Of a stretch of DNA of 64,000 nucleotides, positions 1 to 64,000 are shown piece by piece. The stretch is from Bacteroidota bacterium (lineage in GTDB: Bacteria > Bacteroidota > Bacteroidia > B-17B0 > Aurantibacillaceae), in assembly GCA_018267655.1 (NCBI GenBank), contig JAFDYB010000034.1:62001-126000 (forward strand), in the 5' to 3' direction. Made by a program: the position numbers and the translations under genes. The notes beneath the pieces were generated by a model. That model searched no databases. It was not told the origin of the DNA and saw only the letters and a list, made by a program, of their open reading frames with translations. Position 1 is the first letter of the stretch; every line of letters begins with the position of its first letter.

Positions 1-1660
1 CTATGGTTTGTTTACCGGAATAAATATTTGCTTCATAAACCATTTGCCCAATTGAATTATAAATGCTCATGGTTAATTTGGTTTTAAGTGAATAAGGATT
101 AATATCTACATTTAAATTAGTATTGCAAGGATTTGGATATAACGAAAATTCGAAATTATTTTCTTGTTCTTTTAGTCCTGTAAGCACTCCTATTTTTGCA
201 ATAAAAAGATCGGAGTAATATCCTGCCCCGCCACAAGTTAGTGTAGTTGTTCCAAAGGCTGCATTAGCAGTAATTTTTCCGGTTATTCCAATTTCTCCTG
301 TAGTGTTTACGCTTATTCCCATACTTTCATCGGCGTAAATACTTCCAACATTTTTTACCCAACTAAGCAAACCTGTTGAAGTATATTTTCCAAGAAATAT
401 ATCGTAATTATTGCCTCCTGAATTCGTATTTGTTACCGTATAGGTAACAAAATTGCATATAGTTCCATTAAATATACCGGTAAAAAAAACATTACCGCTA
501 CCGTCGCATGAAACGCCTCTACCCATTGACCCTCCTGCATTATACCCTGCATTTTTTGCCCATAAAGCAGTTCCCGATGGGTCTAATTTTGCAATAAAAA
601 AGTTAGTATTATTCCCAATGTTATTTAAAGTTACTGTACCAATAGATAATGTGTTAGCATTGGTATATCCTGTAAAAAAAATATTTCCGTTACCGTCGCT
701 GCACAAGGCATTGGCTTGGTGATTGCCTCCGTTTGCTATAGCAGATTTTGCCCATTGCTCGTTCCCATTATTATCATATTTTGCAATAAAAATATTGTTG
801 TTAGCTGATGCAGATAGTGTGGTAGAACCAAAAGCAATAGTTGAGCCTAATCCTGAAAAAAAGCCGCTAATAATCACATTATTTGATGGATCAACAGTAA
901 TTCCGTTTCCGGTATCACCGCTTGAAGTAGAGCTAGAGCCTAATGTTTTTGCCCAACTTAAAGTACCCGAAGAGGAATATTTAGCAACAAAAATATCAGT
1001 TCCCAAAAAATAGGTTCCAGGCGCGCCGTTATTGGGGCTTGTTAATGTTGTGCTGCCAAGCGACATTGATTTACTGCGATAAATACCTGTAACAAAAACA
1101 TTACCCGAATTATCAACCGCAATAGCTTTAGCTAAGTCGGGCATATTTCCGCCCGCGCTATTAGCCCATAAAACATTGCCAGAGGGGTCTAATTTTGCAA
1201 CAAACATATCGCCCGGCGTGCTGGCGCTTGTGTCTTTTGCGGTTAAAGTGTACGTTCCAAAAACGATTCGATTCATAAAGAAACCGGCTATATATACATT
1301 TTTTGATGCGTCTGTTGTTATTGCATATCCAATTCCTCCGCCACCGTCTAAACCTAAAGTATTTACAGGCGATGCAAATGCTTTTGCCCATAATACATTA
1401 CCGGAAGGGTCTTGTTTTGAAACGTAAACGTTTGCAAACCATGGGGTAATAGTATTTAATGTAGTGCTTCCAATGGTTAATGATGCAGGAAAAGTTCCGG
1501 TTGTATAAACATTTGCATCTGCATCTAAGGCGATAGCGTTACTTACTTCGTCGTTTGCGGCATTGCCGGCACTTAACGCCCATTGCCACGAAGGCGCTTG
1601 AGCGTTAATAAAAAGACATTTTAAACTAAGTGTGATAGATAGTAATAAGATTTTTTTCAT
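1..1660 (-). CDS. Secreted beta-propeller (SBBP-type) protein with T9SS type A sorting domain, 3'-truncated by window edge
   Basis: The frame is open from an ATG at 1660 down to the window edge, so the C-terminus is missing. The protein begins with a signal peptide (MKKILLLSITLSL...NAQA) and then carries about seven repeats of a propeller-blade pattern: phrases such as 'GNVYITG', 'FGSTTLT', 'DIFVAKYDPSG' and 'LWAKS' recur every 50-60 residues. This matches the SBBP (beta-propeller) repeat proteins of Bacteroidota. The last visible part reads FSLYPNPCNTNLNVDI..., the start of a type A T9SS sorting domain, so export by T9SS and surface anchoring or release are expected. A ligand or enzymatic role cannot be read from the sequence. 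It resembles in architecture the lipoprotein at 13634-14908. Confidence 0.85.
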   Translation of the reverse strand, partial: MKKILLLSITLSLKCLFINAQAPSWQWALSAGNAANDEVSNAIALDADANVYTTGTFPASLTIGSTTLNTITPWFANVYVSKQDPSGNVLWAKAFASPVNTLGLDGGGGIGYAITTDASKNVYIAGFFMNRIVFGTYTLTAKDTSASTPGDMFVAKLDPSGNVLWANSAGGNMPDLAKAIAVDNSGNVFVTGIYRSKSMSLGSTTLTSPNNGAPGTYFLGTDIFVAKYSSSGTLSWAKTLGSSSTSSGDTGNGITVDPSNNVIISGFFSGLGSTIAFGSTTLSASANNNIFIAKYDNNGNEQWAKSAIANGGNHQANALCSDGNGNIFFTGYTNANTLSIGTVTLNNIGNNTNFFIAKLDPSGTALWAKNAGYNAGGSMGRGVSCDGSGNVFFTGIFNGTICNFVTYTVTNTNSGGNNYDIFLGKYTSTGLLSWVKNVGSIYADESMGISVNTTGEIGITGKITANAAFGTTTLTCGGAGYYSDLFIAKIGVLTGLKEQENNFEFSLYPNPCNTNLNVDINPYSLKTKLTMSIYNSIGQMVYEANIYSGKQTI

Positions 1661-1791
1661 AAGATTTTTTTTCAAAAGTAGGCACTTGATGTGAGGTGTG
1701 AAATACGAAGAATTACGTATTTAGCATAAAGCTAAATTATTTATGCTTGCTCTAAATTTATTACAATAATTTTTTTGTCTTTAAATGCAGA

Positions 1792-2835
1792 TTAAATCCA
1801 ACGTTTGCGACGAAAATAATAGAGCATAGCCATAATAATGCCAATCATTACAAGCCATACACTCGCATACCCGTATTTTGATTTTAGTTCGGGCATGTAT
1901 TCAAAATTCATTCCATAAACACCAACAATAAACGTAATGGGTATAAAAATGCTACTCATTATAGTTAACACCTTCATTATTTCGTTCATTTTATTGGCAT
2001 TTGTACTTAAATATACATCCATAATGCCGCTCAACAAATCACGGTAAGTTTCAACGGTGTCAATAATTCTTGAGCTATGATCTTGAACGTCTCTCAAAAA
2101 CAAAACAATATTGTCGGTAATAAAACTCGACTCAGAGCGAATTAAATTTCCAATTAAATCGCGTAAGGGCCAAACTTGTTTTCGTAAATAAATAACCTCT
2201 CGTTTTAATGCGTATAGCTGAAATAATGTTTCCTTTTTTGGGTCGTTAATAATTTCTTCTTCAATACTTTCAATTTTGTCACCAATTTTTTCAAGTGTGT
2301 GAAAGTAGCAGTCAACAACAGCATCCATTAATGAGTAAAACAAATAATCTGCTCCCATTTTTCTAATTCTTCCTTTACTTGTGCGCAGGCGACTTCTAAT
2401 AATATCAAAAACATCGCCTCCTTCGGGTTCTTGAAAAGAAATTACGGTATTTTCGAGTAAAATAATAGATAATTGTTCTGCAGTTACTTCATTTGAATAG
2501 TCAATCATTTTAAGTATGGCTAATAAATAATTGTCGTATTCTTCAAATTTTGGCCTTTGGTCAACATGCACAATGTCTTCTAGGGTGAGTGGATGTATGT
2601 TATAAAATTTTCCAATACTGTCAATTAAATCAATGTTGTGAATACCCTCAACATTTATCCACTTAACATGATTAGGTTTTAGTTGTTTTAAACATTCAGA
2701 TAAATCAAAATACTCATTTTCAAAAAAATCAATTTCATTAAATTCAATTAAATTAATTTTTATTCTGTCGGATTTTTGATTTCCGGTGTATAACAATGTT
2801 CCCGGAGGGGCACCAATTTTATGTAGTTTGCTCAT
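1792..2835 (-). CDS. corA: CorA-family magnesium/cobalt transporter
   Basis: 347 aa, the usual CorA length. A long acidic/helical N-terminal cytoplasmic domain (residues 1-280) is followed by two C-terminal membrane helices. The selectivity signature GMN is present in VGVYGMNFEYMPE, followed by the expected loop and last helix (VWLVMIGIIMAMLYYF) and a basic tail (RRKRW). CorA forms pentameric inner-membrane channels for Mg2+ (also Co2+/Ni2+). Its start lies inside the end of rsmI (17-nt overlap), so the two are co-transcribed and probably translationally coupled. Confidence 0.95.
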   Translation of the reverse strand: MSKLHKIGAPPGTLLYTGNQKSDRIKINLIEFNEIDFFENEYFDLSECLKQLKPNHVKWINVEGIHNIDLIDSIGKFYNIHPLTLEDIVHVDQRPKFEEYDNYLLAILKMIDYSNEVTAEQLSIILLENTVISFQEPEGGDVFDIIRSRLRTSKGRIRKMGADYLFYSLMDAVVDCYFHTLEKIGDKIESIEEEIINDPKKETLFQLYALKREVIYLRKQVWPLRDLIGNLIRSESSFITDNIVLFLRDVQDHSSRIIDTVETYRDLLSGIMDVYLSTNANKMNEIMKVLTIMSSIFIPITFIVGVYGMNFEYMPELKSKYGYASVWLVMIGIIMAMLYYFRRKRWI

Positions 2836-3529
2836 TTGATGTATCTATTGGTTCGTTATTTAAGGTATCAACTACTATTACAAATTCGCCTTTTGGGGCT
2901 TTTAATTTAAACGCTTGGATTAATTCGGCTGCCGTTCCTCTGCTAATTTCTTCAAATTTTTTGCTTATTTCTCTGCAAACACAAAGTTTACGGGTGTCTC
3001 CTAAAACAGCATAAACATCATTTAAAAATTTTTCTATTCTAAACGGTGATTCGTAAAACACAAGTGTTTTGGTGTCTGCCAAAGCTTCTTTTAATTTTGA
3101 CTGCCTGCCTTTTTTTTGTGGCAAAAAACCGTAAAAGCTAAATTGATTAATTGCAAAACCGCTGTTTACAAGAGCCGGAGTAAAAGCAGTAGCTCCCGGT
3201 AAAGTTTGAACAACTATATTGTTTTTAACGGCTTCACGTACAATTAAAAAACCCGGGTCTGAAATTCCAGGTGTGCCGGCATCGCTAATGAGTGCAATGT
3301 TTGAACCATTAATTAAATCATTAATTAGCGTGTTTAATATTTTATGCTCGTTGTGCTGGTGATATGATTTTAAGGTTTTTTGAATATCAAAATGTTTTAA
3401 CAATACACTGCTTGTGCGTGTATCTTCTGCTAAAACATAATCAACATTTTTTAGAGTGTTTATGGCTCTAAAAGTCATGTCTTCTAAATTACCAATAGGT
3501 GTAGGAACTACAAATAATATACCCGGCAT
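2819..3529 (-). CDS. rsmI: 16S rRNA (cytidine1402-2'-O)-methyltransferase RsmI
   Basis: 236 aa SAM-dependent tetrapyrrole-methylase-fold enzyme that 2'-O-methylates C1402 in the decoding centre of 16S rRNA. Family motifs are all present: the N-terminal VPTPIGNLEDMTFRA, LAEDTRTS, SDAGTPGISDPG and the LPGATAFTPALVNSG loop. It is somewhat shorter at the C-terminus than the roughly 280-aa enterobacterial enzyme, as is common in Bacteroidota. It is the first gene of a pair with corA. A TATCTTTA element (a variant of the Bacteroidota -7 box) lies only about 5 nt before the start, suggesting a very short leader. Confidence 0.95.
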   Translation of the reverse strand: MPGILFVVPTPIGNLEDMTFRAINTLKNVDYVLAEDTRTSSVLLKHFDIQKTLKSYHQHNEHKILNTLINDLINGSNIALISDAGTPGISDPGFLIVREAVKNNIVVQTLPGATAFTPALVNSGFAINQFSFYGFLPQKKGRQSKLKEALADTKTLVFYESPFRIEKFLNDVYAVLGDTRKLCVCREISKKFEEISRGTAAELIQAFKLKAPKGEFVIVVDTLNNEPIDTSNEQTT

Positions 3530-3649
3530 AAAGTTAAAGATACGTATGGTTTTGCAATAATTTTAGGGTTAATAAAAGAGTTATTCAACACGAAGTGTTA
3601 GTGCTAAAAAGCCGTATTTTTACGTTGAATAAAATATTGATATTTTACA

Positions 3650-4705
3650 ATGGCATTAAAGAATAATAACATTCAAAAAACAATTTTAATTTTTAGTTTT
3701 TTTGGCGCTTTATTTTATTTTATTTTTTCAATTATAGTTCATTATTTTTTTATATCGTTAAATTTTTATGCAACGCTGCTTCTTACAATGTTTGCAGTAT
3801 TTTTAAGCACTTTTGTTATATTGTACTATTTGTACTTTGTAAAAATTTCAGGCTTAATAAATATTCTTAATGAAAAAATAAGAATGCGGTTTTTGTCGAA
3901 GCAAATACCAGATTCACAAAATGTGTTGGACGAAGAAGACAGCATTAGCAATCTTGAAAAAAAAATTGAACAGTTAATTGAAGAGCGCGAAAAAGAACTT
4001 ACGCATTTTCAAAATTTAGACAGTTATCGCAAAGAATATTTAGGTAATGTGTCGCATGAGTTAAAAACGCCTGTATTTAATATTCAGGGTTATATTGATA
4101 CATTGCTTAACGGGGGCTTAGAAGACGAAAAAATCAACGTAAATTATTTAACCCGAGCAGAAAAAAGTGTAGATAGGTTGATTCATATTTTAGATGACTT
4201 AGAAACAATTTCGCAGCTTGAAATTGGAGGCTTGAAATTAGATGTTGAGCCATTTGACCTGGCGCTACTGGTAAAGGATATTTTTATTTCGCTTGAAATG
4301 ATAGCTGGCAAACAGCACATACAATTATTGCTTGCAAAAAAATATGAAAAACCGGTAATGGTAATTGCAGATAAGTTTCGAATTAGACAAGTGTTGGTAA
4401 ATTTAATTAACAACAGCATTAAATATGGTAAACAAAACGGAACAACGCTAATAACATTAACGCCATTAAATAACGATATTGTGGTTGAGGTAAAAGACGA
4501 TGGACAAGGCATTGAAAAAGAACATTTGCTTAGAATATTTGAGCGTTTTTATAGAGTTGACAAAGGTAGGAGCAGAGAGCAAGGCGGTACAGGCTTAGGC
4601 CTTTCAATTGTAAAACATATTTTAGATGCGCATCATAAAACAATAGTTGCAGAAAGCGCTCTTAATAAAGGAACTAAATTTACATTTTCGCTACAAGCAC
4701 AATAA
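3650..4705 (+). CDS. Sensor histidine kinase, PhoR-like, no adjacent response regulator
   Basis: 351 aa. Two membrane helices (about residues 11-32 and 40-64) are separated by almost no periplasmic loop, so the sensor is likely membrane-embedded or cytoplasmic. A coiled linker (95-125) follows. The H-box is YLGNVSHELKTPVFNIQGY with phospho-acceptor His136. The N-box is RQVLVNLINNSIKYG, and the G1/F/G2 boxes are DDGQGIEK, RIFERFYRVD and GTGLGLSIVKHIL, so the kinase looks active. No response regulator is encoded next to it (neighbours are the convergent porP-like gene and the divergent rsmI operon). It is therefore an orphan whose partner must be elsewhere. Confidence 0.9.
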   Translation: MALKNNNIQKTILIFSFFGALFYFIFSIIVHYFFISLNFYATLLLTMFAVFLSTFVILYYLYFVKISGLINILNEKIRMRFLSKQIPDSQNVLDEEDSISNLEKKIEQLIEEREKELTHFQNLDSYRKEYLGNVSHELKTPVFNIQGYIDTLLNGGLEDEKINVNYLTRAEKSVDRLIHILDDLETISQLEIGGLKLDVEPFDLALLVKDIFISLEMIAGKQHIQLLLAKKYEKPVMVIADKFRIRQVLVNLINNSIKYGKQNGTTLITLTPLNNDIVVEVKDDGQGIEKEHLLRIFERFYRVDKGRSREQGGTGLGLSIVKHILDAHHKTIVAESALNKGTKFTFSLQAQ

Positions 4706-4711
4706 AAAACT

Positions 4712-5668
4712 TTAAAAAGAACAATCATCAACATTAAATCGCCTCGTTACAGTTGATAATTCGCCACCAAATAATGGAGAAAAACTAAGCATTATTTCAA
4801 AAGTATGTGGGGCAGCAAATAACATTCGGTTAATAGATAAATCATAAGCCATGCCAACACTCACATTAGGGAGTACTCTCATTTGAAAAATAAAACAAGT
4901 AAAATCAATATTTCGTAAACTAGCGCCAAATGCAATTTTTTTATCATAATAATTCATAATATTAACTTCGACGCTTGGCAATGACATGAGCGACCCCCGA
5001 ATATTGGTTGCTATTACAATATTATTAAAGTCATTAAATTTTACTTTTTTACCAAGACTTAAATTATAATTAAAGCGCACTTTTGACGGGGTCCCAATTT
5101 CGCCACCAATTCCTTTTTGATTCCATATAGCAGCATGTTGAACCGCCAGATCAATAAAAAATTTTCGATTTGTAAGACGTATTCCGGGAATAATATCGGG
5201 CCAGGCAATAAGGCTTGATGCGCTTGCTATAACTGCGGGATCATTAGGATCTAATAAAGAGCGTTGAAGTTTATATTGTTTTATGCCTGCAAAAATTCCA
5301 GATGAAAGCAACCAGCCTTTTGCAATAAATAAATGAAAAGTGTAGGATAGCCACACATCGTTATGAATAAAAGAACCGTTTTGATCTTGTGCAATATATG
5401 CCCCAACATTATGCCATTTTTTAATGCTTCGGGCAGGTAAAATATTATAGTTAAATGATGCAAACGCACTTTTAGGGTTATTGCTTAATCCAACCCATTG
5501 TGTTCGCCCCCCAAAAATTAATTCGTATTTACTGTTGGGCGATGTGCCGCTTGCCGCCGGGCTGTAGCCTATCTTATTAAAAATAAATTGTGTGTATTGA
5601 GGAAATTGTTGCGCTTTTAAAATACCAAACGTACCAATAAAAACAAATATGTAGTTAACTACCCTCAC
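4712..5668 (-). CDS. PorP/SprF-family type IX secretion accessory outer-membrane protein
   Basis: 318 aa with a signal peptide (cleavage near GILKA-QQ). The mature N-terminus shows the family signature: QQFPQYTQFIFNKIGYSPAASG followed by GRTQWVGLSNNPKSAFASFNY. The rest alternates like a beta-barrel. PorP/SprF proteins are outer-membrane partners needed for secretion or attachment of particular T9SS type B substrates such as SprB. The start codon is GTG and overlaps the stop of the upstream type-B cargo gene by 4 nt (GTGA), so the two should be translated together. It is convergent with the kinase gene, only 6 nt away. Confidence 0.9.
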   Translation of the reverse strand: MRVVNYIFVFIGTFGILKAQQFPQYTQFIFNKIGYSPAASGTSPNSKYELIFGGRTQWVGLSNNPKSAFASFNYNILPARSIKKWHNVGAYIAQDQNGSFIHNDVWLSYTFHLFIAKGWLLSSGIFAGIKQYKLQRSLLDPNDPAVIASASSLIAWPDIIPGIRLTNRKFFIDLAVQHAAIWNQKGIGGEIGTPSKVRFNYNLSLGKKVKFNDFNNIVIATNIRGSLMSLPSVEVNIMNYYDKKIAFGASLRNIDFTCFIFQMRVLPNVSVGMAYDLSINRMLFAAPHTFEIMLSFSPLFGGELSTVTRRFNVDDCSF

Positions 5669-6240
5669 CTTAATATTGTTACATCGCCTTTTAATAGCTC
5701 TTTTTTATTACCCTTATCAAAAAAGAAAACATAATAATATGTTCCATCAGCAACATCAATACCCAACCATTTACCGTTCCATGGGGTATAGTTGTCTTTT
5801 TCGTTAAACACTAACTGCCCCCATTTATTATATACACATAATTCAAAATTTGGATAGTTATTTATATTACTAATTTGCCAAGTATCGTTATAATTGTCGC
5901 CATTTGGTGTAAAGTGATTAGAAATAATTACCGGACAAACAACAGTTGAAATGGAAAAATTAAGCGTAGTATCTATTTTATTTTTTACAGTTACGTGCAC
6001 AGAATAATTTCCTTCATCTAAGGGGGCAATACTATTTACGGCGGTTTGCCCATTACTCCATACAATTGAAGTAGTGTCAGAAGTTTTTAAGCTATCTATA
6101 ACAATACCCGCTGCACCTTTAGTGCAATCAACATTTTTTTGAGTTAAAGTAACTTTAATATTATTTTGGCCAAAGCAAATAAAAGTTAAAAAACCATTAA
6201 TAATAAATAAAACTATTTTGAGTTTAAATTGTTTACGCAT
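5665..6240 (-). CDS. Small secreted protein with T9SS type B (gliding-motility-associated) C-terminal domain
   Basis: 191 aa: signal peptide to about residue 24, one SprB-like beta domain (about 28-95, with TKGAAGIVIDSL, IVWSNGQTAVNSI and LDEGNYSVHVTVKN), then the type B sorting domain starting ISNHFTPNGDNYNDTW and containing YNKWGQLVF, WNGKWLGIDVADGTYYYVF and the terminal KGDVTILR. This is close to the minimum for such cargo: one domain plus the signal, whereas relatives are often thousands of residues long. It is the first gene of an operon with the PorP/SprF protein and is presumably that protein's dedicated cargo. The ligand is unknown. Confidence 0.88.
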   Translation of the reverse strand: MRKQFKLKIVLFIINGFLTFICFGQNNIKVTLTQKNVDCTKGAAGIVIDSLKTSDTTSIVWSNGQTAVNSIAPLDEGNYSVHVTVKNKIDTTLNFSISTVVCPVIISNHFTPNGDNYNDTWQISNINNYPNFELCVYNKWGQLVFNEKDNYTPWNGKWLGIDVADGTYYYVFFFDKGNKKELLKGDVTILR

Positions 6241-6343
6241 TTAAACATTGTTTTTAAACTATAAACCTAATCAGAAGCCTTTAAATTCGCAAATAAATAT
6301 CATATTATTTCACAAAATTAATACATATATTTACCCACTAAGT

Positions 6344-7282
6344 ATGCAAGAAATTATTGAAAAAGTTAGCCGTAATGCCTTGTTAGATGAACTCAACAAT
6401 AAAACATTTGTTCGTAAAACAAACAATGGCAATAATGAAATATACATTATTACAGCTCATAACTCTCCAAACGTTATGCGCGAAATTGCCCGCTTGCGAG
6501 AGTTAACCTTTAGGCACGCCGGCGGCGGAACGGGTAATGAATTAGATATTGATGCTTTTGACACATCTTCGAAACCATACCAACAATTACTGGTTTGGAA
6601 TCCGGAAGATAAAGAAATTGTAGGCGCTTATCGTTTTATTTTATGTAAAGATGCTGAATATTTAAACGGAAAGGTACTGTTAGCTACTACCGAACTATTT
6701 TCGTTTAACACTACTTTTTACGAAAAATATTTACCCTACACTATTGAACTCGGACGATCGTTCATACAACCCGCTTATCAACCCAGCGAACAGTTTAGAA
6801 AAGGATTGTTTAGTCTTGATAATTTATGGGATGGTCTGGGGGCTATTATAGTGGACAATCCCTCGCAATATTATTTTTTTGGAAAAGTAACAATGTACAC
6901 TCATTTTAACGTAAAAGCGCGCGATTATATTTTAAGCTTTATGCAACACTATTTTCCAGATAATGAAAAACTAGTTCAGCCATTGCATCCACTTAGAATT
7001 AAAACTGATGTAACCTCCTTTTTAAATCAAATAAAAGAGCTGCCGTATAAAGAAGGGCACGCCGTTTTAAATAAACATGTGAGGGCGCTAAACGAAAATA
7101 TACCACCATTAATTAATTCGTATATGAATTTAAGTCCAAGCATGAAAAGCTTTGGTACATCAGTTAATACTCATTTTGGCGAAGTAGAAGAAACAGGTAT
7201 ATTAGTTACAATTAACGATATTTATAAATCAAAAAAAGAACGTCACGTAGATTCGTATATTCTTCAAAAAATAAAAGCCTAA
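6344..7282 (+). CDS. GNAT-type N-acyltransferase (hemolysin / OlsB-GlsB-like)
   Basis: 312 aa from the ATG at 6344 (MQEIIEKVSR...). An upstream in-frame ATG at 6248 would add 32 residues unlike the family and is not preferred. The protein looks like PF13444-type N-acyltransferases: REIARLRELTFRHAGGGTG, LVWNPEDKEIVGAYRF, ELGRSFIQPAYQ and GLFSLDNLWDGLG are the expected blocks. In Bacteroidota this family includes GlsB, which acylates glycine to form glycine lipids, and it is related to OlsB for ornithine lipids. The exact acceptor here is inferred, and no O-acyltransferase partner gene is adjacent. It sits 4 nt before engB. Confidence 0.75.
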   Translation: MQEIIEKVSRNALLDELNNKTFVRKTNNGNNEIYIITAHNSPNVMREIARLRELTFRHAGGGTGNELDIDAFDTSSKPYQQLLVWNPEDKEIVGAYRFILCKDAEYLNGKVLLATTELFSFNTTFYEKYLPYTIELGRSFIQPAYQPSEQFRKGLFSLDNLWDGLGAIIVDNPSQYYFFGKVTMYTHFNVKARDYILSFMQHYFPDNEKLVQPLHPLRIKTDVTSFLNQIKELPYKEGHAVLNKHVRALNENIPPLINSYMNLSPSMKSFGTSVNTHFGEVEETGILVTINDIYKSKKERHVDSYILQKIKA

Positions 7283-7286
7283 GCAC

Positions 7287-7880
7287 ATGCTCGTTAAAAC
7301 AGCTAATTTCTTGTTAAGCGCATCTGATTTTAAACAGTGTAAACCATCAACTATTCCTGAGTACGCATTCATTGGGCGCAGTAATGTTGGTAAAAGCACA
7401 TTAATTAATATGCTTTGCAATAATTCAAAATTAGCACACACTTCGGCAACGCCCGGTAAAACAAGGCTCATAAACTTTTTCTTAATAAATAATAATTGGC
7501 ATTTAATTGATTTGCCTGGATATGGCTTTGCTAAAATCGGTAAAAAATTACGCGAAGGATTCTCAACACTAATAGTTGATTATTGCACGGGCAGAAAAAA
7601 TTTAAAATGTTTATTTGTATTAATAGATAGCCGCTTAGAATTACAAAGCATTGATAAAGAGTTTATGGAATGGTGTAGCGAACATAATATTCCATTTTCG
7701 GTTGTGCTTACTAAAAGCGACAAGCTTTCAAAAAGTGAGTTAGCTAAAAACAAAAAACAGATTGAAAGCAGCCTTTCTGAATTATGGGAAGAGTTGCCTA
7801 ATATTTTTATTACATCGGGCGATAAAAAAACAGGTAAAGAAGAACTTTTGGATTTTATAGAATATTTAAATCAAAAATAA
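7287..7880 (+). CDS. engB: Ribosome biogenesis GTPase YihA/YsxC/EngB
   Basis: 197 aa TRAFAC-class GTPase for 50S subunit assembly. G1 is GRSNVGKST (near residue 32), the switch region has TSATPGKT, G3 is DLPGYG, G4 is TKSD and G5 is ITSGDKK. Length and motif spacing fit EngB. It follows the acyltransferase gene by 4 nt and is probably in the same transcript. Confidence 0.95.
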   Translation: MLVKTANFLLSASDFKQCKPSTIPEYAFIGRSNVGKSTLINMLCNNSKLAHTSATPGKTRLINFFLINNNWHLIDLPGYGFAKIGKKLREGFSTLIVDYCTGRKNLKCLFVLIDSRLELQSIDKEFMEWCSEHNIPFSVVLTKSDKLSKSELAKNKKQIESSLSELWEELPNIFITSGDKKTGKEELLDFIEYLNQK

Positions 7881-8007
7881 TTTTTCTTTCGATAATTTCA
7901 GTTTTATTTAATCGCCTTTAGCCTTGCTATTAAATAAAAATAACAAATTATTATTGTAAGAAAATTTAAAACTTTGCTTGGTAAATATTATATTTGAAAC
8001 TCAAGCC

Positions 8008-8976
8008 TTGAGCAAGATAAAATATAGATTTAATACAAAGTCTTTAACTTTTGAAAAAGCACGCATAACTGTAAAAGAAGTTGTGTGGCGTGTATTATCT
8101 TATTTAATTACAGGCATTGTATTTGCCGTTGTTACTATATTTATTGCGCGCCAGCTATTACCCTCACCGGGCGAAAAGCGTAAAACCCGAGAAATAGAAT
8201 CGTTAACACTTCAGTACGATTTATTAAATAAAAAAATGTATCAAGTTGAAGAGGTGCTTAAAGATATTGAAGATAGAGATGACAATATTTATAGAACAAT
8301 ATTTGAAGCAGAGCCTGTGCCAAAAAACATACGCTACGGCGTAAATGAAAATAATAAGTACAGTATTTTTGATAATTATGATAATGCCGAATTATTAAAA
8401 CACACTTCTGAACGTTTAGATAAAATTTCAAAACAATTATACGTACAAACAAAATCATTTGATGAGGTTGTTAAACTTGCAAAAAGTAAAGAAAAATTAT
8501 TAGCATCAATTCCGGCAATAATGCCATTAAACAATAAAGATTTAAAACACTTACCAAGCGGTTATGGTTGGCGAACTCACCCAATTTATAAAACACAAGA
8601 GTTTCATCCGGGTATGGATTTTACCGCAGAGCAAGGCACTCCAATATACGCTACCGGCGATGGCGTTATAGAAACGGCTGATGCATCGGCACAAGGATAC
8701 GGAAATCATGTTGTTATCGATCATGGTTTTGGCTACAAAACACTGTACGGCCACATGAGCCGAGTAGCAACAAAACCCGGAAAAAAAGTAAAACGAGGCG
8801 AATTAATTGGCTATGTTGGCAGCACCGGATTAAGTACGGGCCCACACGTGCATTATGAAGTAATTAAAAATGGCGAAAAAATTAATCCAATAAATTTTTA
8901 CTATAATGATTTAACGCCACAGCAATACCAAACACTGGTTGAGCTGTCACAAAAGTCAACGCAATCATACGATTAA
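8008..8976 (+). CDS. M23-family metallopeptidase (LytM/murein DD-endopeptidase type), TTG start
   Basis: 322 aa. One membrane helix near residues 27-46 (WRVLSYLITGIVFAVVTIF), a periplasmic coiled coil (about 55-165), then the LytM domain. Zn ligands are visible: the first His/Asp in HPGMDF and the HxH in HVHYEV, with YGHMS between. It is probably an envelope-anchored peptidoglycan hydrolase or a FtsX/EnvC-like activator. There is no ATG or GTG near the N-terminus. Family members begin M-x-K-x-K-Y-x-(F/Y)-N-x-x-(S/T)-L, and here that register is SKIKYRFNTKSL immediately after a TTG at 8008; another TTG at 7978 is less likely. The stop overlaps the next start (TAATG). Confidence 0.88.
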   Translation: MSKIKYRFNTKSLTFEKARITVKEVVWRVLSYLITGIVFAVVTIFIARQLLPSPGEKRKTREIESLTLQYDLLNKKMYQVEEVLKDIEDRDDNIYRTIFEAEPVPKNIRYGVNENNKYSIFDNYDNAELLKHTSERLDKISKQLYVQTKSFDEVVKLAKSKEKLLASIPAIMPLNNKDLKHLPSGYGWRTHPIYKTQEFHPGMDFTAEQGTPIYATGDGVIETADASAQGYGNHVVIDHGFGYKTLYGHMSRVATKPGKKVKRGELIGYVGSTGLSTGPHVHYEVIKNGEKINPINFYYNDLTPQQYQTLVELSQKSTQSYD

Positions 8977-10277
8977 TGAGCAATAAACACAAAATACAAC
9001 TAAATACTGCTGCGGCTATTGTTATTGCCAATATGATAGGTACAGGCGTTTTTACCAGTTTAGGGTTTCAAGTAATTGGAATTAACAGCCCTTTTGCCAT
9101 ATTAATGTTGTGGGTTGTGGGCGGTTTGCTTTCGCTTTGTGGCGCATTAACTTATGGCGAAATTGGGGCTGCATTTCCGGCAAGTGGCGGTGAGTATAAT
9201 TATCTTTCAAAACTATACCATCCATCGGTAGGTTTTTTGAGTGGCTGGGTTAGTGTTACTGTTGGCTTTGCTGCGCCAATAGCTGCAGCTTCAGTTGCGC
9301 TAGGCATGTATGTATCAAAAATTTATCCCGAAGTAAATGCTACTTTATTAGCCCTAAGCGTAATTATAATTATTACAACTATACATTCAATTACATTAAA
9401 GGCCGGGGCAGCTTTTCAAAGAGTGTTTACATTAATTAAAATTATTTGCATTGTTATGTTTGTTGGCTTTGGTTTATTCCACAAACCCCAACACCACATT
9501 TCGCTTTTAAATACGCAGGGTGCTTTTACTAACATTTTTTCATCGGCCTTTGCCGGCGCTTTAATATATGTAACATACGCATACAGCGGCTGGAATGCTG
9601 CGGCATACATTACCGGTGAAATGGAAAACCCAAAGCGCAATCTTCCAAGGGCTTTATTATTAGGAACAATTACAGTCATGATTATTTACACGGTTTTAAA
9701 CGCTATATTTTTATACTCGGTTCCAATTGATGAATTAAAAGGCGTAGTTGAAGTAGGTTATTTAAGCGCTAATAAAATTTTTGGAGTTCAGTTAGGAAAA
9801 TTTATGAGCTTAGTAATTGCTGTATTATTAATTTCAACTATTTCAGCGATGATACTTACCGGACCAAGGGTAATGCAAAGTATGGGTAATGATATTAGAG
9901 GATTAAAGTTTTTTTCGATTACCAATAAAAGTAAAGTGCCTTATGTAGCTATCATTTTTCAATCGTTAATTTCAATTATATTGGTGCTTACCTCTTCGTT
10001 TGACTCGCTCATTACCTATGTGGGCTTTACATTAAATTTATTTACTTTACTTACCGTTGCCGGTATTTTTATAGTTCGTACAAAGTTTAAACACATTAAA
10101 ACGGGCTACCGCACATTTCTATATCCAATTACACCTTTATTTTTCATTTCTATTTTATTGTGGATAATGTTTGATATAATTTCAACTCGAACTAAAGAAT
10201 CTATGTTGGGTTTTGCAACGGTATTAATTGGCCTTGTGTTTTATTTTTTAACGCGAAAAAAAAATGAAAATATCTAA
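8976..10277 (+). CDS. APC-superfamily amino acid permease
   Basis: 433 aa, about 12 hydrophobic segments. The N-terminal helix carries the APC signature IANMIGTGVFTSLGFQ, and the GEIGAAFPASGGEYNYLSK segment is typical of the family (unwound TM1 and TM2-3 region). Substrate cannot be fixed; LAT-like amino acid transporters are the nearest in pattern. It starts on the last base of the M23 stop (TAATG) and overlaps pfkA by 14 nt. Confidence 0.88.
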   Translation: MSNKHKIQLNTAAAIVIANMIGTGVFTSLGFQVIGINSPFAILMLWVVGGLLSLCGALTYGEIGAAFPASGGEYNYLSKLYHPSVGFLSGWVSVTVGFAAPIAAASVALGMYVSKIYPEVNATLLALSVIIIITTIHSITLKAGAAFQRVFTLIKIICIVMFVGFGLFHKPQHHISLLNTQGAFTNIFSSAFAGALIYVTYAYSGWNAAAYITGEMENPKRNLPRALLLGTITVMIIYTVLNAIFLYSVPIDELKGVVEVGYLSANKIFGVQLGKFMSLVIAVLLISTISAMILTGPRVMQSMGNDIRGLKFFSITNKSKVPYVAIIFQSLISIILVLTSSFDSLITYVGFTLNLFTLLTVAGIFIVRTKFKHIKTGYRTFLYPITPLFFISILLWIMFDIISTRTKESMLGFATVLIGLVFYFLTRKKNENI

Positions 10278-11238
10278 AATAGCAGTACTTACCAGCGGTG
10301 GCGATTCACCTGGCATGAACGCCTGTTTACGTGCAGTTGTGCGAACAGCGTCTTACCACAACATACAAGTAATTGGGTTTATAAGAGGTTATGAGGGTTT
10401 AGTAGATAATAATTTTATAGAACTAAAGCGCGAGAGTGTTTCGGGTATTATTCAAAAGGGGGGCACTATTCTAAAAACAGCCCGCAGCGAACGATTTAGA
10501 ACCACCGAAGGATTAAACAGCGCAAGCGAAACAATAAAAAAAAACGCTGTAGATGGATTAATTGTGATTGGTGGCGATGGCACATTTAAAGGAGCAATTG
10601 CTTTAAATAAGGTGTGCACTATTCCAATTATAGGTTGTGCAGGTACAATTGATAATGATTTGGTTGGAACAGATTTTACTATTGGGTACGACACAGCCAT
10701 TAATACAGTTGTTGAAGCCGTTGATAAAATTAGAGATACTGCCGAAAGTCATGATAGGGTATTTGTTGTTGAAGTAATGGGGCGCGACGCCGGCTTAATT
10801 GCATTACGAAGTGCAATCGCTTCTGGCGCTGAGGGCTTGCTGGTTCCTGAAATTAAAAACGATGCCAATCAATTAATTGATAAAATTAAAAAATGGCGCT
10901 CGTCTAAAAGCAGTAAAATAATTATAGTAGCAGAGGGCAATGAAAGTGGGGGGGCTTACAAAATAGCTGAATTAATAAAACAACATTGCCCCGAATTTGA
11001 TGTTAGAGTAAGTGTTTTAGGACACATTCAACGTGGCGGAAACCCTACGTGCATGGAGCGTGTTAATGCTAGTTTAATAGGATACAATGCTGTAAACGCA
11101 TTAATAGAAGAGAAAAAAGCAGTAATGGTAGGAATTATAAATAAAAAAATTGTATTTACACCATTTGAAAAAGCAGTTAAGCATCATCAAGCATTAAATC
11201 AAGATATGGTTAATTTAATAGAAATTTTAAGTAGTTAA
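10264..11238 (+). CDS. pfkA: ATP-dependent 6-phosphofructokinase
   Basis: 324 aa, the size of bacterial PfkA. The N-terminal GGDSPGMNACLRAVVR and the phosphate-donor motif GGDGTFKGA are present. In the donor site the residue after GGD is Gly (GGDG, not GGDD), and the catalytic loop reads GTIDNDLVGTDFTIGYDTA, with Gly rather than Lys before TIDND. Both points indicate ATP rather than pyrophosphate as donor. The usual Pro before GTIDND is Ala here (CAGTIDND), a minor oddity. It catalyses fructose-6-phosphate to fructose-1,6-bisphosphate in glycolysis. The start lies within the permease gene end. Confidence 0.95.
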   Translation: MKISKIAVLTSGGDSPGMNACLRAVVRTASYHNIQVIGFIRGYEGLVDNNFIELKRESVSGIIQKGGTILKTARSERFRTTEGLNSASETIKKNAVDGLIVIGGDGTFKGAIALNKVCTIPIIGCAGTIDNDLVGTDFTIGYDTAINTVVEAVDKIRDTAESHDRVFVVEVMGRDAGLIALRSAIASGAEGLLVPEIKNDANQLIDKIKKWRSSKSSKIIIVAEGNESGGAYKIAELIKQHCPEFDVRVSVLGHIQRGGNPTCMERVNASLIGYNAVNALIEEKKAVMVGIINKKIVFTPFEKAVKHHQALNQDMVNLIEILSS

Positions 11239-11240
11239 AA

Positions 11241-13640
11241 ATGCAAAAAACACACTTAATTTTAGTGCACTATATTCTGTGTATTTTTCTTAATTTTTAC
11301 AAGGCACAAAACTCGCACTTTTCGGTAATAGATTCTGCCGTTTTTATACGTAATTTTTCTAATAAACATTTTTCCTTAGGTAAAATTGATGTGAAGCCAG
11401 ATTCTACAGTTTGTGCAGTATTAGACTCAGCTTTTGTTTACGGGTTAAACTATGTACTAAATCCAAACGACTTTAAACAATCAGGAAATTATGAACTTGT
11501 TATCACATCGTTATTTCAGTCGCAAGCAGATAATATTTCTGATTTAATTTTTTGTTATCAAATAGATAAAGAAAACAAAAATGTTTATTGGCAAGGCATA
11601 GATGTAAATAAAAAAAGTATAAAATTAGGCAGTACGTTTAAATTTGCGGACACATTAAAAATTCCTAAAAAATTTATTTCAAAAAATTATACAGTAAAAT
11701 TTTACTTTTGGCTAAACACGAAACGTAATGTTATTCATTTTTTAAAATACAAACTCAATTTTAATAAAATATCCGTACAGAAAGAATTTTTATTACCCGA
11801 GTTTGATAGTACATCTTTTCAATCTATATCTTACAGCAATGGCTTAAACTACGACTCTATACAAAAAACACTATTTATTGCAAATGATAAAAAGAAATGT
11901 ATAACTAAATCAATATTTTTACTTTTAGAAGCCGAAAACGTAAATCAAAAAAACATTGTTTCTAAAACACTTCAATTTAACGAACAAAATAAATATGGAC
12001 AAAAATATTACGAGGCCGAAAATGAATACTTTAAAGCATTAGTTTTTCATACGAGTAATAGTTTAAAAAAGGGAAAATTTAATATTAAAATTAAATTTAA
12101 TCGTAAACTAAAAATTAAGCGACTTGCACTAGTTATGGAAATGAGTAATAAGCCTAAAACACTCTGCAATCAAAACCGAAAACTTAGCAATGATTTTTCC
12201 GATGATTTATATAGTTTAAATAAACAAGGTTTTTTGTTTGGCAATAATGGCGATTTTATAGTATATCACACACCTCAACTTTCTTCAATGCAATATTTTT
12301 CAAAAAAAAATTATATAGTGTATAATTTAGATTATTATTTAGATCACCTAATGCTTAATTTCCCGCTTAAAGAAAATGCAAATAATTTTAAAATTGATAA
12401 ATCAAAAACCGAAGTGGATATTAACGACACAATAAATGGAGCGTTTGATTATTTTATTAATACGCAAACAACTACCATTCCACGCTTTATGAAAAATCCT
12501 TATGGGTTTTTGAGTACATTTGTTTTTACCGAACACGCCGATTTTTCTGATATTCGTTTGCATAGGGCAACCTATTTTGGCAACGAAAAAATTACAGAAG
12601 CCGCTAAAGCTACCGGCGGTTTTGTGAAATGGGAAATACCCGTTACAAAAAGTATATTTTATAATAATCCTGAAAAGATAAATAACAATCAGTTTAATGG
12701 AGCCTTTAAATCAGAAATCGCTAATATGTCATTACCCGAATTTAAGTATTTTATTAATCAACTGCATCAATTAAACTATGATATATGTTTACACACTCCT
12801 GAGGAAAATACTACTACCACACAAAACATAAACGAAGCATTGACCTATTTTAAAACCAATTTCAATTCAAAATGCTGGATAGACCATGGGTATAATAATA
12901 AGCTAAAAAACAATCGTGAAGATATTGTGTGTGACGGAGCCAATAAAAATTCGGAATTTTTTATGCTTAATAAATGGGAGCAGCATGGGGTTAAGTATTT
13001 TTGGAATTGTTTTTTTGAAGATACCGACATTTTTATTCCGTATAATTTTAATTTATTTAAAAACCCATATTTGGGTTATGCTAACCTTTTGCCCACGCCT
13101 GATTTTTGGCAACACAAAAATATTTCAGATAAAATTTGGCTTTGGCCTACAAATCAATTATTATTTATATATAATCCAACTATGTGGGCCTACACATTTA
13201 GCGAAACTAATTTAAATGATTTTTATGATAATTGGGACGTTTTAATAAGCCATTGTTATACCGCAAGAGTTGACTCTAACTCATGCTTTTATACTTATGA
13301 TTCTATTAAACAAGCATATATTGTGCACCCTGAGTTAGATAAGGTTTTAAAAAAACTATCAGAGTATAAAAACAAAAAATTAATTAATGTTACTACCATA
13401 AATGATTTTTTAGAATATAACATAAATCTTCAAAATATTAAATACACTGTTGTAGGAAAAAATTATATTCAGCTAAAAAACAACAATAACACCACAATTA
13501 AAGGATTAAGCATGGCACTTCATACTCAGCGCCCTCCCATTGTTTTAAATAAAAATATAAAGTTTAAAAAAGTAGAGGGAGGTGATGTTATTTTTTGGTT
13601 TGATTTATTACCCAATGAAAGCGTAGAAATTAAATGGTAA
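11241..13640 (+). CDS. Large secreted protein of unknown function, possible deacetylase-like C-terminal half
   Basis: 799 aa with a signal peptide (MQKTHLILVHYILCIFLNFYKAQ). Residues up to about 400 are beta-rich and Lys/Asn-rich without a recognisable domain. The C-terminal half (about 420-760) contains blocks reminiscent of a polysaccharide-deacetylase (NodB-like) barrel: STFVFTEHADFSD, ICLHTPEEN and KCWIDHGYNN, with acidic/His residues spaced as in such enzymes. The canonical NodB motifs are not exact, so this is only a hint. It lies 2 nt after pfkA and overlaps the following lipoprotein gene by 7 nt, so the two envelope proteins are likely made together. Confidence 0.6.
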   Translation: MQKTHLILVHYILCIFLNFYKAQNSHFSVIDSAVFIRNFSNKHFSLGKIDVKPDSTVCAVLDSAFVYGLNYVLNPNDFKQSGNYELVITSLFQSQADNISDLIFCYQIDKENKNVYWQGIDVNKKSIKLGSTFKFADTLKIPKKFISKNYTVKFYFWLNTKRNVIHFLKYKLNFNKISVQKEFLLPEFDSTSFQSISYSNGLNYDSIQKTLFIANDKKKCITKSIFLLLEAENVNQKNIVSKTLQFNEQNKYGQKYYEAENEYFKALVFHTSNSLKKGKFNIKIKFNRKLKIKRLALVMEMSNKPKTLCNQNRKLSNDFSDDLYSLNKQGFLFGNNGDFIVYHTPQLSSMQYFSKKNYIVYNLDYYLDHLMLNFPLKENANNFKIDKSKTEVDINDTINGAFDYFINTQTTTIPRFMKNPYGFLSTFVFTEHADFSDIRLHRATYFGNEKITEAAKATGGFVKWEIPVTKSIFYNNPEKINNNQFNGAFKSEIANMSLPEFKYFINQLHQLNYDICLHTPEENTTTTQNINEALTYFKTNFNSKCWIDHGYNNKLKNNREDIVCDGANKNSEFFMLNKWEQHGVKYFWNCFFEDTDIFIPYNFNLFKNPYLGYANLLPTPDFWQHKNISDKIWLWPTNQLLFIYNPTMWAYTFSETNLNDFYDNWDVLISHCYTARVDSNSCFYTYDSIKQAYIVHPELDKVLKKLSEYKNKKLINVTTINDFLEYNINLQNIKYTVVGKNYIQLKNNNNTTIKGLSMALHTQRPPIVLNKNIKFKKVEGGDVIFWFDLLPNESVEIKW

Positions 13641-14908
13641 AACAGATTAAAATATTTTTTTTTATTTTAACTGTTTTTTTACTGTACACAGCTTGTAGTA
13701 ATCCTAAAACGAATAATGCAAATCAATTTGTGAATTTAATTGCTTCAAAAAAGTTTGACGAGGCCTATGATTTTTGCTTTGATAAGGACTCAAACATATA
13801 TGTTGTAGGTATTACAAATGGTGATTTAAATTATAAAGTCGGCACAAAAATTATTAACGTTCCTTTAATAGGAGGAACAGATATTTTTGTATTAAAAACT
13901 GATAAAAACGGTAATTATCAATGGTTAAAAACGTTTGGGGGCAAACACAACGATGAGGCGTTTTCAATTATTTATTGCAATAATTCTATTTATGTAGGGG
14001 GCTATAAAAGTGAACCGGTAAAACAATCATTTTTGTTAAAGTTAAGTTTGTCGGGTGACATTTTAAAAGAACAATTAGTTAACTCATTGTACGATGGAGA
14101 GATTTTAGCACTTTGTACTAAAAACGATAGTTTAATTTTATTTTGCGGGTATGAACTTACTCAAAATACAATGAAAGAAAATCCTGAAACGCTTGTAAGT
14201 AAAGGGTTTGTAAAGCAAATAAATTTTAATTTAGATTCGACATCAATCAAAAACATAAAAGGACACAACTTTAACGAAATCACTTCATTAGCTACATTTC
14301 GCAATAAAATTTATATTGCCGGCGCATTAAATTATAAACCGGCTTTTGGCGTATTTGAAAATAATATCTTTTCAAATCTAACCAATGTTATAAACAATAA
14401 AGGAAGGGCCCTACACATTTGCGCTACAAACAAGGGCATTGTTGTAAGCGGTGAGTTTTTTCAAAATAATTTAGAAAGTATAAACGACGGCTTTATAGCC
14501 TGTGCAGACACTGCATATAAAATTAAATGGGTTGATTCTATTAAAAGTAATGGAAATAATTGGTCGAAATACACGTATATTTTTAATAATAGCATTATTA
14601 CATCGCATGTTGTGAATGAGCAAACCAAAGTTTCAAACTATAGCGGTATTATTAAGGGTGAGGGAGCAAACGATGCTTTAATTACTAATATTAGCTTTAG
14701 CAATAACTTTAATTCTTTTTACCAAATTACAGGCAAGGGCGAACAAGGCATTAATAAAATTATTCCTATATCAAAAAACACTTATATAATGTGCGGCTGG
14801 AGTTTTGATACTTTAAAAATAAAATCTATTAAAGGGGCCTTTTTGTGTAATAATGGCGATGCTTTTATCGCAAAAATAAATACTGATGTATTAATGCATC
14901 ATAATTAA
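13634..14908 (+). CDS. Beta-propeller lipoprotein (SBBP-like)
   Basis: 424 aa. The lipoprotein signal ends LLYTACSNP, so Cys at about 21 would be lipidated. The mature protein has propeller-type repeats: EAYDFCFDKDSNIYVVGITNG, DIFVLKTDKNGNYQWLKTFG, SIYVGGYKSE, IYIAGALNYK, GIVVSGEFF and TYIMCGWSFDT, ending in DAFIAKINTD. It lacks a T9SS sorting domain and is probably anchored by its lipid in the outer membrane. It overlaps the 799-aa secreted protein gene by 7 nt, suggesting a functional pair. The function is unknown. Confidence 0.7.
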   Translation: MVKQIKIFFFILTVFLLYTACSNPKTNNANQFVNLIASKKFDEAYDFCFDKDSNIYVVGITNGDLNYKVGTKIINVPLIGGTDIFVLKTDKNGNYQWLKTFGGKHNDEAFSIIYCNNSIYVGGYKSEPVKQSFLLKLSLSGDILKEQLVNSLYDGEILALCTKNDSLILFCGYELTQNTMKENPETLVSKGFVKQINFNLDSTSIKNIKGHNFNEITSLATFRNKIYIAGALNYKPAFGVFENNIFSNLTNVINNKGRALHICATNKGIVVSGEFFQNNLESINDGFIACADTAYKIKWVDSIKSNGNNWSKYTYIFNNSIITSHVVNEQTKVSNYSGIIKGEGANDALITNISFSNNFNSFYQITGKGEQGINKIIPISKNTYIMCGWSFDTLKIKSIKGAFLCNNGDAFIAKINTDVLMHHN

Positions 14909-14969
14909 TTGTAATTACACTAAAATAAAAAACGGATAAATTGAATTGCAACAATTTGCAGCGATTTTA

Positions 14970-16358
14970 TTATCGAACCACTGTAAATTTTTTACTCAAA
15001 CTTATATTTGTACCACTTAATTGCAAAATATATAAACCGGTATCAAAACTACTTAAATCAACTTTTGTTTTAGTGCTTGCTGTACCGGTAGTAATTAATT
15101 TTCCATTAATATCATATATGGCCATATTGAGCATTCCTAAGCTTTCATCAAATACAATGTTTAATTCATTACTTGCCGGATTTGGAAAAATCACAAAATC
15201 ACGCATTATTTTTTGTTCACTTGGTAAGTTTGTTACCACACAACCCATGAGTGTTTTTAAATTATTAAGCGTTCCGTTATAAACATCTAAATCAACGTTT
15301 GATGAGCCTGAAATCCCATTCACTGTTCCCGTCCAACTGTATTGTTTAAAATTCCAACTTGGCCATACACCCGTACTTGCAGGAGGTGCAGTGTAACTCC
15401 CATCTGGGTCAGCCATCCATAAACCGTAACTAGTTACGGTATTATTTAAATAGCCTGCAATTGAGCCACTGGTATATACAACAGGTTTTATACCGGTTGC
15501 TACATACACAGCGTTGCACCAAGTTGTAACCCACGTTGATAGTTGTGATGCTGTAAAATAACTTGTTAAGGCTGTTCCACTTGGAGGATCTTCAAGATCA
15601 AGTGCAGGCGGAAGTTCACAAGATGTTATATGTGACGCAGCAATGCTTAAAAAATGATTGGCTTCGTTCGAGGCCGTATTATTTTCAGGACGAGCAAAAT
15701 GATAAGCCCCCATATAAACACCGGCACTAACGCCATTACTTGCATTGTTTAAATATTGTGCGTCATTAACCGTTACACCTTCGGTAGCTTTTGCCCAAGC
15801 AAATGTAATTCCGGTAGCCTTTACTTGAGTCCAATTTATTGTACCTTGATAGTCTGAAACATCAAGTCCCATTATATTAGATGGAGCTGTTCCGTTTAAA
15901 TCGCGCCAAATTAACGTAGAATATGGTGAGCCTGTATTTACACTACAACCCGAAACAGTAGTAAGTAACCTTACCACGCCGGTATAGGTTGCGGTCCATT
16001 GTATATACGGAGCCGTTGTGCAACCTGGTAGCCCACAGTTATTTGCGTAGCATAACGTAGCGTAAGTGCTGTTATTAAACAATGTGAGTTCTGCGTCCCA
16101 AGCTTGACTTCCTCCAAAATTACTGCAATATGTCCACTCATAAACATGCCCGCTTTGTACATAAAACAATGTCCAATTCCCCGCGTTCATATACGCACTA
16201 ACTGTTGTCCAGCCTGAAGATGTTGTTGAAAAAGTTGCTGTTGGGTATTGCCCCGTTGAATTTGTTGTTGAAATAGCGCAACCACCCGTACCGCAGGTTT
16301 GTGCATTAACGTTTACAGAAATTAAAAATACTAAACTAAAAAATAGCTGTTTAACCAT
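14970..16358 (-). CDS. T9SS-exported GH25 lysozyme-like muramidase
   Basis: 462 aa: signal peptide (cleaved near VNA-QTC), an N-terminal beta domain (about 25-150, Cys/Trp-rich), a glycoside hydrolase family 25 domain (about 158-370), and a type A T9SS sorting domain (FVIFPNPASNELNIVF ... LYILQLSGTNISLSKKFTVVR). GH25 hallmarks are GLDVSDYQGTINW, the catalytic-region WAKATEG, YHFARPENN and the acidic pair in LDLED. It should cut the MurNAc-GlcNAc bond of peptidoglycan outside the cell, suggesting attack on other bacteria or use of wall material. A TATATTTG promoter box lies upstream on this strand. Confidence 0.9.
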   Translation of the reverse strand: MVKQLFFSLVFLISVNVNAQTCGTGGCAISTTNSTGQYPTATFSTTSSGWTTVSAYMNAGNWTLFYVQSGHVYEWTYCSNFGGSQAWDAELTLFNNSTYATLCYANNCGLPGCTTAPYIQWTATYTGVVRLLTTVSGCSVNTGSPYSTLIWRDLNGTAPSNIMGLDVSDYQGTINWTQVKATGITFAWAKATEGVTVNDAQYLNNASNGVSAGVYMGAYHFARPENNTASNEANHFLSIAASHITSCELPPALDLEDPPSGTALTSYFTASQLSTWVTTWCNAVYVATGIKPVVYTSGSIAGYLNNTVTSYGLWMADPDGSYTAPPASTGVWPSWNFKQYSWTGTVNGISGSSNVDLDVYNGTLNNLKTLMGCVVTNLPSEQKIMRDFVIFPNPASNELNIVFDESLGMLNMAIYDINGKLITTGTASTKTKVDLSSFDTGLYILQLSGTNISLSKKFTVVR

Positions 16359-16664
16359 GGTTGTTTTTTAATGATAATTATACAAATATAACAGTGTCTT
16401 TTTTAAAATAAACAAGCAGCTTTTTCTAAAAGCGTTTAAGTAAAAATAAAATTATAATTAGTTGTTTTCGACATAAAATTCTTAGCTCATTTCGATTTTT
16501 TTCTGAATAATTTTCGCTTTATTAGAAAATTAATTGCTGATTTTTGTAAATAGTAATTTGCTTTTTAGCTCAATTGTTTTTTTTTAACGCCGAATGGCAA
16601 ATTTTAGTGTTTTTTTTATTAAATAATAAAGCTACCTTAGTAAGCTGCTTAGTATTTTAATGAG
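16359..16664. other. Intergenic region between divergent GH25 and ABC genes
   Basis: An AT-rich 306-bp gap between divergent genes. It contains a promoter box for the GH25 gene near the left side. The rest holds poly-T and poly-A runs, and I see no small ORF, tRNA or stable hairpin. The promoter for the ABC gene must lie here but no clear TAnnTTTG box is evident close to its start. Confidence 0.5.
16383..16390 (-). promoter_or_regulatory. Bacteroidota -7 promoter box for the GH25 gene
   Basis: On the minus strand this reads TATATTTG, an exact fit to the TAnnTTTG consensus of the Bacteroidota housekeeping sigma factor. A TTG lies 22 nt further upstream as a possible -33 element. The implied start of transcription is about 18-20 nt before the ATG at 16358. 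Confidence 0.5.
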
Positions 16665-18482
16665 ATGGAGTTAGAACCACTTTTAGAAGTAAAAAATTTA
16701 GTTACTCAATTTAAAACAGAAACAGAATACGTTAAAGCCGTAAACGATGTTAGCTTTACCTTGTATAAAGGCCAAACTATTGGCATTGTTGGTGAAAGCG
16801 GATCGGGTAAATCGGTTACTTCTTTATCTATAATGCAACTCATTCCAAACCCACCGGGTAAAATCACAAATGGCGAAATACTTTACCATACAAAAAACGG
16901 AGGTAAGGTTGATTTAGTGAAAACACGCTCTGATGAAATGCGCAGATACCGTGGTAACGAAGTTGCCATGATTTTTCAAGAACCCATGACCTCTCTTAAC
17001 CCCGTTATTAAATGTGGTAATCAAGTTATGGAAGCAATACTGCTTCATAAAAAAATTAATAAACCAGAAGCAACAAAACTAGTACTTGATTTATTTAAGG
17101 AAGTTCAACTGCCTGAACCCGAACGTATTTTTAACTCATACCCTCATCAACTTTCCGGCGGGCAAAAGCAACGCGTTATGATTGCAATGGCAATGAGTTG
17201 TAACCCTAGTATTTTAATTGCCGATGAGCCAACTACCGCATTAGATGTTACTGTGCAAAAAACAATTCTTGATTTAATGCAAAAACTACAGCGTCAACAC
17301 AATATGGGTATTTTGTTTATTACACACGATTTGGGTGTAATAGCTGAATTAGCCGATGCAGTTGTTGTAATGTATAAAGGAAAAATTGTGGAGCAAGGCT
17401 CCGTACTGCAAATTTTCTCAAACCCCCAACATCCATACACGAAAAGTCTTTTAGCTTGCCGGCCTCCGCTCGATATTCGTTTAAAACGCTTGCCTGTTGT
17501 AAGCGATTTTATGCATAGAAACGAAAACGGCGAAATTATTGAAACCAATAAAAATGTTCGCGATGCCATACAAAGCGTTAGAATTAGCGCTGAAGAACGA
17601 AAACAACAACACCTCGAATTATACAATAGAAATAAAATTTTAGAACTAAAAAATGTAAAAACCTGGTTTCCGGCAAAAAAAACATTTTTAGGAAAAACAC
17701 TAAGTTACACAAAAGCAGTTGACGATGTAAGTTTTGATGTTTATGAAGGCGAAACGCTAGGTTTGGTTGGCGAAAGCGGCTGTGGTAAAACCACCTTAGG
17801 CAGAACAATATTAAAATTAACCAAGGCTCACTCCGGAAAAATTATTTACAAAGGGCAAGAATTACTAAGCATGGGCGAAAGCAATTTTAGAGAACATCGA
17901 AAAAACATGCAAATTATTTTTCAAGACCCATATAGCTCACTTAACCCTAGGCTCACTATTGGTAACGCCATAATTGAACCCATGCGGGTACATAACTTAT
18001 ACAACTCCAACAAAGAGCGCAAGGATAAAGTTTTTGACCTATTATCTAAGGTAGGCCTAGAAGAAAAACATTTTAACCGCTATGCACACGAGTTTAGCGG
18101 CGGACAACGCCAGCGTATATGTATAGCAAGAGCTTTAGCACTTAACCCGCAATTTATAATTTGCGACGAGAGTGTTAGCGCACTTGATGTAAGCGTACAA
18201 GCGCAAGTGCTTAACTTATTAAACGAATTAAAAAAAGAGTTCAAATTCACCTACATTTTTATCAGTCATGATTTAAGCGTTGTTAAATTTATGAGTGATA
18301 GAATGGTAGTTATGCAAAAAGGGAAAATAGAAGAAATTGGCGATGCTGACGATATTTGCAATTATCCAAAAAGCTCATATACACAAAAATTAATTGACTC
18401 TATTCCAAAAGGAACAATTGAGGATATTAATAAGAGTTTGGTAAAAAAAGAAGCTCTACGAACTGAAAACCATCACCTTTAA
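16665..18482 (+). CDS. Tandem-ATPase subunit of a peptide/nickel-type ABC importer (DppD-DppF fusion type)
   Basis: 605 aa with two nucleotide-binding domains. Domain 1 has Walker A GESGSGKS, signature LSGGQKQR and Walker B ILIADEPTTALD. Domain 2 has Walker A GESGCGKT, signature FSGGQRQR and Walker B FIICDESVSALD. Each ends in the oligopeptide-type extension (ACRPP... and the C-terminal PYP/SIPKG-like segment). This is the fused layout of the OppDF/DppDF/GsiA family that powers uptake of peptides or similar solutes. No permease genes are adjacent; a substrate-binding lipoprotein of the matching family is at 57378-59099. ATG at 16665 is used. Confidence 0.92.
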   Translation: MELEPLLEVKNLVTQFKTETEYVKAVNDVSFTLYKGQTIGIVGESGSGKSVTSLSIMQLIPNPPGKITNGEILYHTKNGGKVDLVKTRSDEMRRYRGNEVAMIFQEPMTSLNPVIKCGNQVMEAILLHKKINKPEATKLVLDLFKEVQLPEPERIFNSYPHQLSGGQKQRVMIAMAMSCNPSILIADEPTTALDVTVQKTILDLMQKLQRQHNMGILFITHDLGVIAELADAVVVMYKGKIVEQGSVLQIFSNPQHPYTKSLLACRPPLDIRLKRLPVVSDFMHRNENGEIIETNKNVRDAIQSVRISAEERKQQHLELYNRNKILELKNVKTWFPAKKTFLGKTLSYTKAVDDVSFDVYEGETLGLVGESGCGKTTLGRTILKLTKAHSGKIIYKGQELLSMGESNFREHRKNMQIIFQDPYSSLNPRLTIGNAIIEPMRVHNLYNSNKERKDKVFDLLSKVGLEEKHFNRYAHEFSGGQRQRICIARALALNPQFIICDESVSALDVSVQAQVLNLLNELKKEFKFTYIFISHDLSVVKFMSDRMVVMQKGKIEEIGDADDICNYPKSSYTQKLIDSIPKGTIEDINKSLVKKEALRTENHHL

Positions 18483-18550
18483 TAAAACATACTAATACTA
18501 CTATAAATCATAAAACTTGATAAAAACATATACAACACATCAATTGGTAC

Positions 18551-18558
18551 TACATTTG
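18551..18558 (+). promoter_or_regulatory. Bacteroidota -7 promoter box upstream of lolA
   Basis: TACATTTG matches the TAnnTTTG consensus and lies 48 nt before the lolA start. No convincing -33 TTTG is found at the ideal distance, so this is a moderate call. Confidence 0.4.
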
Positions 18559-18606
18559 CAAACATCTTTTTAATTATCTGTTTTTACACTAAATAATTCA
18601 TACCGT

Positions 18607-19296
18607 ATGCTACTTTCTAAACTAATACACAATAAGCAAACACGTAATTTTTTTATCCCTATTACTTTTTGCCTTTCTATCAGCAGTATTTTTGCGCAAG
18701 ACCAAGACCCAAAAGCAAAGCAAATATTAGACGATTTAAGTAAAATTACTAAATCATACAAAACAATCACAAGCGATTACAGCTTGGTTTTAATGAATAA
18801 AGAGGGGAAAGTAGTTGAAAAACAAATTGGAAAAGTTCAAATAAAGGGCGAAAAATTTAAACTCGATATCCCCGGCAACACCATTGTGTGCGATGGAAAA
18901 ACTATTTGGAATTATAATAAAGATGCGAAAGAACTAACTATAAAAAACTTTGATGCCAGTAACGAAGATCAATTAAATCCCTCAAAACTTTTTACCATCT
19001 ATGAAAAAGGATATAAATTTAAATTTGACAAAGAAGAAAAACTAGGAGGAACCCAATGTTCAATTATAGATTTATATCCCGCAATTAAGCCCGAAAAGAA
19101 AAAATTTCATACAATCAAACTTTACGTTGATAAGATTAAAAAACAAATTGCACAAATGAAATTACTAATGAAAGACGGTACAAAACAAGTATATGAAATA
19201 AAAATGTTTAAAACCAATAGCGAAATACAAGACGCTCTTTTTACGTATGATGCAAAAAGCCTAAAACCCGACCAAATAAACGACGAAAGAGATTAA
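18607..19296 (+). CDS. lolA: LolA-like outer-membrane lipoprotein carrier protein
   Basis: 229 aa with a signal peptide (SISSIFA-QDQ). The mature part follows the Bacteroidota LolA pattern: SKITKSYKTITSDYSLVL, GEKFKLDIPGNTIVCDGKTIWNYN and the later IIDLYPAIKPEKKKFHTIKLYVDK strand region. LolA is the periplasmic shuttle that carries lipoproteins from the LolCDE complex to the outer membrane. LolD is encoded elsewhere in the window (44028). A TACATTTG box precedes the gene. Confidence 0.88.
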   Translation: MLLSKLIHNKQTRNFFIPITFCLSISSIFAQDQDPKAKQILDDLSKITKSYKTITSDYSLVLMNKEGKVVEKQIGKVQIKGEKFKLDIPGNTIVCDGKTIWNYNKDAKELTIKNFDASNEDQLNPSKLFTIYEKGYKFKFDKEEKLGGTQCSIIDLYPAIKPEKKKFHTIKLYVDKIKKQIAQMKLLMKDGTKQVYEIKMFKTNSEIQDALFTYDAKSLKPDQINDERD

Positions 19297-19348
19297 AACA
19301 ATTTTAACACAATAACTTTTATTACCAAACCAACTAAACTAAATTTTG

Positions 19349-19356
19349 TACTTTTG
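19349..19356 (+). promoter_or_regulatory. Bacteroidota -7 promoter box upstream of the small CxxC protein gene
   Basis: TACTTTTG followed by CAAT is a canonical TAnnTTTG box, 15 nt before the ATG at 19372. The implied leader is under 10 nt. Confidence 0.5.
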
Positions 19357-19371
19357 CAATAGCTTTTTATT

Positions 19372-19641
19372 ATGTTTAAAAAAAATATTATATACCTTAC
19401 GGTAACTTTTATTTTTGTTTTACTTTACAATCAAGGTTTTTCACAATGCGCTATGTGCAAAGCCACTGCTGAAAGCACTTTAAAGTCAGACCCCACATCT
19501 ATGGTAAGAAGCTTAAACTCAGGCATTTTATACCTAATGTCGGTGCCGTATATTTTATTAGCAATTGTATTTCGCAAGCAGTTAGCAAGCGTTTGGCGCA
19601 AACTAGTTGTAAGCAAATTTACCCGCAAAAAAACTATTTAA
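19372..19641 (+). CDS. Small membrane protein with a CAMCKA cysteine pair
   Basis: 89 aa: signal peptide (cleaved near GFS-QCAM), a CxxC motif at the start of the mature protein (QCAMCKATAES), a short polar segment, one membrane helix (SGILYLMSVPYILLAIVF) and a basic tail. This layout is shared by a small family widespread in Bacteroidota with no known function; the CxxC could bind metal or act in redox chemistry, which is inference. It has its own promoter box. Confidence 0.7.
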   Translation: MFKKNIIYLTVTFIFVLLYNQGFSQCAMCKATAESTLKSDPTSMVRSLNSGILYLMSVPYILLAIVFRKQLASVWRKLVVSKFTRKKTI

Positions 19642-19686
19642 ACCAAAAGATTTTAAAATTTATTTGCTTTTGAAAAAACACTCTAA

Positions 19687-20256
19687 TTATTTTTTAATTC
19701 TTTCAACGTAAGCACCGGTGCGGGTATCAACTTTAACCCACTCGCCTTCGTTTACAAAAAGTGGCACCATTATTTCAACTTCGCCTACATCTATTTTTGC
19801 TGGCTTTAATGTGTTAGTTGCTGTGTCGCCTTTTACACCTGGCTCGGTATATGTAATTTGACTTTCAATAAATGTTGGGGGCTCGGCAAGTATTGCGGTT
19901 TCACCTTCTTCAAATGTAACTTTTACTTCCATACCTTCTTTTAAAAATTTTGCAGCATCGCCAAACATAATCATTGGCACATGAATTTGCTCGTAATTTT
20001 CAGTATCCATTACCACAGCAAAATCGCCTTCTACATAAATAAACTGCATTACTTTATATTCTACTCGTACCAGCTCAACCGATTCTCCGCTGCGAAAGCG
20101 ATTTTCAGTTTGTTTACCACTTTTTAAATTGCGCATTTTTACTTGATAAAAAGCACGTAAATTACCTGGTGTACGATGTATGTACTCGGTTACCTGAACT
20201 AATTCACCGTTATAACGAATAACTGAACCAACGTTTATATCGCTTGTATCTGCCAT
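19687..20256 (-). CDS. efp: Translation elongation factor P
   Basis: 189 aa, three-domain EF-P: KOW-like N-domain (NVGSVIRYNGELVQV), OB domain II (QFIYVEGDFAVVMDTENYEQI) and C-terminal OB domain (TNTLKPAKIDVG...VDTRTGAYVERI). EF-P relieves stalling at polyproline stretches. The tip loop of domain I, which in E. coli carries the modified lysine in PGK, here reads HRTPGNLRAFYQ, with Asn in the tip position, so EpmA-type lysylation is not possible at that residue. This loop type is, from memory, shared by sphingobacterial-type EF-Ps. Confidence 0.95.
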   Translation of the reverse strand: MADTSDINVGSVIRYNGELVQVTEYIHRTPGNLRAFYQVKMRNLKSGKQTENRFRSGESVELVRVEYKVMQFIYVEGDFAVVMDTENYEQIHVPMIMFGDAAKFLKEGMEVKVTFEEGETAILAEPPTFIESQITYTEPGVKGDTATNTLKPAKIDVGEVEIMVPLFVNEGEWVKVDTRTGAYVERIKK

Positions 20257-20275
20257 AAATTTAATTTTAAGTTCG

Positions 20276-20283
20276 CAAATTTA
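20276..20283 (-). promoter_or_regulatory. Bacteroidota -7 promoter box for efp
   Basis: On the minus strand this is TAAATTTG, a match to TAnnTTTG, 19 nt before the efp ATG. A TTTG lies 16 nt upstream as a slightly close -33 element. Confidence 0.5.
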
Positions 20284-20311
20284 ATATTTCTGTCTTAATC
20301 AAATTGTTTTT

Positions 20312-21355
20312 TTATTTTTTTTCTTTTGCAACCACAACATACACTGGAAAATGGTCGCTGTAACCACCCGTATATGAGCCACCACTATAAGTTCTAAATG
20401 GATAGCCTTTAAAATTTCCAAAATCGCTTTTTAAAAATGTTTTATTAAAAATTCTAACTGCATAAAATTCCCAGCCCTTATAATCACCTGTTACCCAGTG
20501 TTTATTTAAAATAATTTGATCAAATAAATTCCAACTATCCTGCCAAGCTAAAGTTCCTGTTCCTTCTTTATATAAATTTTCCATTGGGTTAAAAAACTTC
20601 CCTTCCTCAGGTTTTGCATAGTCGGCATAAGTTTTAATTACCTCTTTTACGCAAAAATTGGTGGGGTCATCGTTTAAATCTCCCATAATTACAATACGTG
20701 CATTTGGGTTTATGGCTACAACACTATCTGCAATATGTCTTGCTACTTTTGCTGCTGCGTTTCTATTAGGCCGGCTAGCAAGCTCTCCGCCTCTTCTACT
20801 TGGCCAATGGTTTACTAAAACAGTAACCTGATCGCCATATAAATTTCCGCTAACAACAAGTATATCGCGTGTTTTATATGCAGAATCGGTAACAAGCGTA
20901 ACGTGATATGCAAGCGATTTTGTAACTTTAAAATAATTAGGGTTATAAATAAAAGATGGATCAACACCTCTGGCATCAGGGCCTTCTATATGTACAATTT
21001 TATAATTTCTACTTTTTAGTTTCTTATTAGCTACAATATCTTTAACAACGTTTATATTTTCTACTTCGCATAAACCCATAATTGCCAAGCCATCTGGCGT
21101 AACGTCGGTTGCCATTTTACTAATTACATCGGCTAAATGGTCTATTTTTGTCCAATACCGCGGGCCATTCCAGGCATTTTTACCGGCAGGCGTAAACTCT
21201 TCATCGTTTTTCCATTGATCATTGAGTGTATCATATAAATTTTCAACGTTCCAAAAACCAATAACGCTCATAAAGTATTGCTTGTTTTTGTTTAGTTTTT
21301 GTGCTTTTATACTAAAAAAAGATAAAAAAAAGCAAATTATTAGTAGTTTCTTCAT
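20312..21355 (-). CDS. Secreted endonuclease/exonuclease/phosphatase-family (EEP) protein
   Basis: 347 aa with a signal peptide (SFFSIKA-QKL). EEP-fold catalytic motifs are complete: GFWNVENLYD (Asn), GLCEVEN (metal-binding Glu), VNHWPSRRGG (His), IVIMGDLNDDP (Asp/Asn), an LFDQIIL strand and the final GYSDHFPV (Asp-His). Such proteins hydrolyse phosphodiester or phosphomonoester bonds, most often in nucleic acids. It is divergent from a TonB receptor operon with two DUF5689 lipoproteins across a 133-bp gap, so it likely degrades a polymer outside the inner membrane whose products the receptor imports. The actual substrate is inferred. Confidence 0.88.
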   Translation of the reverse strand: MKKLLIICFFLSFFSIKAQKLNKNKQYFMSVIGFWNVENLYDTLNDQWKNDEEFTPAGKNAWNGPRYWTKIDHLADVISKMATDVTPDGLAIMGLCEVENINVVKDIVANKKLKSRNYKIVHIEGPDARGVDPSFIYNPNYFKVTKSLAYHVTLVTDSAYKTRDILVVSGNLYGDQVTVLVNHWPSRRGGELASRPNRNAAAKVARHIADSVVAINPNARIVIMGDLNDDPTNFCVKEVIKTYADYAKPEEGKFFNPMENLYKEGTGTLAWQDSWNLFDQIILNKHWVTGDYKGWEFYAVRIFNKTFLKSDFGNFKGYPFRTYSGGSYTGGYSDHFPVYVVVAKEKK

Positions 21356-21488
21356 TCTTTAATTCGAAAAAGCGAAATTAACCAAATAATATTTATTTTG
21401 AAATATTATATTTTTGTTAACATTTTTAACGAAATTTGTATAAATTAAGCAAAATAAGTTATTTTAGCAATCCAATTTTAAAACAAAA

Positions 21489-24029
21489 ATGAAAAAATAT
21501 TTATTATTCTTTTTTTTCTTTTCAATTACCATAACTCATTCTCAAATTAATCAAATAGATACTTCACAAGTAATTGATACCGAAAAAGACACTTTACAAT
21601 CGCAATTCAATGTACCTATTTATAGTACTAGTGGTGCTGATGCCGAATCTGGGTTAGATAATCAAGATGCCTCGGGTTTATTGCAATCGAGTAAAGATGT
21701 GTTTACTCAATTTGCAAGCTTTCAGTTTAGTCAATCGCGTTACCGTATGCGTGGCTACACACAAGAAAATCAGCAAATATTAATGAACGGTGTAAATATT
21801 AAAAGCTTTGAAAATGGCACAAGCAATTGGAGCAGTTGGGGCGGATTAAATGACGTAACTCGCTATACCGAAGTCCGCTTTGGCAATCAGCCCAGCAGAG
21901 TTTCATTTTCGGGGCCAGGAGGTTATACTAACATTGATTCAAGAGCCTCTTCATTCAGAAAAGGTACGCGTATTTCTTACGCAAGCGCTAACCGTATCTT
22001 TTCGAACCGCTTAATGGCAACATACAGTAGCGGCTTAATGCAAAACGGCTGGGCTTTTACTATTAGTGCAAGCACCCGCCAGGGTGACCAAGTTTATGTT
22101 CCTGGCACTTATATAAATGCCAATTCTTTTTACGCCGCTGTTGATAAGCGCTGGAGCGATAAACACATTACATCATTAGTTGCTTTTTTTGCTCCCACCG
22201 AACAAGGTAGAGCAACAGCAGCAGTTGCTGAAACATTTAGCTTAACAGGGAATAATTATTACAATCCTCTTTGGGGCTATCAAAACGGGCAGGTAAAAAG
22301 CGCTTCAGTTGCAAAGCGCCAACGCCCTAATGTTATTTTATCTCATATTATTAATATTAGTCACGATGAAAAGCTTACTGTTTCAGGTTTTTTTAATTGG
22401 GGCATCAACAGTGTTTCTAACCTTAATTGGAATAATTCACAAAATCCTCGTCCCGATTACTATCGCTATTTACCTAGTTATTACAACAGTATTGGCGATT
22501 ATGCAAATGCCTCATATTACACCAACCAGTGGCAAAACACAAGCGCAAACCAAAATGAAGTGATGACACCGCAAATTAATTTTGATTATATGGTGCAACA
22601 AAATAGAGCTAACTTATATACCGATCCCATTACAGGCCTTACCGGCAACCGATCGCGATACATCATCGAAAATCGTGTTGAAGATTTAAAAAATGGCGGC
22701 TTAACTCTAATTTATAACAAGCGCATTAAAAACTCTTTTATTAGCGGCGGCTTAAATGCAAATAATTACGTTACTAGGCGCTATAAAATTTTAAACGACT
22801 TGCTTGGCGGCGATTTTTGGATAGATGTTGATCAATTTGCACAAAACTTAGGTGTTGACCCTAGCTATCAACAAAACGACATTTCTAAACCTTATAATCA
22901 AATTAGAGTTGGCGACAAATTTGGCTACGACTATTCCACAACTATTAGACACGGCGAGCTATGGGGGCAATATGAATACAGTATTTCAAAATTTGATGCC
23001 TATGCCGGATTTTCATTTTCACAAACCCAAATTTTTAGAACCGGATATGTTGCTAACGGAAAATTTCCAACCGATAGTAAAGGTGATGGCACCGCAATGA
23101 ATTATAGTAATTACGGCTTAAAAGGAGGTTTAACCTACAAACTAAATGGACGAAATTTTTTTGTGGCCAACGGCTCTTTTATAACTCGCCCACCTGATGT
23201 TTCAAATATATACGTATCGCCACGAACACGCCAAGATATTGTTAACGGAGGTGTGCCAAGTGTAAACATATTAAGCGGCGACATTAGTTATTTAGCAAAA
23301 TTTCCAACATTTAAAGCGCGTGTAACGTATTATAATACACAAACTAATAATCAAGTATGGTACCGTATGTTTTGGAGCGATCAATACAACAATAATGTAA
23401 ATTATATTATGACAGGTGTTAACCAAAACAATCAAGGAATTGAAATTGGCTTAGAAAAAACATTATTTGTTTCGCATGTTATACAAGCGTGTTTTGGTGC
23501 TGGTAATTACGTGTACACAGATAGGCCTATTGCACAAGCCTGGCAAGACAACAACAACACACAACTTTTTACCAACCGAACCGTATATATAAAAAATTAT
23601 AAAATTGGAGGAACTCCTCAAACCGTTGCCGGACTAAGTTACCGCTACAACGATAAACGTCGCTGGTTTGTTGGTATTGCCGGTAGTTTTTTTGCCAATA
23701 ATTATATTGAACCAAACCCCGACAGAAGAACCGCCGAAGGAACTGCAAAATACGCCTCATCTGACCCTGAGTATGCTACAATTGTAAATCAAACTAAACT
23801 GGGCGATTATTTCTTATTGAATGGAAATGCGGGTTACAGTTTTAGAATATTAAAAAAATATTCTGTAGGAATTAACTTAACCGTTAATAATTTATTAAAT
23901 AATAAAAATATTCGCATTTGGGGCTTTGAGCAAATGCGATGGGACCAAGGAAACATTAATCAATTTGCCAATAAATACATGTATATGCCCGGAACTACTT
24001 ATATGGCCAGCATTAACTTAACATTTTAA
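21489..24029 (+). CDS. TonB-dependent outer-membrane receptor
   Basis: 846 aa: signal peptide (ITITHS-QIN), then a plug domain (about 50-170, with YRMRGYTQENQQILMNGV and RFGNQPSRVSFSGPGGYTNID), then a long transmembrane beta-barrel ending in an aromatic strand, TYMASINLTF. It is shorter than SusC proteins and lacks the N-terminal carboxypeptidase-regulatory-like domain. It leads an operon with two DUF5689 lipoproteins (4 and 13 nt gaps). Energised by TonB-ExbBD, it should import a ligand captured by those lipoproteins. The ligand is not evident from the receptor alone. Confidence 0.9.
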   Translation: MKKYLLFFFFFSITITHSQINQIDTSQVIDTEKDTLQSQFNVPIYSTSGADAESGLDNQDASGLLQSSKDVFTQFASFQFSQSRYRMRGYTQENQQILMNGVNIKSFENGTSNWSSWGGLNDVTRYTEVRFGNQPSRVSFSGPGGYTNIDSRASSFRKGTRISYASANRIFSNRLMATYSSGLMQNGWAFTISASTRQGDQVYVPGTYINANSFYAAVDKRWSDKHITSLVAFFAPTEQGRATAAVAETFSLTGNNYYNPLWGYQNGQVKSASVAKRQRPNVILSHIINISHDEKLTVSGFFNWGINSVSNLNWNNSQNPRPDYYRYLPSYYNSIGDYANASYYTNQWQNTSANQNEVMTPQINFDYMVQQNRANLYTDPITGLTGNRSRYIIENRVEDLKNGGLTLIYNKRIKNSFISGGLNANNYVTRRYKILNDLLGGDFWIDVDQFAQNLGVDPSYQQNDISKPYNQIRVGDKFGYDYSTTIRHGELWGQYEYSISKFDAYAGFSFSQTQIFRTGYVANGKFPTDSKGDGTAMNYSNYGLKGGLTYKLNGRNFFVANGSFITRPPDVSNIYVSPRTRQDIVNGGVPSVNILSGDISYLAKFPTFKARVTYYNTQTNNQVWYRMFWSDQYNNNVNYIMTGVNQNNQGIEIGLEKTLFVSHVIQACFGAGNYVYTDRPIAQAWQDNNNTQLFTNRTVYIKNYKIGGTPQTVAGLSYRYNDKRRWFVGIAGSFFANNYIEPNPDRRTAEGTAKYASSDPEYATIVNQTKLGDYFLLNGNAGYSFRILKKYSVGINLTVNNLLNNKNIRIWGFEQMRWDQGNINQFANKYMYMPGTTYMASINLTF

Positions 24030-24033
24030 TACC

Positions 24034-25296
24034 ATGAAAAATTTATTATTATATACATTAGTTGTTTTAACGCTTGTGTTTTCTTGTAAGAAGCCTGATA
24101 CAACCCCTACGCGTAATTTAGGTGCAGGAGTAACATATCGCGCTACTGATTTAAAAAGTATCGCCACCTCAACAACCGGAAATAACACAACACCTTTTCC
24201 CGATAACACTTATTATGTTGGAACAGTAATTGCTGACGAGAGTAGCGGAAATTTTTATAAAGAATTATATTTAAGAGATGGTACCGGTGCATTACATGTT
24301 ACATTTAAAGCCTCAAAAAACGGCTATTTTATTGGCGATTCGGTGCGATTAAATTTAGGGGGTTATTTTGCAATCTTAAACGCAAGTAATGGATTACTCG
24401 AAGTTGACTCGGTTGATTTTGACAAATCAATGATTAGATTAGGTAAAGGAGTTATTGCTCAACCCATTACACTTACTAACGATAGCTTTAATTTTAAAAC
24501 TTATGCCTCCCATTACTATGGGCAATTAGTAAAATTAAATAATGTTTATTTTTCAGCCGGCGATGCTGGTCAATTGTGGTCAGATGCCATTGGAGGAAAC
24601 TCTGTTAATAGAAATTTACAAGACTGTTGGTCTATTTCAATGCCGGTGCGCACCAGTAGTTATGCCAAGTTTGCAACACAAACCACACCGGTTGGGCAAG
24701 GCTCCATTATTGGCATATTAGCAAGTTATAACGGTACAACACAATTAACCATTCGTAACACAGGAGAAGTAAACATGAATAACCCCATTACTTGTTCAAA
24801 CATTTTATTTAAAAATTTTAGCGATTTAAGTTTAGCATCTGGTGGTTGGTCGCAAATGAATGTGTTGGGTGCAAGCTCTTGGGCCGCAAGCAATCAATAC
24901 CCAGGCCCTGGGATTCCGGCCTACGCTAAAATTTCGGGCTACATTAGTGGTAATACTAACTGCGAAAATTGGCTATTGTCGCCACAGTTAAATTTAACAA
25001 GCACAAATAACCCTATTTTATCCTTTCAAACAGCTGCAAAATATGTAGGGGATACCATGGCTGTTTTTGCTTCAACTAATTACACGCCATCAACCAATCC
25101 AAATTCAGCCACATGGACTCAATTAAACGCAATCATTTCACCAAACGGGTCTAGTTTTGTTTGGACGTACAGTGGCTTATTATCGTTAGCTCCGTTTAAA
25201 CAACCAAGTGTAACAATAGGTTTTAGATATAAATCTTCAACCACTAAAGGCGCCACTACTTACGAAGTATCAAATATTTTAATTAAAGAATTGTAA
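24034..25296 (+). CDS. DUF5689 surface lipoprotein with C-terminal jelly-roll-like domain (paralog 1)
   Basis: 420 aa lipoprotein (LTLVFSCKKPD, lipidated Cys near 18). The DUF5689 domain (about 30-240) has an OB-like pattern: GTVIADESSGNFYKELYLRD, GALHVTF and GDSVRLNLGGYFAILN. The C-terminal region (about 255-420; FKNFSDLSLASGGWSQ, WLLSPQLNLTSTNNPILSF, FRYKSS) matches the choice-of-anchor-J / cleaved-adhesin type beta sandwich. It follows the TonB receptor by 4 nt and is probably its surface lid or ligand-capture subunit, like SusD in SusCD but unrelated in fold. Confidence 0.85.
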   Translation: MKNLLLYTLVVLTLVFSCKKPDTTPTRNLGAGVTYRATDLKSIATSTTGNNTTPFPDNTYYVGTVIADESSGNFYKELYLRDGTGALHVTFKASKNGYFIGDSVRLNLGGYFAILNASNGLLEVDSVDFDKSMIRLGKGVIAQPITLTNDSFNFKTYASHYYGQLVKLNNVYFSAGDAGQLWSDAIGGNSVNRNLQDCWSISMPVRTSSYAKFATQTTPVGQGSIIGILASYNGTTQLTIRNTGEVNMNNPITCSNILFKNFSDLSLASGGWSQMNVLGASSWAASNQYPGPGIPAYAKISGYISGNTNCENWLLSPQLNLTSTNNPILSFQTAAKYVGDTMAVFASTNYTPSTNPNSATWTQLNAIISPNGSSFVWTYSGLLSLAPFKQPSVTIGFRYKSSTTKGATTYEVSNILIKEL

Positions 25297-25309
25297 ATTA
25301 TCATTACGT

Positions 25310-26620
25310 ATGAAAAAAATTTCTTTTTCACTTTTATTACTAATTAACTTAACCGTTGTTTTATCGTGTAGAAAAAAAGCAGATTTACCTCCAAACAATG
25401 CAATTCCGGCAGAATGCGGACGAACAAACATTGCTCGCTTAAGAGCGCAATATCAATTATTCGCTTCAAATACTGGCACTATGACAACTAATTATCGCTT
25501 ACAAAACGACACCAATCTTTATTGCGTAATTACAGCCGACGAATCAAGCGGAAATTTATATAAAACCGTTTATTTAAGAGATGCGTTTGGTTCAATTAAA
25601 ATGAATTTAACTAGTAGTGGTGGCTTAAACATAGGTGATAGTATTAGAATTAATTTAAATCATGCTATACTTAATTCATACGCAACCTCAGTTCAACTCG
25701 ACTCAATTGATATTTTAAAACGTGTAGTAAAAATAAATACGGGAAATAAAATAAATCCTGTAAAAGTTACGTATGGTCAAATTTTTACAACAATAACAAA
25801 CCCAATTACAACGCTCGATTCAAAATTAGTTTTAATTGACTCCGTTCAATTTGCAGTAGGAAGTAAAAACCAAACATTTGCCGATTGGGCCGGAAAAGCA
25901 ACATACAACCGAGATTTATGTATTACAGATACATCTAGTGTGCTACTACCTATCCGAACATCGGGTTATAGTTATTTTGCAACTAATACAACGCCTTGTG
26001 GTAAAGGCTCAATTGTTTGTATTGTGTCGCAATATAAAGGATCTCCTCAACTAATACTGCGTAACCCTTCTGATTTAAACATGTCCGGAAACAGTGCTTT
26101 TACTTATAACAGTTGCCCATATTTAGCTAAAGATTTTAACGACCAAAAACTGCTTAGTGGCGGCTGGTCGGTTTATAACAGATTGAGTAATTTAACAACA
26201 TGGGCTATTGGCACTAAAGGCGGTAATTACGCAACTGTAAGCAACTACACTGCCAGCGTTAACTATACTGCCGATACTTGGCTTATTTCGCCCTATATAA
26301 ACATTACCGGAAGCACTAACCCCAATTTATCGTTTTTTTCTGTATGTAGATACAATGGAACCATCCCTTTAAAAGTATATGTGTTGTCAAATTACATTGC
26401 CGGCAATGATCCTATTTCAGCAATCAACGATTCGCTAAGCCCCACTATTGTAAACAATCAACCCGCATGGACACCTTGGGTTTTTTCAAGTAAAATTCCT
26501 TTAAATAGTTACAAGTCACTTCCTAACCTTTCAATTGCATTTCGTTACCAGGGCAGCGCAACATTAGGGGGTGCCACCTGGCAAATTGATAATATTGGTA
26601 TTAGCGAACCATTGCCATAA
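25310..26620 (+). CDS. DUF5689 surface lipoprotein with C-terminal jelly-roll-like domain (paralog 2)
   Basis: 436 aa, same architecture as its upstream neighbour: lipobox VVLSCRKK, DUF5689 block (CVITADESSGNLYKTVYLRD, IGDSIRINLNHAILN), then the anchor-J-like sandwich (KDFNDQKLLSGGWSVYNR, WLISPYINITGSTNPNLSF, IAFRYQGSATLGGATWQID). The two paralogs share frame-level block order but are well diverged, so the duplication is not recent. The gap to the previous gene is 13 nt, consistent with one transcript. Two different capture proteins may widen or order ligand binding. Confidence 0.85.
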   Translation: MKKISFSLLLLINLTVVLSCRKKADLPPNNAIPAECGRTNIARLRAQYQLFASNTGTMTTNYRLQNDTNLYCVITADESSGNLYKTVYLRDAFGSIKMNLTSSGGLNIGDSIRINLNHAILNSYATSVQLDSIDILKRVVKINTGNKINPVKVTYGQIFTTITNPITTLDSKLVLIDSVQFAVGSKNQTFADWAGKATYNRDLCITDTSSVLLPIRTSGYSYFATNTTPCGKGSIVCIVSQYKGSPQLILRNPSDLNMSGNSAFTYNSCPYLAKDFNDQKLLSGGWSVYNRLSNLTTWAIGTKGGNYATVSNYTASVNYTADTWLISPYINITGSTNPNLSFFSVCRYNGTIPLKVYVLSNYIAGNDPISAINDSLSPTIVNNQPAWTPWVFSSKIPLNSYKSLPNLSIAFRYQGSATLGGATWQIDNIGISEPLP

Positions 26621-26703
26621 ATACCCTTTAATTAAACTTGTTTTTAAACTATTTAGAGTGTAACTGTCTTTTTATTTAGCCAATGGCCCTTTTGGGCGAT
26701 TGA

Positions 26704-26751
26704 ACAATTAGTCTTTTAAATAAACTAATTGTACCTTAGTGGTAAAGACTA
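26704..26751 (+). promoter_or_regulatory. Overlapping alternative hairpins in the leader of the Ig-repeat adhesin gene
   Basis: ACAATTAG (26704-26711) pairs with CTAATTGT (26725-26732), and TAGTCTTT (26709-26716) pairs with AAAGACTA (26744-26751). The two 8-bp stems share three bases and cannot form together. A separate short hairpin with a GCCC/GGGC core lies just upstream (about 26690). This could be a regulated leader or a terminator of the previous operon, and is only a structural observation. Confidence 0.35.
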
Positions 26752-26786
26752 TCACTCATTATTGTTTAATATAAAATATTAGAATT

Positions 26787-29700
26787 ATGAAAAAGCAAGT
26801 ATCCTATTTTATCGTTTTTTTTCTGTTCAATTTTACTTTTTTAAATGCCCAATTTTCAGTACCGGGAGCTTGTGGCAACAACGGCTTTAAACAAAGTGGG
26901 TCAAACTCTACTTATAACGGTAATAGCTCTATACAAACTAGCTACACCGGGCAAGCTTGCGGATTAAACTATGTTCAAGTTAGTCACCCCCTGCATCAAC
27001 GTAGTTTTGGAGGCATGACTCCTGCTGTTGGATTGACACAACCAGCTGCATACGCAGTAAGTGGCATTCCGCCATGTGCCATTATTTTAAAAGCTTTTGT
27101 TTATGCGTCGGGTTCAGGCTCTGGCAATCCTGCATTTAGCGTTACAATTAAAAATCCACTTAATGTTAGTAATAGTTTTCCGGCTACCGTTACCGGAACA
27201 GGGATTGATAAATGTTGGAGTTACTCAAACAGTTGGTCGGCTAGAGCTGATGTAACAAGTAATATTAGTGGTAACGGTACCTATATGATTTCTGGCTGCC
27301 CTGTTTCAGTTGGCTCTTACGACACAGATGGGGCAACATTAATTATCATTTATAGTGACCCAACGCAACCTTGGACGGGTAGCATGTTTATTGCCGATGG
27401 CTGTAACTCTATTCAAGGCGGGTCAATGAACAATAACGTTACGGGATTTACAGTATGCGGCCCCACTACTTTAAGCCAACATTTTATGATAATTGGAGAC
27501 TTACAACAGATACAGGCAACTGCACTTAGTTTTAACAGTGGCTCAAGTAATTTTTCGTATCCGGCCGCATCTCAAAGCGTGTGGGATTTCATTTCATTTA
27601 CCGGCGCACCTTTTACATCAGGCCAAACAAGTGCTAATTATGGTGTAAATAACTCGAGTGACTGTTACGCTTTAAATGTAGCGGGAGGTTATTGGAGAAC
27701 CGCATGCAATACCTGTCCAATTCCATCAGGCGGCTTAACTGTAACGGCGGTTGTAACGCCTAGTTGTCCCACATCATCTGCTTCCGTTTCAAGTGTTTTA
27801 GGAGGCACAGCGCCCTATACTTACACTTGGCTTCCAGGTGGCCAAACTACACAAAATGCCACAAATTTAAGCCCCGGAACATATACGGTTAATGTAAAAG
27901 ATGCCACGGGTTGTAACACAGGAAGTGCCGTTGTAAACGTTACCACTATAAGTGCAAACACTATTACAGCAAATTCGGCTTCGTATTGCAGCGGCGGAAG
28001 CGCTAATTTAACTGCCACCGGCGCAAGTACATTTACTTGGAGTCCTGGCACCGGATTAAATACTACTATTGGCGCTAATGTTGTAGCAAATCCGGCAAGT
28101 ACAACAATTTACACAATATCCTCTACAAATAGCTTGGGCTGCACAAGCACTGCTACAACACAAGTTACGGTAAACCTCAACCCTACTCTAACAATAAGCA
28201 CATCAACTGTTTGTGTAGGGCAACCATTAAACGTTAATTTAAGTACAAATGCGGCTTCAGTGCAGTGGAGTGGACCATCTGCATACAGTTCTTCAAGTGC
28301 TAGCAATATTATTTCTGGAGCTCAATTATCTAATAGTGGCTCTTATTCTGCTACAGTTACAAGTGTTGCAGGATGTACTGCAAGCTCAAGTGGATTAAAC
28401 TCTGTACTTTCAGTTCCGGTACCAAGTATAAGCAGTAATTCACCTGTATGTGCAAATGGCAATTTAAACTTAAATGCAAGCGGAGGTGTTACTTATAATT
28501 GGTCGGGACCAAATTCATTTAACAGCACTTCTCAATCTGCAACTATAACCAATGTAACTACTGCGGCAAGTGGCGTTTACACATTAACAGCTTTTGCAGG
28601 AATTTGTAGTGCGTCAACTACAGCAAATATTTTAATTAATTCTTTACCGGTTCCTACAGCCTCAAACAATGGGCCGATATGTGCAAGCCAAGCCGCAAAC
28701 TTTACTGCAACAGGCGGAACAAGTTATGTTTGGACAGGACCTTCGAGTTTTGGTTCAATAAGTCAAAACCCATCTATCTCATCATCATCAGTTACAAATA
28801 CAGGCACATACACTGTAACAGTTACTGATGTAAATGGATGTGTATCAAGCGCAACAACAGCAATAGTTGTTAATCCATTACCTAATCCATCAGCTACAGG
28901 CGCAACAGTGTGTATAGGTCAAAACTTTTCAATAAATGCTGCAGGCGGAGCTACTTATAATTGGGCGGGGCCAAATAGTTTTACTTCAGCTAGTGCTTCT
29001 AATTCATTTTCGAATGCAGCTTCTAATTTAAACGGAGCATATTCGGTTACGGTAACAAGTGCTCAGGGATGTAATAATTATACAGTTGCAAACGTTTCTG
29101 TATTGCCATTACCTAATCCCATAATTAGCAGTAACTCGCCAGTGTGCGTTAATGGCAATTTAAATTTAACCGCAAGTGGTGGTGTTACTTATATGTGGGT
29201 GGGACCTAATGGCTTTAACAGCACTTTACAAAACCCAACCATAAATAACGTAACAATGTCTGCAAATGGTAATTACACGTTAATTGCTTCAACCGGGGCT
29301 TGTACAGCCCAAACAAGCTCAAGTATCACAATTAATCCATTGCCAATTATAACTACAAGTAATTCGGGGCCTGTGTGCGAAACAAAATCAATAACTTTAA
29401 GCGCAAGCGGTGGCACAGCTTATGCTTGGTCGGGGCCAAGTGGTTTTAACTCAACCTCTCAAAATCCCATAATTACCTCTTCCAATATAAATCAAACCGG
29501 AGTTTATACTGTTATAGTTACAAATTCGTTTAATTGTGTTTCTTCATCAACACTATCTTTAGTTATAAATGCAAACCCTATTGCAATAGTAACAACAAAC
29601 ACAGTATGCTTAGGAAGTCCTTTAACACTAACAGTTAGCGGTGGGTCTTCTTATAATTGGTTTGGCCCTTCCGGATTTGTGAGTACAAGCGCTAATCCAT

Positions 29701-30821
29701 TAATACCAAGCGTTACAGCAGCTAGCGCAGGCTTTTACTCGGTTGTAGTTACAAGCGCTAATACATGCACTAGTATTTCGGGATCAAATGTTGGTTATTA
29801 TAATTTACCTATAATTACAGCTACAAACTCCGGTGCCGCTTGCTTAGGAAATGCTGTTACATTAAGTGCTGCCGGAGGGAATATTTATTCTTGGGCCGGG
29901 CCATACAACTTTGTGTCCAACCAAGCCATTACAGGATTTACTGCAAATAGCTTGAGTTATAATGGCACTTACACTGTAACAGCAGCCGACCAAAATGGCT
30001 GTTCGGGTAAAGCTATTACACAAGTTACTATTTTCCCTTTGCCTAATGGCTCTTTAAGCTCAAGCTCAAACAATAATTGTGTGCCGTTTTGCACCAACTT
30101 ACATTTAATTTCAAGCTCCGCAAATAATGCGTCTATTACAAATGTACAATGGTATTCGCCTAATGGTGGTGTACTGAATGGAACAACGGTTAACCAGTGC
30201 TTTGGTGCACCCGGATCATTTATTTACTCCGCTACCATGACCGATGCAAATGGCTGTTCAAATAATGGCACATTTACAATTAACGCCTACCCAAAACCTA
30301 TAGCTAATTTTACATGGTCACCTGAAAAGCCTTTAGAAAAAACAGGTGTAGCGCAATTTACTGATGGATCGAATGGAGGTACAATGGTGGGCTGGAGCTG
30401 GTATTTTAACGACAATACACTGTTTAGCAATCAACAAAACCCTAGTTATATTTTTCAAGACCCGGGCGCATACCCAATTGTTTTAGTTGTAAAAAATCAA
30501 TACGGTTGTTCCGATACAACTATAAAAATAGTAAATGTACAAGAGGATTATGGCTTGTACATACCTAACGCGTTTACACCTAACGACGATGGGTTGAACG
30601 ATATTTTTGAACCAGAAGGTTATGGTATTAGAGATTATAAACTTTATGTTTTTGACCGTTGGGGAGAAATGCTTTTTTATTCAAACAGCTTTAAATCAGG
30701 CTGGGATGGCTCGTTTAATGGACAACGCTGTAAAAACGATGTGTATGTGTGGAAAATTATTTTAACTAATTCATTTGGTAAAATAATAGAAAAAACAGGG
30801 CATGTTACCTTAATGAAATAA
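26787..30821 (+). CDS. Giant Ig-repeat adhesin with PKD and T9SS type B sorting domains
   Basis: 1344 aa. Signal peptide (FTFLNA-QFS), an N-terminal Cys-rich beta domain (about 25-305), one SprB-like repeat (about 315-390), then nine Ig-like repeats of 77-80 residues and one divergent repeat (about 391-1130). The repeat pattern is PVC-(7)-L-ASGG-x-TY-W-GPN-F-S ... G-Y-V-V-GC. A PKD domain follows (FTWSPEKPLEKTG ... WSWYFND ... FQDPGAYPIVLVV), then the type B sorting domain (LYIPNAFTPNDDGLND ... FDRWGEMLF ... WDGSFNGQ ... KTGHVTLMK). The Cys pair in each repeat may form disulfides. Surface adhesion or motility is the likely role. It may use a PorP/SprF partner such as 4712-5668. Confidence 0.88.
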   Translation: MKKQVSYFIVFFLFNFTFLNAQFSVPGACGNNGFKQSGSNSTYNGNSSIQTSYTGQACGLNYVQVSHPLHQRSFGGMTPAVGLTQPAAYAVSGIPPCAIILKAFVYASGSGSGNPAFSVTIKNPLNVSNSFPATVTGTGIDKCWSYSNSWSARADVTSNISGNGTYMISGCPVSVGSYDTDGATLIIIYSDPTQPWTGSMFIADGCNSIQGGSMNNNVTGFTVCGPTTLSQHFMIIGDLQQIQATALSFNSGSSNFSYPAASQSVWDFISFTGAPFTSGQTSANYGVNNSSDCYALNVAGGYWRTACNTCPIPSGGLTVTAVVTPSCPTSSASVSSVLGGTAPYTYTWLPGGQTTQNATNLSPGTYTVNVKDATGCNTGSAVVNVTTISANTITANSASYCSGGSANLTATGASTFTWSPGTGLNTTIGANVVANPASTTIYTISSTNSLGCTSTATTQVTVNLNPTLTISTSTVCVGQPLNVNLSTNAASVQWSGPSAYSSSSASNIISGAQLSNSGSYSATVTSVAGCTASSSGLNSVLSVPVPSISSNSPVCANGNLNLNASGGVTYNWSGPNSFNSTSQSATITNVTTAASGVYTLTAFAGICSASTTANILINSLPVPTASNNGPICASQAANFTATGGTSYVWTGPSSFGSISQNPSISSSSVTNTGTYTVTVTDVNGCVSSATTAIVVNPLPNPSATGATVCIGQNFSINAAGGATYNWAGPNSFTSASASNSFSNAASNLNGAYSVTVTSAQGCNNYTVANVSVLPLPNPIISSNSPVCVNGNLNLTASGGVTYMWVGPNGFNSTLQNPTINNVTMSANGNYTLIASTGACTAQTSSSITINPLPIITTSNSGPVCETKSITLSASGGTAYAWSGPSGFNSTSQNPIITSSNINQTGVYTVIVTNSFNCVSSSTLSLVINANPIAIVTTNTVCLGSPLTLTVSGGSSYNWFGPSGFVSTSANPLIPSVTAASAGFYSVVVTSANTCTSISGSNVGYYNLPIITATNSGAACLGNAVTLSAAGGNIYSWAGPYNFVSNQAITGFTANSLSYNGTYTVTAADQNGCSGKAITQVTIFPLPNGSLSSSSNNNCVPFCTNLHLISSSANNASITNVQWYSPNGGVLNGTTVNQCFGAPGSFIYSATMTDANGCSNNGTFTINAYPKPIANFTWSPEKPLEKTGVAQFTDGSNGGTMVGWSWYFNDNTLFSNQQNPSYIFQDPGAYPIVLVVKNQYGCSDTTIKIVNVQEDYGLYIPNAFTPNDDGLNDIFEPEGYGIRDYKLYVFDRWGEMLFYSNSFKSGWDGSFNGQRCKNDVYVWKIILTNSFGKIIEKTGHVTLMK

Positions 30822-30956
30822 AAGTGTTTTACTACTTTTTTACAATTGTGTTGAATCTTATACTAAACAAGCGTTAAATAATTATGCTATTTTAATTTTT
30901 AACAAAAAGGGCACTTTATTTTTTGTACCTTAATAAAAAATTAAACTATCTACACA

Positions 30957-32174
30957 ATGAAAACATTTAATGCTCTTTGTTTTGTTTTACGCAATCGTAT
31001 AATAAAACACCTATTTACATCGCTCTTGTTTTTATGCTGCATAAATACAAAAGCTCAAAACGTAGCAATCAACAATACAGGGGCGCTTCCTAATAACAGT
31101 GCAATGTTAGATGTAACGTCTAATAATTCTGGTATGTTGATTCCGAGAATGTCGAGTCTTCAACGGATGGCAATTGTTTCTCCTGCAATAGGCTTAACTG
31201 TTTATGACCTAAGTACTCAATCTTTTTGGTTTTTTAATGGTACAATTTGGATTGAAATTACCTCATCTAGTACAGGTTGGTTAATAGCCGGGAATAATTT
31301 AACAGCAGATGGTATTTTTGGAAGTTTAACCCCATTTAACGTGAAACATTTTAGTAATGGAATTGAAAGAATGAGATTAGATATTTCAGGTGTTTTTGGA
31401 ATAGGGACAACTGCCCCAGCCACTTCTTTTTTAGGGTCAAGCGCAGTTGATAAATTAAATGTTCATAGTGCAACTACTCCAGCTGGCTGTGGCATGGTTG
31501 AGTTTTCAAATGCAAATTCCAATGGGCTTGTTCTTTTAGGAAGCAACCTTTCAACAACAAATGGGTACAATGGGTTAGGAGTTGCTCACGAATACACAGG
31601 TAATACATATGCTCCCTCTGCTATTATAGGTCAAGTAAGTACTAGCAATGGAACGGGGACAGGAATAGCAGTGCGTGGCAATGGGTTTTCATCAACACAT
31701 ATAGGAGTTGGAGGATCTATTCCCACCACTACAGGTTCTTGGACTGGTTTTGGCGGACTATTTTCTGGTGGGTTAGCTTATGTGAACGGCATATACAATG
31801 TTTCTGATAAACGCGTAAAAAAAGATATTCAAAAAATTAGCAACCCTCTCAAAATAGTTACAGGTTTAAATGGCGTTTATTATAAATACAATACAGAGAT
31901 TATGAAATCAAGTAAAGGAGATAATAAAACTTATATTGGATTTATTGCCCAAGAGGTTGAAGATGTTTGTCCTGAAATAGTGGCAAATAAGTTAATTGAT
32001 TTAGGTTTTGAAGAACTTCCTAAAATTAATGAACCTCAAAAATCAAATACCATGATAGGAAAGGTAGTAGACTATGTACAGCTTATTCCTGTTCTAGTTG
32101 AAGCAATTAAAGAACAACAACAACAAATTGAAAAATTAAAATTTGAACTCAAGGAATTAAAAAAGAAAAAATAA
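30957..32174 (+). CDS. Secreted protein with C-terminal peptidase S74 (intramolecular chaperone) domain
   Basis: 405 aa: signal peptide (CINTKA-QNV), a Bacteroidota-typical N-terminus (INNTGALPNNSAMLDVTSNN, SGMLIPRMSSLQRMAI, YDLSTQSFWFFNGTIWIEI), a Gly/Ser-rich beta shaft, then an S74 chaperone domain beginning SDKRVKKDI. The catalytic Ser and the Lys five residues later (S-D-K-R-V-K) are present. The C-terminus is a coiled coil (about 375-405, EAIKEQQQQIEKLKFELKE). S74 domains assist trimer folding of fibre proteins and then cut themselves off. Despite the 'tail fibre' name there is no phage context; it follows the adhesin and is probably a surface fibre. Confidence 0.8.
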   Translation: MKTFNALCFVLRNRIIKHLFTSLLFLCCINTKAQNVAINNTGALPNNSAMLDVTSNNSGMLIPRMSSLQRMAIVSPAIGLTVYDLSTQSFWFFNGTIWIEITSSSTGWLIAGNNLTADGIFGSLTPFNVKHFSNGIERMRLDISGVFGIGTTAPATSFLGSSAVDKLNVHSATTPAGCGMVEFSNANSNGLVLLGSNLSTTNGYNGLGVAHEYTGNTYAPSAIIGQVSTSNGTGTGIAVRGNGFSSTHIGVGGSIPTTTGSWTGFGGLFSGGLAYVNGIYNVSDKRVKKDIQKISNPLKIVTGLNGVYYKYNTEIMKSSKGDNKTYIGFIAQEVEDVCPEIVANKLIDLGFEELPKINEPQKSNTMIGKVVDYVQLIPVLVEAIKEQQQQIEKLKFELKELKKKK

Positions 32175-32371
32175 TTCGTTTTATGCCTTTACTATGCAAT
32201 AATCAATGCATTTTATTTGTTAATACATTCTTAAAATTTTTAAAACTCATCTGAACTTTTATTAAAAGTGTTTTAAAAATTCAGGAATAAAAGTGCCTCG
32301 TTTTTAGTAAAAGGATAGATCTTCATCAAAATATATTTGCTTTTATCTTTGTTTAATGTACTGCACCTTTT

Positions 32372-32390
32372 CGTATTTTCGGAAAATACG
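32372..32390. terminator. Hairpin between convergent genes, possible bidirectional terminator
   Basis: CGTATTTT-CGG-AAAATACG is a perfect 8-bp stem with a 3-nt loop, in the 294-bp gap between the convergent S74-protein and FadL-type genes. No long T-tract directly follows, so terminator function is tentative. The rest of the gap holds a second short inverted repeat around CTTCTTAAGGAG and no convincing ORF. Confidence 0.4.
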
Positions 32391-32468
32391 ACGAAGACCT
32401 AAATTGACTTAAACAACAAATGGGTTAATCCTGCCCCTTCTTAAGGAGAGGAGTGTTTAGTAGAACGC

Positions 32469-33995
32469 TCAACTTTTAAACTTAAAGCCAATTGTTGCTG
32501 AAATTGTAGTAGCGTAATAATTAATTTTTGCCTTAGTAGTAAGATTTTCAAATAAGTAATAGTCTTCTGTTGTGTACATGTACGACGCAGCTAAATCAAC
32601 GTAAAAATTATTTATGGTTTTTATGCCTATACCAGCACTTATAGTATTACGCACTGCGTTTTGCATATTGCTAATTCCAAAGGGGCTACCTTGCATATTA
32701 TATCCTGCTCGTAAATAAATTGAATTTAAAACATATTCCAAACCTACTCTTAAATTATTTCCCATGGCATACTTACTTGCAATTACCGCGTTAACTCCGG
32801 TAAAAGAGCCATCACTGCTCCCTAAACTCATGTTTTTATAATTCGTAGCCTCATAATCTATACCTAATATGGCTCTTTTGCCAAGCACTAAAGCCGCTGA
32901 TAAACCAAATCTTGCAGGCGTTTTAATTGTATAAGAGTAGGTTCCACCATTTTGCTGTGGATATTGTCCTTGTTGAGTTTGACTGTTTGAATTAGAAAAA
33001 TTAACCGCCATGGAGTACTGGTAGTTATCTGTTAAAGTAAATTTAGTTGGCGTATGAAAATATGCTCCTATTCGTAAAAACTCATTCACTCTAATAGTTC
33101 CACCTAATTTTAAATTAATTCCTCCGCCACTGGTTGTAAAATATTGTGTGTAACTTGAGTTTCTATAAGCAAGTAAATTTGGATAAACAAACGGCAATGG
33201 TTCAATATAATTTGATGTAAATCCTGTTGTACCTGTCATAGCTATTTGCATTGAGTCTTTGCTGTTCCACTCTTGGTGAACGGTAGTTGATGAGTATTGA
33301 ACCCTGGGAAAACCAACACTTAATCCGAAATAAATTTTATCTTTAAAACTATAGGCATACGACAAATCTAGGTCATTCACTTTGCCCGTTGTTGAAATTG
33401 TTCTGCTTTGTCTTATAACTCTACCGGTGTCCGAAAACGAAAAATAGCGACCACTTAAACTGTCATAATCCAATAAGTAGCAATTATATCCTAAACCCTC
33501 ATACGATGGATCTAAGTTGTTTTTATTTTTTTGCGCTGACAGCAGCATGTCAGTAGCGATACTGCTTTTAGTTAAACTGTTTAATGTAACTGTATTAGTT
33601 AAGTTTTGAACTTTGCTAATTGTAAATGCAATACAATGCCTGCTTTCAGGATCGTTTTGAGTTTGCCACGAGCGCACTAAGCCAAAATTATTAAAATCAA
33701 ATTTTGCACCTGAAGAAGGTGTGTTATACCCATTTACGTTTGCGTTGCTTCCATAAAATTTAAGGCAGCCCGAATAGGTAATGTCGCCATACTTATATAA
33801 ACCCAAGCCCGAAGGATTGTATGCTGCGCAACTTGCATCTGCACCAATTGCTCCAAAAGCTCCGCCCATAGCAACAAATCTACTTGTCCCGTTTACGCCA
33901 AAGCGCGAATAACGTAATGCATCAACGTCATTTTGAGATTTACATACAAAAGCTATTATTATAAAAATTGGGGCTAACTTATTTTTAAAATGCAT
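32469..33995 (-). CDS. OmpP1/FadL-type outer-membrane transport protein
   Basis: 508 aa from the ATG at 33995 (MHFKNKLAPIFIIIAFVCKSQ), giving a good signal peptide; a longer frame starting at 34139 would run into the upstream gene and adds a low-complexity stretch, so it is rejected. The mature N-terminus carries the FadL pattern VAMGGAFGAIGADASCAAYNPSGLG (hatch region), followed by a beta-barrel ending IGFKFKS. FadL proteins pass hydrophobic compounds across the outer membrane. The upstream Gly/Tyr-rich lipoprotein gene ends 10 nt before it, so the two form an operon. Confidence 0.85.
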   Translation of the reverse strand: MHFKNKLAPIFIIIAFVCKSQNDVDALRYSRFGVNGTSRFVAMGGAFGAIGADASCAAYNPSGLGLYKYGDITYSGCLKFYGSNANVNGYNTPSSGAKFDFNNFGLVRSWQTQNDPESRHCIAFTISKVQNLTNTVTLNSLTKSSIATDMLLSAQKNKNNLDPSYEGLGYNCYLLDYDSLSGRYFSFSDTGRVIRQSRTISTTGKVNDLDLSYAYSFKDKIYFGLSVGFPRVQYSSTTVHQEWNSKDSMQIAMTGTTGFTSNYIEPLPFVYPNLLAYRNSSYTQYFTTSGGGINLKLGGTIRVNEFLRIGAYFHTPTKFTLTDNYQYSMAVNFSNSNSQTQQGQYPQQNGGTYSYTIKTPARFGLSAALVLGKRAILGIDYEATNYKNMSLGSSDGSFTGVNAVIASKYAMGNNLRVGLEYVLNSIYLRAGYNMQGSPFGISNMQNAVRNTISAGIGIKTINNFYVDLAASYMYTTEDYYLFENLTTKAKINYYATTISATIGFKFKS

Positions 33996-34005
33996 AAAGT
34001 AGAGA

Positions 34006-35322
34006 TTATCTTCTTCTAAATCCGCCACCACCACCGCCGCCAAAACTACCACCACCAAAACCGCCACCACGATTAAAACTTTCGTTATTCGTGTTAAATG
34101 ATGGCGAAGGTTCAAATGAACGAACCGGCTTAGATTCAATTTGAGGCGATTGATTAAAACTTCTTGGGGTTGATTCTACATTTCCTGAGTTGTTATTTGA
34201 ACGCGGCCAAAATCCTCCGTTATTGTTTGCATTATACTCACGTGGTGTATTATCTATCTTGTTTTCATTGATATTTGAGTTATTTATACTTGCATTTCTA
34301 GGCATTCCGTTATTGTTATAAGCCGGGCGCCCACCTGAATTATAATAGCCCGAGTTTTCTGCCTGCACCATATTGTTATTAAACTGCTTATGCTGAACTT
34401 CAACAAAGCGCGGAGTAGCTTCTTGTTTTACGGCCATTTGATTGAAAAACTTTTCTCTGGCATTACTTTCTAAATCATAAGGCACAGCCATTCCAGCAGT
34501 TGTGCTTCTGCCTCCATTGTTTCCTCCAAAAGATCCTCTTGGTCCGTAATGGCTATAGCCGCTATTTGGATCATAACTATTATAATACCCCCAGTTACCG
34601 TATGAATTATAAAATGAACCACCATAAGGCGAATAACCATAGCCACCCATGCCCATACCCATATAGGGATAACCATAACCCATACTATTGTAGCCATAAC
34701 CCATACTCATATAAGGGCCACCACCATAACCATAGCCCATACCGTAACCGCCACCATAACCATAAGGTGAACCATAACCCATGCCGTAACCGCTACCATA
34801 ACCATAAGGCGAACCATAGCCCATACCGTAACCATAAGGTGAACCGTAGCCCATACCATAACCGCCACCATAACCATACATATTGCTTATGCCCGAACCG
34901 CACATCGCAAATTGATTGCTTGGCATCCACGCGTAGGTATTATAAATACTGTTTCCATACATTGCCGGATTTTGATTGTAATAATAGGAGTTGGTATAAT
35001 AATTATCATAGTAACCAGCTCCATTTATTGGACCTTGAAAGCGGCGTAATCTTGAAGCATATTGATAATCGTAGTAATCATCTTTATTGTATTGAGGGTC
35101 TTTGTAATAAGGATTTGCAGCATCTTTTGCCTGTTGTGCAGCTAAAGCTTTTGCTTTATGCATTGAATCGGTGCGTGCCACATTTATGGCCGCTATTCGA
35201 GCCGCTCTGTGTTCTTGTGCGGGATCTGCGTAAGCATCATCGTATTGTGAAGTTAATTGCGCTAGTTTACAAGATGTAAACGTTAAACTCGCAATCGCAA
35301 ATATCAGCATGTATTTTTTCAT
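34006..35322 (-). CDS. Gly/Tyr-rich low-complexity lipoprotein
   Basis: 438 aa from ATG 35322 (a TTG at 35331 is also possible). The signal ends LTFTSCKLA, so the protein should be lipidated. A charged helical region (about 30-80) precedes a region extremely rich in Gly, Tyr and Met (about 140-270) built from GYGMGYGSPYGYG-type repeats, then an Asn-rich stretch and a C-terminus of GGGFGGGSFGGGGG ending in RRR. No enzyme domain is visible. The composition recalls self-assembling or phase-separating proteins. It precedes a FadL porin gene and is divergent from proS; I recall similar Gly/Tyr-rich genes next to FadL genes in other Bacteroidota but cannot verify it here. Confidence 0.75.
   Translation of the reverse strand: MKKYMLIFAIASLTFTSCKLAQLTSQYDDAYADPAQEHRAARIAAINVARTDSMHKAKALAAQQAKDAANPYYKDPQYNKDDYYDYQYASRLRRFQGPINGAGYYDNYYTNSYYYNQNPAMYGNSIYNTYAWMPSNQFAMCGSGISNMYGYGGGYGMGYGSPYGYGMGYGSPYGYGSGYGMGYGSPYGYGGGYGMGYGYGGGPYMSMGYGYNSMGYGYPYMGMGMGGYGYSPYGGSFYNSYGNWGYYNSYDPNSGYSHYGPRGSFGGNNGGRSTTAGMAVPYDLESNAREKFFNQMAVKQEATPRFVEVQHKQFNNNMVQAENSGYYNSGGRPAYNNNGMPRNASINNSNINENKIDNTPREYNANNNGGFWPRSNNNSGNVESTPRSFNQSPQIESKPVRSFEPSPSFNTNNESFNRGGGFGGGSFGGGGGGGFRRR
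34700..34881. repeat. Imperfect tandem repeats encoding GYGMGYGSPYGYG units
   Basis: Short GC-moderate units containing ACCATAACC and CCATAGCCCATACC recur in tandem within the Gly/Tyr-rich lipoprotein gene, in lengths that are multiples of three, giving 9- to 14-residue protein repeats. Such arrays can gain or lose units by slippage without shifting the frame, so length variation between strains is expected. Confidence 0.7.
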
Positions 35323-35377
35323 AGCCAACAATTTAATTTTCTTATGTAAAGATACAAATAATCACTTAATTTATTTT

Positions 35378-35385
35378 TAACTTTA
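35378..35385 (+). promoter_or_regulatory. Promoter -7-like box upstream of proS
   Basis: TAACTTTA, one mismatch from TAnnTTTG, 40 nt before the proS ATG, in a short divergent gap shared with the lipoprotein gene. Confidence 0.3.
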
Positions 35386-35424
35386 GCCTTTTCAAGTAAA
35401 ATTCTTAAACAATTAACACTAATT

Positions 35425-36903
35425 ATGAGTAAAGCAATTACATCGCAAAATACCGACTACAGCAAATGGTATAACGATATAGTAATTAACGCCAACCTGG
35501 CTGACCATAGCGCCGTTAGAGGGTGTATGGTTATTAAACCTTATGGCTATGCCATTTGGGAAAAAATGCAACAAACTTTAGACAAAATGTTTAAAGAAAC
35601 CGGTCATGTAAACGCATACTTTCCATTATTTGTGCCTAAAAGCTTGTTTGAAGCTGAAGAAAAAAATGCAGAAGGTTTTGCTAAAGAGTGTGCAATAGTA
35701 ACACATTATAGGCTTAAAACTAATCCAAACGAAAAAGGAAAATTAATGGTTGACCCTGAGGCTAAGTTGGAAGAAGAGTTGATAGTTCGCCCAACAAGCG
35801 AAGCTATTATTTGGAATACTTACAAGGGTTGGATACAAAGCTACCGCGACCTACCAATATTAGTAAACCAATGGGCAAACGTTGTGCGATGGGAAATGCG
35901 AACACGACTGTTTCTACGCACAGCAGAATTTCTTTGGCAAGAAGGACATACCGCCCATGCCACCAAAGAAGAAGCTATTATAGAAACTAAAAAAATGCTT
36001 GATGTTTACGCTAATTTTGTTGAAAACTGGATGGCAATGCCTGTTGTTAAAGGTGTAAAATCAGCCAACGAACGTTTTGCAGGCGCTGAAGATACTTATA
36101 CCATTGAGGCTATGATGCAAGACGGCAAAGCCTTGCAAGCCGGGACATCACACTTCTTAGGGCAAAATTTTGCCAAAGCCTTTGACGTTAAATTTTTAAC
36201 CAAAGAAAATAATTTAGAACTTGTGTGGGCCACTAGCTGGGGCGTTAGTACTCGATTAATGGGTGCCTTAATTATGAGCCACAGCGATGATAAGGGTTTA
36301 GTAATTCCACCAAAATTAGCTCCTATACAAGTTGTAATTGTACCCATACACAAAGGTGCCGAAGGCTTAACTAAAATTAGCAACATTGTACTTCCTCTTA
36401 AAGAAAAATTAGAGCAAAAAAATATTACCGTTAAGTTTGACGATGACGATGCTCAACGCCCAGGTTGGAAATTTGCTGAGTATGAATTAAAAGGGGTGCC
36501 CGTTCGTATCGCAATAGGAGAGCGTGATTTAGCAAACGGTACAGTTGAAATTGCGAGAAGAGATGAATTAACAAAAGAAATTGTTTCTATAAATGAATTA
36601 GATATTTATATTGAAAATCTTTTAATCAATATCCAACAAAACTTACTTGAAAAAGCTAAAAAAAGAATGACTCATTTTACAACTAAAGTTGATTCATATC
36701 AAGACTTCAAAAAAACACTTGATGAAAAAGGAGGCTTTGTTTTAGCGCACTGGGACGGCACATCGGAAACTGAAGAAAAAATAAAAGAAGAAACAAAAGC
36801 AACCATTCGCTGCATTCCATTAAACAATACACCTGAAAAAGGACTTTGTGTTTATTCAGGAAAAGAAAGTACACAAAGAGTGTTATTTGCAAGAGCTTAT
36901 TAA
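35425..36903 (+). CDS. proS: Prolyl-tRNA synthetase (short, archaeal/eukaryote-type)
   Basis: 492 aa class II synthetase attaching proline to tRNA-Pro. It has the N-terminal [17 protein letters not shown] and motif 1 region ([17 protein letters not shown]), motif 2 ([28 protein letters not shown]) and motif 3 ([19 protein letters not shown]). There is no roughly 180-aa editing insertion, and the C-terminal extension ends [12 protein letters not shown], so it is the short archaeal/eukaryotic type usual in Bacteroidota. The following hypothetical gene starts 10 nt later. Confidence 0.97.
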
Positions 36904-36913
36904 ATTTAATATT

Positions 36914-37627
36914 ATGAATTCAAACCCCCAACACGAAAAAATTTTAAAGTTATTATCAGAAAAATCAAGCATGAAACAAGATGTGTTTGCTAATACAATT
37001 GCCGTGTTTAATGATTTTAAAGATGTTCTTAAAACAAATGCAGATGAATTATCCGGAAAAATTAATGCAGTTGATAAAAGAGTAAGCGTTAATTATAAAG
37101 ATTTAAATCAACAAAGCATGCAGTTAAAAGTAGCCGGCGACATGCTCGAATTTTATATGCACACTAATGTGTTTGATTTTGATAGTAGTCACTATATGTT
37201 TAAAACAGGTTATGTAAGAAACAACCCTTTAAATTCATATTGTGGAATTATTAACGTGTATAATTTTTTAGCTGACTCTTTTAAATACAATCGCTTAAAC
37301 GACTTAGGGTACTTAATTGCGCGGGTTTTTATAAACCGTGAAAAACATTTTTTCATAGAATCGCGAAGTGGATTAAATCAAAAGTATTTTAATTTTAGCG
37401 AAAGCCCAATTACAGGTGATGATATTAATAACATAGTTAACGAATTAATTGTGTTTGCAATTAGTTTTGATTTATACACTCCGCCTATTGATGCGGTGCG
37501 CTCGGTAACACTATCTGAAATTCAAGAAAAAGCCAACAGCAACGCATTACGTACCGGCAAGCGCTTAGGCTACTCTGGCTCATACAGTGGAGCAAACAAT
37601 AATTTTGACGATGATATAAATCTTTAA
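36914..37627 (+). CDS. Conserved hypothetical protein between proS and an lpxD-like gene
   Basis: 237 aa from ATG 36914 (MNSNPQHEKILK...); a longer frame overlapping proS is rejected. No signal peptide or membrane helix. The N-terminal 70 residues are helical and charged (MKQDVFANTIAVFNDFKDVLK), the centre is mixed alpha/beta (HVFD-like FDFDSSHYMFKTGYVRNN, FINREKHFFIESRSGLNQKYFNF), and the tail is polar (SGSYSGANNNFDDD). I do not recognise a domain; a cytoplasmic role is likely. It is 10 nt after proS and 5 nt before the lpxD-like gene. Confidence 0.65.
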   Translation: MNSNPQHEKILKLLSEKSSMKQDVFANTIAVFNDFKDVLKTNADELSGKINAVDKRVSVNYKDLNQQSMQLKVAGDMLEFYMHTNVFDFDSSHYMFKTGYVRNNPLNSYCGIINVYNFLADSFKYNRLNDLGYLIARVFINREKHFFIESRSGLNQKYFNFSESPITGDDINNIVNELIVFAISFDLYTPPIDAVRSVTLSEIQEKANSNALRTGKRLGYSGSYSGANNNFDDDINL

Positions 37628-37632
37628 GTTTT

Positions 37633-38565
37633 ATGCAAATTAACCCTATTCATTTAAAAGAACTGGCCGCACTAATTAATGCAAAATTTATTGGCAACGA
37701 GCATCACTTAATTACAGGGCTTAATGAAATACACCGCGTTAATACAGGCGATGTTGTTTTTGTTGATCACCCAAAATATTACAATAAAGCTTTAAACAGC
37801 GCTGCATCAACTATTATAATTAATAAAGAAGTAGAGTGCCCGCTTGGCAAGGCATTAATTATACACCCCGAACCTTTTACAGCATTTAATATTTTATGTG
37901 AACATTTTCTGCCAAAAAATTATTCGCTTATAGAAACATCTAACACAGCATTCATTGGCCATAATTTAATAAAAATGCCCGGCTGTTATATTGGCAATAA
38001 TGTAAGCATAGGTAATAATGTTACCTTACATCCAAATGTTGTTATTTATGATAATTGTGTAATTGGCAATAATGTGATTATACACGCAAACACAACAATT
38101 GGCAGTGATGCCTTTTACTTTAAGCGTCGTGAAAAAAATTACGAAGCATTATATACTTGCGGCGAAGTAGTAATTGAAGATGATGTTATAATAGGCGCTA
38201 ATTGCACTATTGATAGCGGTGTTACCTCTACCACAAAAATAGGAAGAGCTAGTGTTTTAGACAATCACATTCATATTGGGCATGATGTTGAGGTTGGCGA
38301 ACAGTGCTTAATGGCTGCCGGCGTTGCAATTGCCGGCGTATGTAAAATAGGCAACAAAGTTACTTTATGGGGGCAGGTTGGCATTAGTAGCAGTGTAATT
38401 ATAGGTGATGGGGCAACTGTTTTAGCAAAAAGTGGTGTTAATGAAAATATAAAAGCCGGCGAAACATATTTTGGCGCACCCGCAGGACCTGCAAAAGAAA
38501 AAATGCGCGAAATATTTGCAGTAAAACAACTTCCTAATTTAATTTCAAAATTATATACTGAGTAG
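37633..38565 (+). CDS. lpxD: LpxD-like UDP-3-O-acyl-glucosamine N-acyltransferase
   Basis: 310 aa: an N-terminal uridine-binding-like domain (residues 1-100; ISGLNEIHRV-type segment GLNEIHRVNTGDVVFVDHPKY) and a left-handed beta-helix of hexapeptide repeats (IGNNVSIGNNVTLHPNVVI...). The catalytic-His region is DNHIHIGHDVEVG, followed by QCLMAAGVAIAGVCKIG and SSVIIGDGA. LpxD adds the second 3-hydroxyacyl chain (N-linked) in lipid A synthesis. It is a little shorter than E. coli LpxD (341 aa), and Bacteroidota often carry two LpxD-like proteins, so it may be the second copy. Confidence 0.8.
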   Translation: MQINPIHLKELAALINAKFIGNEHHLITGLNEIHRVNTGDVVFVDHPKYYNKALNSAASTIIINKEVECPLGKALIIHPEPFTAFNILCEHFLPKNYSLIETSNTAFIGHNLIKMPGCYIGNNVSIGNNVTLHPNVVIYDNCVIGNNVIIHANTTIGSDAFYFKRREKNYEALYTCGEVVIEDDVIIGANCTIDSGVTSTTKIGRASVLDNHIHIGHDVEVGEQCLMAAGVAIAGVCKIGNKVTLWGQVGISSSVIIGDGATVLAKSGVNENIKAGETYFGAPAGPAKEKMREIFAVKQLPNLISKLYTE

Positions 38566-38679
38566 TTAATTTCCAGCAAAGGGAACAAGGTTTTATTTTC
38601 TTATTGAACGAGGATAGAAATTTGCAAGAAAGGCTTTTAAGGCAAATAGAACTATTAGGTTATAAGTTGGCGGCTATGC

Positions 38680-38832
38680 TCAGCTTTTAATTACAAGTTT
38701 ACTGTATGTCTCACCGTCTTCTTTTATTATATCATTATTAGCCGGGTCAAGAATTTTTTTGCCATCTACTGAAAAATAGTTGTTCCGTTTCAAACCAAAG
38801 TGTACTAATTTAGTTTGGAGAACTATGGGCAT
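38680..38832 (-). CDS. Possible 50-residue small protein or gene fragment
   Basis: An ATG-initiated frame of 50 codons encodes MPIVLQTKLVHFGLKRNNYF then SVDGKKILDPANNDIIKEDG and a final ETYSKLVIKS. The composition is protein-like (balanced charges, no low complexity), unlike the shadow frames nearby. The C-terminal part loosely recalls short 'NP-x-TGR-x-I ... G-x-TY-x-KL' motifs. It could be a true small gene or the end of a decayed one. No promoter box or homolog is identified by eye. Confidence 0.3.
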   Translation of the reverse strand: MPIVLQTKLVHFGLKRNNYFSVDGKKILDPANNDIIKEDGETYSKLVIKS

Positions 38833-39087
38833 TTTCTTAAATTTAACTAAGTAAAAAACAAAAAGAAAATGGAAATAAATTCAGTAAAAAAGACAGCACA
38901 AAGTTTAATAAAAGACATAAAACGAAAAACAAATCAGAAAATTAACTAATTTTAAAATCAAAGATGTTCCATAATTCTAACGTAAAAAGTACAGATTGGT
39001 TTGAAGACATACATATATAATAATTTTAATAAATAGGTATCGCCACAAACTGTTATAAAATTAAGATCTAATATAGAAAGGGTATTT

Positions 39088-39134
39088 GCAGGTTTTAGTC
39101 TGCCACTTGTAGCAAGTGTAAATAAAAAACCTGC
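39088..39134. repeat. Nested palindrome, REP-like or small structured RNA element
   Basis: An outer stem GCAGGTTTT (39088-39096) / AAAACCTGC (39126-39134) encloses an inner hairpin CACTTG (39104-39109) - TAG - CAAGTG (39113-39118). Both stems are perfect. This cloverleaf-like arm arrangement in a non-coding gap resembles REP-type or miniature mobile palindromes. It spans most of a spurious minus-strand frame. Confidence 0.45.
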
Positions 39135-39187
39135 TCCACTTTTCATATTAAAAAAATGAGTACTTTCAATTTTGAATTTATTATACT

Positions 39188-39679
39188 ATGAAATTTTTAT
39201 TTGTTATTTTTTCTGTTGCTTTATTTTTACCATCTAAAGCTCAACGTAAATTAAAAATGGAACTTGGCTTTACATATAAGCAACCTTATTGTGGAGCCGC
39301 AAAACCTACTGTGGAACAGCAGCTTGAAGCACAACGCGAGCGCCCTTTAGATAAACAAAAGTTTTATGTGTTTAAAGAAAATATTTGCGTGGATACTATT
39401 ATTACAAACGACTCGGGTTTGGTTAGAGTAAAGTATTTAACAGGAACCTATTTTTTATTTGAGCCATGGAAAGTTGAAAAGAAAACACCCGATGGATCGC
39501 CTATGACAGATTTTTTTAAAGCCTGTTTAGAAAAAGAATGGAAAAAACCAAACTATAAATTAACGGTAAATAATGAGGATTTTAAACTTGAGTATTATGA
39601 AATTAGCATTAGCCGTTGTTCAAATCAATTAGCCTGTTTAAAAGTTAGGCATTTGCCTAAATTAATTAAACGCAATTAA
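39188..39679 (+). CDS. Small secreted hypothetical protein
   Basis: 163 aa with a signal peptide (LFLPSKA-QRK). The mature protein has GFTYKQPYCGAAKPTVEQQLEAQ, then beta-rich blocks (KFYVFKENICVDTIITND, VRVKYLTGTYFLFEPWK) and ends basic. The strand pattern around 'GLVRVKYLTGTY' is like a carboxypeptidase-regulatory or transthyretin-like beta sandwich, but this is weak. Three or four cysteines could form disulfides. Function unknown. It is convergent with pafA, 3 nt apart. Confidence 0.65.
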   Translation: MKFLFVIFSVALFLPSKAQRKLKMELGFTYKQPYCGAAKPTVEQQLEAQRERPLDKQKFYVFKENICVDTIITNDSGLVRVKYLTGTYFLFEPWKVEKKTPDGSPMTDFFKACLEKEWKKPNYKLTVNNEDFKLEYYEISISRCSNQLACLKVRHLPKLIKRN

Positions 39680-39682
39680 TTA

Positions 39683-41335
39683 CTATTTTATGGCTTTATT
39701 TAAAGGCGAAGCCGTGCAGCCATTAGGCGCATTAATTTGAATAAGATTGCATATAGTTGGTGCAATTTGTGTAATGGTTGAATACGTTGTTGATTGCCCC
39801 TTTTTTATACCATTACCATATAAAATAATTGGTACGTGTGTGTCGTAGTTATATGCACTTCCGTGAGTTGCTCCTTTTTCCGGAAAACTCATCCAAGCTG
39901 GCTCGTACAAATAAACAATGCTTCCGCTTAATTTGTGGTGATAGCCATTTTGTAATAAATAACGATAATCTCTTTCTTGAAATCCTTGGTTTCGCATTAC
40001 TTTGCTAGGATATGCCTCTGCAATTCCTTTTTGTGTAATGATGAAGTCGCATAATTGTTGCTCAACTACGTCTTTATCTAATTTTAGCAAGGATAATTTA
40101 GTTTCGTTTAAAAACACTTGCTCATTACTTATATTTAAAAGTAGTGTAGAGTCGCCATAATTTTTAAAACAAAATGCTTTAATAGCGCTTTTAATTTGTT
40201 TATGTTTTATATTTCCGGCCGGAATTTTATTGTCTTGTAAATGTTTTGGTACATCAGCTCCACCATGATCGGCAGTGAGAAAAATAGTATAATTATCTTT
40301 TCCAACTTCTGTATCTAAAGTCAATAATAACTCCTCCAAATCTTTATCTAACCTTAAATATACATCTTCTGTTTCAACGGCTCTTGGCCCATACGAGTGC
40401 GCAATATAATCGGTGCTCGAAAAGCTAAGGCAAAGCAAATCGCAAACATTATCTTTGCCTAATTTTTCATTATTTAAAAGTGCTATTGCTAAATCTTTTG
40501 TAAAACTATTTCCAAAAGGTGTTGAACAAATTATGCCAAAGTTTTTTGTTTCGATAAACTTATTATATGTATATGGAAACACTGGTTTATTTTTTTTACT
40601 AGGTGTACCTTCATAAGAATTATCATCAGGTAATGAATTAGTGTAGGTTTCAATAGGATATAAAGTATTCCACTCTTTTTTTAAATAAGCGCTTGCGTAG
40701 TCTTTATTATTAAACTCCACTAGCCACTGCGGTAATTCGTTTAAATACCAAGTGCTTGAAATAAATTTTCCGGTAGCTTCATCTAACCAAAAAGCTGCGT
40801 CAGCAGCATGCCCTGCAGGCAATATTGAACTACGGTCTTTTAATGCAACACCAAACACCTTAGCTTTTCCATTACTGGAAATTTTAAGTTCGTCACCAAT
40901 AGTTGTACACAACTGATTGTGCGGTGACATTTGGCCCGTTTTCCCAAACCCACCTACCGATTGAACAAGCGTATCGCCTGTGCAATATTGCTCGGTAAAG
41001 TTTTGTTTTACAAACCATTCGTTTCCAATAATGCCATGTGTACGAGGGGTACTGCCTGTATAAATACTGCAATGTCCGGGTCCTGTATATGTGGGCGTAT
41101 AATTATAGTGCACATTTTTAAAATAAAATCCAGTATTTATTAATCGTTTAAAGCCTCCATTTCCATACCTGTTCCAAAAACGGTATATATAGTCGTTTCG
41201 CATCTGATCAACCACAATTCCTACAATTAACTTTGGTGTAGAATTTTTCGTGCCTTCTATTTTTTTTTGTTTTTGCGAATAAGCATTTAAAACGACACAA
41301 AGGCTTAATAAAGCATACAGCGATTTTGTTTTCAT
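39683..41335 (-). CDS. pafA: PafA-type secreted alkaline phosphatase
   Basis: 550 aa with a signal peptide (VVLNAYS-QKQ). Alkaline phosphatase superfamily: first metal Asp43 (GIVVDQMR), nucleophile Thr84 in YTGPGH, then STDYIAH and TADHGGADVP metal motifs. Residues that make Elizabethkingia PafA a monoesterase are conserved at nearly constant offset: Asn105 (GNEW; PafA N100) and Lys166/Arg168 (LKDRS; PafA K162/R164). It should release phosphate from organic phosphate esters in the periplasm or outside the cell. Unlike PhoA-type enzymes, PafA is reported to be active without phosphate starvation. Confidence 0.9.
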   Translation of the reverse strand: MKTKSLYALLSLCVVLNAYSQKQKKIEGTKNSTPKLIVGIVVDQMRNDYIYRFWNRYGNGGFKRLINTGFYFKNVHYNYTPTYTGPGHCSIYTGSTPRTHGIIGNEWFVKQNFTEQYCTGDTLVQSVGGFGKTGQMSPHNQLCTTIGDELKISSNGKAKVFGVALKDRSSILPAGHAADAAFWLDEATGKFISSTWYLNELPQWLVEFNNKDYASAYLKKEWNTLYPIETYTNSLPDDNSYEGTPSKKNKPVFPYTYNKFIETKNFGIICSTPFGNSFTKDLAIALLNNEKLGKDNVCDLLCLSFSSTDYIAHSYGPRAVETEDVYLRLDKDLEELLLTLDTEVGKDNYTIFLTADHGGADVPKHLQDNKIPAGNIKHKQIKSAIKAFCFKNYGDSTLLLNISNEQVFLNETKLSLLKLDKDVVEQQLCDFIITQKGIAEAYPSKVMRNQGFQERDYRYLLQNGYHHKLSGSIVYLYEPAWMSFPEKGATHGSAYNYDTHVPIILYGNGIKKGQSTTYSTITQIAPTICNLIQINAPNGCTASPLNKAIK

Positions 41336-41497
41336 AATTATAAAGCTATTTTATTATATGGAATACACGCACCTAAGATTTAGCATATAGGTTTATTATA
41401 AACATTTTGTATTAACAAGCACGAATTTAAAAACAAAAACGGAAGTCTTTTAATTTATTCATTAAATGTTTTTTAGTAAATAAACACATCGTAATTT

Positions 41498-41528
41498 TTT
41501 GGTATTTAACTAAGTTGTTTTACATTTG
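41498..41528 (+). promoter_or_regulatory. Full Bacteroidota promoter (-33 TTTG, N19, -7 TACATTTG)
   Basis: TTTG at 41498-41501, 19 nt, then TACATTTG at 41521-41528: exact matches to both consensus boxes at the ideal spacing. It drives the ureohydrolase gene with ATG at 41540, implying a leader of only a few nucleotides. Confidence 0.75.
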
Positions 41529-41539
41529 ATTTCATCAAC

Positions 41540-42568
41540 ATGATAAATTATTACAGTAAAGAAACAATACAATCGTTAATCCGTAAACGCGAAGGAGAGA
41601 TTAAATTAGGAGAAGTGATTGTAAAAAACACAATTTCAACGATTGAAGAATTAAGGGCAAGTCAAATTGTATTTGTAATTATTGGAATTGCAGAAGATAT
41701 TGGTGTAAGAGCAAATTATGGCCGTGCAGGCGCAGCCACAGCTTTTAAGCCTGCGCTTGAAAGTTTTTTAAATCAACAACATAACGATTTTTTAGATGCT
41801 AGTAAAATTTGTGTGTTGGGAGAGGTTAACACAAGTGATTTAATGGATGAAGCATTGCATCTTCATCAGAAAAAAAGCAGTGACATTCAAAAATTACGCA
41901 ATCTAACTGAAATTATTGATGCTCGTGTGAGCGATGTGATACAAAAAATAGTATCACTAAATAAAATTCCAATTATTATTGGCGGTGGACATAACAACGC
42001 TTACGGCAATATTAAAGGCGCATCAATTGCACTCGATCAAAAAATAAATGTTATTAATTGCGACCCTCACCTAGATTTTCGAGCCCTCGAAGGGCGACAT
42101 AGCGGCAATGGCTTTAGTTATGCTTTTTATCAAAATTATTTAAATAATTATTCTGTTTTCTGCCTGCATGAACAGCATAATAATCAAGCCTCGCTAAACG
42201 AATTTAAATTAAATTCGAACAAACTTTTTTACTGTACCTATGAAGATGTTTTTATAAAAGAAGTCATTAGTTTTAATGCTGCTTTACAACGTAGCATTAA
42301 CTTTGTAAACACCACTACATGCGGCATAGAAATTGATTTAGATGCTATTACCAATGTTCCGAGCAGTGCAAAAACCAGTAGCGGAATTTCGCCAATACAA
42401 GCCCGTCAATACATTTATAAGAGTGCGCTTCAATTACAGGTTGCGTATTTACATATTGCCGAAGGCGCGCCTGTGCTATCACACATTAAAGCTGACAATA
42501 AAACCGGAAAGCTTATTTCATATTTAATAAGTGATTTTATTAAGGCTGTATTATCTAAAACACAATAG
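41540..42568 (+). CDS. Ureohydrolase (arginase/formimidoylglutamase-like)
   Basis: 342 aa, arginase-fold metallohydrolase. Binuclear Mn site motifs are GGGHNNAYG, NCDPHLDFR (D-x-H-x-D) and the last pair in EIDLDAI; the region after it reads TNVPSSAKTSSGISPIQA, as in formimidoylglutamases of Bacteroidota. The N-terminal block (VVFVIIGIAEDIGVRANYGRAGAA) also fits. The likely reaction is N-formimidoyl-L-glutamate to glutamate plus formamide (histidine breakdown), but other hut genes are absent from the window, so agmatinase or a related activity remains possible. A consensus promoter lies just upstream, and the SLC13 gene follows by 2 nt. Confidence 0.82.
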   Translation: MINYYSKETIQSLIRKREGEIKLGEVIVKNTISTIEELRASQIVFVIIGIAEDIGVRANYGRAGAATAFKPALESFLNQQHNDFLDASKICVLGEVNTSDLMDEALHLHQKKSSDIQKLRNLTEIIDARVSDVIQKIVSLNKIPIIIGGGHNNAYGNIKGASIALDQKINVINCDPHLDFRALEGRHSGNGFSYAFYQNYLNNYSVFCLHEQHNNQASLNEFKLNSNKLFYCTYEDVFIKEVISFNAALQRSINFVNTTTCGIEIDLDAITNVPSSAKTSSGISPIQARQYIYKSALQLQVAYLHIAEGAPVLSHIKADNKTGKLISYLISDFIKAVLSKTQ

Positions 42569-42570
42569 CC

Positions 42571-44028
42571 ATGCATTTAGGAAAGCGATATTTTTTTATT
42601 ATACTTGGTCCACTTGCTGCAATGCTATTCTGGTTTGTTTTTAATCTTGATTTTTCAAACCCTAAAGTAAGTCAAATGGCCGGTATTGCTTTTTGGATGG
42701 CAATATGGTGGTTTAGTGAAGTTGTGAGCTTAGCTGTAACAGCGCTTATTCCTGTGTTTATAATTCCGATTTTGGGAATAAGTGATGTAAAAAGTGTGGC
42801 ACAACAATATTCCGATAGCATTATTTTTTTATTTATTGGTGGGTTTATGATTGCGTTTGCTATTGAAAAATGGAATTTACATAAACGCATAGCACTAAAA
42901 ATACTTTCGCTAGTTGGCAAAAGCCCTTCAACTATTTTATTTGGCGTAATGTTAAGTACTTATTTAATTAGTAATTGGATAAGTAATACAGCAACAACAA
43001 TGATGTTATTTAGTGCCGTGTTTGCGCTTATTCATGAAACTAAAAACTACATTTTTAAAAACGAGCAAAAATTTGCAGCCGCAATTTTATTAGGGCTGGC
43101 ATTTGCTGCAACAATTGGCGGAATGGCAACCCCTGTTGGAACGCCGCCCAACATGTATTTTTTTAAAGCATACAAACAAGCCTACCCCTTAAATAATGAT
43201 TTAAATTTTTTTACATGGAGTAAAATAGGATACCCTGTTTCAATTCTATTTTTAACAATTACTTTTTTTACGCTTAATACTTATTTTTTACGAAACAAAG
43301 TTGTATTAACAATTAATCGCGCCTATTTTAAAGAACAATATAAAACTTTAGGAAAATTTACTTATGAAGAAAAATGGGTGTTTTTAATTTTTTTATTAAG
43401 TATTTTGCTTTGGTTTACTCGCGCTGATATAGAGTTTGAAAGTTTCACATTTAAAGGTTGGCAACATTTATTTAAAGTTCCAAAATATATTGACGATTCG
43501 TTTGTTGCGCTTTTAGCCGCTTTGCTTTTATTCTTAATCCCTTCAAAAACCAATAAACACGAGGCTTTATTAATTTGGAACGATGCAAAAAAATTACGCT
43601 ACGATATAATTTTAATGTTTGGCAGTGGCTTTGCACTGGCCTATGGTTTCGAAATATCGGGATTGAGTAAATGGATGGCAGGCTCATTAACTGTTTTAAA
43701 AGGCTTAAACCCAATAATTATTATTTTTGGTATTTGTATAATTGTAACATTAATAAGTGAGTTTGCATCAAATATTGCAAGTATTCAATTAGCAATTCCG
43801 GTAATGATAGCCTTGCAAGCAAATTTAAACATACATCCTTTAGTACTAATGATTCCGGCTACATTTGCCTCATCGCTTGGTTTTATGTTGCCCGTAGCAA
43901 CGGCTGCTAACACTATTGTTTTTGGAACAAAAATGATTCACATTAAAGATATGTTTAAAGTTGGCTTTATACTTGACTTAGCAGGAATAATTATTATTAC
44001 TTTTATGTGTTATTTATTTTTAATGTAA
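42571..44028 (+). CDS. SLC13/DASS-family Na+-coupled anion transporter
   Basis: 485 aa, about 11-12 membrane segments. The two inverted-repeat SNT-type motifs are visible: [10 protein letters not shown] and [15 protein letters not shown], with [12 protein letters not shown] between them, typical of the divalent anion:Na+ symporters (dicarboxylate, citrate, sulfate). The specific substrate is not evident. It starts 2 nt after the ureohydrolase and its stop overlaps the lolD start (TAATG). Confidence 0.9.
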
Positions 44029-44678
44029 TGATAATAGGGAAAAACATACACAAGTCCTACTCAGATTTAGAGATTTTAAAAGGAGTAGATATCGAAATTA
44101 AAGAAGGAGAAGTAGTTAGTATTGTTGGTTCTTCGGGGGCAGGTAAAACAACCTTGCTAACCATTCTTGGAACACTTGATAGGCCAAATAAAGGCGAACT
44201 TAGTATAAACAACGAAAATGTTTTTTTGTTAAGCGACAAAAAACTTGCAGCGTTTAGAAATAAAAACATAGGTTTTGTTTTTCAATTTCATCAATTGTTG
44301 CCCGAGTTCACAGCCATCGAAAATATTACTATACCCGCACTAATTGCAAAGCAATCTAAAAAACAAAGTGAAAAGCGCGCCGAAGAATTATTAGAGCTTT
44401 TAAATTTAAAAAATCGCTCACATCACAAACCTTCTGAACTAAGTGGTGGTGAACAACAGCGTATAGCAGTAGCTCGCGCGCTTATTAATAATCCTAAAGT
44501 TATTTTTGCAGATGAGCCAAGCGGGAATTTAGACAGTGAAAACGCAAATGAATTGCATAAATTATTTTTTACGCTTCGAGATACGCTAAAACAAACGTTT
44601 GTTATCGTAACACACAATAATGAATTAGCTCAAATGGCCGATAGGAGTTTAAAAATGAAAGATGGCTTAATGGCTTAA
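44028..44678 (+). CDS. lolD: LolD-type lipoprotein-releasing ABC ATPase
   Basis: 216 aa from the ATG at 44028 that overlaps the previous stop; an upstream in-frame start at 44007 lies inside the SLC13 gene and is not used. Walker A is GSSGAGKTT, the signature is LSGGEQQR and Walker B is [12 protein letters not shown]. With LolC/LolE it extracts lipoproteins from the inner membrane for LolA, also encoded in this window. MacB-like ATPases are similar, so the assignment is probable, not certain. The end overlaps the convergent next gene by 4 nt. Confidence 0.85.
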
Positions 44679-45208
44679 ACTTTTGACAACTCTTTTATTA
44701 CAGATTTTACTTCGTTTTCGGATAATTGTAAGCCAAAACGAACAATTTTTGATTGATAATTAAATTGAATGGTTTCGCCACCTTTAACCCAAAAGCTTTG
44801 TCCGTATTGATACGCAAAACTTTTAGTATCGTGTTCAATTGGTTTTAAATTTTCGATTAAATTTAATTCAAATTCGTAAATTTTCCCCTTACCATTAATT
44901 TCACGCTTATAGTGTAATATTCCGCCACTTACCCAAATTTTTTCTTTTCCCCACTTTCGCCAAGCGTATGCTTTTCCAATTTTAAATTCATAATAGGCCC
45001 AAAACGATAAATAAATAATAATAAATGCTTTTACATTTTGATCGCTAATGGTATGATAGTTTGCTAAAACAAAAAAACCACATACCGTCCAAGCCAAGAG
45101 CCAAAGAAAAAGAAGCGTTGTTTTCTTTTTTTCTTTTGTTGCCAGAATTACCATGCTTAAAACCTCGTCTTTTTTTAAAACGCTAATTCTTTCGCCAATT
45201 ATCTTCAT
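44675..45208 (-). CDS. Two-helix membrane protein, unknown function
   Basis: 177 aa. After a short N-terminal segment ([21 protein letters not shown]), two close membrane helices (about 30-48 and 60-78; [38 protein letters not shown]) precede a soluble beta-rich domain ([42 protein letters not shown]), like bacterial PH-type membrane proteins. No function can be assigned. It converges on lolD with a 4-nt overlap and is divergent from the permease gene. Confidence 0.65.
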
Positions 45209-45259
45209 AAATTAAACCAGCAAATTTACTATCTTTAACTCATTCAAACTAAAAATAAC

Positions 45260-46663
45260 ATAAACTCTTTTAAAGCTCTTGGATTAATAGATACCATTAT
45301 GCTCGTATCGGGCAGTATGATTGGCTCGGGTATTTTTTTAGTTAGCGCCGGCATGATGCGAACATTAAACTCGCCCATACTGGTATTAATTTGCTGGCTA
45401 TTAAGTGGTATTATTACTTTATTTGCAGCTTTAAGTTATGGCGAATTAGCAGCAATGATACCGGAGGCCGGCGGGCAGTTTGTTTTTATTAAAAAATCAT
45501 TCGGAAATTTACTTGCGTTTATTTATGGCTGGGCTGTTTTTATGATTATTCAAACAGGTGTAATTGCTGCCGTTGCTGTAGCTTTTGCAAATTATTTATC
45601 GCAGTTACTGCCGGCTTCTCTAAATTTAGATTTACCCATTATTTGTTTTTTAGGGGTTAGTGTTACAAAAACCACTTTACTGGCAATTGGCTCTATAATA
45701 TTTCTTAGCTTTTTAAATAGTTTGGGCATTAAGAACGGAAAATTTATTCAATTAAGTTTTACGTCTTCTAAAATTATTGCGCTACTCGTTTTGATCTTAA
45801 TAGGATTGTTAGCCGGAAAAGAGCAGTCGTATTTTCATGTAAATTTTTCAAGCAGTACAACGTTTACTAATATAAATATCCCTTTTATAATTACTATTGG
45901 TGCTGCAATGATTGGACCATTGTTTAGTAGCGATGCGTGGAATAACGTAACCTTTATTGCGGGTGATGTGAAAAACCCATCTCGAAATATTCCGTTAGGA
46001 TTATTGATAGGTGTTTTGTTGGTTAGTGTTTTATATTTGCTGGCAAACATTGCCTACTTTATTCTGCTGCCGGCTTTTGGAAATGAGCATGGCGCTACCG
46101 TACTTGAAAGAGGTATTGCTTTTGCTAAAAACGATCGCGTTGGAAGTGCAGCTTTATACGCTGTTTTAGGCAATGTTGCTGAAACAGTGATGGCGGCATT
46201 AATTGTAGTATCAACCTTTGGCTGTAATAATGGGCTGATTATGGCTGGTGCAAGATTATTCGAGCGTATGGCAAACGATAAATTATTTTTTAAAACAGCT
46301 TCAAAACTAAACGCAAAAAATGTTCCGGCAAATGCAATTTGGTTACAAGCTGCATGGGCATCGGTATTGTGTGTTAGTGGTTCTTACAATGAACTACTTA
46401 ACTATTGTACGTTTGCTTCACTTATTTTTTACATGATTACAATTTCTAGTTTATTTTATTTTCGGATAAAACACCCGCAATGGGAAAGGCCGTACAAAGC
46501 CTGGGGCTATCCGCTTATTCCTGTAATTTATTTAATTATTACCCTTATAATTTGTATTTGCCTATTAATTGTTAGCACAAAAAACACTTTAATTGGGTTA
46601 GGAATTATAAGTTTGGGAGTGCCTATTTATTTTTTATTTAAAAAAAATGAAGCAATTTCTTAA
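45260..46663 (+). CDS. APC-superfamily amino acid permease, non-canonical start likely
   Basis: 467 aa as given, about 12 membrane segments; TM1 motif GSMIGSGIFLVSAG and GELAAMIPEAGGQFVFIKKSFG are typical. The first canonical start is the ATG at 45299, but the frame upstream stays open to a stop at 45236 and encodes the expected TM1 lead-in (NSFKALGLIDTI). Only ATT (45242) and ATA (45260) are available there; a TATCTTTA box at 45230-45237 would place transcription start near 45244, favouring ATA. If ATG 45299 is used the protein loses 13 residues. The end overlaps the next gene by 17 nt. Substrate unknown. Confidence 0.8.
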   Translation: MNSFKALGLIDTIMLVSGSMIGSGIFLVSAGMMRTLNSPILVLICWLLSGIITLFAALSYGELAAMIPEAGGQFVFIKKSFGNLLAFIYGWAVFMIIQTGVIAAVAVAFANYLSQLLPASLNLDLPIICFLGVSVTKTTLLAIGSIIFLSFLNSLGIKNGKFIQLSFTSSKIIALLVLILIGLLAGKEQSYFHVNFSSSTTFTNINIPFIITIGAAMIGPLFSSDAWNNVTFIAGDVKNPSRNIPLGLLIGVLLVSVLYLLANIAYFILLPAFGNEHGATVLERGIAFAKNDRVGSAALYAVLGNVAETVMAALIVVSTFGCNNGLIMAGARLFERMANDKLFFKTASKLNAKNVPANAIWLQAAWASVLCVSGSYNELLNYCTFASLIFYMITISSLFYFRIKHPQWERPYKAWGYPLIPVIYLIITLIICICLLIVSTKNTLIGLGIISLGVPIYFLFKKNEAIS

Positions 46664-47507
46664 TAATTATTTTGGGTTTAATAAACAACAAAGAAACGGT
46701 TTAATGATTCTTTTAATCATTTGCGGTTTTTTATTTTTAGTTAGAGTTATTATGCCTTTTTCTAAAAATGATAAAAGCATAGCGCTTTATACTATTCCTG
46801 AATTTGCGAGAGCAAATGATAGTTCAAATAATAAAAACGACAGTGCTACTACAATAAAAAATAATTTATTTGTTTTTAACCCCAATAACGTTTCGTTAAA
46901 CGAATTATTACAATTGGGGTTTAGTGAAAAAGCTGCAAAGGTTTTTTTAAATTTTAGAAACAAAGGCTTTGTGTTTAAGAAAAAAGAAGATTTAAAAAAG
47001 GTATATGGTATTAGCGAAAAACTCTACTTGAAATTAGAATCTTATATTTTAATTCAAGAGAAAACAACTAACATTAAAACAAATACAGAAAGTACAAGTC
47101 GCTTAATTAAGACTAAAATCGTAATTGAATTAAATGCAGCTGATAGTTTACAACTTGAGTCTCTTAATGGGATAGGGCCATCGTACGCAAAAAGAATATT
47201 AAAATATCGCACTATGCTTGGTGGCTTTATCAGCAAAGAACAACTGCTCGAAGTATATGGCTTTAACGAAGAATTATATAACAAAATTAAAGATCAAATA
47301 ACAATAAATCAAAACAGCATTGTAAAATTAAATTTAAAATACGATGACTTTAAAACAATAAACAAACATCCATATTTCAGTTACGAAGTCACAAAGCAGT
47401 TATTTAATACAAGACGAAAAGTGCAAATAACTCCCGAAATTTTAAAAGAAGTTATTAATAATGAAGATCTCTTTAATAAATTAATTCGCTACGTTGAGTT
47501 TGATTAA
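46647..47507 (+). CDS. Helix-hairpin-helix (ComEA-like) membrane-anchored protein
   Basis: 286 aa: one N-terminal membrane helix (about 17-36, GLMILLIICGFLFLVRVI), a short linker, then two or three helix-hairpin-helix DNA-binding units. The clear ones are NPNNVSLNELLQLGFSEKAA and LNAADSLQLESLNGIGPSYA with KRILKYRTMLGGF following, and a final degenerate unit. This matches ComEA/YbaV-like proteins that bind DNA outside the inner membrane, in uptake or envelope roles. ComF is also encoded in the window but not nearby. Confidence 0.75.
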   Translation: MKQFLNNYFGFNKQQRNGLMILLIICGFLFLVRVIMPFSKNDKSIALYTIPEFARANDSSNNKNDSATTIKNNLFVFNPNNVSLNELLQLGFSEKAAKVFLNFRNKGFVFKKKEDLKKVYGISEKLYLKLESYILIQEKTTNIKTNTESTSRLIKTKIVIELNAADSLQLESLNGIGPSYAKRILKYRTMLGGFISKEQLLEVYGFNEELYNKIKDQITINQNSIVKLNLKYDDFKTINKHPYFSYEVTKQLFNTRRKVQITPEILKEVINNEDLFNKLIRYVEFD

Positions 47508-48304
47508 TATGGGCTTTGCTTGCGAATAATTTTATTGAAGAGTTTTGGAAAAAATCGTTTTAATTTTATTAATATCAATTCTTTGCCGCCAATAAAAATT
47601 TCTTGTTTATTGTTAAGTACTGCATTTATAATTTGTTTAGCGCATTCTTCTGGACTAGTAGCGTTTATATGACTTGGATCCATAACCCCATGTAATTCAC
47701 CTTTATTGTTTAATGCACTTAACGAAATATTAGTTTTAATTTTTCCGGGACATACAATTAAGGTACTAATTCCTAATTTTTCAGTTTCAAGGCGATAGCT
47801 TTCAAAAAAACCATGTAAGGCATGTTTTGCGGCGCTATAACTCGATCGTAAATAAAATCCAAATTTACCGGCTATGCTGCTCACAACAATTATTTTTCCT
47901 GATTTTTGACGCTTCATATAAGGTGTAACCGCTTTTGTAAGTGCCACAGCCGAAAAATAATTTACCTCCATTAAATCTCTGTCAAAATCAAGTGGGGTTT
48001 CATCTGCTTTTGATCGTTGGCTTTGCCCACCATTATTAATTAACACATCAATACTACCAAATGTATTTATTATCTGAGCCGCCATTGTAATCGCATTTGA
48101 TGTGTTTTTTAAATCAAAAGGTATTATTAAAATATCGTTTGGTGGCAATTTACAAAATTGTTTTGTTTGCTCAAGCAATTCCATATTTCTGGCAGATAAA
48201 ACAAGGCGCGTATTGTATTTTGCTAATTCAATTGCTAAAGCTCGTCCAATACCCGAGCTGGCTCCGGTAATCCAAATAACTTTATGTTTTAAAATGCTAT
48301 CCAT
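47504..48304 (-). CDS. Short-chain dehydrogenase/reductase
   Basis: 266 aa from ATG 48304 (a TTG at 48313 is a less likely start). Rossmann NAD(P) motif TGASSGIGRAL, NNGG segment (LINNGGQSQRS), catalytic Ser and YxxxK (SYSAAKHAL) and a typical SDR C-terminal extension. The substrate is not evident. It is the last gene of a minus-strand operon with GT9 and GT2 glycosyltransferases (8-nt overlap with GT9), so a role in sugar or lipid modification for LPS is possible but unproven. It overlaps the HhH protein gene's end by 4 nt (convergent). Confidence 0.85.
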   Translation of the reverse strand: MDSILKHKVIWITGASSGIGRALAIELAKYNTRLVLSARNMELLEQTKQFCKLPPNDILIIPFDLKNTSNAITMAAQIINTFGSIDVLINNGGQSQRSKADETPLDFDRDLMEVNYFSAVALTKAVTPYMKRQKSGKIIVVSSIAGKFGFYLRSSYSAAKHALHGFFESYRLETEKLGISTLIVCPGKIKTNISLSALNNKGELHGVMDPSHINATSPEECAKQIINAVLNNKQEIFIGGKELILIKLKRFFPKLFNKIIRKQSPY

Positions 48305-49304
48305 TATTTTCAATTAATGAAATTATTTGTTCAGGCGTAATGTTTAAAATGCAATTACAAATTAGTGATTTTCTACAAGCATTACATTGTTTATTTAAAA
48401 CAATATAGCCGGCCTTTTCGCCAATTGGTGCCCAGCGAGTTGGAAAAATTGGACGCATTGGAGCATAAATGCCAATTGCTCTTTTACCTAAAGCAGCGGC
48501 AATATGCAGCGGGCCTGTACTTGCAGCAATTAAAACATCAGCCTGCGCAATAAAAGCAATAAGCTCTGTTAAATTCATTTTTCCACATAAATTAATAACG
48601 TTATTTTGCTGCAATAAATCAGATAAAAAATTTTCATCTTCTTTAGTGCCTGTTACATATATGGCATATTGATTGGAGGGCAACTTTGATATTAAATTCT
48701 TAAAGTTTTCAATTCCCCACTCACGAGCACTGCCTTTACTTTTAGGGTGTATAACAACAGTTGTTTTGTTTTTTAAAATTAAAGATTTAAAATTCTCGCT
48801 TAATTGCGGAATATTTGAAAAACCATAAAATTCAGAAATACTTTTTATATTAAACAGTGGCTCAATATTTAATGGCTTTAAAAGGAATTGATTAAGTACT
48901 GCTTCATGAAAATTAGAGTTTTTGCGAGACAACTTAACTAATTGATTGCACGTAAATAAATGAAACAAACGATTGCGTGTTCCTATTCTTAAATTGATTT
49001 TTGCTTTTTTTGCAGCTTTAGCTATTTGCTCATTTGGAAAAACATGTAAAATAACACCAGCTTTTATTTTTTGAAATTCTTGTGTTAATCCCGTTACATT
49101 AGAGTAATCGTCTGCATTTAAAAATCTATCTACAAATTTGCTCAATAGTACAATAGGCTCCGTATATGTACGTCCTATAAAAATTATTTTACAGTTAGGA
49201 AAATGATTTTTAATTATTCCTGCTAAAGGCAAGGTTAATACAACATCGCCTATGCCATCAGTGCGACTTATTATAAATGTGGCGGTATTTAAATTAGTTT
49301 TTAT
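48297..49304 (-). CDS. GT9 family (heptosyltransferase-like) glycosyltransferase, non-canonical start likely
   Basis: 335 aa as given. GT9 hallmarks: the N-terminal loop FIISRTDGIGDVVLTLPLAG (essential), the C-terminal domain with VIHPKSKGSAREWGIENF and the nucleotide-sugar region ASTGPLHIAAALGKRAIGIY. The only canonical start downstream is a TTG at 49232, which would remove the conserved N-terminal loop. Extending the open frame upstream to the overlap with the GT2 gene gives no ATG, GTG or TTG; ATA at 49304 (ATA AAA ACT AAT...) yields a normal N-terminus. It transfers a sugar to LPS-core or lipid acceptors, exact sugar unknown. Operon with GT2 and the SDR. Confidence 0.82.
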   Translation of the reverse strand: MKTNLNTATFIISRTDGIGDVVLTLPLAGIIKNHFPNCKIIFIGRTYTEPIVLLSKFVDRFLNADDYSNVTGLTQEFQKIKAGVILHVFPNEQIAKAAKKAKINLRIGTRNRLFHLFTCNQLVKLSRKNSNFHEAVLNQFLLKPLNIEPLFNIKSISEFYGFSNIPQLSENFKSLILKNKTTVVIHPKSKGSAREWGIENFKNLISKLPSNQYAIYVTGTKEDENFLSDLLQQNNVINLCGKMNLTELIAFIAQADVLIAASTGPLHIAAALGKRAIGIYAPMRPIFPTRWAPIGEKAGYIVLNKQCNACRKSLICNCILNITPEQIISLIENNG

Positions 49305-50052
49305 GATATAATAATTTTAATTTTTTATACTTCAAGTAGGTTGCGTATGCACTAATTTTAGAAATATTAAAACCAGCTTTACCATCTAAAAACCCTAATG
49401 TTAAAAAATAATGATGTATAAATTTTGCAATTGGGTTAACGATTAATTTATAAAAGGGGGCTTTTTTCCCTTTTTCAAAATAGGCCTGTGCGCTTATACT
49501 AGTAAAATACTCCACTTGTTTATAATGATCGTTTTTAGTATAGTAGCTATAATGTAAAATATCCCCTTTTAAAAAGCCTGCTTCTGAATCGCCATTCTGC
49601 AATTCAAATTTATCATGAGGATTAATTCCCCCCCAACAACCTTTTGTGCTGTCCCACAATCGTAATTTCTTATCGGGATACCAACCGCAATGATGCACCC
49701 AGTGTCCACAATAATTGGTTAAACGATTCATGTAATAACCCTTATTTATAAAGGTATTTTTAACAGTTATAATTGATTTTTTTAATTCTTCGCTTAAAGC
49801 CTCATCAGCATCTAACGATAAAACATATTTATTTGTGGCATAAGTAATCGCTCTGTTTTTTTGCTGAATATGCCCATCAAATTTATGTTGAAAAAACTTT
49901 ACATTGTAAAGCCCGCATATTTGTTCGGTTTTATCGGTACTAAATGAATCTAGTACAACAATTTCATCAACCACTCCCTGTAACGAGTTTAAACATCGTT
50001 CAATGTTTCGCTCTTCGTTAAACGTTATTATAACTGCTGAAATTTTAATCAC
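49294..50052 (-). CDS. Family 2 glycosyltransferase (WaaE/KdtX-like)
   Basis: 252 aa, GT-A fold. N-terminal ISAVIITFNEERNIERCLNSL, then VLDSFSTDKT and the metal-binding region LSLDADEAL. The sequence WVHHCGWYPDKKLRLWD is typical of the WaaE-like beta-1,4-glucosyltransferase subgroup of LPS-core synthesis. The start codon is GTG (50052). It overlaps the following GT9 by 11 nt. A TAACTTTA variant of the -7 box lies about 5-12 nt upstream. Confidence 0.85.
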   Translation of the reverse strand: MIKISAVIITFNEERNIERCLNSLQGVVDEIVVLDSFSTDKTEQICGLYNVKFFQHKFDGHIQQKNRAITYATNKYVLSLDADEALSEELKKSIITVKNTFINKGYYMNRLTNYCGHWVHHCGWYPDKKLRLWDSTKGCWGGINPHDKFELQNGDSEAGFLKGDILHYSYYTKNDHYKQVEYFTSISAQAYFEKGKKAPFYKLIVNPIAKFIHHYFLTLGFLDGKAGFNISKISAYATYLKYKKLKLLYHKN

Positions 50053-50083
50053 AGCGTAAAGTTATTATTTTTAGTATAATTGC

Positions 50084-50091
50084 TACTTTTG
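50084..50091 (+). promoter_or_regulatory. Promoter -7 box almost touching a TTG start
   Basis: TACTTTTG is an exact TAnnTTTG match that ends 5 nt before the TTG at 50097. If used, transcription would begin at or within a few bases of the start codon, giving a leaderless mRNA. Confidence 0.5.
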
Positions 50092-50096
50092 TTTAA

Positions 50097-51917
50097 TTGG
50101 AAAATAAATACATATTAAAATCGCATGCTTTTTTAATAAGCTTGTTCATAATTTGTTTTTGTGTGTATATAAAATTACTATGGTTCGGCCATATTAGCTG
50201 GGATGATCCCGAAATGGTTTTTAAAAATCGCGACGTGCAATTATTTAATATTAGAAATTTATTTACTAAGCACTTTGTAGGAAATTATATACCAATTACA
50301 ATGTTTTTTCATGCATTTGCCTATAAGTTATTTGGCAATTGGGCAGGCGGACATCATTTATTAAACATTATACTACACTTGTTTAATGGAATATTGATAC
50401 ATTCTGTTATTCAAACTTTATTTACAAATAAAAAATTGTCGCTATTTATTACTTGTGTGTTTTTATTGCATCCGCTTCAAGTTGAAAGTGTAGCTTGGAT
50501 AAGTGAACTAAAAAATGTGTTATCGGCAAGTTTTGCTTTATTAAGTTTTAAATATTATTTAAGTTATCAAAATACACAGCGTATGTTTAAATTAATTATT
50601 TCGTTTTTATTTTTTGCGTTGGGTTGTTTTTCAAAATCATCGGTTATTATATTACCATTAATATTTTTAATAACTGTGTGGTTTTTACAACAAAAAATAA
50701 TCTTACAACAAGTTAAATTACTTTTACCATTTACATTACTCTCTATAATTGTAGGTCTTGTAAATATTAATACTCAAGCGGCAGATAGGTTTATTAACTT
50801 TGCCCATAATTTTCCCGTTTATGAAAAAATTGGCTTTGCGGGTTATGCCATATTAGTTTATTGCCTAAATTTTTTGTTTCCACTAAAGTTAAGTGTACTA
50901 TACCCCTACCCCGAAAATAAACTCTTTGCTATAAGTTTAGGGTATTTATTTTTACTACTAGTTATACTGTTCATTTTTTATTTTTTAAAGAAAAAATCAT
51001 ACAATCCTGTGCTACTTATCTTATTGTTGTTTGTAAATTTAATTTTAGTGCTTCAATTTATTCCATTTGGGGAGGTGTTAAATGCCGATAGATACATGTA
51101 CTTAGCAATAATTTCATTTGCCCTTCCTATAGGTATTTTATTGTGGCGCAAAATGCCCATGCTTAATTACCTTAATTATTTTATTACTGTTGTATTAGCA
51201 ACACTAACTGTTTTTAGAGTGAGCGTATGGTCAAGCAGTATTTCTTTATACTCTGATATTTTAAAAAAATATCCCAACTCATTTGTGGCACTAAACAGCT
51301 TAGGCGCAGAGTATATGATGAATAATAAAAACGAGCTTGCCGAAAAATGTTTAACGAAAGCAACAGAAGTGTCTCCAAAAAATTATAAAGGTTTTTACAA
51401 TAAAGGTTTATTGTATTTAAAAACAAACCAAGCACAATTAGCCATTGAAAATTTAAATACGGCATTAACAATATATTCGTATGCAAAGGCTTATGTTGCC
51501 AGATCATCGGCTTATTTAATTACAAACGATTTTTCAAAAGCAATGAATGATGCTAAAACTGCATTAGAGCTTGATGAAAACAGCTCAAAAGCTCATTTTG
51601 TAATGGCAGAGTGTTTAAATCACATTAACGATTTAGATGGTGCCATGAAAGAATACAATAGAGCAATTAGTATTGATGGTGATGTTGCTGAATATTATTT
51701 TAAGCGAAGCATAGCCTTTGGCAAACAGCAAAATTTTATGGCATGTTTAAGCGATTTAAATGCTACCCTATCATATAATCCAAAATTATACGAAGCGTAT
51801 TATTGGCGAGGTGTAGCTAAGTTTAATTTAAAGCAAAATCCTTGCAGTGATTTTAAAAAAGCCGGCGAAAGTGGTATTGAAATGGCTTATAACGCTTTAT
51901 CTAAATATTGTAAATAA
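50097..51917 (+). CDS. TMTC-like multi-pass membrane protein with C-terminal TPR repeats
   Basis: 606 aa, TTG start (an in-frame TAA directly precedes it, so nothing upstream is possible). The N-terminal 350 residues hold about 9-10 membrane helices and the GT-C-type first loop SWDDPEMVFKNRD; FLLHPLQVESVAWISELKN and GEVLNADRYMYL match the TMTC / O-mannosyltransferase-like family. The C-terminal third (about 390-600) has five to six TPR repeats (AEKCLTKATEVSPKN, AIENLNTALTIY, AMKEYNRAISIDG). It could transfer a polyprenyl-linked sugar to proteins. A TACTTTTG box lies just upstream. The stop overlaps the omega-amidase start. Confidence 0.8.
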   Translation: MENKYILKSHAFLISLFIICFCVYIKLLWFGHISWDDPEMVFKNRDVQLFNIRNLFTKHFVGNYIPITMFFHAFAYKLFGNWAGGHHLLNIILHLFNGILIHSVIQTLFTNKKLSLFITCVFLLHPLQVESVAWISELKNVLSASFALLSFKYYLSYQNTQRMFKLIISFLFFALGCFSKSSVIILPLIFLITVWFLQQKIILQQVKLLLPFTLLSIIVGLVNINTQAADRFINFAHNFPVYEKIGFAGYAILVYCLNFLFPLKLSVLYPYPENKLFAISLGYLFLLLVILFIFYFLKKKSYNPVLLILLLFVNLILVLQFIPFGEVLNADRYMYLAIISFALPIGILLWRKMPMLNYLNYFITVVLATLTVFRVSVWSSSISLYSDILKKYPNSFVALNSLGAEYMMNNKNELAEKCLTKATEVSPKNYKGFYNKGLLYLKTNQAQLAIENLNTALTIYSYAKAYVARSSAYLITNDFSKAMNDAKTALELDENSSKAHFVMAECLNHINDLDGAMKEYNRAISIDGDVAEYYFKRSIAFGKQQNFMACLSDLNATLSYNPKLYEAYYWRGVAKFNLKQNPCSDFKKAGESGIEMAYNALSKYCK

Positions 51918-52702
51918 TGAAAATAACATTAGTTCAAAGTGATTTGTATTGGGAAAATGAAGAAAAAAACCTTCTGCATTTTACCGAATTAATTTCTCCT
52001 CTCAAAAACAAAACTAATGTAATTGTATTGCCTGAAATGTTTACCACCGGCTTTAGCATGAATGTGGGCAAAATAGTTGCCTCGCCCACAGGCAATGCTG
52101 TTAAGTGGTTAATACAGCAGGCTAAAAATTTAAATTGTGTAATTTGTGGGAGCATTGCAATTACTGAAAACAATAAATACTATAACCGTTTATTTTGGGT
52201 TGACCCAAGCGGAGCGGTATCAACATATAATAAACGCCATCTTTTTAGAATGGGAGAAGAAGATCAATATTATTCTGCGGGGAATGCTAAAATTATAGTT
52301 GAAAATAATGGCCTTAAATTTCTACCCTTAATTTGTTATGATTTGCGTTTCCCGGTTTGGAGCAGAAACACATTAAACACACATCAGTACGAATATGATA
52401 TTTTAATTTACGTTGCCAATTGGCCCGAAGTGCGTAATTATCCTTGGCAGCAGTTGTTAATTGCTCGTGCCATCGAAAATCAATGTTTTGTTGTAGGCGT
52501 TAATCGTGTTGGGGTTGATGGCAATGACATTAATTATTGTGGCAATAGTATGGTTGTCAATCCTAAAGGCGAAATAATTACCTCGCTTCCTAAAAACGAA
52601 GAACATGTTGTTACTGTAGAAATTGATAAAACGAACTTAACTGATTTTAGGAAAAAATTTCCGGCAATTTTAGATGCTGATAATTTTTTACTTAAAATTT
52701 AA
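51917..52702 (+). CDS. Nitrilase-superfamily omega-amidase (YafV-like)
   Basis: 261 aa with the Glu-Lys-Cys triad: LPEMF (Glu), YNKRHLF (Lys) and LICYDLRFP (Cys). The pattern and length fit omega-amidase YafV/NIT2, which hydrolyses 2-oxoglutaramate-type amides (from glutamine transaminase) as a metabolite-repair step. The start overlaps the TPR gene by one base (TAATG), so it is in the same operon. The end overlaps the convergent beta-barrel gene by 11 nt. Confidence 0.88.
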   Translation: MKITLVQSDLYWENEEKNLLHFTELISPLKNKTNVIVLPEMFTTGFSMNVGKIVASPTGNAVKWLIQQAKNLNCVICGSIAITENNKYYNRLFWVDPSGAVSTYNKRHLFRMGEEDQYYSAGNAKIIVENNGLKFLPLICYDLRFPVWSRNTLNTHQYEYDILIYVANWPEVRNYPWQQLLIARAIENQCFVVGVNRVGVDGNDINYCGNSMVVNPKGEIITSLPKNEEHVVTVEIDKTNLTDFRKKFPAILDADNFLLKI

Positions 52703-53489
52703 AACAACCTCCCAAACACAAAGCCAGCTCATAGCAAGCAAACGATTGTTTGCCAATACCGCCGCTTGCAATATGTAAATTGCGATAGTGAGCATAAACC
52801 ACTTTATCGTATAGCTCAACAAATACATGTTTAAAAAACGTTACTCTAACGGCAGCATCAAAATCAACATTCCAGCCGCTAATTTGAAAATGAGGGTCGT
52901 TATCAACACCAAAAATTGTATTTTGAACGTGTGGCACATTTGGCCCTCCACCTAATTTAATTAATCCATCTAGTTTAATATTTTCATTAAAAAGTTTTAC
53001 TAGTTTTAATTTTCTTACCAAATTAAATTCTAAAAAATTTGCACCGTTATTTAACTGCCACAAAAAATTTGGATTTCCGGTTTGTATAATTGTATCTACT
53101 TGGCGTCCATGAAAAGTTCCTTTTAACTCAAGTGGTTGCCACGAGTCAACTACATACTTGGTGTGATCAAAATTAATTTCGAAAGCCCAATTTTGTTTTT
53201 CATCAAAAAAATAGCCGATACGGTAATTATATTGAGGTATAGTTAATTGGGTTTGAAACAAACGTGAGTCCCAGCCTTTATGGTCGTGCGCAATTACTTC
53301 TTTTAAAACGTAATTATTATTGAGCGAAGGTTGATTAATATAAATGTCGCTACGAGTGTACCACTCTGTATTATAACCCCACGAAAAATAAAATTCTCCA
53401 TTTTTTACAATTTTAAAATTCGAAAGTTGTGAAAACCCACTTAAAGTTAACAAAACTAATAACGAAGCTGCTTTTGTTATTTTACTCAT
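52692..53489 (-). CDS. Predicted outer-membrane beta-barrel protein, unknown function
   Basis: 265 aa with a signal peptide (LLTLSGFS-QLS). The mature protein alternates hydrophobic and polar residues with many aromatics at strand ends (GEFYFSWGYNTEWYTRSDIY, YRIGYFFDEKQNWAFEINFD, FFKHVFVELYDKVVYAHYR) and ends in LALCLGGCFKF, a terminal aromatic strand as in outer-membrane barrels. No specific family recognised. It is followed by the galE gene on the same strand (galE lies upstream by 18 nt). Confidence 0.65.
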   Translation of the reverse strand: MSKITKAASLLVLLTLSGFSQLSNFKIVKNGEFYFSWGYNTEWYTRSDIYINQPSLNNNYVLKEVIAHDHKGWDSRLFQTQLTIPQYNYRIGYFFDEKQNWAFEINFDHTKYVVDSWQPLELKGTFHGRQVDTIIQTGNPNFLWQLNNGANFLEFNLVRKLKLVKLFNENIKLDGLIKLGGGPNVPHVQNTIFGVDNDPHFQISGWNVDFDAAVRVTFFKHVFVELYDKVVYAHYRNLHIASGGIGKQSFACYELALCLGGCFKF

Positions 53490-53507
53490 TTTTGTTTTTT
53501 TATTTAA

Positions 53508-54539
53508 TTAAATTCCGTCATTTTCAATAGTTTGCTGCCATTTCCACGCACTAAGCATCATGTCATTTATTGAATATTTAATTTTCCAATTTAATTTTTT
53601 TATCGCTAAATTATTATTTGCATAAACTGCAACAACATCGCCAGCTCGGCGTGCGCCTAAAGTATATTTTAATTTAAGTTTGGCTACTTTTTCAAATGCA
53701 GTAATCGCTTCTAGAACAGTTACACCGTTACCGGTTCCTAAATTAAAAAGCGAAACTTGACTTTCGTTTTTATTATTAAGCAAAAAATTAGTTGCTAAAA
53801 CATGAGCGTTTGCAATATCACTCACATGAATGTAATCGCGAATACAAGTGCCATCGCGGGTATCATAATCGTTTCCAAAAACCGTTAAATTATTTTTTCC
53901 TATTGCTGTTTGCGTAATTATTGGTACAAGATTGTTTGGTTTACCTAAAGGATACTCCCCCAATTGTCCGCTTAAATGGGCGCCAACCGGATTAAAATAT
54001 CTTAAAATAACTGCGTTGTGTTGAGGCAAACTTTTTAAAAAATGTTCAATTATTTCTTCGCCCATTTGTTTTGTATTAGCATAAGGCGATTCGGCTTTTT
54101 TAATTGGAGAGGTTTCGGTTACCGGTAGTTCATCAGCATTTCCATATATAGAACATGAAGAGGAAAAAACAAAATTTGTAATTTGATTTACTTTGCAGTA
54201 TTCTAATAAATTAAGCAGCGAAACTAAGTTGTTAGTATAGTACTGTAAAGGGTTTAACACGCTTTCACCTACTGCTTTTAGAGCAGCAAAGTGTATAACA
54301 ACATCTATTTTTCCTACTTTGTCAAGTAATGAAAAACAATGCTCTTTATTACATAAATCTGTTTCTAAAACTTTAAACTCCGAGTTTGTAATTTTTTTTA
54401 CCCGCTCTAAGGCTTGTTTGGTTGAATTTGAAAAATTGTCTAAAGCAATTACTTCGTAAGCTCCGCTTTCAATTAACTCAATAAGTGTATGTGAGCCAAT
54501 ATAACCTGCTGCACCCGTTACAAGTACTTTTTTAGACAT
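53508..54539 (-). CDS. galE: UDP-glucose 4-epimerase
   Basis: 343 aa extended SDR. NAD motif TGAAGYIGSHT, the VIALDNFSNS loop, the catalytic YANTK within ESPYANTKQMGEE, and the GDGTCIRDYIHVSDIA (the RDYIHV motif). It interconverts UDP-glucose and UDP-galactose, supplying galactose for LPS or exopolysaccharide. It is upstream of the beta-barrel gene and followed by the decayed region at 54540-55140. Confidence 0.95.
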   Translation of the reverse strand: MSKKVLVTGAAGYIGSHTLIELIESGAYEVIALDNFSNSTKQALERVKKITNSEFKVLETDLCNKEHCFSLLDKVGKIDVVIHFAALKAVGESVLNPLQYYTNNLVSLLNLLEYCKVNQITNFVFSSSCSIYGNADELPVTETSPIKKAESPYANTKQMGEEIIEHFLKSLPQHNAVILRYFNPVGAHLSGQLGEYPLGKPNNLVPIITQTAIGKNNLTVFGNDYDTRDGTCIRDYIHVSDIANAHVLATNFLLNNKNESQVSLFNLGTGNGVTVLEAITAFEKVAKLKLKYTLGARRAGDVVAVYANNNLAIKKLNWKIKYSINDMMLSAWKWQQTIENDGI

Positions 54540-54605
54540 ATAAACAATAAGGCCATAAATATACTAAAATTCGATAAACTACCGGCTCATACCAAAAGTA
54601 AATAT

Positions 54606-54775
54606 ATTTTACAGCCGGATATTTTTATGCTACGCTTCATTGTGTTTACGATGCCACAGCAACCATATCCCTCGAAGAACTAAAAGAACTTAAAAACCCA
54701 AGTACAGCAATTACAAGCCGAAGCAACGCTGCTTAAAAAACAACAAGCACAAATTACACCAAGTTGAATAAATAT
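54606..54775 (+). pseudogene. Frameshifted remnant of a secreted protein's C-terminal coiled coil
   Basis: One frame reads YATLHCVYDATATISLEELK then ELKN..., and a frame one base over continues (K)TQVQQLQAEATLLKKQQAQI TPS and a stop. Joining the two by removing one A from the run at the CTTAAAAACCC site restores a single coiled coil, just like the C-terminus of S74-domain proteins (compare 32090-32174). The 5' part of such a gene is not present, so this is a broken gene end. Confidence 0.55.
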
Positions 54776-54798
54776 TTAGACCAATAATTTAAAGAAAA

Positions 54799-54826
54799 AC
54801 GTTTTGTTTTTCGAGGCACAAAACGT
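54799..54826. terminator. Hairpin with 9-bp perfect stem
   Basis: ACGTTTTGT (54799-54807) and ACAAAACGT (54818-54826) are perfectly complementary around a 10-nt loop. No T-tract follows immediately, so it may be a leftover terminator of the pseudogene or part of a repeat. Confidence 0.35.
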
Positions 54827-54906
54827 AAACATAACAAATTGCTACGTTGAGGCTTTGTAACGATGAAAAAGGAAATGTTTTTTTAAAGAATGAACTAAAT
54901 ACTTAT

Positions 54907-55083
54907 TCATCTTGGTATAAGTACGCCATACAAGGGACTGATTAAATGTGTGTTGAATTTTAAATTCTTGTAGTATTTATCGCTTTGATACTTATCTGTA
55001 AGTCCCTTTATTGCGTTTTTTGGTATAAGTTTATATATCTGTCCCAGTATCGGCTGTCCGATAGATTTCTTATCTTTGCTCAT
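54907..55083 (-). pseudogene. N-terminal fragment of an IS4-family (DUF4372) transposase
   Basis: A 58-codon frame from ATG 55083 encodes MSKDKKSIGQPILGQIYKLI then PKNAIKGLTDKYQSDKYYKN and LKFNTHLISPLYGVLIPR and stops. The 'SGQPIxxQLxxLIP ... YxSDxYxKxxxxxxHLxxxLYxxL' order is that of the DUF4372 N-terminal domain of IS4-type transposases, which continue for several hundred residues with the DDE core. That core is absent here, and no terminal inverted repeats are obvious, so this is a decayed insertion sequence. Confidence 0.6.
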
Positions 55084-55140
55084 GATTATTTTTTGTCGCT
55101 AAACAAATTTAATCATACAAAAAAATCAAAAATCGTTATA

Positions 55141-55839
55141 CTACCTCTTTTCTGCATAGGCAATACAAACAACCGAAATTTTTACATCGTTAATGGTTTT
55201 AATAGCCTTCCAAGCTGCCTCAATAGTTGCCCCTGTTGTAATTACATCATCTACCAATAAAATGTGTTTCCCGTAAAACTCATCTGCATTTTCTATCCTA
55301 AATACATTTTCTACGTTTTCCCAGCGCTCAAATTTCTTTTTCTTTGTTTGAGTTTCTGTATGTTCAATTTTAATTAATTTATCTGAGATTACAGGTTTAT
55401 TTAGTGCAGCCGAAATTCCCTTTGCAAACATTTCACTCTGATTGTATCCTCTTTGCCTTTGTTTATTTTTATGCAAGGGAATAGGAATTATAACATCGCA
55501 ATTATGAGCCTCTGTTTCGCAAAGTGTTTTACCTAGCATATTCCCTAGTAAAATTCCAAGTTCAGGATTACTTTTATACTTTAAACTATGTAATACTTTT
55601 TGAACCCTCCCTTTTTTTTCGAAAACAAACAGCGATGTGCAAAACACTATTGGCACTCGTCCGGCTAAGGCTAAATATATTTCATTATTGTTGTTTAAAT
55701 GAAAATTACTTCGCGGCAAAGTAAAATTGCAGTGCATACATAACTGATCTTCGTGTTTTAACAAAATTTGGCTGCAAGCTTCGCAAAATCTAGGATAGAT
55801 TAATGACAAAAAATCGTTAATAACTGAACGCTTGTGCAT
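55141..55839 (-). CDS. comF: ComF-family phosphoribosyltransferase-like protein
   Basis: 232 aa. N-terminal zinc-finger cysteines C-x2-C and C-x2-C in CEACSQILLKHEDQLCMHC, and a C-terminal PRTase domain with the PRPP loop ILLVDDVITTGATIEAAW. ComF/GntX proteins are required for natural transformation in several bacteria. It is divergent from the coiled-coil protein gene with a 34-bp gap. Confidence 0.92.
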   Translation of the reverse strand: MHKRSVINDFLSLIYPRFCEACSQILLKHEDQLCMHCNFTLPRSNFHLNNNNEIYLALAGRVPIVFCTSLFVFEKKGRVQKVLHSLKYKSNPELGILLGNMLGKTLCETEAHNCDVIIPIPLHKNKQRQRGYNQSEMFAKGISAALNKPVISDKLIKIEHTETQTKKKKFERWENVENVFRIENADEFYGKHILLVDDVITTGATIEAAWKAIKTINDVKISVVCIAYAEKR

Positions 55840-55861
55840 AATTTTACATGCAATTTAAATA

Positions 55862-55869
55862 TAATTTTG
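55862..55869 (+). promoter_or_regulatory. Promoter -7 box immediately before an ATG
   Basis: TAATTTTG matches TAnnTTTG and ends 4 nt before the ATG at 55874, again implying a leaderless or near-leaderless transcript. It lies in the short gap divergent from comF. Confidence 0.45.
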
Positions 55870-55873
55870 CTTT

Positions 55874-56794
55874 ATGGTAAAAGAAGAATCGGAAAATAAA
55901 AAAAAGAAAGGTTTTGTACTCTGGGTACTAATTTTATTATTAATCGCAACAAACGGCATTACCGCATGGCTCTTGTTTCAAGAAAAAAATAGAATTATTG
56001 AACAAAAAATTGTAACCGAAACTGTTATTGTAGAACGGGATAATGTGAAAAAGGATTTAGAAATTCTTAAAACTGATTTTGATGGTTTAAAAACAAATAA
56101 TAGTGCTCTACAAAAAGAAATTGATGATAAAAAAATGCGTATTGAAGAGCTAATTGCAGAAGCTGAAAAACACAAAGGCGATGCTTATATTATTGCTAAA
56201 CTTCGTAAAGAAACAAATACCCTTCGCGAGATTATGAAAAACTATGTACACACCATCGACTCGCTTAACACACTAAACCAAACGCTAATTGCAGAAAAAA
56301 AAGATGTATTAAAGCAATTATCTACTGAAAAAGAAAAGCAAAATACATTAACTAAAGAAAAAGAAGAACTTCAAAATACGATTACCAAAGGAAGTATTTT
56401 AACTTGCTTTAATGTTACTGCAAAAGCTGTTTTATTTAAACGCGGAGGCAAAAAAGAAGTAGAAACCTCTCGCTCACGAAAAGCACAAAAAATTAAAGTT
56501 AGTTTTTCGTTAGGCGAAAATAAAATTGCTAAACCCGGAGAAAAAACAGTTTACGTGCGCATAATAACCCCAGATGGTAAAGAGATGGCAAAAAGTTATG
56601 ATGATACTTATAAGTTTTCGTTTAATAAAAGTTCCGGCTATTATGCCGGTAAAGAAACTTTAAATTATGCAAATGCTGAAATTAGCGGTGTTACGTATTG
56701 CGAAGGCCAAAACGAAATGGTACCGGGCAATTATATAATTGAAATTACTTGTGATGGTGTTGTAATTGGCGGCGCAAATTTAAAATTAGATTAA
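55874..56794 (+). CDS. Membrane-anchored coiled-coil protein, unknown function
   Basis: 306 aa. A basic N-terminus (KKKKG) and one membrane helix (about 14-33, FVLWVLILLLIATNGITAWLLF) are followed by a long coiled coil (about 36-175) and a C-terminal beta-rich domain (about 176-306, GSILTCFNVTAKAVLFKRGG ... YVRIITPDGKEMAKSYDD ... VPGNYIIEITCDGVVIGG). The outer part is probably periplasmic. Such proteins occur across Bacteroidota without assigned function. Confidence 0.7.
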   Translation: MVKEESENKKKKGFVLWVLILLLIATNGITAWLLFQEKNRIIEQKIVTETVIVERDNVKKDLEILKTDFDGLKTNNSALQKEIDDKKMRIEELIAEAEKHKGDAYIIAKLRKETNTLREIMKNYVHTIDSLNTLNQTLIAEKKDVLKQLSTEKEKQNTLTKEKEELQNTITKGSILTCFNVTAKAVLFKRGGKKEVETSRSRKAQKIKVSFSLGENKIAKPGEKTVYVRIITPDGKEMAKSYDDTYKFSFNKSSGYYAGKETLNYANAEISGVTYCEGQNEMVPGNYIIEITCDGVVIGGANLKLD

Positions 56795-57355
56795 TTATAC
56801 CTTTAAAAGAGATCTAAAAGCCCTGCCTGCATAGTACGATTCTGCACCGTTGTGGTAAGTAAATACTCTCCCAAATCTAAAATCACCAAAAATTGCTCCT
56901 CCGCTTTTTCTAATACTATTAGGTGTTAAAAGCCAACTCGACGTTTTAGTATCAAAGTTTTCAATGGTTTGTAATTCATAATATTGCTCTTCATTAAGCA
57001 ACATTACACCCATTTCATCAGCCATACCTAAGGCACTGTTTTTTGGTTTATGTTCTTTTCTGGCTGCAAGTGCATTGGCATCGTAGCATAAGCTACGCCT
57101 TTCTTTTGGACTTTCGGTTGAGCAATCGCAAAAAATAATTTCTTTATCAGTTTTCTTAAAAAGAACTACATCAGGCTCTCCTCCTGTTCGCTCCATCTCG
57201 TTTAGCGACCATAGTTTTTCGGGTTTAGTAAGTAAGAGTTTTTCAATTTTACCCCAATCTAATTCACTATGCCTGTGTTTATGTTTATGAAAGCGCAAGT
57301 TTAACACTCCCAACAAATCTTTTATTTGTAAATTAGTTAAAGATTTTTTAAGCAT
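56795..57355 (-). CDS. DUF4256 protein
   Basis: 186 aa cytoplasmic protein. The DUF4256 pattern is clear: MERTGGEPDVV, CDCSTESPKERRSLCYDANA, ARKEHKPKNSALGMADEMG, LLNEEQYYELQ and the final GAIFGDFRFGRVFTYHNGAESYY. The function of this family is unknown. It is convergent with the previous gene (adjacent stop codons) and lies 22 nt from the next minus-strand gene end. Confidence 0.88.
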   Translation of the reverse strand: MLKKSLTNLQIKDLLGVLNLRFHKHKHRHSELDWGKIEKLLLTKPEKLWSLNEMERTGGEPDVVLFKKTDKEIIFCDCSTESPKERRSLCYDANALAARKEHKPKNSALGMADEMGVMLLNEEQYYELQTIENFDTKTSSWLLTPNSIRKSGGAIFGDFRFGRVFTYHNGAESYYAGRAFRSLLKV

Positions 57356-57377
57356 AAATTGTTTTTAGGAAAAACAT

Positions 57378-59099
57378 TTATTTATCCTGTTTAGACTCGT
57401 CTATTTTTACTCGCGTAAAATCGAAATAACGAATAGGGTTTGTGTAAAAATTATGCAAAGTTGAACTAATAAGCCTGCAATTGCTTTCATACCATAACGA
57501 AAGCACAGGAGCCTCGTCCATTAAAATTTGCTCCGCTTTTAAAAAATACATTGCCGATGAGTCTCTATCAATAGCATTTCTACCCTTTTCGTAGTTTTTA
57601 TCAAATTCGGTATTAATATATTTTATAGTATTAGGAAAAGCCAAGTGTGCTGTATCTTTGCTTACATACCCGCCGTAAAACACCGATAAAAAAGTTTCGG
57701 GACTTGGAAAATCGGCTACCCAGGCATCTCTAAACATATCGCCTTTACCTTTTATTTGTAAATTAAACTTTTCAGCATTAGGAAGCGATTCAAATGTAAT
57801 GTTAATATTAAGATTTGTTTTTAATTGTTTTTGAATTTCTGCAGCAACAGTATTGTTGCGGGTATTACCGGAGTTTACTATTAACTGCAGTTCAGGAAAT
57901 CCTTTACCATTTGGGTAACCAGCTTCTGCTAGCAATTTTTTAGCTTTTTCAATATCTAGGTTGTAGCCCTTTATTTGCTTTATGTTGTAATAATCAAAAG
58001 TTGGTGGAGTAACTCCATAAATACCGGGGCCATAAGCCTGTCCAAACAATGCGTGTTCAATTATTTTGTTTCTATCAATAGCATACGAAATAGCTTGACG
58101 CACCTTAATATTATTAGCGGGGGCTTTATTTATATTAAAAACATAATATGAATTAACCATTTCAGGCCGTTGATCTAAAATGTATTTTGGCGGACTAGTT
58201 TTAAACTCGGCAATATTTGTTTCAACTATTTCTTTTAGTTGGCTGCCCGGAACTGTGCCTATAAACTGATAAATACCTTGTTTAAATTTAACCAAAGCGT
58301 CTTCCGTTGAAGATACAATATCAACAATTAAAGAATCAATGTATGGTAATGCATTCCCTTCCTTATCCTTAGCCCAGTAATTAGGGTTTTTATATAAAGC
58401 ATAGTGCGTTTTATTGCTTGATTTAGTATCAAAAATAAAGGGTCCGCAACCAACTGTTACATTTTCTTTATCAACTTTATATGCATCTTCACTTACAATT
58501 GCCGCCACAGGACTAGCCAATATTTCTATAAAAACGCGTGCCGGACTAAGTAAATCAAAAGAAAATGTGTAATCATCTATTATTTTAAAGCCTTTTAATT
58601 CTGTCTTTTTTCCTTCGCTTGATGCTTTATAGTACTCATTTGCGCCTACAAGCCTATCTTTGCAAACGGTAGCAAATTGTACGTTTCCGGGCCTATCTGT
58701 ACATAAAAGCTCAAATGTAAATTTCACGTCTTTACTAGTTACCTCATCATTTTTCCCTTTTAAAGGGCCAATATCCTGAAATAACACCCCTTTTCTCAAA
58801 TAAAATGTTACACTTTTACCATTTGGCGATATTTCCCATCTTTCTGCCAAACCCGGCTCTACTTTTAAGTCTTTAGGGTTAGTTTTTACTAAGCCGTCGT
58901 GGATTTGACCGGCAATTATGGCCTCAATTGAATTTGTTAAACGGTGCGGAAAGATAGTTGAAGGGATAGTAACGTCAGCAATTCTAACAACTTTATTACC
59001 CCCAGTAAATTCCGTTGTTTTTGAGTTTTGATTGGTATTGCACGCGCTTAGCAATGCAATTACACCAATATAAAGGTAAAATTTTAACCTAAAAATCAT
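57378..59099 (-). CDS. Peptide/solute-binding lipoprotein of the SBP_bac_5 family
   Basis: 573 aa from ATG 59099 (a TTG at 59114 is less likely because it adds a stretch before a good lipoprotein signal). Lipobox IALLSACN. The family order is visible: SIEAIIAGQIHDGLVK, PGLAERWEISPNGKSVTFYL, SKDVKFTFELLC, the GCGPFIFDT-like segment and KVRQAISYAIDRNKIIE, ending LWYESNCRLIS. It should deliver peptides or a related solute to a DppBC-type importer; the fused ATPase at 16665 could be its partner but they are 40 kb apart. Confidence 0.9.
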   Translation of the reverse strand: MIFRLKFYLYIGVIALLSACNTNQNSKTTEFTGGNKVVRIADVTIPSTIFPHRLTNSIEAIIAGQIHDGLVKTNPKDLKVEPGLAERWEISPNGKSVTFYLRKGVLFQDIGPLKGKNDEVTSKDVKFTFELLCTDRPGNVQFATVCKDRLVGANEYYKASSEGKKTELKGFKIIDDYTFSFDLLSPARVFIEILASPVAAIVSEDAYKVDKENVTVGCGPFIFDTKSSNKTHYALYKNPNYWAKDKEGNALPYIDSLIVDIVSSTEDALVKFKQGIYQFIGTVPGSQLKEIVETNIAEFKTSPPKYILDQRPEMVNSYYVFNINKAPANNIKVRQAISYAIDRNKIIEHALFGQAYGPGIYGVTPPTFDYYNIKQIKGYNLDIEKAKKLLAEAGYPNGKGFPELQLIVNSGNTRNNTVAAEIQKQLKTNLNINITFESLPNAEKFNLQIKGKGDMFRDAWVADFPSPETFLSVFYGGYVSKDTAHLAFPNTIKYINTEFDKNYEKGRNAIDRDSSAMYFLKAEQILMDEAPVLSLWYESNCRLISSTLHNFYTNPIRYFDFTRVKIDESKQDK

Positions 59100-59243
59100 A
59101 AATCTGTTTAACAAAGCTAATTATTTTTTTATAATGATTTATATCAAAATAAATTTTGATATTTAAAAATTAGATTTTAATATTGTAAAATTAAATTAAT
59201 AGACTTTTTGCGTGAAATTGCATTTAAGTTTTTGATAAAGTGT

Positions 59244-60065
59244 ATGAAAAATTATAAGAAGTTTATACTGTTTTTAATTGCATCGGGTGGATATCTTTTT
59301 TCACAAAACAATGTAATTATTTTAGAAGGTAATTATCAAGGTAAAAACCTTTATGTTCAAAATCCTTATGGAAACAGTGCGGGCGTTGGTTTTTGTGTGT
59401 CTGAGGTTAAAGTAAATGGTAATATTACAACAGATGAGGTCAATTCAAGTGCTTTTGAGATTGACTTAAAACCTCACAAATTAAATATTGGTGATAAAGT
59501 TGAAGTTAAAATTTTTCACAAAGATGGTTGTAAACCAAAAGTACTTAACCCTGAAGTTTTAAAACCAAAAAGCACTTTTGAAGTAATTAGTATGACTTGT
59601 GACAAAGACGGTAATTTAAAATGGAATACAAAATCTGAAACAGGTAAATTAGCATTTGCAATTGAGCAATTTCGCTGGAATAAATGGGTTAAAGTAGGCG
59701 AGGTTGACGGTAACGGAACCCCAACTACTAACGAATATTCATTTAAAATTGCTCCCCATAGCGGAAAAAATCAATTACGTGTACGCCAAACAGACTATAG
59801 CGGACAACCGCGTTTAAGCAAGCCTGTAGAATTTAACAGTGACATTCCGGAAATTGACTTTGCTCCATTAAAAGCTAGTAAAGACATTAACTTCTTTGAA
59901 AAAGGAAAAACAAATAAAGCTATGGAAACAATGTTTGAAGTATATGACCAATATGGCAATGTAGTTAAAAAAGGTTTTGGAAGTAAGCTTGATGTAAGCA
60001 ATTTACCTAAAGGCGGTTACTTCTTAAACTACGACAGCAAAATGGGCGAGTTTGTAAAAAAATAA
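59244..60065 (+). CDS. Secreted protein of unknown function
   Basis: 273 aa from ATG 59244 (an upstream TTG at 59208 would place a poor N-terminus before the signal peptide, so it is not used). Signal peptide (SGGYLFS-QNN). The mature protein is beta-rich, with three apparent Ig-like sections: GNYQGKNLYVQNPYGNSAG, EVISMTCDKDGNLKWNTKSE and MFEVYDQYGNVVKKGFGSKL with DVSNLPKGGYFLNYDSK. The end resembles a short T9SS-like C-terminal strand pattern but not a convincing sorting domain. A strong terminator follows. Confidence 0.7.
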   Translation: MKNYKKFILFLIASGGYLFSQNNVIILEGNYQGKNLYVQNPYGNSAGVGFCVSEVKVNGNITTDEVNSSAFEIDLKPHKLNIGDKVEVKIFHKDGCKPKVLNPEVLKPKSTFEVISMTCDKDGNLKWNTKSETGKLAFAIEQFRWNKWVKVGEVDGNGTPTTNEYSFKIAPHSGKNQLRVRQTDYSGQPRLSKPVEFNSDIPEIDFAPLKASKDINFFEKGKTNKAMETMFEVYDQYGNVVKKGFGSKLDVSNLPKGGYFLNYDSKMGEFVKK

Positions 60066-60085
60066 ATTTTAATTATCATAAAGTT

Positions 60086-60112
60086 AAACCCTCGAAATTT
60101 CGAGGGTTTTTT
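60086..60112 (+). terminator. Rho-independent terminator
   Basis: AAACCCTCGAAATTTCGAGGGTTT is a perfect palindrome (12-bp arms, core CCCTCGAAATTTCGAGGG at 60089-60106), followed by a T-rich tract. It ends the secreted-protein gene 20-45 nt after its stop and separates it from the helicase gene starting at 60121. Confidence 0.85.
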
Positions 60113-60120
60113 ATTTTACT

Positions 60121-62058
60121 ATGGACAGTAAGCATATTGAACATATAAAAAATCTTAGTTATTTGCTTGAGTTAGAGCGCAACGAAGATTATAAGCAATA
60201 CAATCAACTTTTTTTAAAATCAACGATTGACGAGCGTAAAAAAACCGGCCTAACATGGTATCCCGTTAAAATTAATTCTAACCAAACAATTTACACCGAT
60301 TATTTACAAATTGAAATAGAGCGCACTAATTCTATTAATACCCCTCATCAATTTAGTGCAGGAAGCAATATTGCCTTGTTTACAACTAATAATTTAAATG
60401 AAGCAGCTCAAATTACAGGAACCATTAAAAATGTTTCTGAAAATAAAATACAATTACTTTTCCATACAGAAGAGTTACCGGATTGGTGCTATGATGGAAA
60501 ACTAGGAATTAATTTACAGTTTGATGAAAATAGCTACAGCGAAATGCAAAAAGCCTTGCAACAGCTTTTAAACACAACACAAACCCACACACTTGCTCTT
60601 TTAAATTGCTTTGCCGGCATTGCACCCCCTGAATTTAATGCCCCATTAAACATTGGTCCAATCACCTCACTTAATATATCTCAAAACAAAGCGGTGCTAA
60701 AAAGCCTAACCGCAAAACACTTTTCTGTAATTCATGGCCCACCGGGTACAGGCAAAACCACAACACTTGTACAAACAATTAAAACATGCCTTTACTCCGA
60801 AAAACAAATTTTAGCATGCGCTCCTACCAATACTGCGGTTGATTTATTAACGCAAAAATTACTGGCAGAAAAAATAAATGTGTTAAGAATTGGGCATCCG
60901 GCAAGAATTACAGAGGATATACTACATTGTACGCTCGATCAAAAAATAAAACTCCATCCTAATTACAACGAGCTTAAAAATTTAAAAAAATCAACGCAAA
61001 CTTTTTTTGAATTAGCCGGAAAATATAAGCGCGTATTTGGAAAAGAAGAGGCTAACCAAAGAGCAATGTATTATGCAGAAGCTAAAAAATGCAGAGCAGA
61101 AGCTAAAACAATTGAATCGTTTATTATTAAAGATATTATTGAAAAAACTCAAGTTATTTGCTGCACACCGGTAACATCAAATAGTAAACTACTTTATGGA
61201 AAAAAATTTAACACACTATTTCTTGATGAGGCCTCTCAAACTATAGAGCCAATGGTTTGGGTAGCCTTACTTAAATGCAACAGAGTTGTTTTATGTGGCG
61301 ATCACCTTCAGTTACCACCCGTAATTAAAAGTCAAGAAGCAAAACAAAAAGGATTAAGTAAAACTCTACTCGATGTTTGCGTGAATTATCCCAACGCTGT
61401 TTCATTTCTAAATACTCAATACCGTATGAATGAAAACATTATTGCGTTTAGTAATGCAAACTTTTATACCAATAAATTACTTACCGATAGTAGCGTTAAA
61501 ACCATTACACTTAAACCTGAAGACGATAGCGATTACAACCTGCCAGTTGAGTTTATTGATACAGCCGGTTGCGGCTTCGAAGAACAACAACATAGTGAAA
61601 CATTAAGTAATTATAATCCACCGGAAGCTAAATTACTACTTGCTCATTTAACCGAATTAAGTAAGTGGTATTTTAATTCTAAAGAAAAAAATAATGATAA
61701 AATAAGTGTGGGTATAATTTCTCCCTATAAAGAACAAGTAATCCTTCTGAAAAAAACAATCCCTTCTGAAACAAAATCACTTTTTTATTCGGTAAGAGTA
61801 AACACCATTGATGGCTTTCAAGGCGAAGAAGATGATATTATTTATTTAAGTTTAGTGCGAAGTAATACAAAAAACGAAATTGGATTCTTAAGTGATTTAA
61901 GGCGTATGAATGTAGCTTTAACAAGAGCTCGTAAAAAAATAGTTGTTATTGGTGATAGCGCAACAATAAGCTCAAGTACTTTTTATAAAAATTTTGTAGA
62001 ATATTGCGAAAAAAATAACTTTTACAAAAGCGCGTTTGAATACGGCTCGTTCTATTAA
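60121..62058 (+). CDS. SF1B (UPF1/DNA2-like) AAA-family helicase
   Basis: 645 aa. Superfamily 1 helicase motifs: Q/Ia region, Walker A HGPPGTGKTTT, Ia CAPTNTAVD, Walker B LFLDEASQTIEPM, III CGDHLQLPPV, IV TQYRMNENI, V NTIDGFQGEEDD and VI NVALTRARKKIVVIGD. The N-terminal 190 residues lack a recognisable extra domain, and no nuclease is seen. Similar to bacterial IGHMBP2-like enzymes that act on RNA or DNA. It starts 9 nt after a terminator, so it is transcribed from its own start. Confidence 0.9.
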   Translation: MDSKHIEHIKNLSYLLELERNEDYKQYNQLFLKSTIDERKKTGLTWYPVKINSNQTIYTDYLQIEIERTNSINTPHQFSAGSNIALFTTNNLNEAAQITGTIKNVSENKIQLLFHTEELPDWCYDGKLGINLQFDENSYSEMQKALQQLLNTTQTHTLALLNCFAGIAPPEFNAPLNIGPITSLNISQNKAVLKSLTAKHFSVIHGPPGTGKTTTLVQTIKTCLYSEKQILACAPTNTAVDLLTQKLLAEKINVLRIGHPARITEDILHCTLDQKIKLHPNYNELKNLKKSTQTFFELAGKYKRVFGKEEANQRAMYYAEAKKCRAEAKTIESFIIKDIIEKTQVICCTPVTSNSKLLYGKKFNTLFLDEASQTIEPMVWVALLKCNRVVLCGDHLQLPPVIKSQEAKQKGLSKTLLDVCVNYPNAVSFLNTQYRMNENIIAFSNANFYTNKLLTDSSVKTITLKPEDDSDYNLPVEFIDTAGCGFEEQQHSETLSNYNPPEAKLLLAHLTELSKWYFNSKEKNNDKISVGIISPYKEQVILLKKTIPSETKSLFYSVRVNTIDGFQGEEDDIIYLSLVRSNTKNEIGFLSDLRRMNVALTRARKKIVVIGDSATISSSTFYKNFVEYCEKNNFYKSAFEYGSFY

Positions 62059-62067
62059 AAAAGTACA

Positions 62068-62110
62068 AAACGCAACAAAGCGTATAAATAAAAAACACTT
62101 TGTTGCGTTT
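62068..62110. terminator. Bidirectional terminator between convergent genes
   Basis: AAACGCAACAAAG (62068-62080) and CTTTGTTGCGTTT (62098-62110) are perfect 13-bp inverted repeats with a 17-nt loop, flanked by T-rich sequence on the plus side and A-rich (T on the minus strand) on the other. It sits exactly between the helicase gene and the convergent repeat-protein gene. Confidence 0.85.
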
Positions 62111-62117
62111 ATTTTTA

Positions 62118-64000
62118 TTAATAATTAATTATTATTTTTTTCGAAATCAAATTGTCTGAAATGTCTTTAACCACTAAGAAATATAAGCCTTCGGCAATAT
62201 CATCAACTCTAATTGAAATAAGTGAATTATTCGCTTCAATATTTCGCACTACTTGTCCCAATTGATTTACCAAAATAATCCTTTTTATACTTTGGTAATT
62301 AACTAACTGTATATTTAAAATTGAATTTGTTGGGTTAGGCCACACATCTGAAATAAGATTAGCATTAGCGGTTTCATTTACACCCGTGCAAGTGCTTACG
62401 TTCTCAACAATTGCAGCTGTGTTTTTACACCCTTGTAAATCTGAAACAGTAACATTAAATGTTGAATTAATCATGGGCGACACTACAATCACCGATGTCG
62501 TTGCGCCTGTATTCCATAAATAACTTAACCCTCCACCCGTTGTTGTAAGTGTAGCACTTTGCCCTGTACACAACAAAGTTTGTGAGCTTGTAATTGTTAT
62601 AAATGGTAGCGGGTTAACTATAATACTTATTGTTGCTGTATTTCCACAATTATAACTATTATATCCGGTTGCAGAATATACTGTTGAAACACTTGGACTA
62701 ACCGCTATTGACGCTCCTATTTGTCCGGTGCTCCATGAATAACTAATTGCAGACCCCGACGCTAACAAAGTTGCCGAAGACCCTGCACACACACTGCTTG
62801 AACTACTCATTAAACTCACGTAAGGCGTTGGATATACTGCAATTGTTTGATTTGCTGTATTAGTACACCCTGCGGCACTTATACCAACTACACTATATGT
62901 AGTATTGCTATATGGATTTACTAATATTGTAGAAGTATTAGCCCCATTACTCCATAAATAAGAGTTAGCTCCATTTGCTGTTATTAACAGTACTCCACCC
63001 GCACAAACACTTGGTGATGAACTAATACTTACTGCCGGGTTTACAGAAACAGAAACAGTAATCATTGATGTGTTTATACATCCATTCATATCTGTACCTG
63101 TTACTGAATAAATTGTAGTAGTCAAAGGATTAATGTTTATATTAGAACTTGTAGCTCCCGTATTCCACACATAGCTTGCTCCTCCACTTGCCAATAAATT
63201 TGCGCTTTGCCCCATGCAAATATTTGTATTTGACGCACTAATACTAATATTTGGCAAATTGTTTACAGTTACCTGTGTTGAAACCGTAAGCGCACATCCA
63301 CCATTGCTCCCCGTTACATAATAAATTGTTGTTGATACAGGCGATACTGCTATGGCAGAAGTAGCTGCACCATTACTCCACGAGTAAGTAGCTGCACCCG
63401 ATGCAAATAAATTTACCATGTTTCCGGCGCATATTGTTGTTCCGGAACTTACACTTAAAGCAGGCGTTGTACCAACATTAACTACAATTGAATTAGCCGA
63501 AGAGCAGCCATTTGAAGCAATGCCCACAACACTATAAGTGGTACTTGAACTTGGACTTACTACAATTAAAGTTGATGTGCTGCCATTACTCCAACTATAG
63601 GAACTCGCTCCTGAAATTGATAGTGTTGCTGATTGAGGAGAACAAATATTTGTTGATGATGCAGATAAATTTAATGTTGGAGAGGTGTTTACAAATACTT
63701 GTACAGACGCAGTTGTAGAACAACCGCCATTGCTTCCTGTTACATAATAAACAGTTGTACTTGCCGGAGATACAGAAATATTTGAACTTGTTGCACCCGT
63801 TGACCATGAATAACTTGTTACCCCACTTGCACTTAAATTAGCCATGAAGCCACTACAAATAGTTGTTCCAGAGCTTACACTTAAGGCAGGCGTTGTACCA
63901 ACATTAACTACAATTGAATTAGCCGAAGAGCAGCCATTTGAAGCAATGCCCACAACACTATAAGTGGTACTTGAACTTGGACTCACCACAATTAAAGTTG
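62118..64000 (-). CDS. Large Ig-repeat surface protein with T9SS type A sorting domain, 5'-truncated by window edge
   Basis: The visible part has about seven to eight repeats of roughly 70-75 aa (pattern TICxG...L-ASG...YSWSTGA..S.I.VSP.STT.YYV.G......GC), then a type A sorting domain (DVWPNPTNSILNIQL ... LVNQLGQVVRNIE ... IRVDDIAEGLYFLVV...KKIIINY). The frame stays open to the window edge, so the signal peptide and start are outside. Pairs of domains form 142-aa units; at least two copies are nearly identical in DNA (63436-63574 and 63862-64000). Probable adhesin. Confidence 0.85.
   Translation of the reverse strand, partial: TLIVVSPSSSTTYSVVGIASNGCSSANSIVVNVGTTPALSVSSGTTICSGFMANLSASGVTSYSWSTGATSSNISVSPASTTVYYVTGSNGGCSTTASVQVFVNTSPTLNLSASSTNICSPQSATLSISGASSYSWSNGSTSTLIVVSPSSSTTYSVVGIASNGCSSANSIVVNVGTTPALSVSSGTTICAGNMVNLFASGAATYSWSNGAATSAIAVSPVSTTIYYVTGSNGGCALTVSTQVTVNNLPNISISASNTNICMGQSANLLASGGASYVWNTGATSSNININPLTTTIYSVTGTDMNGCINTSMITVSVSVNPAVSISSSPSVCAGGVLLITANGANSYLWSNGANTSTILVNPYSNTTYSVVGISAAGCTNTANQTIAVYPTPYVSLMSSSSSVCAGSSATLLASGSAISYSWSTGQIGASIAVSPSVSTVYSATGYNSYNCGNTATISIIVNPLPFITITSSQTLLCTGQSATLTTTGGGLSYLWNTGATTSVIVVSPMINSTFNVTVSDLQGCKNTAAIVENVSTCTGVNETANANLISDVWPNPTNSILNIQLVNYQSIKRIILVNQLGQVVRNIEANNSLISIRVDDIAEGLYFLVVKDISDNLISKKIIINY
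63436..64000. repeat. Near-identical 426-bp tandem repeat in the Ig-repeat gene
   Basis: The 139 bases at 63436-63574 match 63862-64000 with five differences by eye, at an exact offset of 426 bp (142 codons, two Ig domains). About 97 bases are identical in a row. The remainder of the unit is more diverged. It is a recent in-frame duplication; further copies may lie beyond the window. Confidence 0.8.

Follow-up and report, generated by a model that had tools for sequence, protein, structure and literature searches.

A Bacteroidota locus related to the Riemerella natural-transformation genes as a candidate outer-membrane end of a DNA-uptake machine

A transformation locus in Riemerella and its counterpart in the window

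The closest described system is the natural-transformation locus of the duck bacterium Riemerella anatipestifer, where a transposon screen identified RA0C_RS04915, a carboxypeptidase-regulatory-like outer-membrane protein, and RA0C_RS04920, a DUF5689 protein (PMC8459023). Markerless deletion of either gene abolished transformation, bringing it below detection, and homologues of the receptor were found only in Flavobacteriaceae (PMC8459023). In that study RS04910 appears only as the upstream gene whose transcription was unaffected, and the protein that degrades the duplex in the uptake model is left unidentified (PMC8459023). Two of the three R. anatipestifer TonB genes, tonBA and tonBB, also contribute to transformation; tonBA does not do so through iron, as its mutant has no iron defect in the medium used (PMC8383284). 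In R. columbina, EDTA blocks transformation and Ca, Mg, Zn or Mn restores it, and F. johnsoniae carries homologues of both the receptor and the lipoprotein, yet could not be transformed under the conditions used (PMC7965970).

We analyzed a 64,000-nucleotide stretch of a Bacteroidota contig (the window), in which a sequence-only reading had proposed a gene for a secreted EEP-family enzyme divergent from a TonB-dependent receptor (TBDR) gene that is followed by two DUF5689 lipoprotein genes. All four open reading frames are present in this layout. The EEP gene (20312-21355, minus strand) encodes a putative secreted EEP-superfamily enzyme of family PF19580, assigned from its motifs, AlphaFold2 fold, synteny and N-terminus. 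A 133-bp divergent intergenic region (21356-21488) separates it from the gene for an 846-residue TBDR-family outer-membrane protein (21489-24029, plus strand); this divergent layout is conserved. Lipoprotein a (24034-25296, plus strand) begins after a gap of 4 bp and its tandem paralogue, lipoprotein b (25310-26620, plus strand), after a further 13 bp. Both match DUF5689 and choice-of-anchor J families in Pfam and NCBIfam, and lipoprotein a is the predicted surface ligand-binding partner of the receptor. Directly downstream, 26787-30821 (plus strand) encodes a 1344-residue Ig_7/PKD protein with a T9SS type B sorting domain, which is not a conserved member of the module. Elsewhere in the window, the frame at 34500-35279 (plus strand) is probably spurious, lying antisense to the gene for a Gly/Tyr-rich protein (34006-35331, minus strand), and the TTG start of 32469-34139 (minus strand), which overlaps the same gene, probably lies too far upstream.

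The window receptor gives a weak Pfam signal (Plug, E=0.012), yet it is homologous over its full length to a large receptor family. It forms a reciprocal best hit with the receptor of one compared genome, G471 (E=4.4e-99 as the sole hit in one direction; E=6.0e-99 in the other, with the next hit at 7.7e-23), and lacks the N-terminal CarboxypepD_reg domain that the G471 and R. anatipestifer receptors carry. In G471 the genes run recA-dinB-sdhBAC-comEC-(145 aa)-carboxyltransferase-EEP|TBDR-DUF5689. This order exactly fits the R. anatipestifer locus tags, which advance in steps of five through RS04870 (RecA), RS04895 (ComEC), RS04915 and RS04920, and the domain content agrees with Table 3 of PMC8459023. 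From gene order, tag spacing and domains we strongly infer that G471 is R. anatipestifer. Given the fit to the tag spacing, its EEP gene would be RA0C_RS04910, and the window EEP gene the likely counterpart of RA0C_RS04910. The R. anatipestifer transposon screen, which was non-saturating, did not recover the EEP gene (PMC8459023). Between window and G471, identity is 41.6% for the EEP proteins, 33% for the receptors, and 30.7% and 26.2% for the two lipoproteins against the one DUF5689 protein encoded in G471.

We defined a Riemerella-type module by an orthologous receptor, a DUF5689 and choice-of-anchor J lipoprotein downstream of it, and the downstream pathway of ComEC, DprA and RecA; the definition also names an HHH protein (RS02645), a DUF1343 protein (RS09020) and ComF. 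The window genome has the receptor, through the reciprocal best hit, and the lipoprotein, and it encodes ComEC, DprA and RecA, which are near-universal and therefore lend weak support to module membership. A profile search that matched six controls found no secretin in the window genome. The orthology of the window locus rests on the reciprocal best hit and synteny; these sequence comparisons place the locus in the Riemerella natural-transformation module as a distant member.

Two neighboring features are recorded here as separate observations. In G471, a type II cas9 gene and two ORFs resembling cas1 and cas2 (L102:13491-18932) adjoin the transformation locus, placing a system against foreign DNA beside DNA-uptake genes. 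In the window, 13 kb from the locus, 39683-41335 (minus strand) encodes a protein resembling type I phosphodiesterases and alkaline phosphatases (PF01663, E=3e-42); in R. anatipestifer, transformation fell ~1000-fold after a transposon insertion in RA0C_RS06070, a gene for an “alkaline phosphatase family protein” (PMC8459023).

Conservation of the gene set across Bacteroidota

Loci for comparison were picked by matches to DUF5689 or to the receptor, independently of EEP. Among the matches listed from the sampled Bacteroidota, a DUF5689 lipoprotein follows the receptor in all 135 of 135 homologous loci. The proposed role of DUF5689 proteins as surface partners of the receptor is supported. The sequence-only reading had also predicted that EEP genes would co-occur with DUF5689, and the association is strong: an EEP gene lies divergently upstream of the receptor, within 1 kb, in 117 of 132 testable loci among the matches listed. 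By group, the divergent EEP gene is found in 13/13 loci of the window genus, 15/17 of Weeksellaceae and the first relatives within the class, and 20/25 of other families, and in 69/77 loci from named genome contigs among the matches listed (Chryseobacterium, Kaistella, Elizabethkingia, Flavobacterium, Polaribacter and others). At least 14 families of the class were sampled; 13 have the divergent EEP gene, and in the 14th (L024) an EEP gene lies ~1.4 kb beyond the lipoprotein. With two PF19580 genes in the 3.4 Mb of the window genome, adjacency of an EEP gene by chance is expected in well under 1% of genomes.

The gene set also occurs in Cytophagales and Bacteroidales records, where three loci (L247-L249) are independently rearranged into co-directional clusters. 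Bacteroides finegoldii has TBDR-DUF5689-EEP, with 12 bp between the last two genes; Aureibacter has TBDR-DUF5689-DUF5689-Endonuclease I-EEP-EEP; and Flammeovirga has EEP-EEP-TBDR-DUF6359/DUF5689/LTD-DUF5689::Endonuclease I. As the same genes are kept in these clusters, the partnership survives rearrangement. Overall, gene-order comparison indicates that the arrangement is ancient and supports a single functional unit of EEP enzyme, receptor and lipoproteins. Presence in Weeksellaceae is near-universal (118 of 120 genomes).

Eight loci without an adjacent EEP gene were checked (seven Flavobacterium, one Polaribacter), and all eight genomes carry an EEP homologue elsewhere. We had considered loss of EEP in the seven Flavobacterium loci as a cause of the non-transformability of F. 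johnsoniae, and rejected it on finding the homologue elsewhere, at 66-69% identity. Marine Flavobacteriaceae loci show one or two extra EEP paralogues (L188, L197, L204, L210, L212, L217) or a second, divergent receptor upstream (L197, L204, L210, L211, L212, L215, L218), possibly a duplicated version of the module. A short ORF of ~200 residues lies between receptor and DUF5689 gene in L115 (9427-10008), L183 (2993-3595), L169-L171, L175-L178, L180-L182, L191 and L193; the L183 copy gives a borderline DUF5017 match, and the ORF is probably the DUF5017 gene reported at the same place in F. columnare.

The EEP enzyme and the DUF5689 lipoproteins

The window EEP protein (347 residues) matches PF19580 Exo_endo_phos_3 with E=1.8e-115 and 385.7 bits, against a gathering score of 27. 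Its catalytic motifs are complete, as the sequence-only reading had claimed: NxEN, ExEN, HWPSRxGG, GDLND and SDHFP show little or no variation across 42 homologues. The AlphaFold2 model (pLDDT 90.9) has 3mpr as its best fold match (Z 24.6, rmsd 3.7, 250 aligned residues) and also matches further EEP enzymes, TDP2 among them; DNase I follows closely (Z 22.3). This search scarcely separates nucleases, phosphatases and sphingomyelinases, so the fold is compatible with several kinds of substrate, and the non-nucleases among its matches, mannosyl-6-phosphatase 4c1r and sphingomyelinase, count against reading the protein as a nuclease. At E<=0.1 the window protein does not match the ExeM/NucH family NF033681 (cut-off 300 bits), and its G471 counterpart scores 22.2 bits (E=5.4e-5), under that cut-off. 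Neither the EEP protein nor the profiles of EEP and DUF5689 matched any sequence in the PDB, and a PHROGs search likewise gave none.

N-termini of signal-peptidase-I type in most of 60 EEP proteins examined, and a Pfam domain search that found no T9SS sorting domain in the window protein, suggest that this enzyme resides in the periplasm. Such a location would run counter to cleavage before import, a part of the proposed scheme of capture, cleavage and import that is not established. Family, fold and gene neighbors indicate that the enzyme is probably a periplasmic nuclease or phosphodiesterase.

Lipoproteins a and b match DUF5689 with E=1.5e-39 and 5e-34, are 36.9% identical to each other and both have a lipobox-type cysteine. 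Pfam places both in DUF5689 and neither in a SusD family, and the receptor has no SusD-family lipoprotein beside it. Against the M949_1556 family lipoprotein model (NF052645) they score 139.7 and 107.3 bits over nearly the full length, under the 475-bit cut-off, the full-length match of lipoprotein a having E=1.2e-40. In sequence terms they are homologous to this family and outside the named subfamily, in contrast to the G471 DUF5689 protein, which exceeds the cut-off at 599.3 bits.

In the AlphaFold2 model of lipoprotein a (pLDDT 85.5), residues 251-420 form a C-terminal jelly roll, as had been anticipated from its sequence. The matches listed by the fold search fell on this domain, away from the DUF5689 half (~residues 33-250): 8jiy at Z 18.1 (rmsd 2.5, 164 aligned residues) and Kgp cleaved-adhesin domains at Z 14.9-16.1. 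For the DUF5689 half we suspect, and do not claim, tandem OB folds, from secondary structure, analogy with ExeM and YhcR (PMC6085458) and a PF18942 match in our B. subtilis control.

An N-terminal cysteine is present in 79 of 79 DUF5689 lipoproteins examined, and in most of them at least two acidic residues stand just after it. We take these residues to resemble the Bacteroidota surface-export signal, and together with the cysteine they place the lipoproteins, by prediction, on the cell surface. Flammeovirga has a protein that joins DUF5689 (E=1.6e-56) to Endonuclease I (Endonuclease_1, E=1.6e-86), and such fusions also occur in L039 and L040, with TBDR genes adjoining. These fusions support nucleic acid as the ligand. 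Together with the transformation defects in Riemerella, they largely uphold the earlier suggestion that the system imports nucleic acid, and make extracellular DNA the likely ligand. L039 itself (5110-11868) combines a T9SS-sorted LTD protein, a TonB receptor, the fusion and a 5'-nucleotidase C-terminal domain, and looks like a separate cluster for extracellular DNA degradation and import.

A DNA-uptake model, its rivals and its relation to known systems

We favor, with a probability of roughly 0.6, a reading in which the locus, an orthologue of the R. anatipestifer transformation locus, supplies the outer-membrane part of a DNA-uptake machine and the EEP enzyme processes DNA in the periplasm. 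Among the evidence for it, the Riemerella counterparts of receptor and lipoprotein are essential for transformation. Counting against it are the failure of the transposon screen to recover EEP, the loci that have no EEP gene beside the receptor, the non-transformability of F. johnsoniae, the low identity between window and Riemerella proteins, the non-nucleases that share the EEP fold and the LPS phenotype linked to M949_1556. In this model, the DUF5689 lipoproteins would bind DNA at the cell surface and hand it to the receptor, which would carry it into the periplasm with energy from TonB, in place of a pilus and secretin. The periplasmic EEP enzyme would then nick, trim or strand-degrade the incoming DNA ahead of ComEC, perhaps yielding the single strand that ComEC takes, and so would do the work for which the Riemerella model names no protein. 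Surplus imported DNA may serve as food, a possible second outcome. We infer DNA binding, nuclease activity, the location and role of the EEP enzyme, and competence of the window organism. More tentatively, and with less than even confidence, DUF5689, TBDR and EEP may together constitute a widespread pilus-independent, TonB-powered DNA importer of Bacteroidota in which EEP is the nuclease that makes single strand for ComEC.

A less likely alternative is that nucleic acid is imported mainly for phosphorus and nucleosides and digested by EEP, with transformation in Riemerella a by-product. Extracellular nucleases are associated with these loci, the 5'-nucleotidase C-terminal domain stands beside the DUF5689-Endonuclease I fusion in L039, and presence in 118 of 120 Weeksellaceae genomes fits a housekeeping nutrient role. 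That the module is essential for transformation argues against it, since intact DNA of recombination length must pass. Phosphate removal speaks on both sides, raising transformation of R. columbina ~two-fold (PMC7965970) and lowering that of R. anatipestifer (PMC8383284), and the phosphate-food role suggested by the sequence-only reading accordingly meets mixed evidence.

It is improbable that the receptor-lipoprotein pair instead maintains the envelope, in O-antigen or LPS display, with an indirect transformation defect and EEP as a lipid or sugar phosphatase. A mutant in M949_1556, which gives the DUF5689 subfamily its name, is reported to have an LPS-antigen phenotype in R. anatipestifer (PMC4976936); as the G471 genome has one DUF5689 gene, whose product exceeds the family cut-off, M949_1556 and the G471 gene are probably identical. 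EEP-fold BT3783 is a mannosyl-6-phosphatase, and the fold search shows a likeness between the C-terminal jelly roll and carbohydrate-binding modules. Against these points stand the nuclease fusions of DUF5689 and the fall of transformation below detection in both markerless mutants, to which an LPS change could be secondary. Capture, cleavage and import of some other phosphate polymer (RNA, teichoic acid or phospholipid head groups), for which the broader phrasing of the sequence-only reading leaves room, is very improbable. In its favor, RNA deadenylases, sphingomyelinases and phosphatases share the EEP fold; against it, the sole functional data on orthologues concern DNA, and where the locus is rearranged the accompanying enzymes are Endonuclease I and EEP.

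The DNA-uptake reading bears on an open question, the passage of DNA across the outer membrane of transformable Bacteroidota. In P. gingivalis this transport “remains unclear”, with no T2SS or T4SS identified and the conjugation pilus uninvolved (PMC11532111). Two proteins essential in Riemerella are now tied to a conserved, nuclease-like third gene, EEP (by our assignment RA0C_RS04910), as a candidate for the missing part of the import machine, and the module would help to predict which Bacteroidota acquire genes by transformation. The novelty seems to lie in EEP as a conserved partner, in the fusions of DUF5689 with Endonuclease I and in the occurrence of the module outside Flavobacteriaceae; a search of largely open-access literature found no subsequent study of a TonB-dependent importer of DNA in Bacteroidota.

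Among known systems, R. anatipestifer RA0C_RS04915-RS04920 shares with the window the gene order, the reciprocal-best-hit receptor, a DUF5689/choice-of-anchor J lipoprotein directly downstream and a divergent EEP gene upstream, which was not recognized there as part of the system (PMC8459023). The window differs in its two tandem lipoproteins, its receptor without CarboxypepD_reg, and comEC and recA on other contigs. ExeM/NucH nucleases (PMC6085458) share the EEP catalytic domain and join it in one chain to LTD and an OB-fold region, and related clusters likewise hold LTD and DUF5689 beside EEP or Endonuclease I; the window, in contrast, has separate proteins and a receptor, and its EEP is short, with no ExeM-family match. 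SusCD glycan importers share the TBDR family and an adjacent surface lipoprotein, whereas the window has DUF5689 with choice-of-anchor J in place of a SusD-like protein, and a divergent EEP gene. Uptake by Type IV pilus and PilQ secretin would feed the same ComEC-DprA-RecA pathway; in the window genome, where no secretin was detected, passage across the outer membrane would instead use the TonB-dependent receptor.
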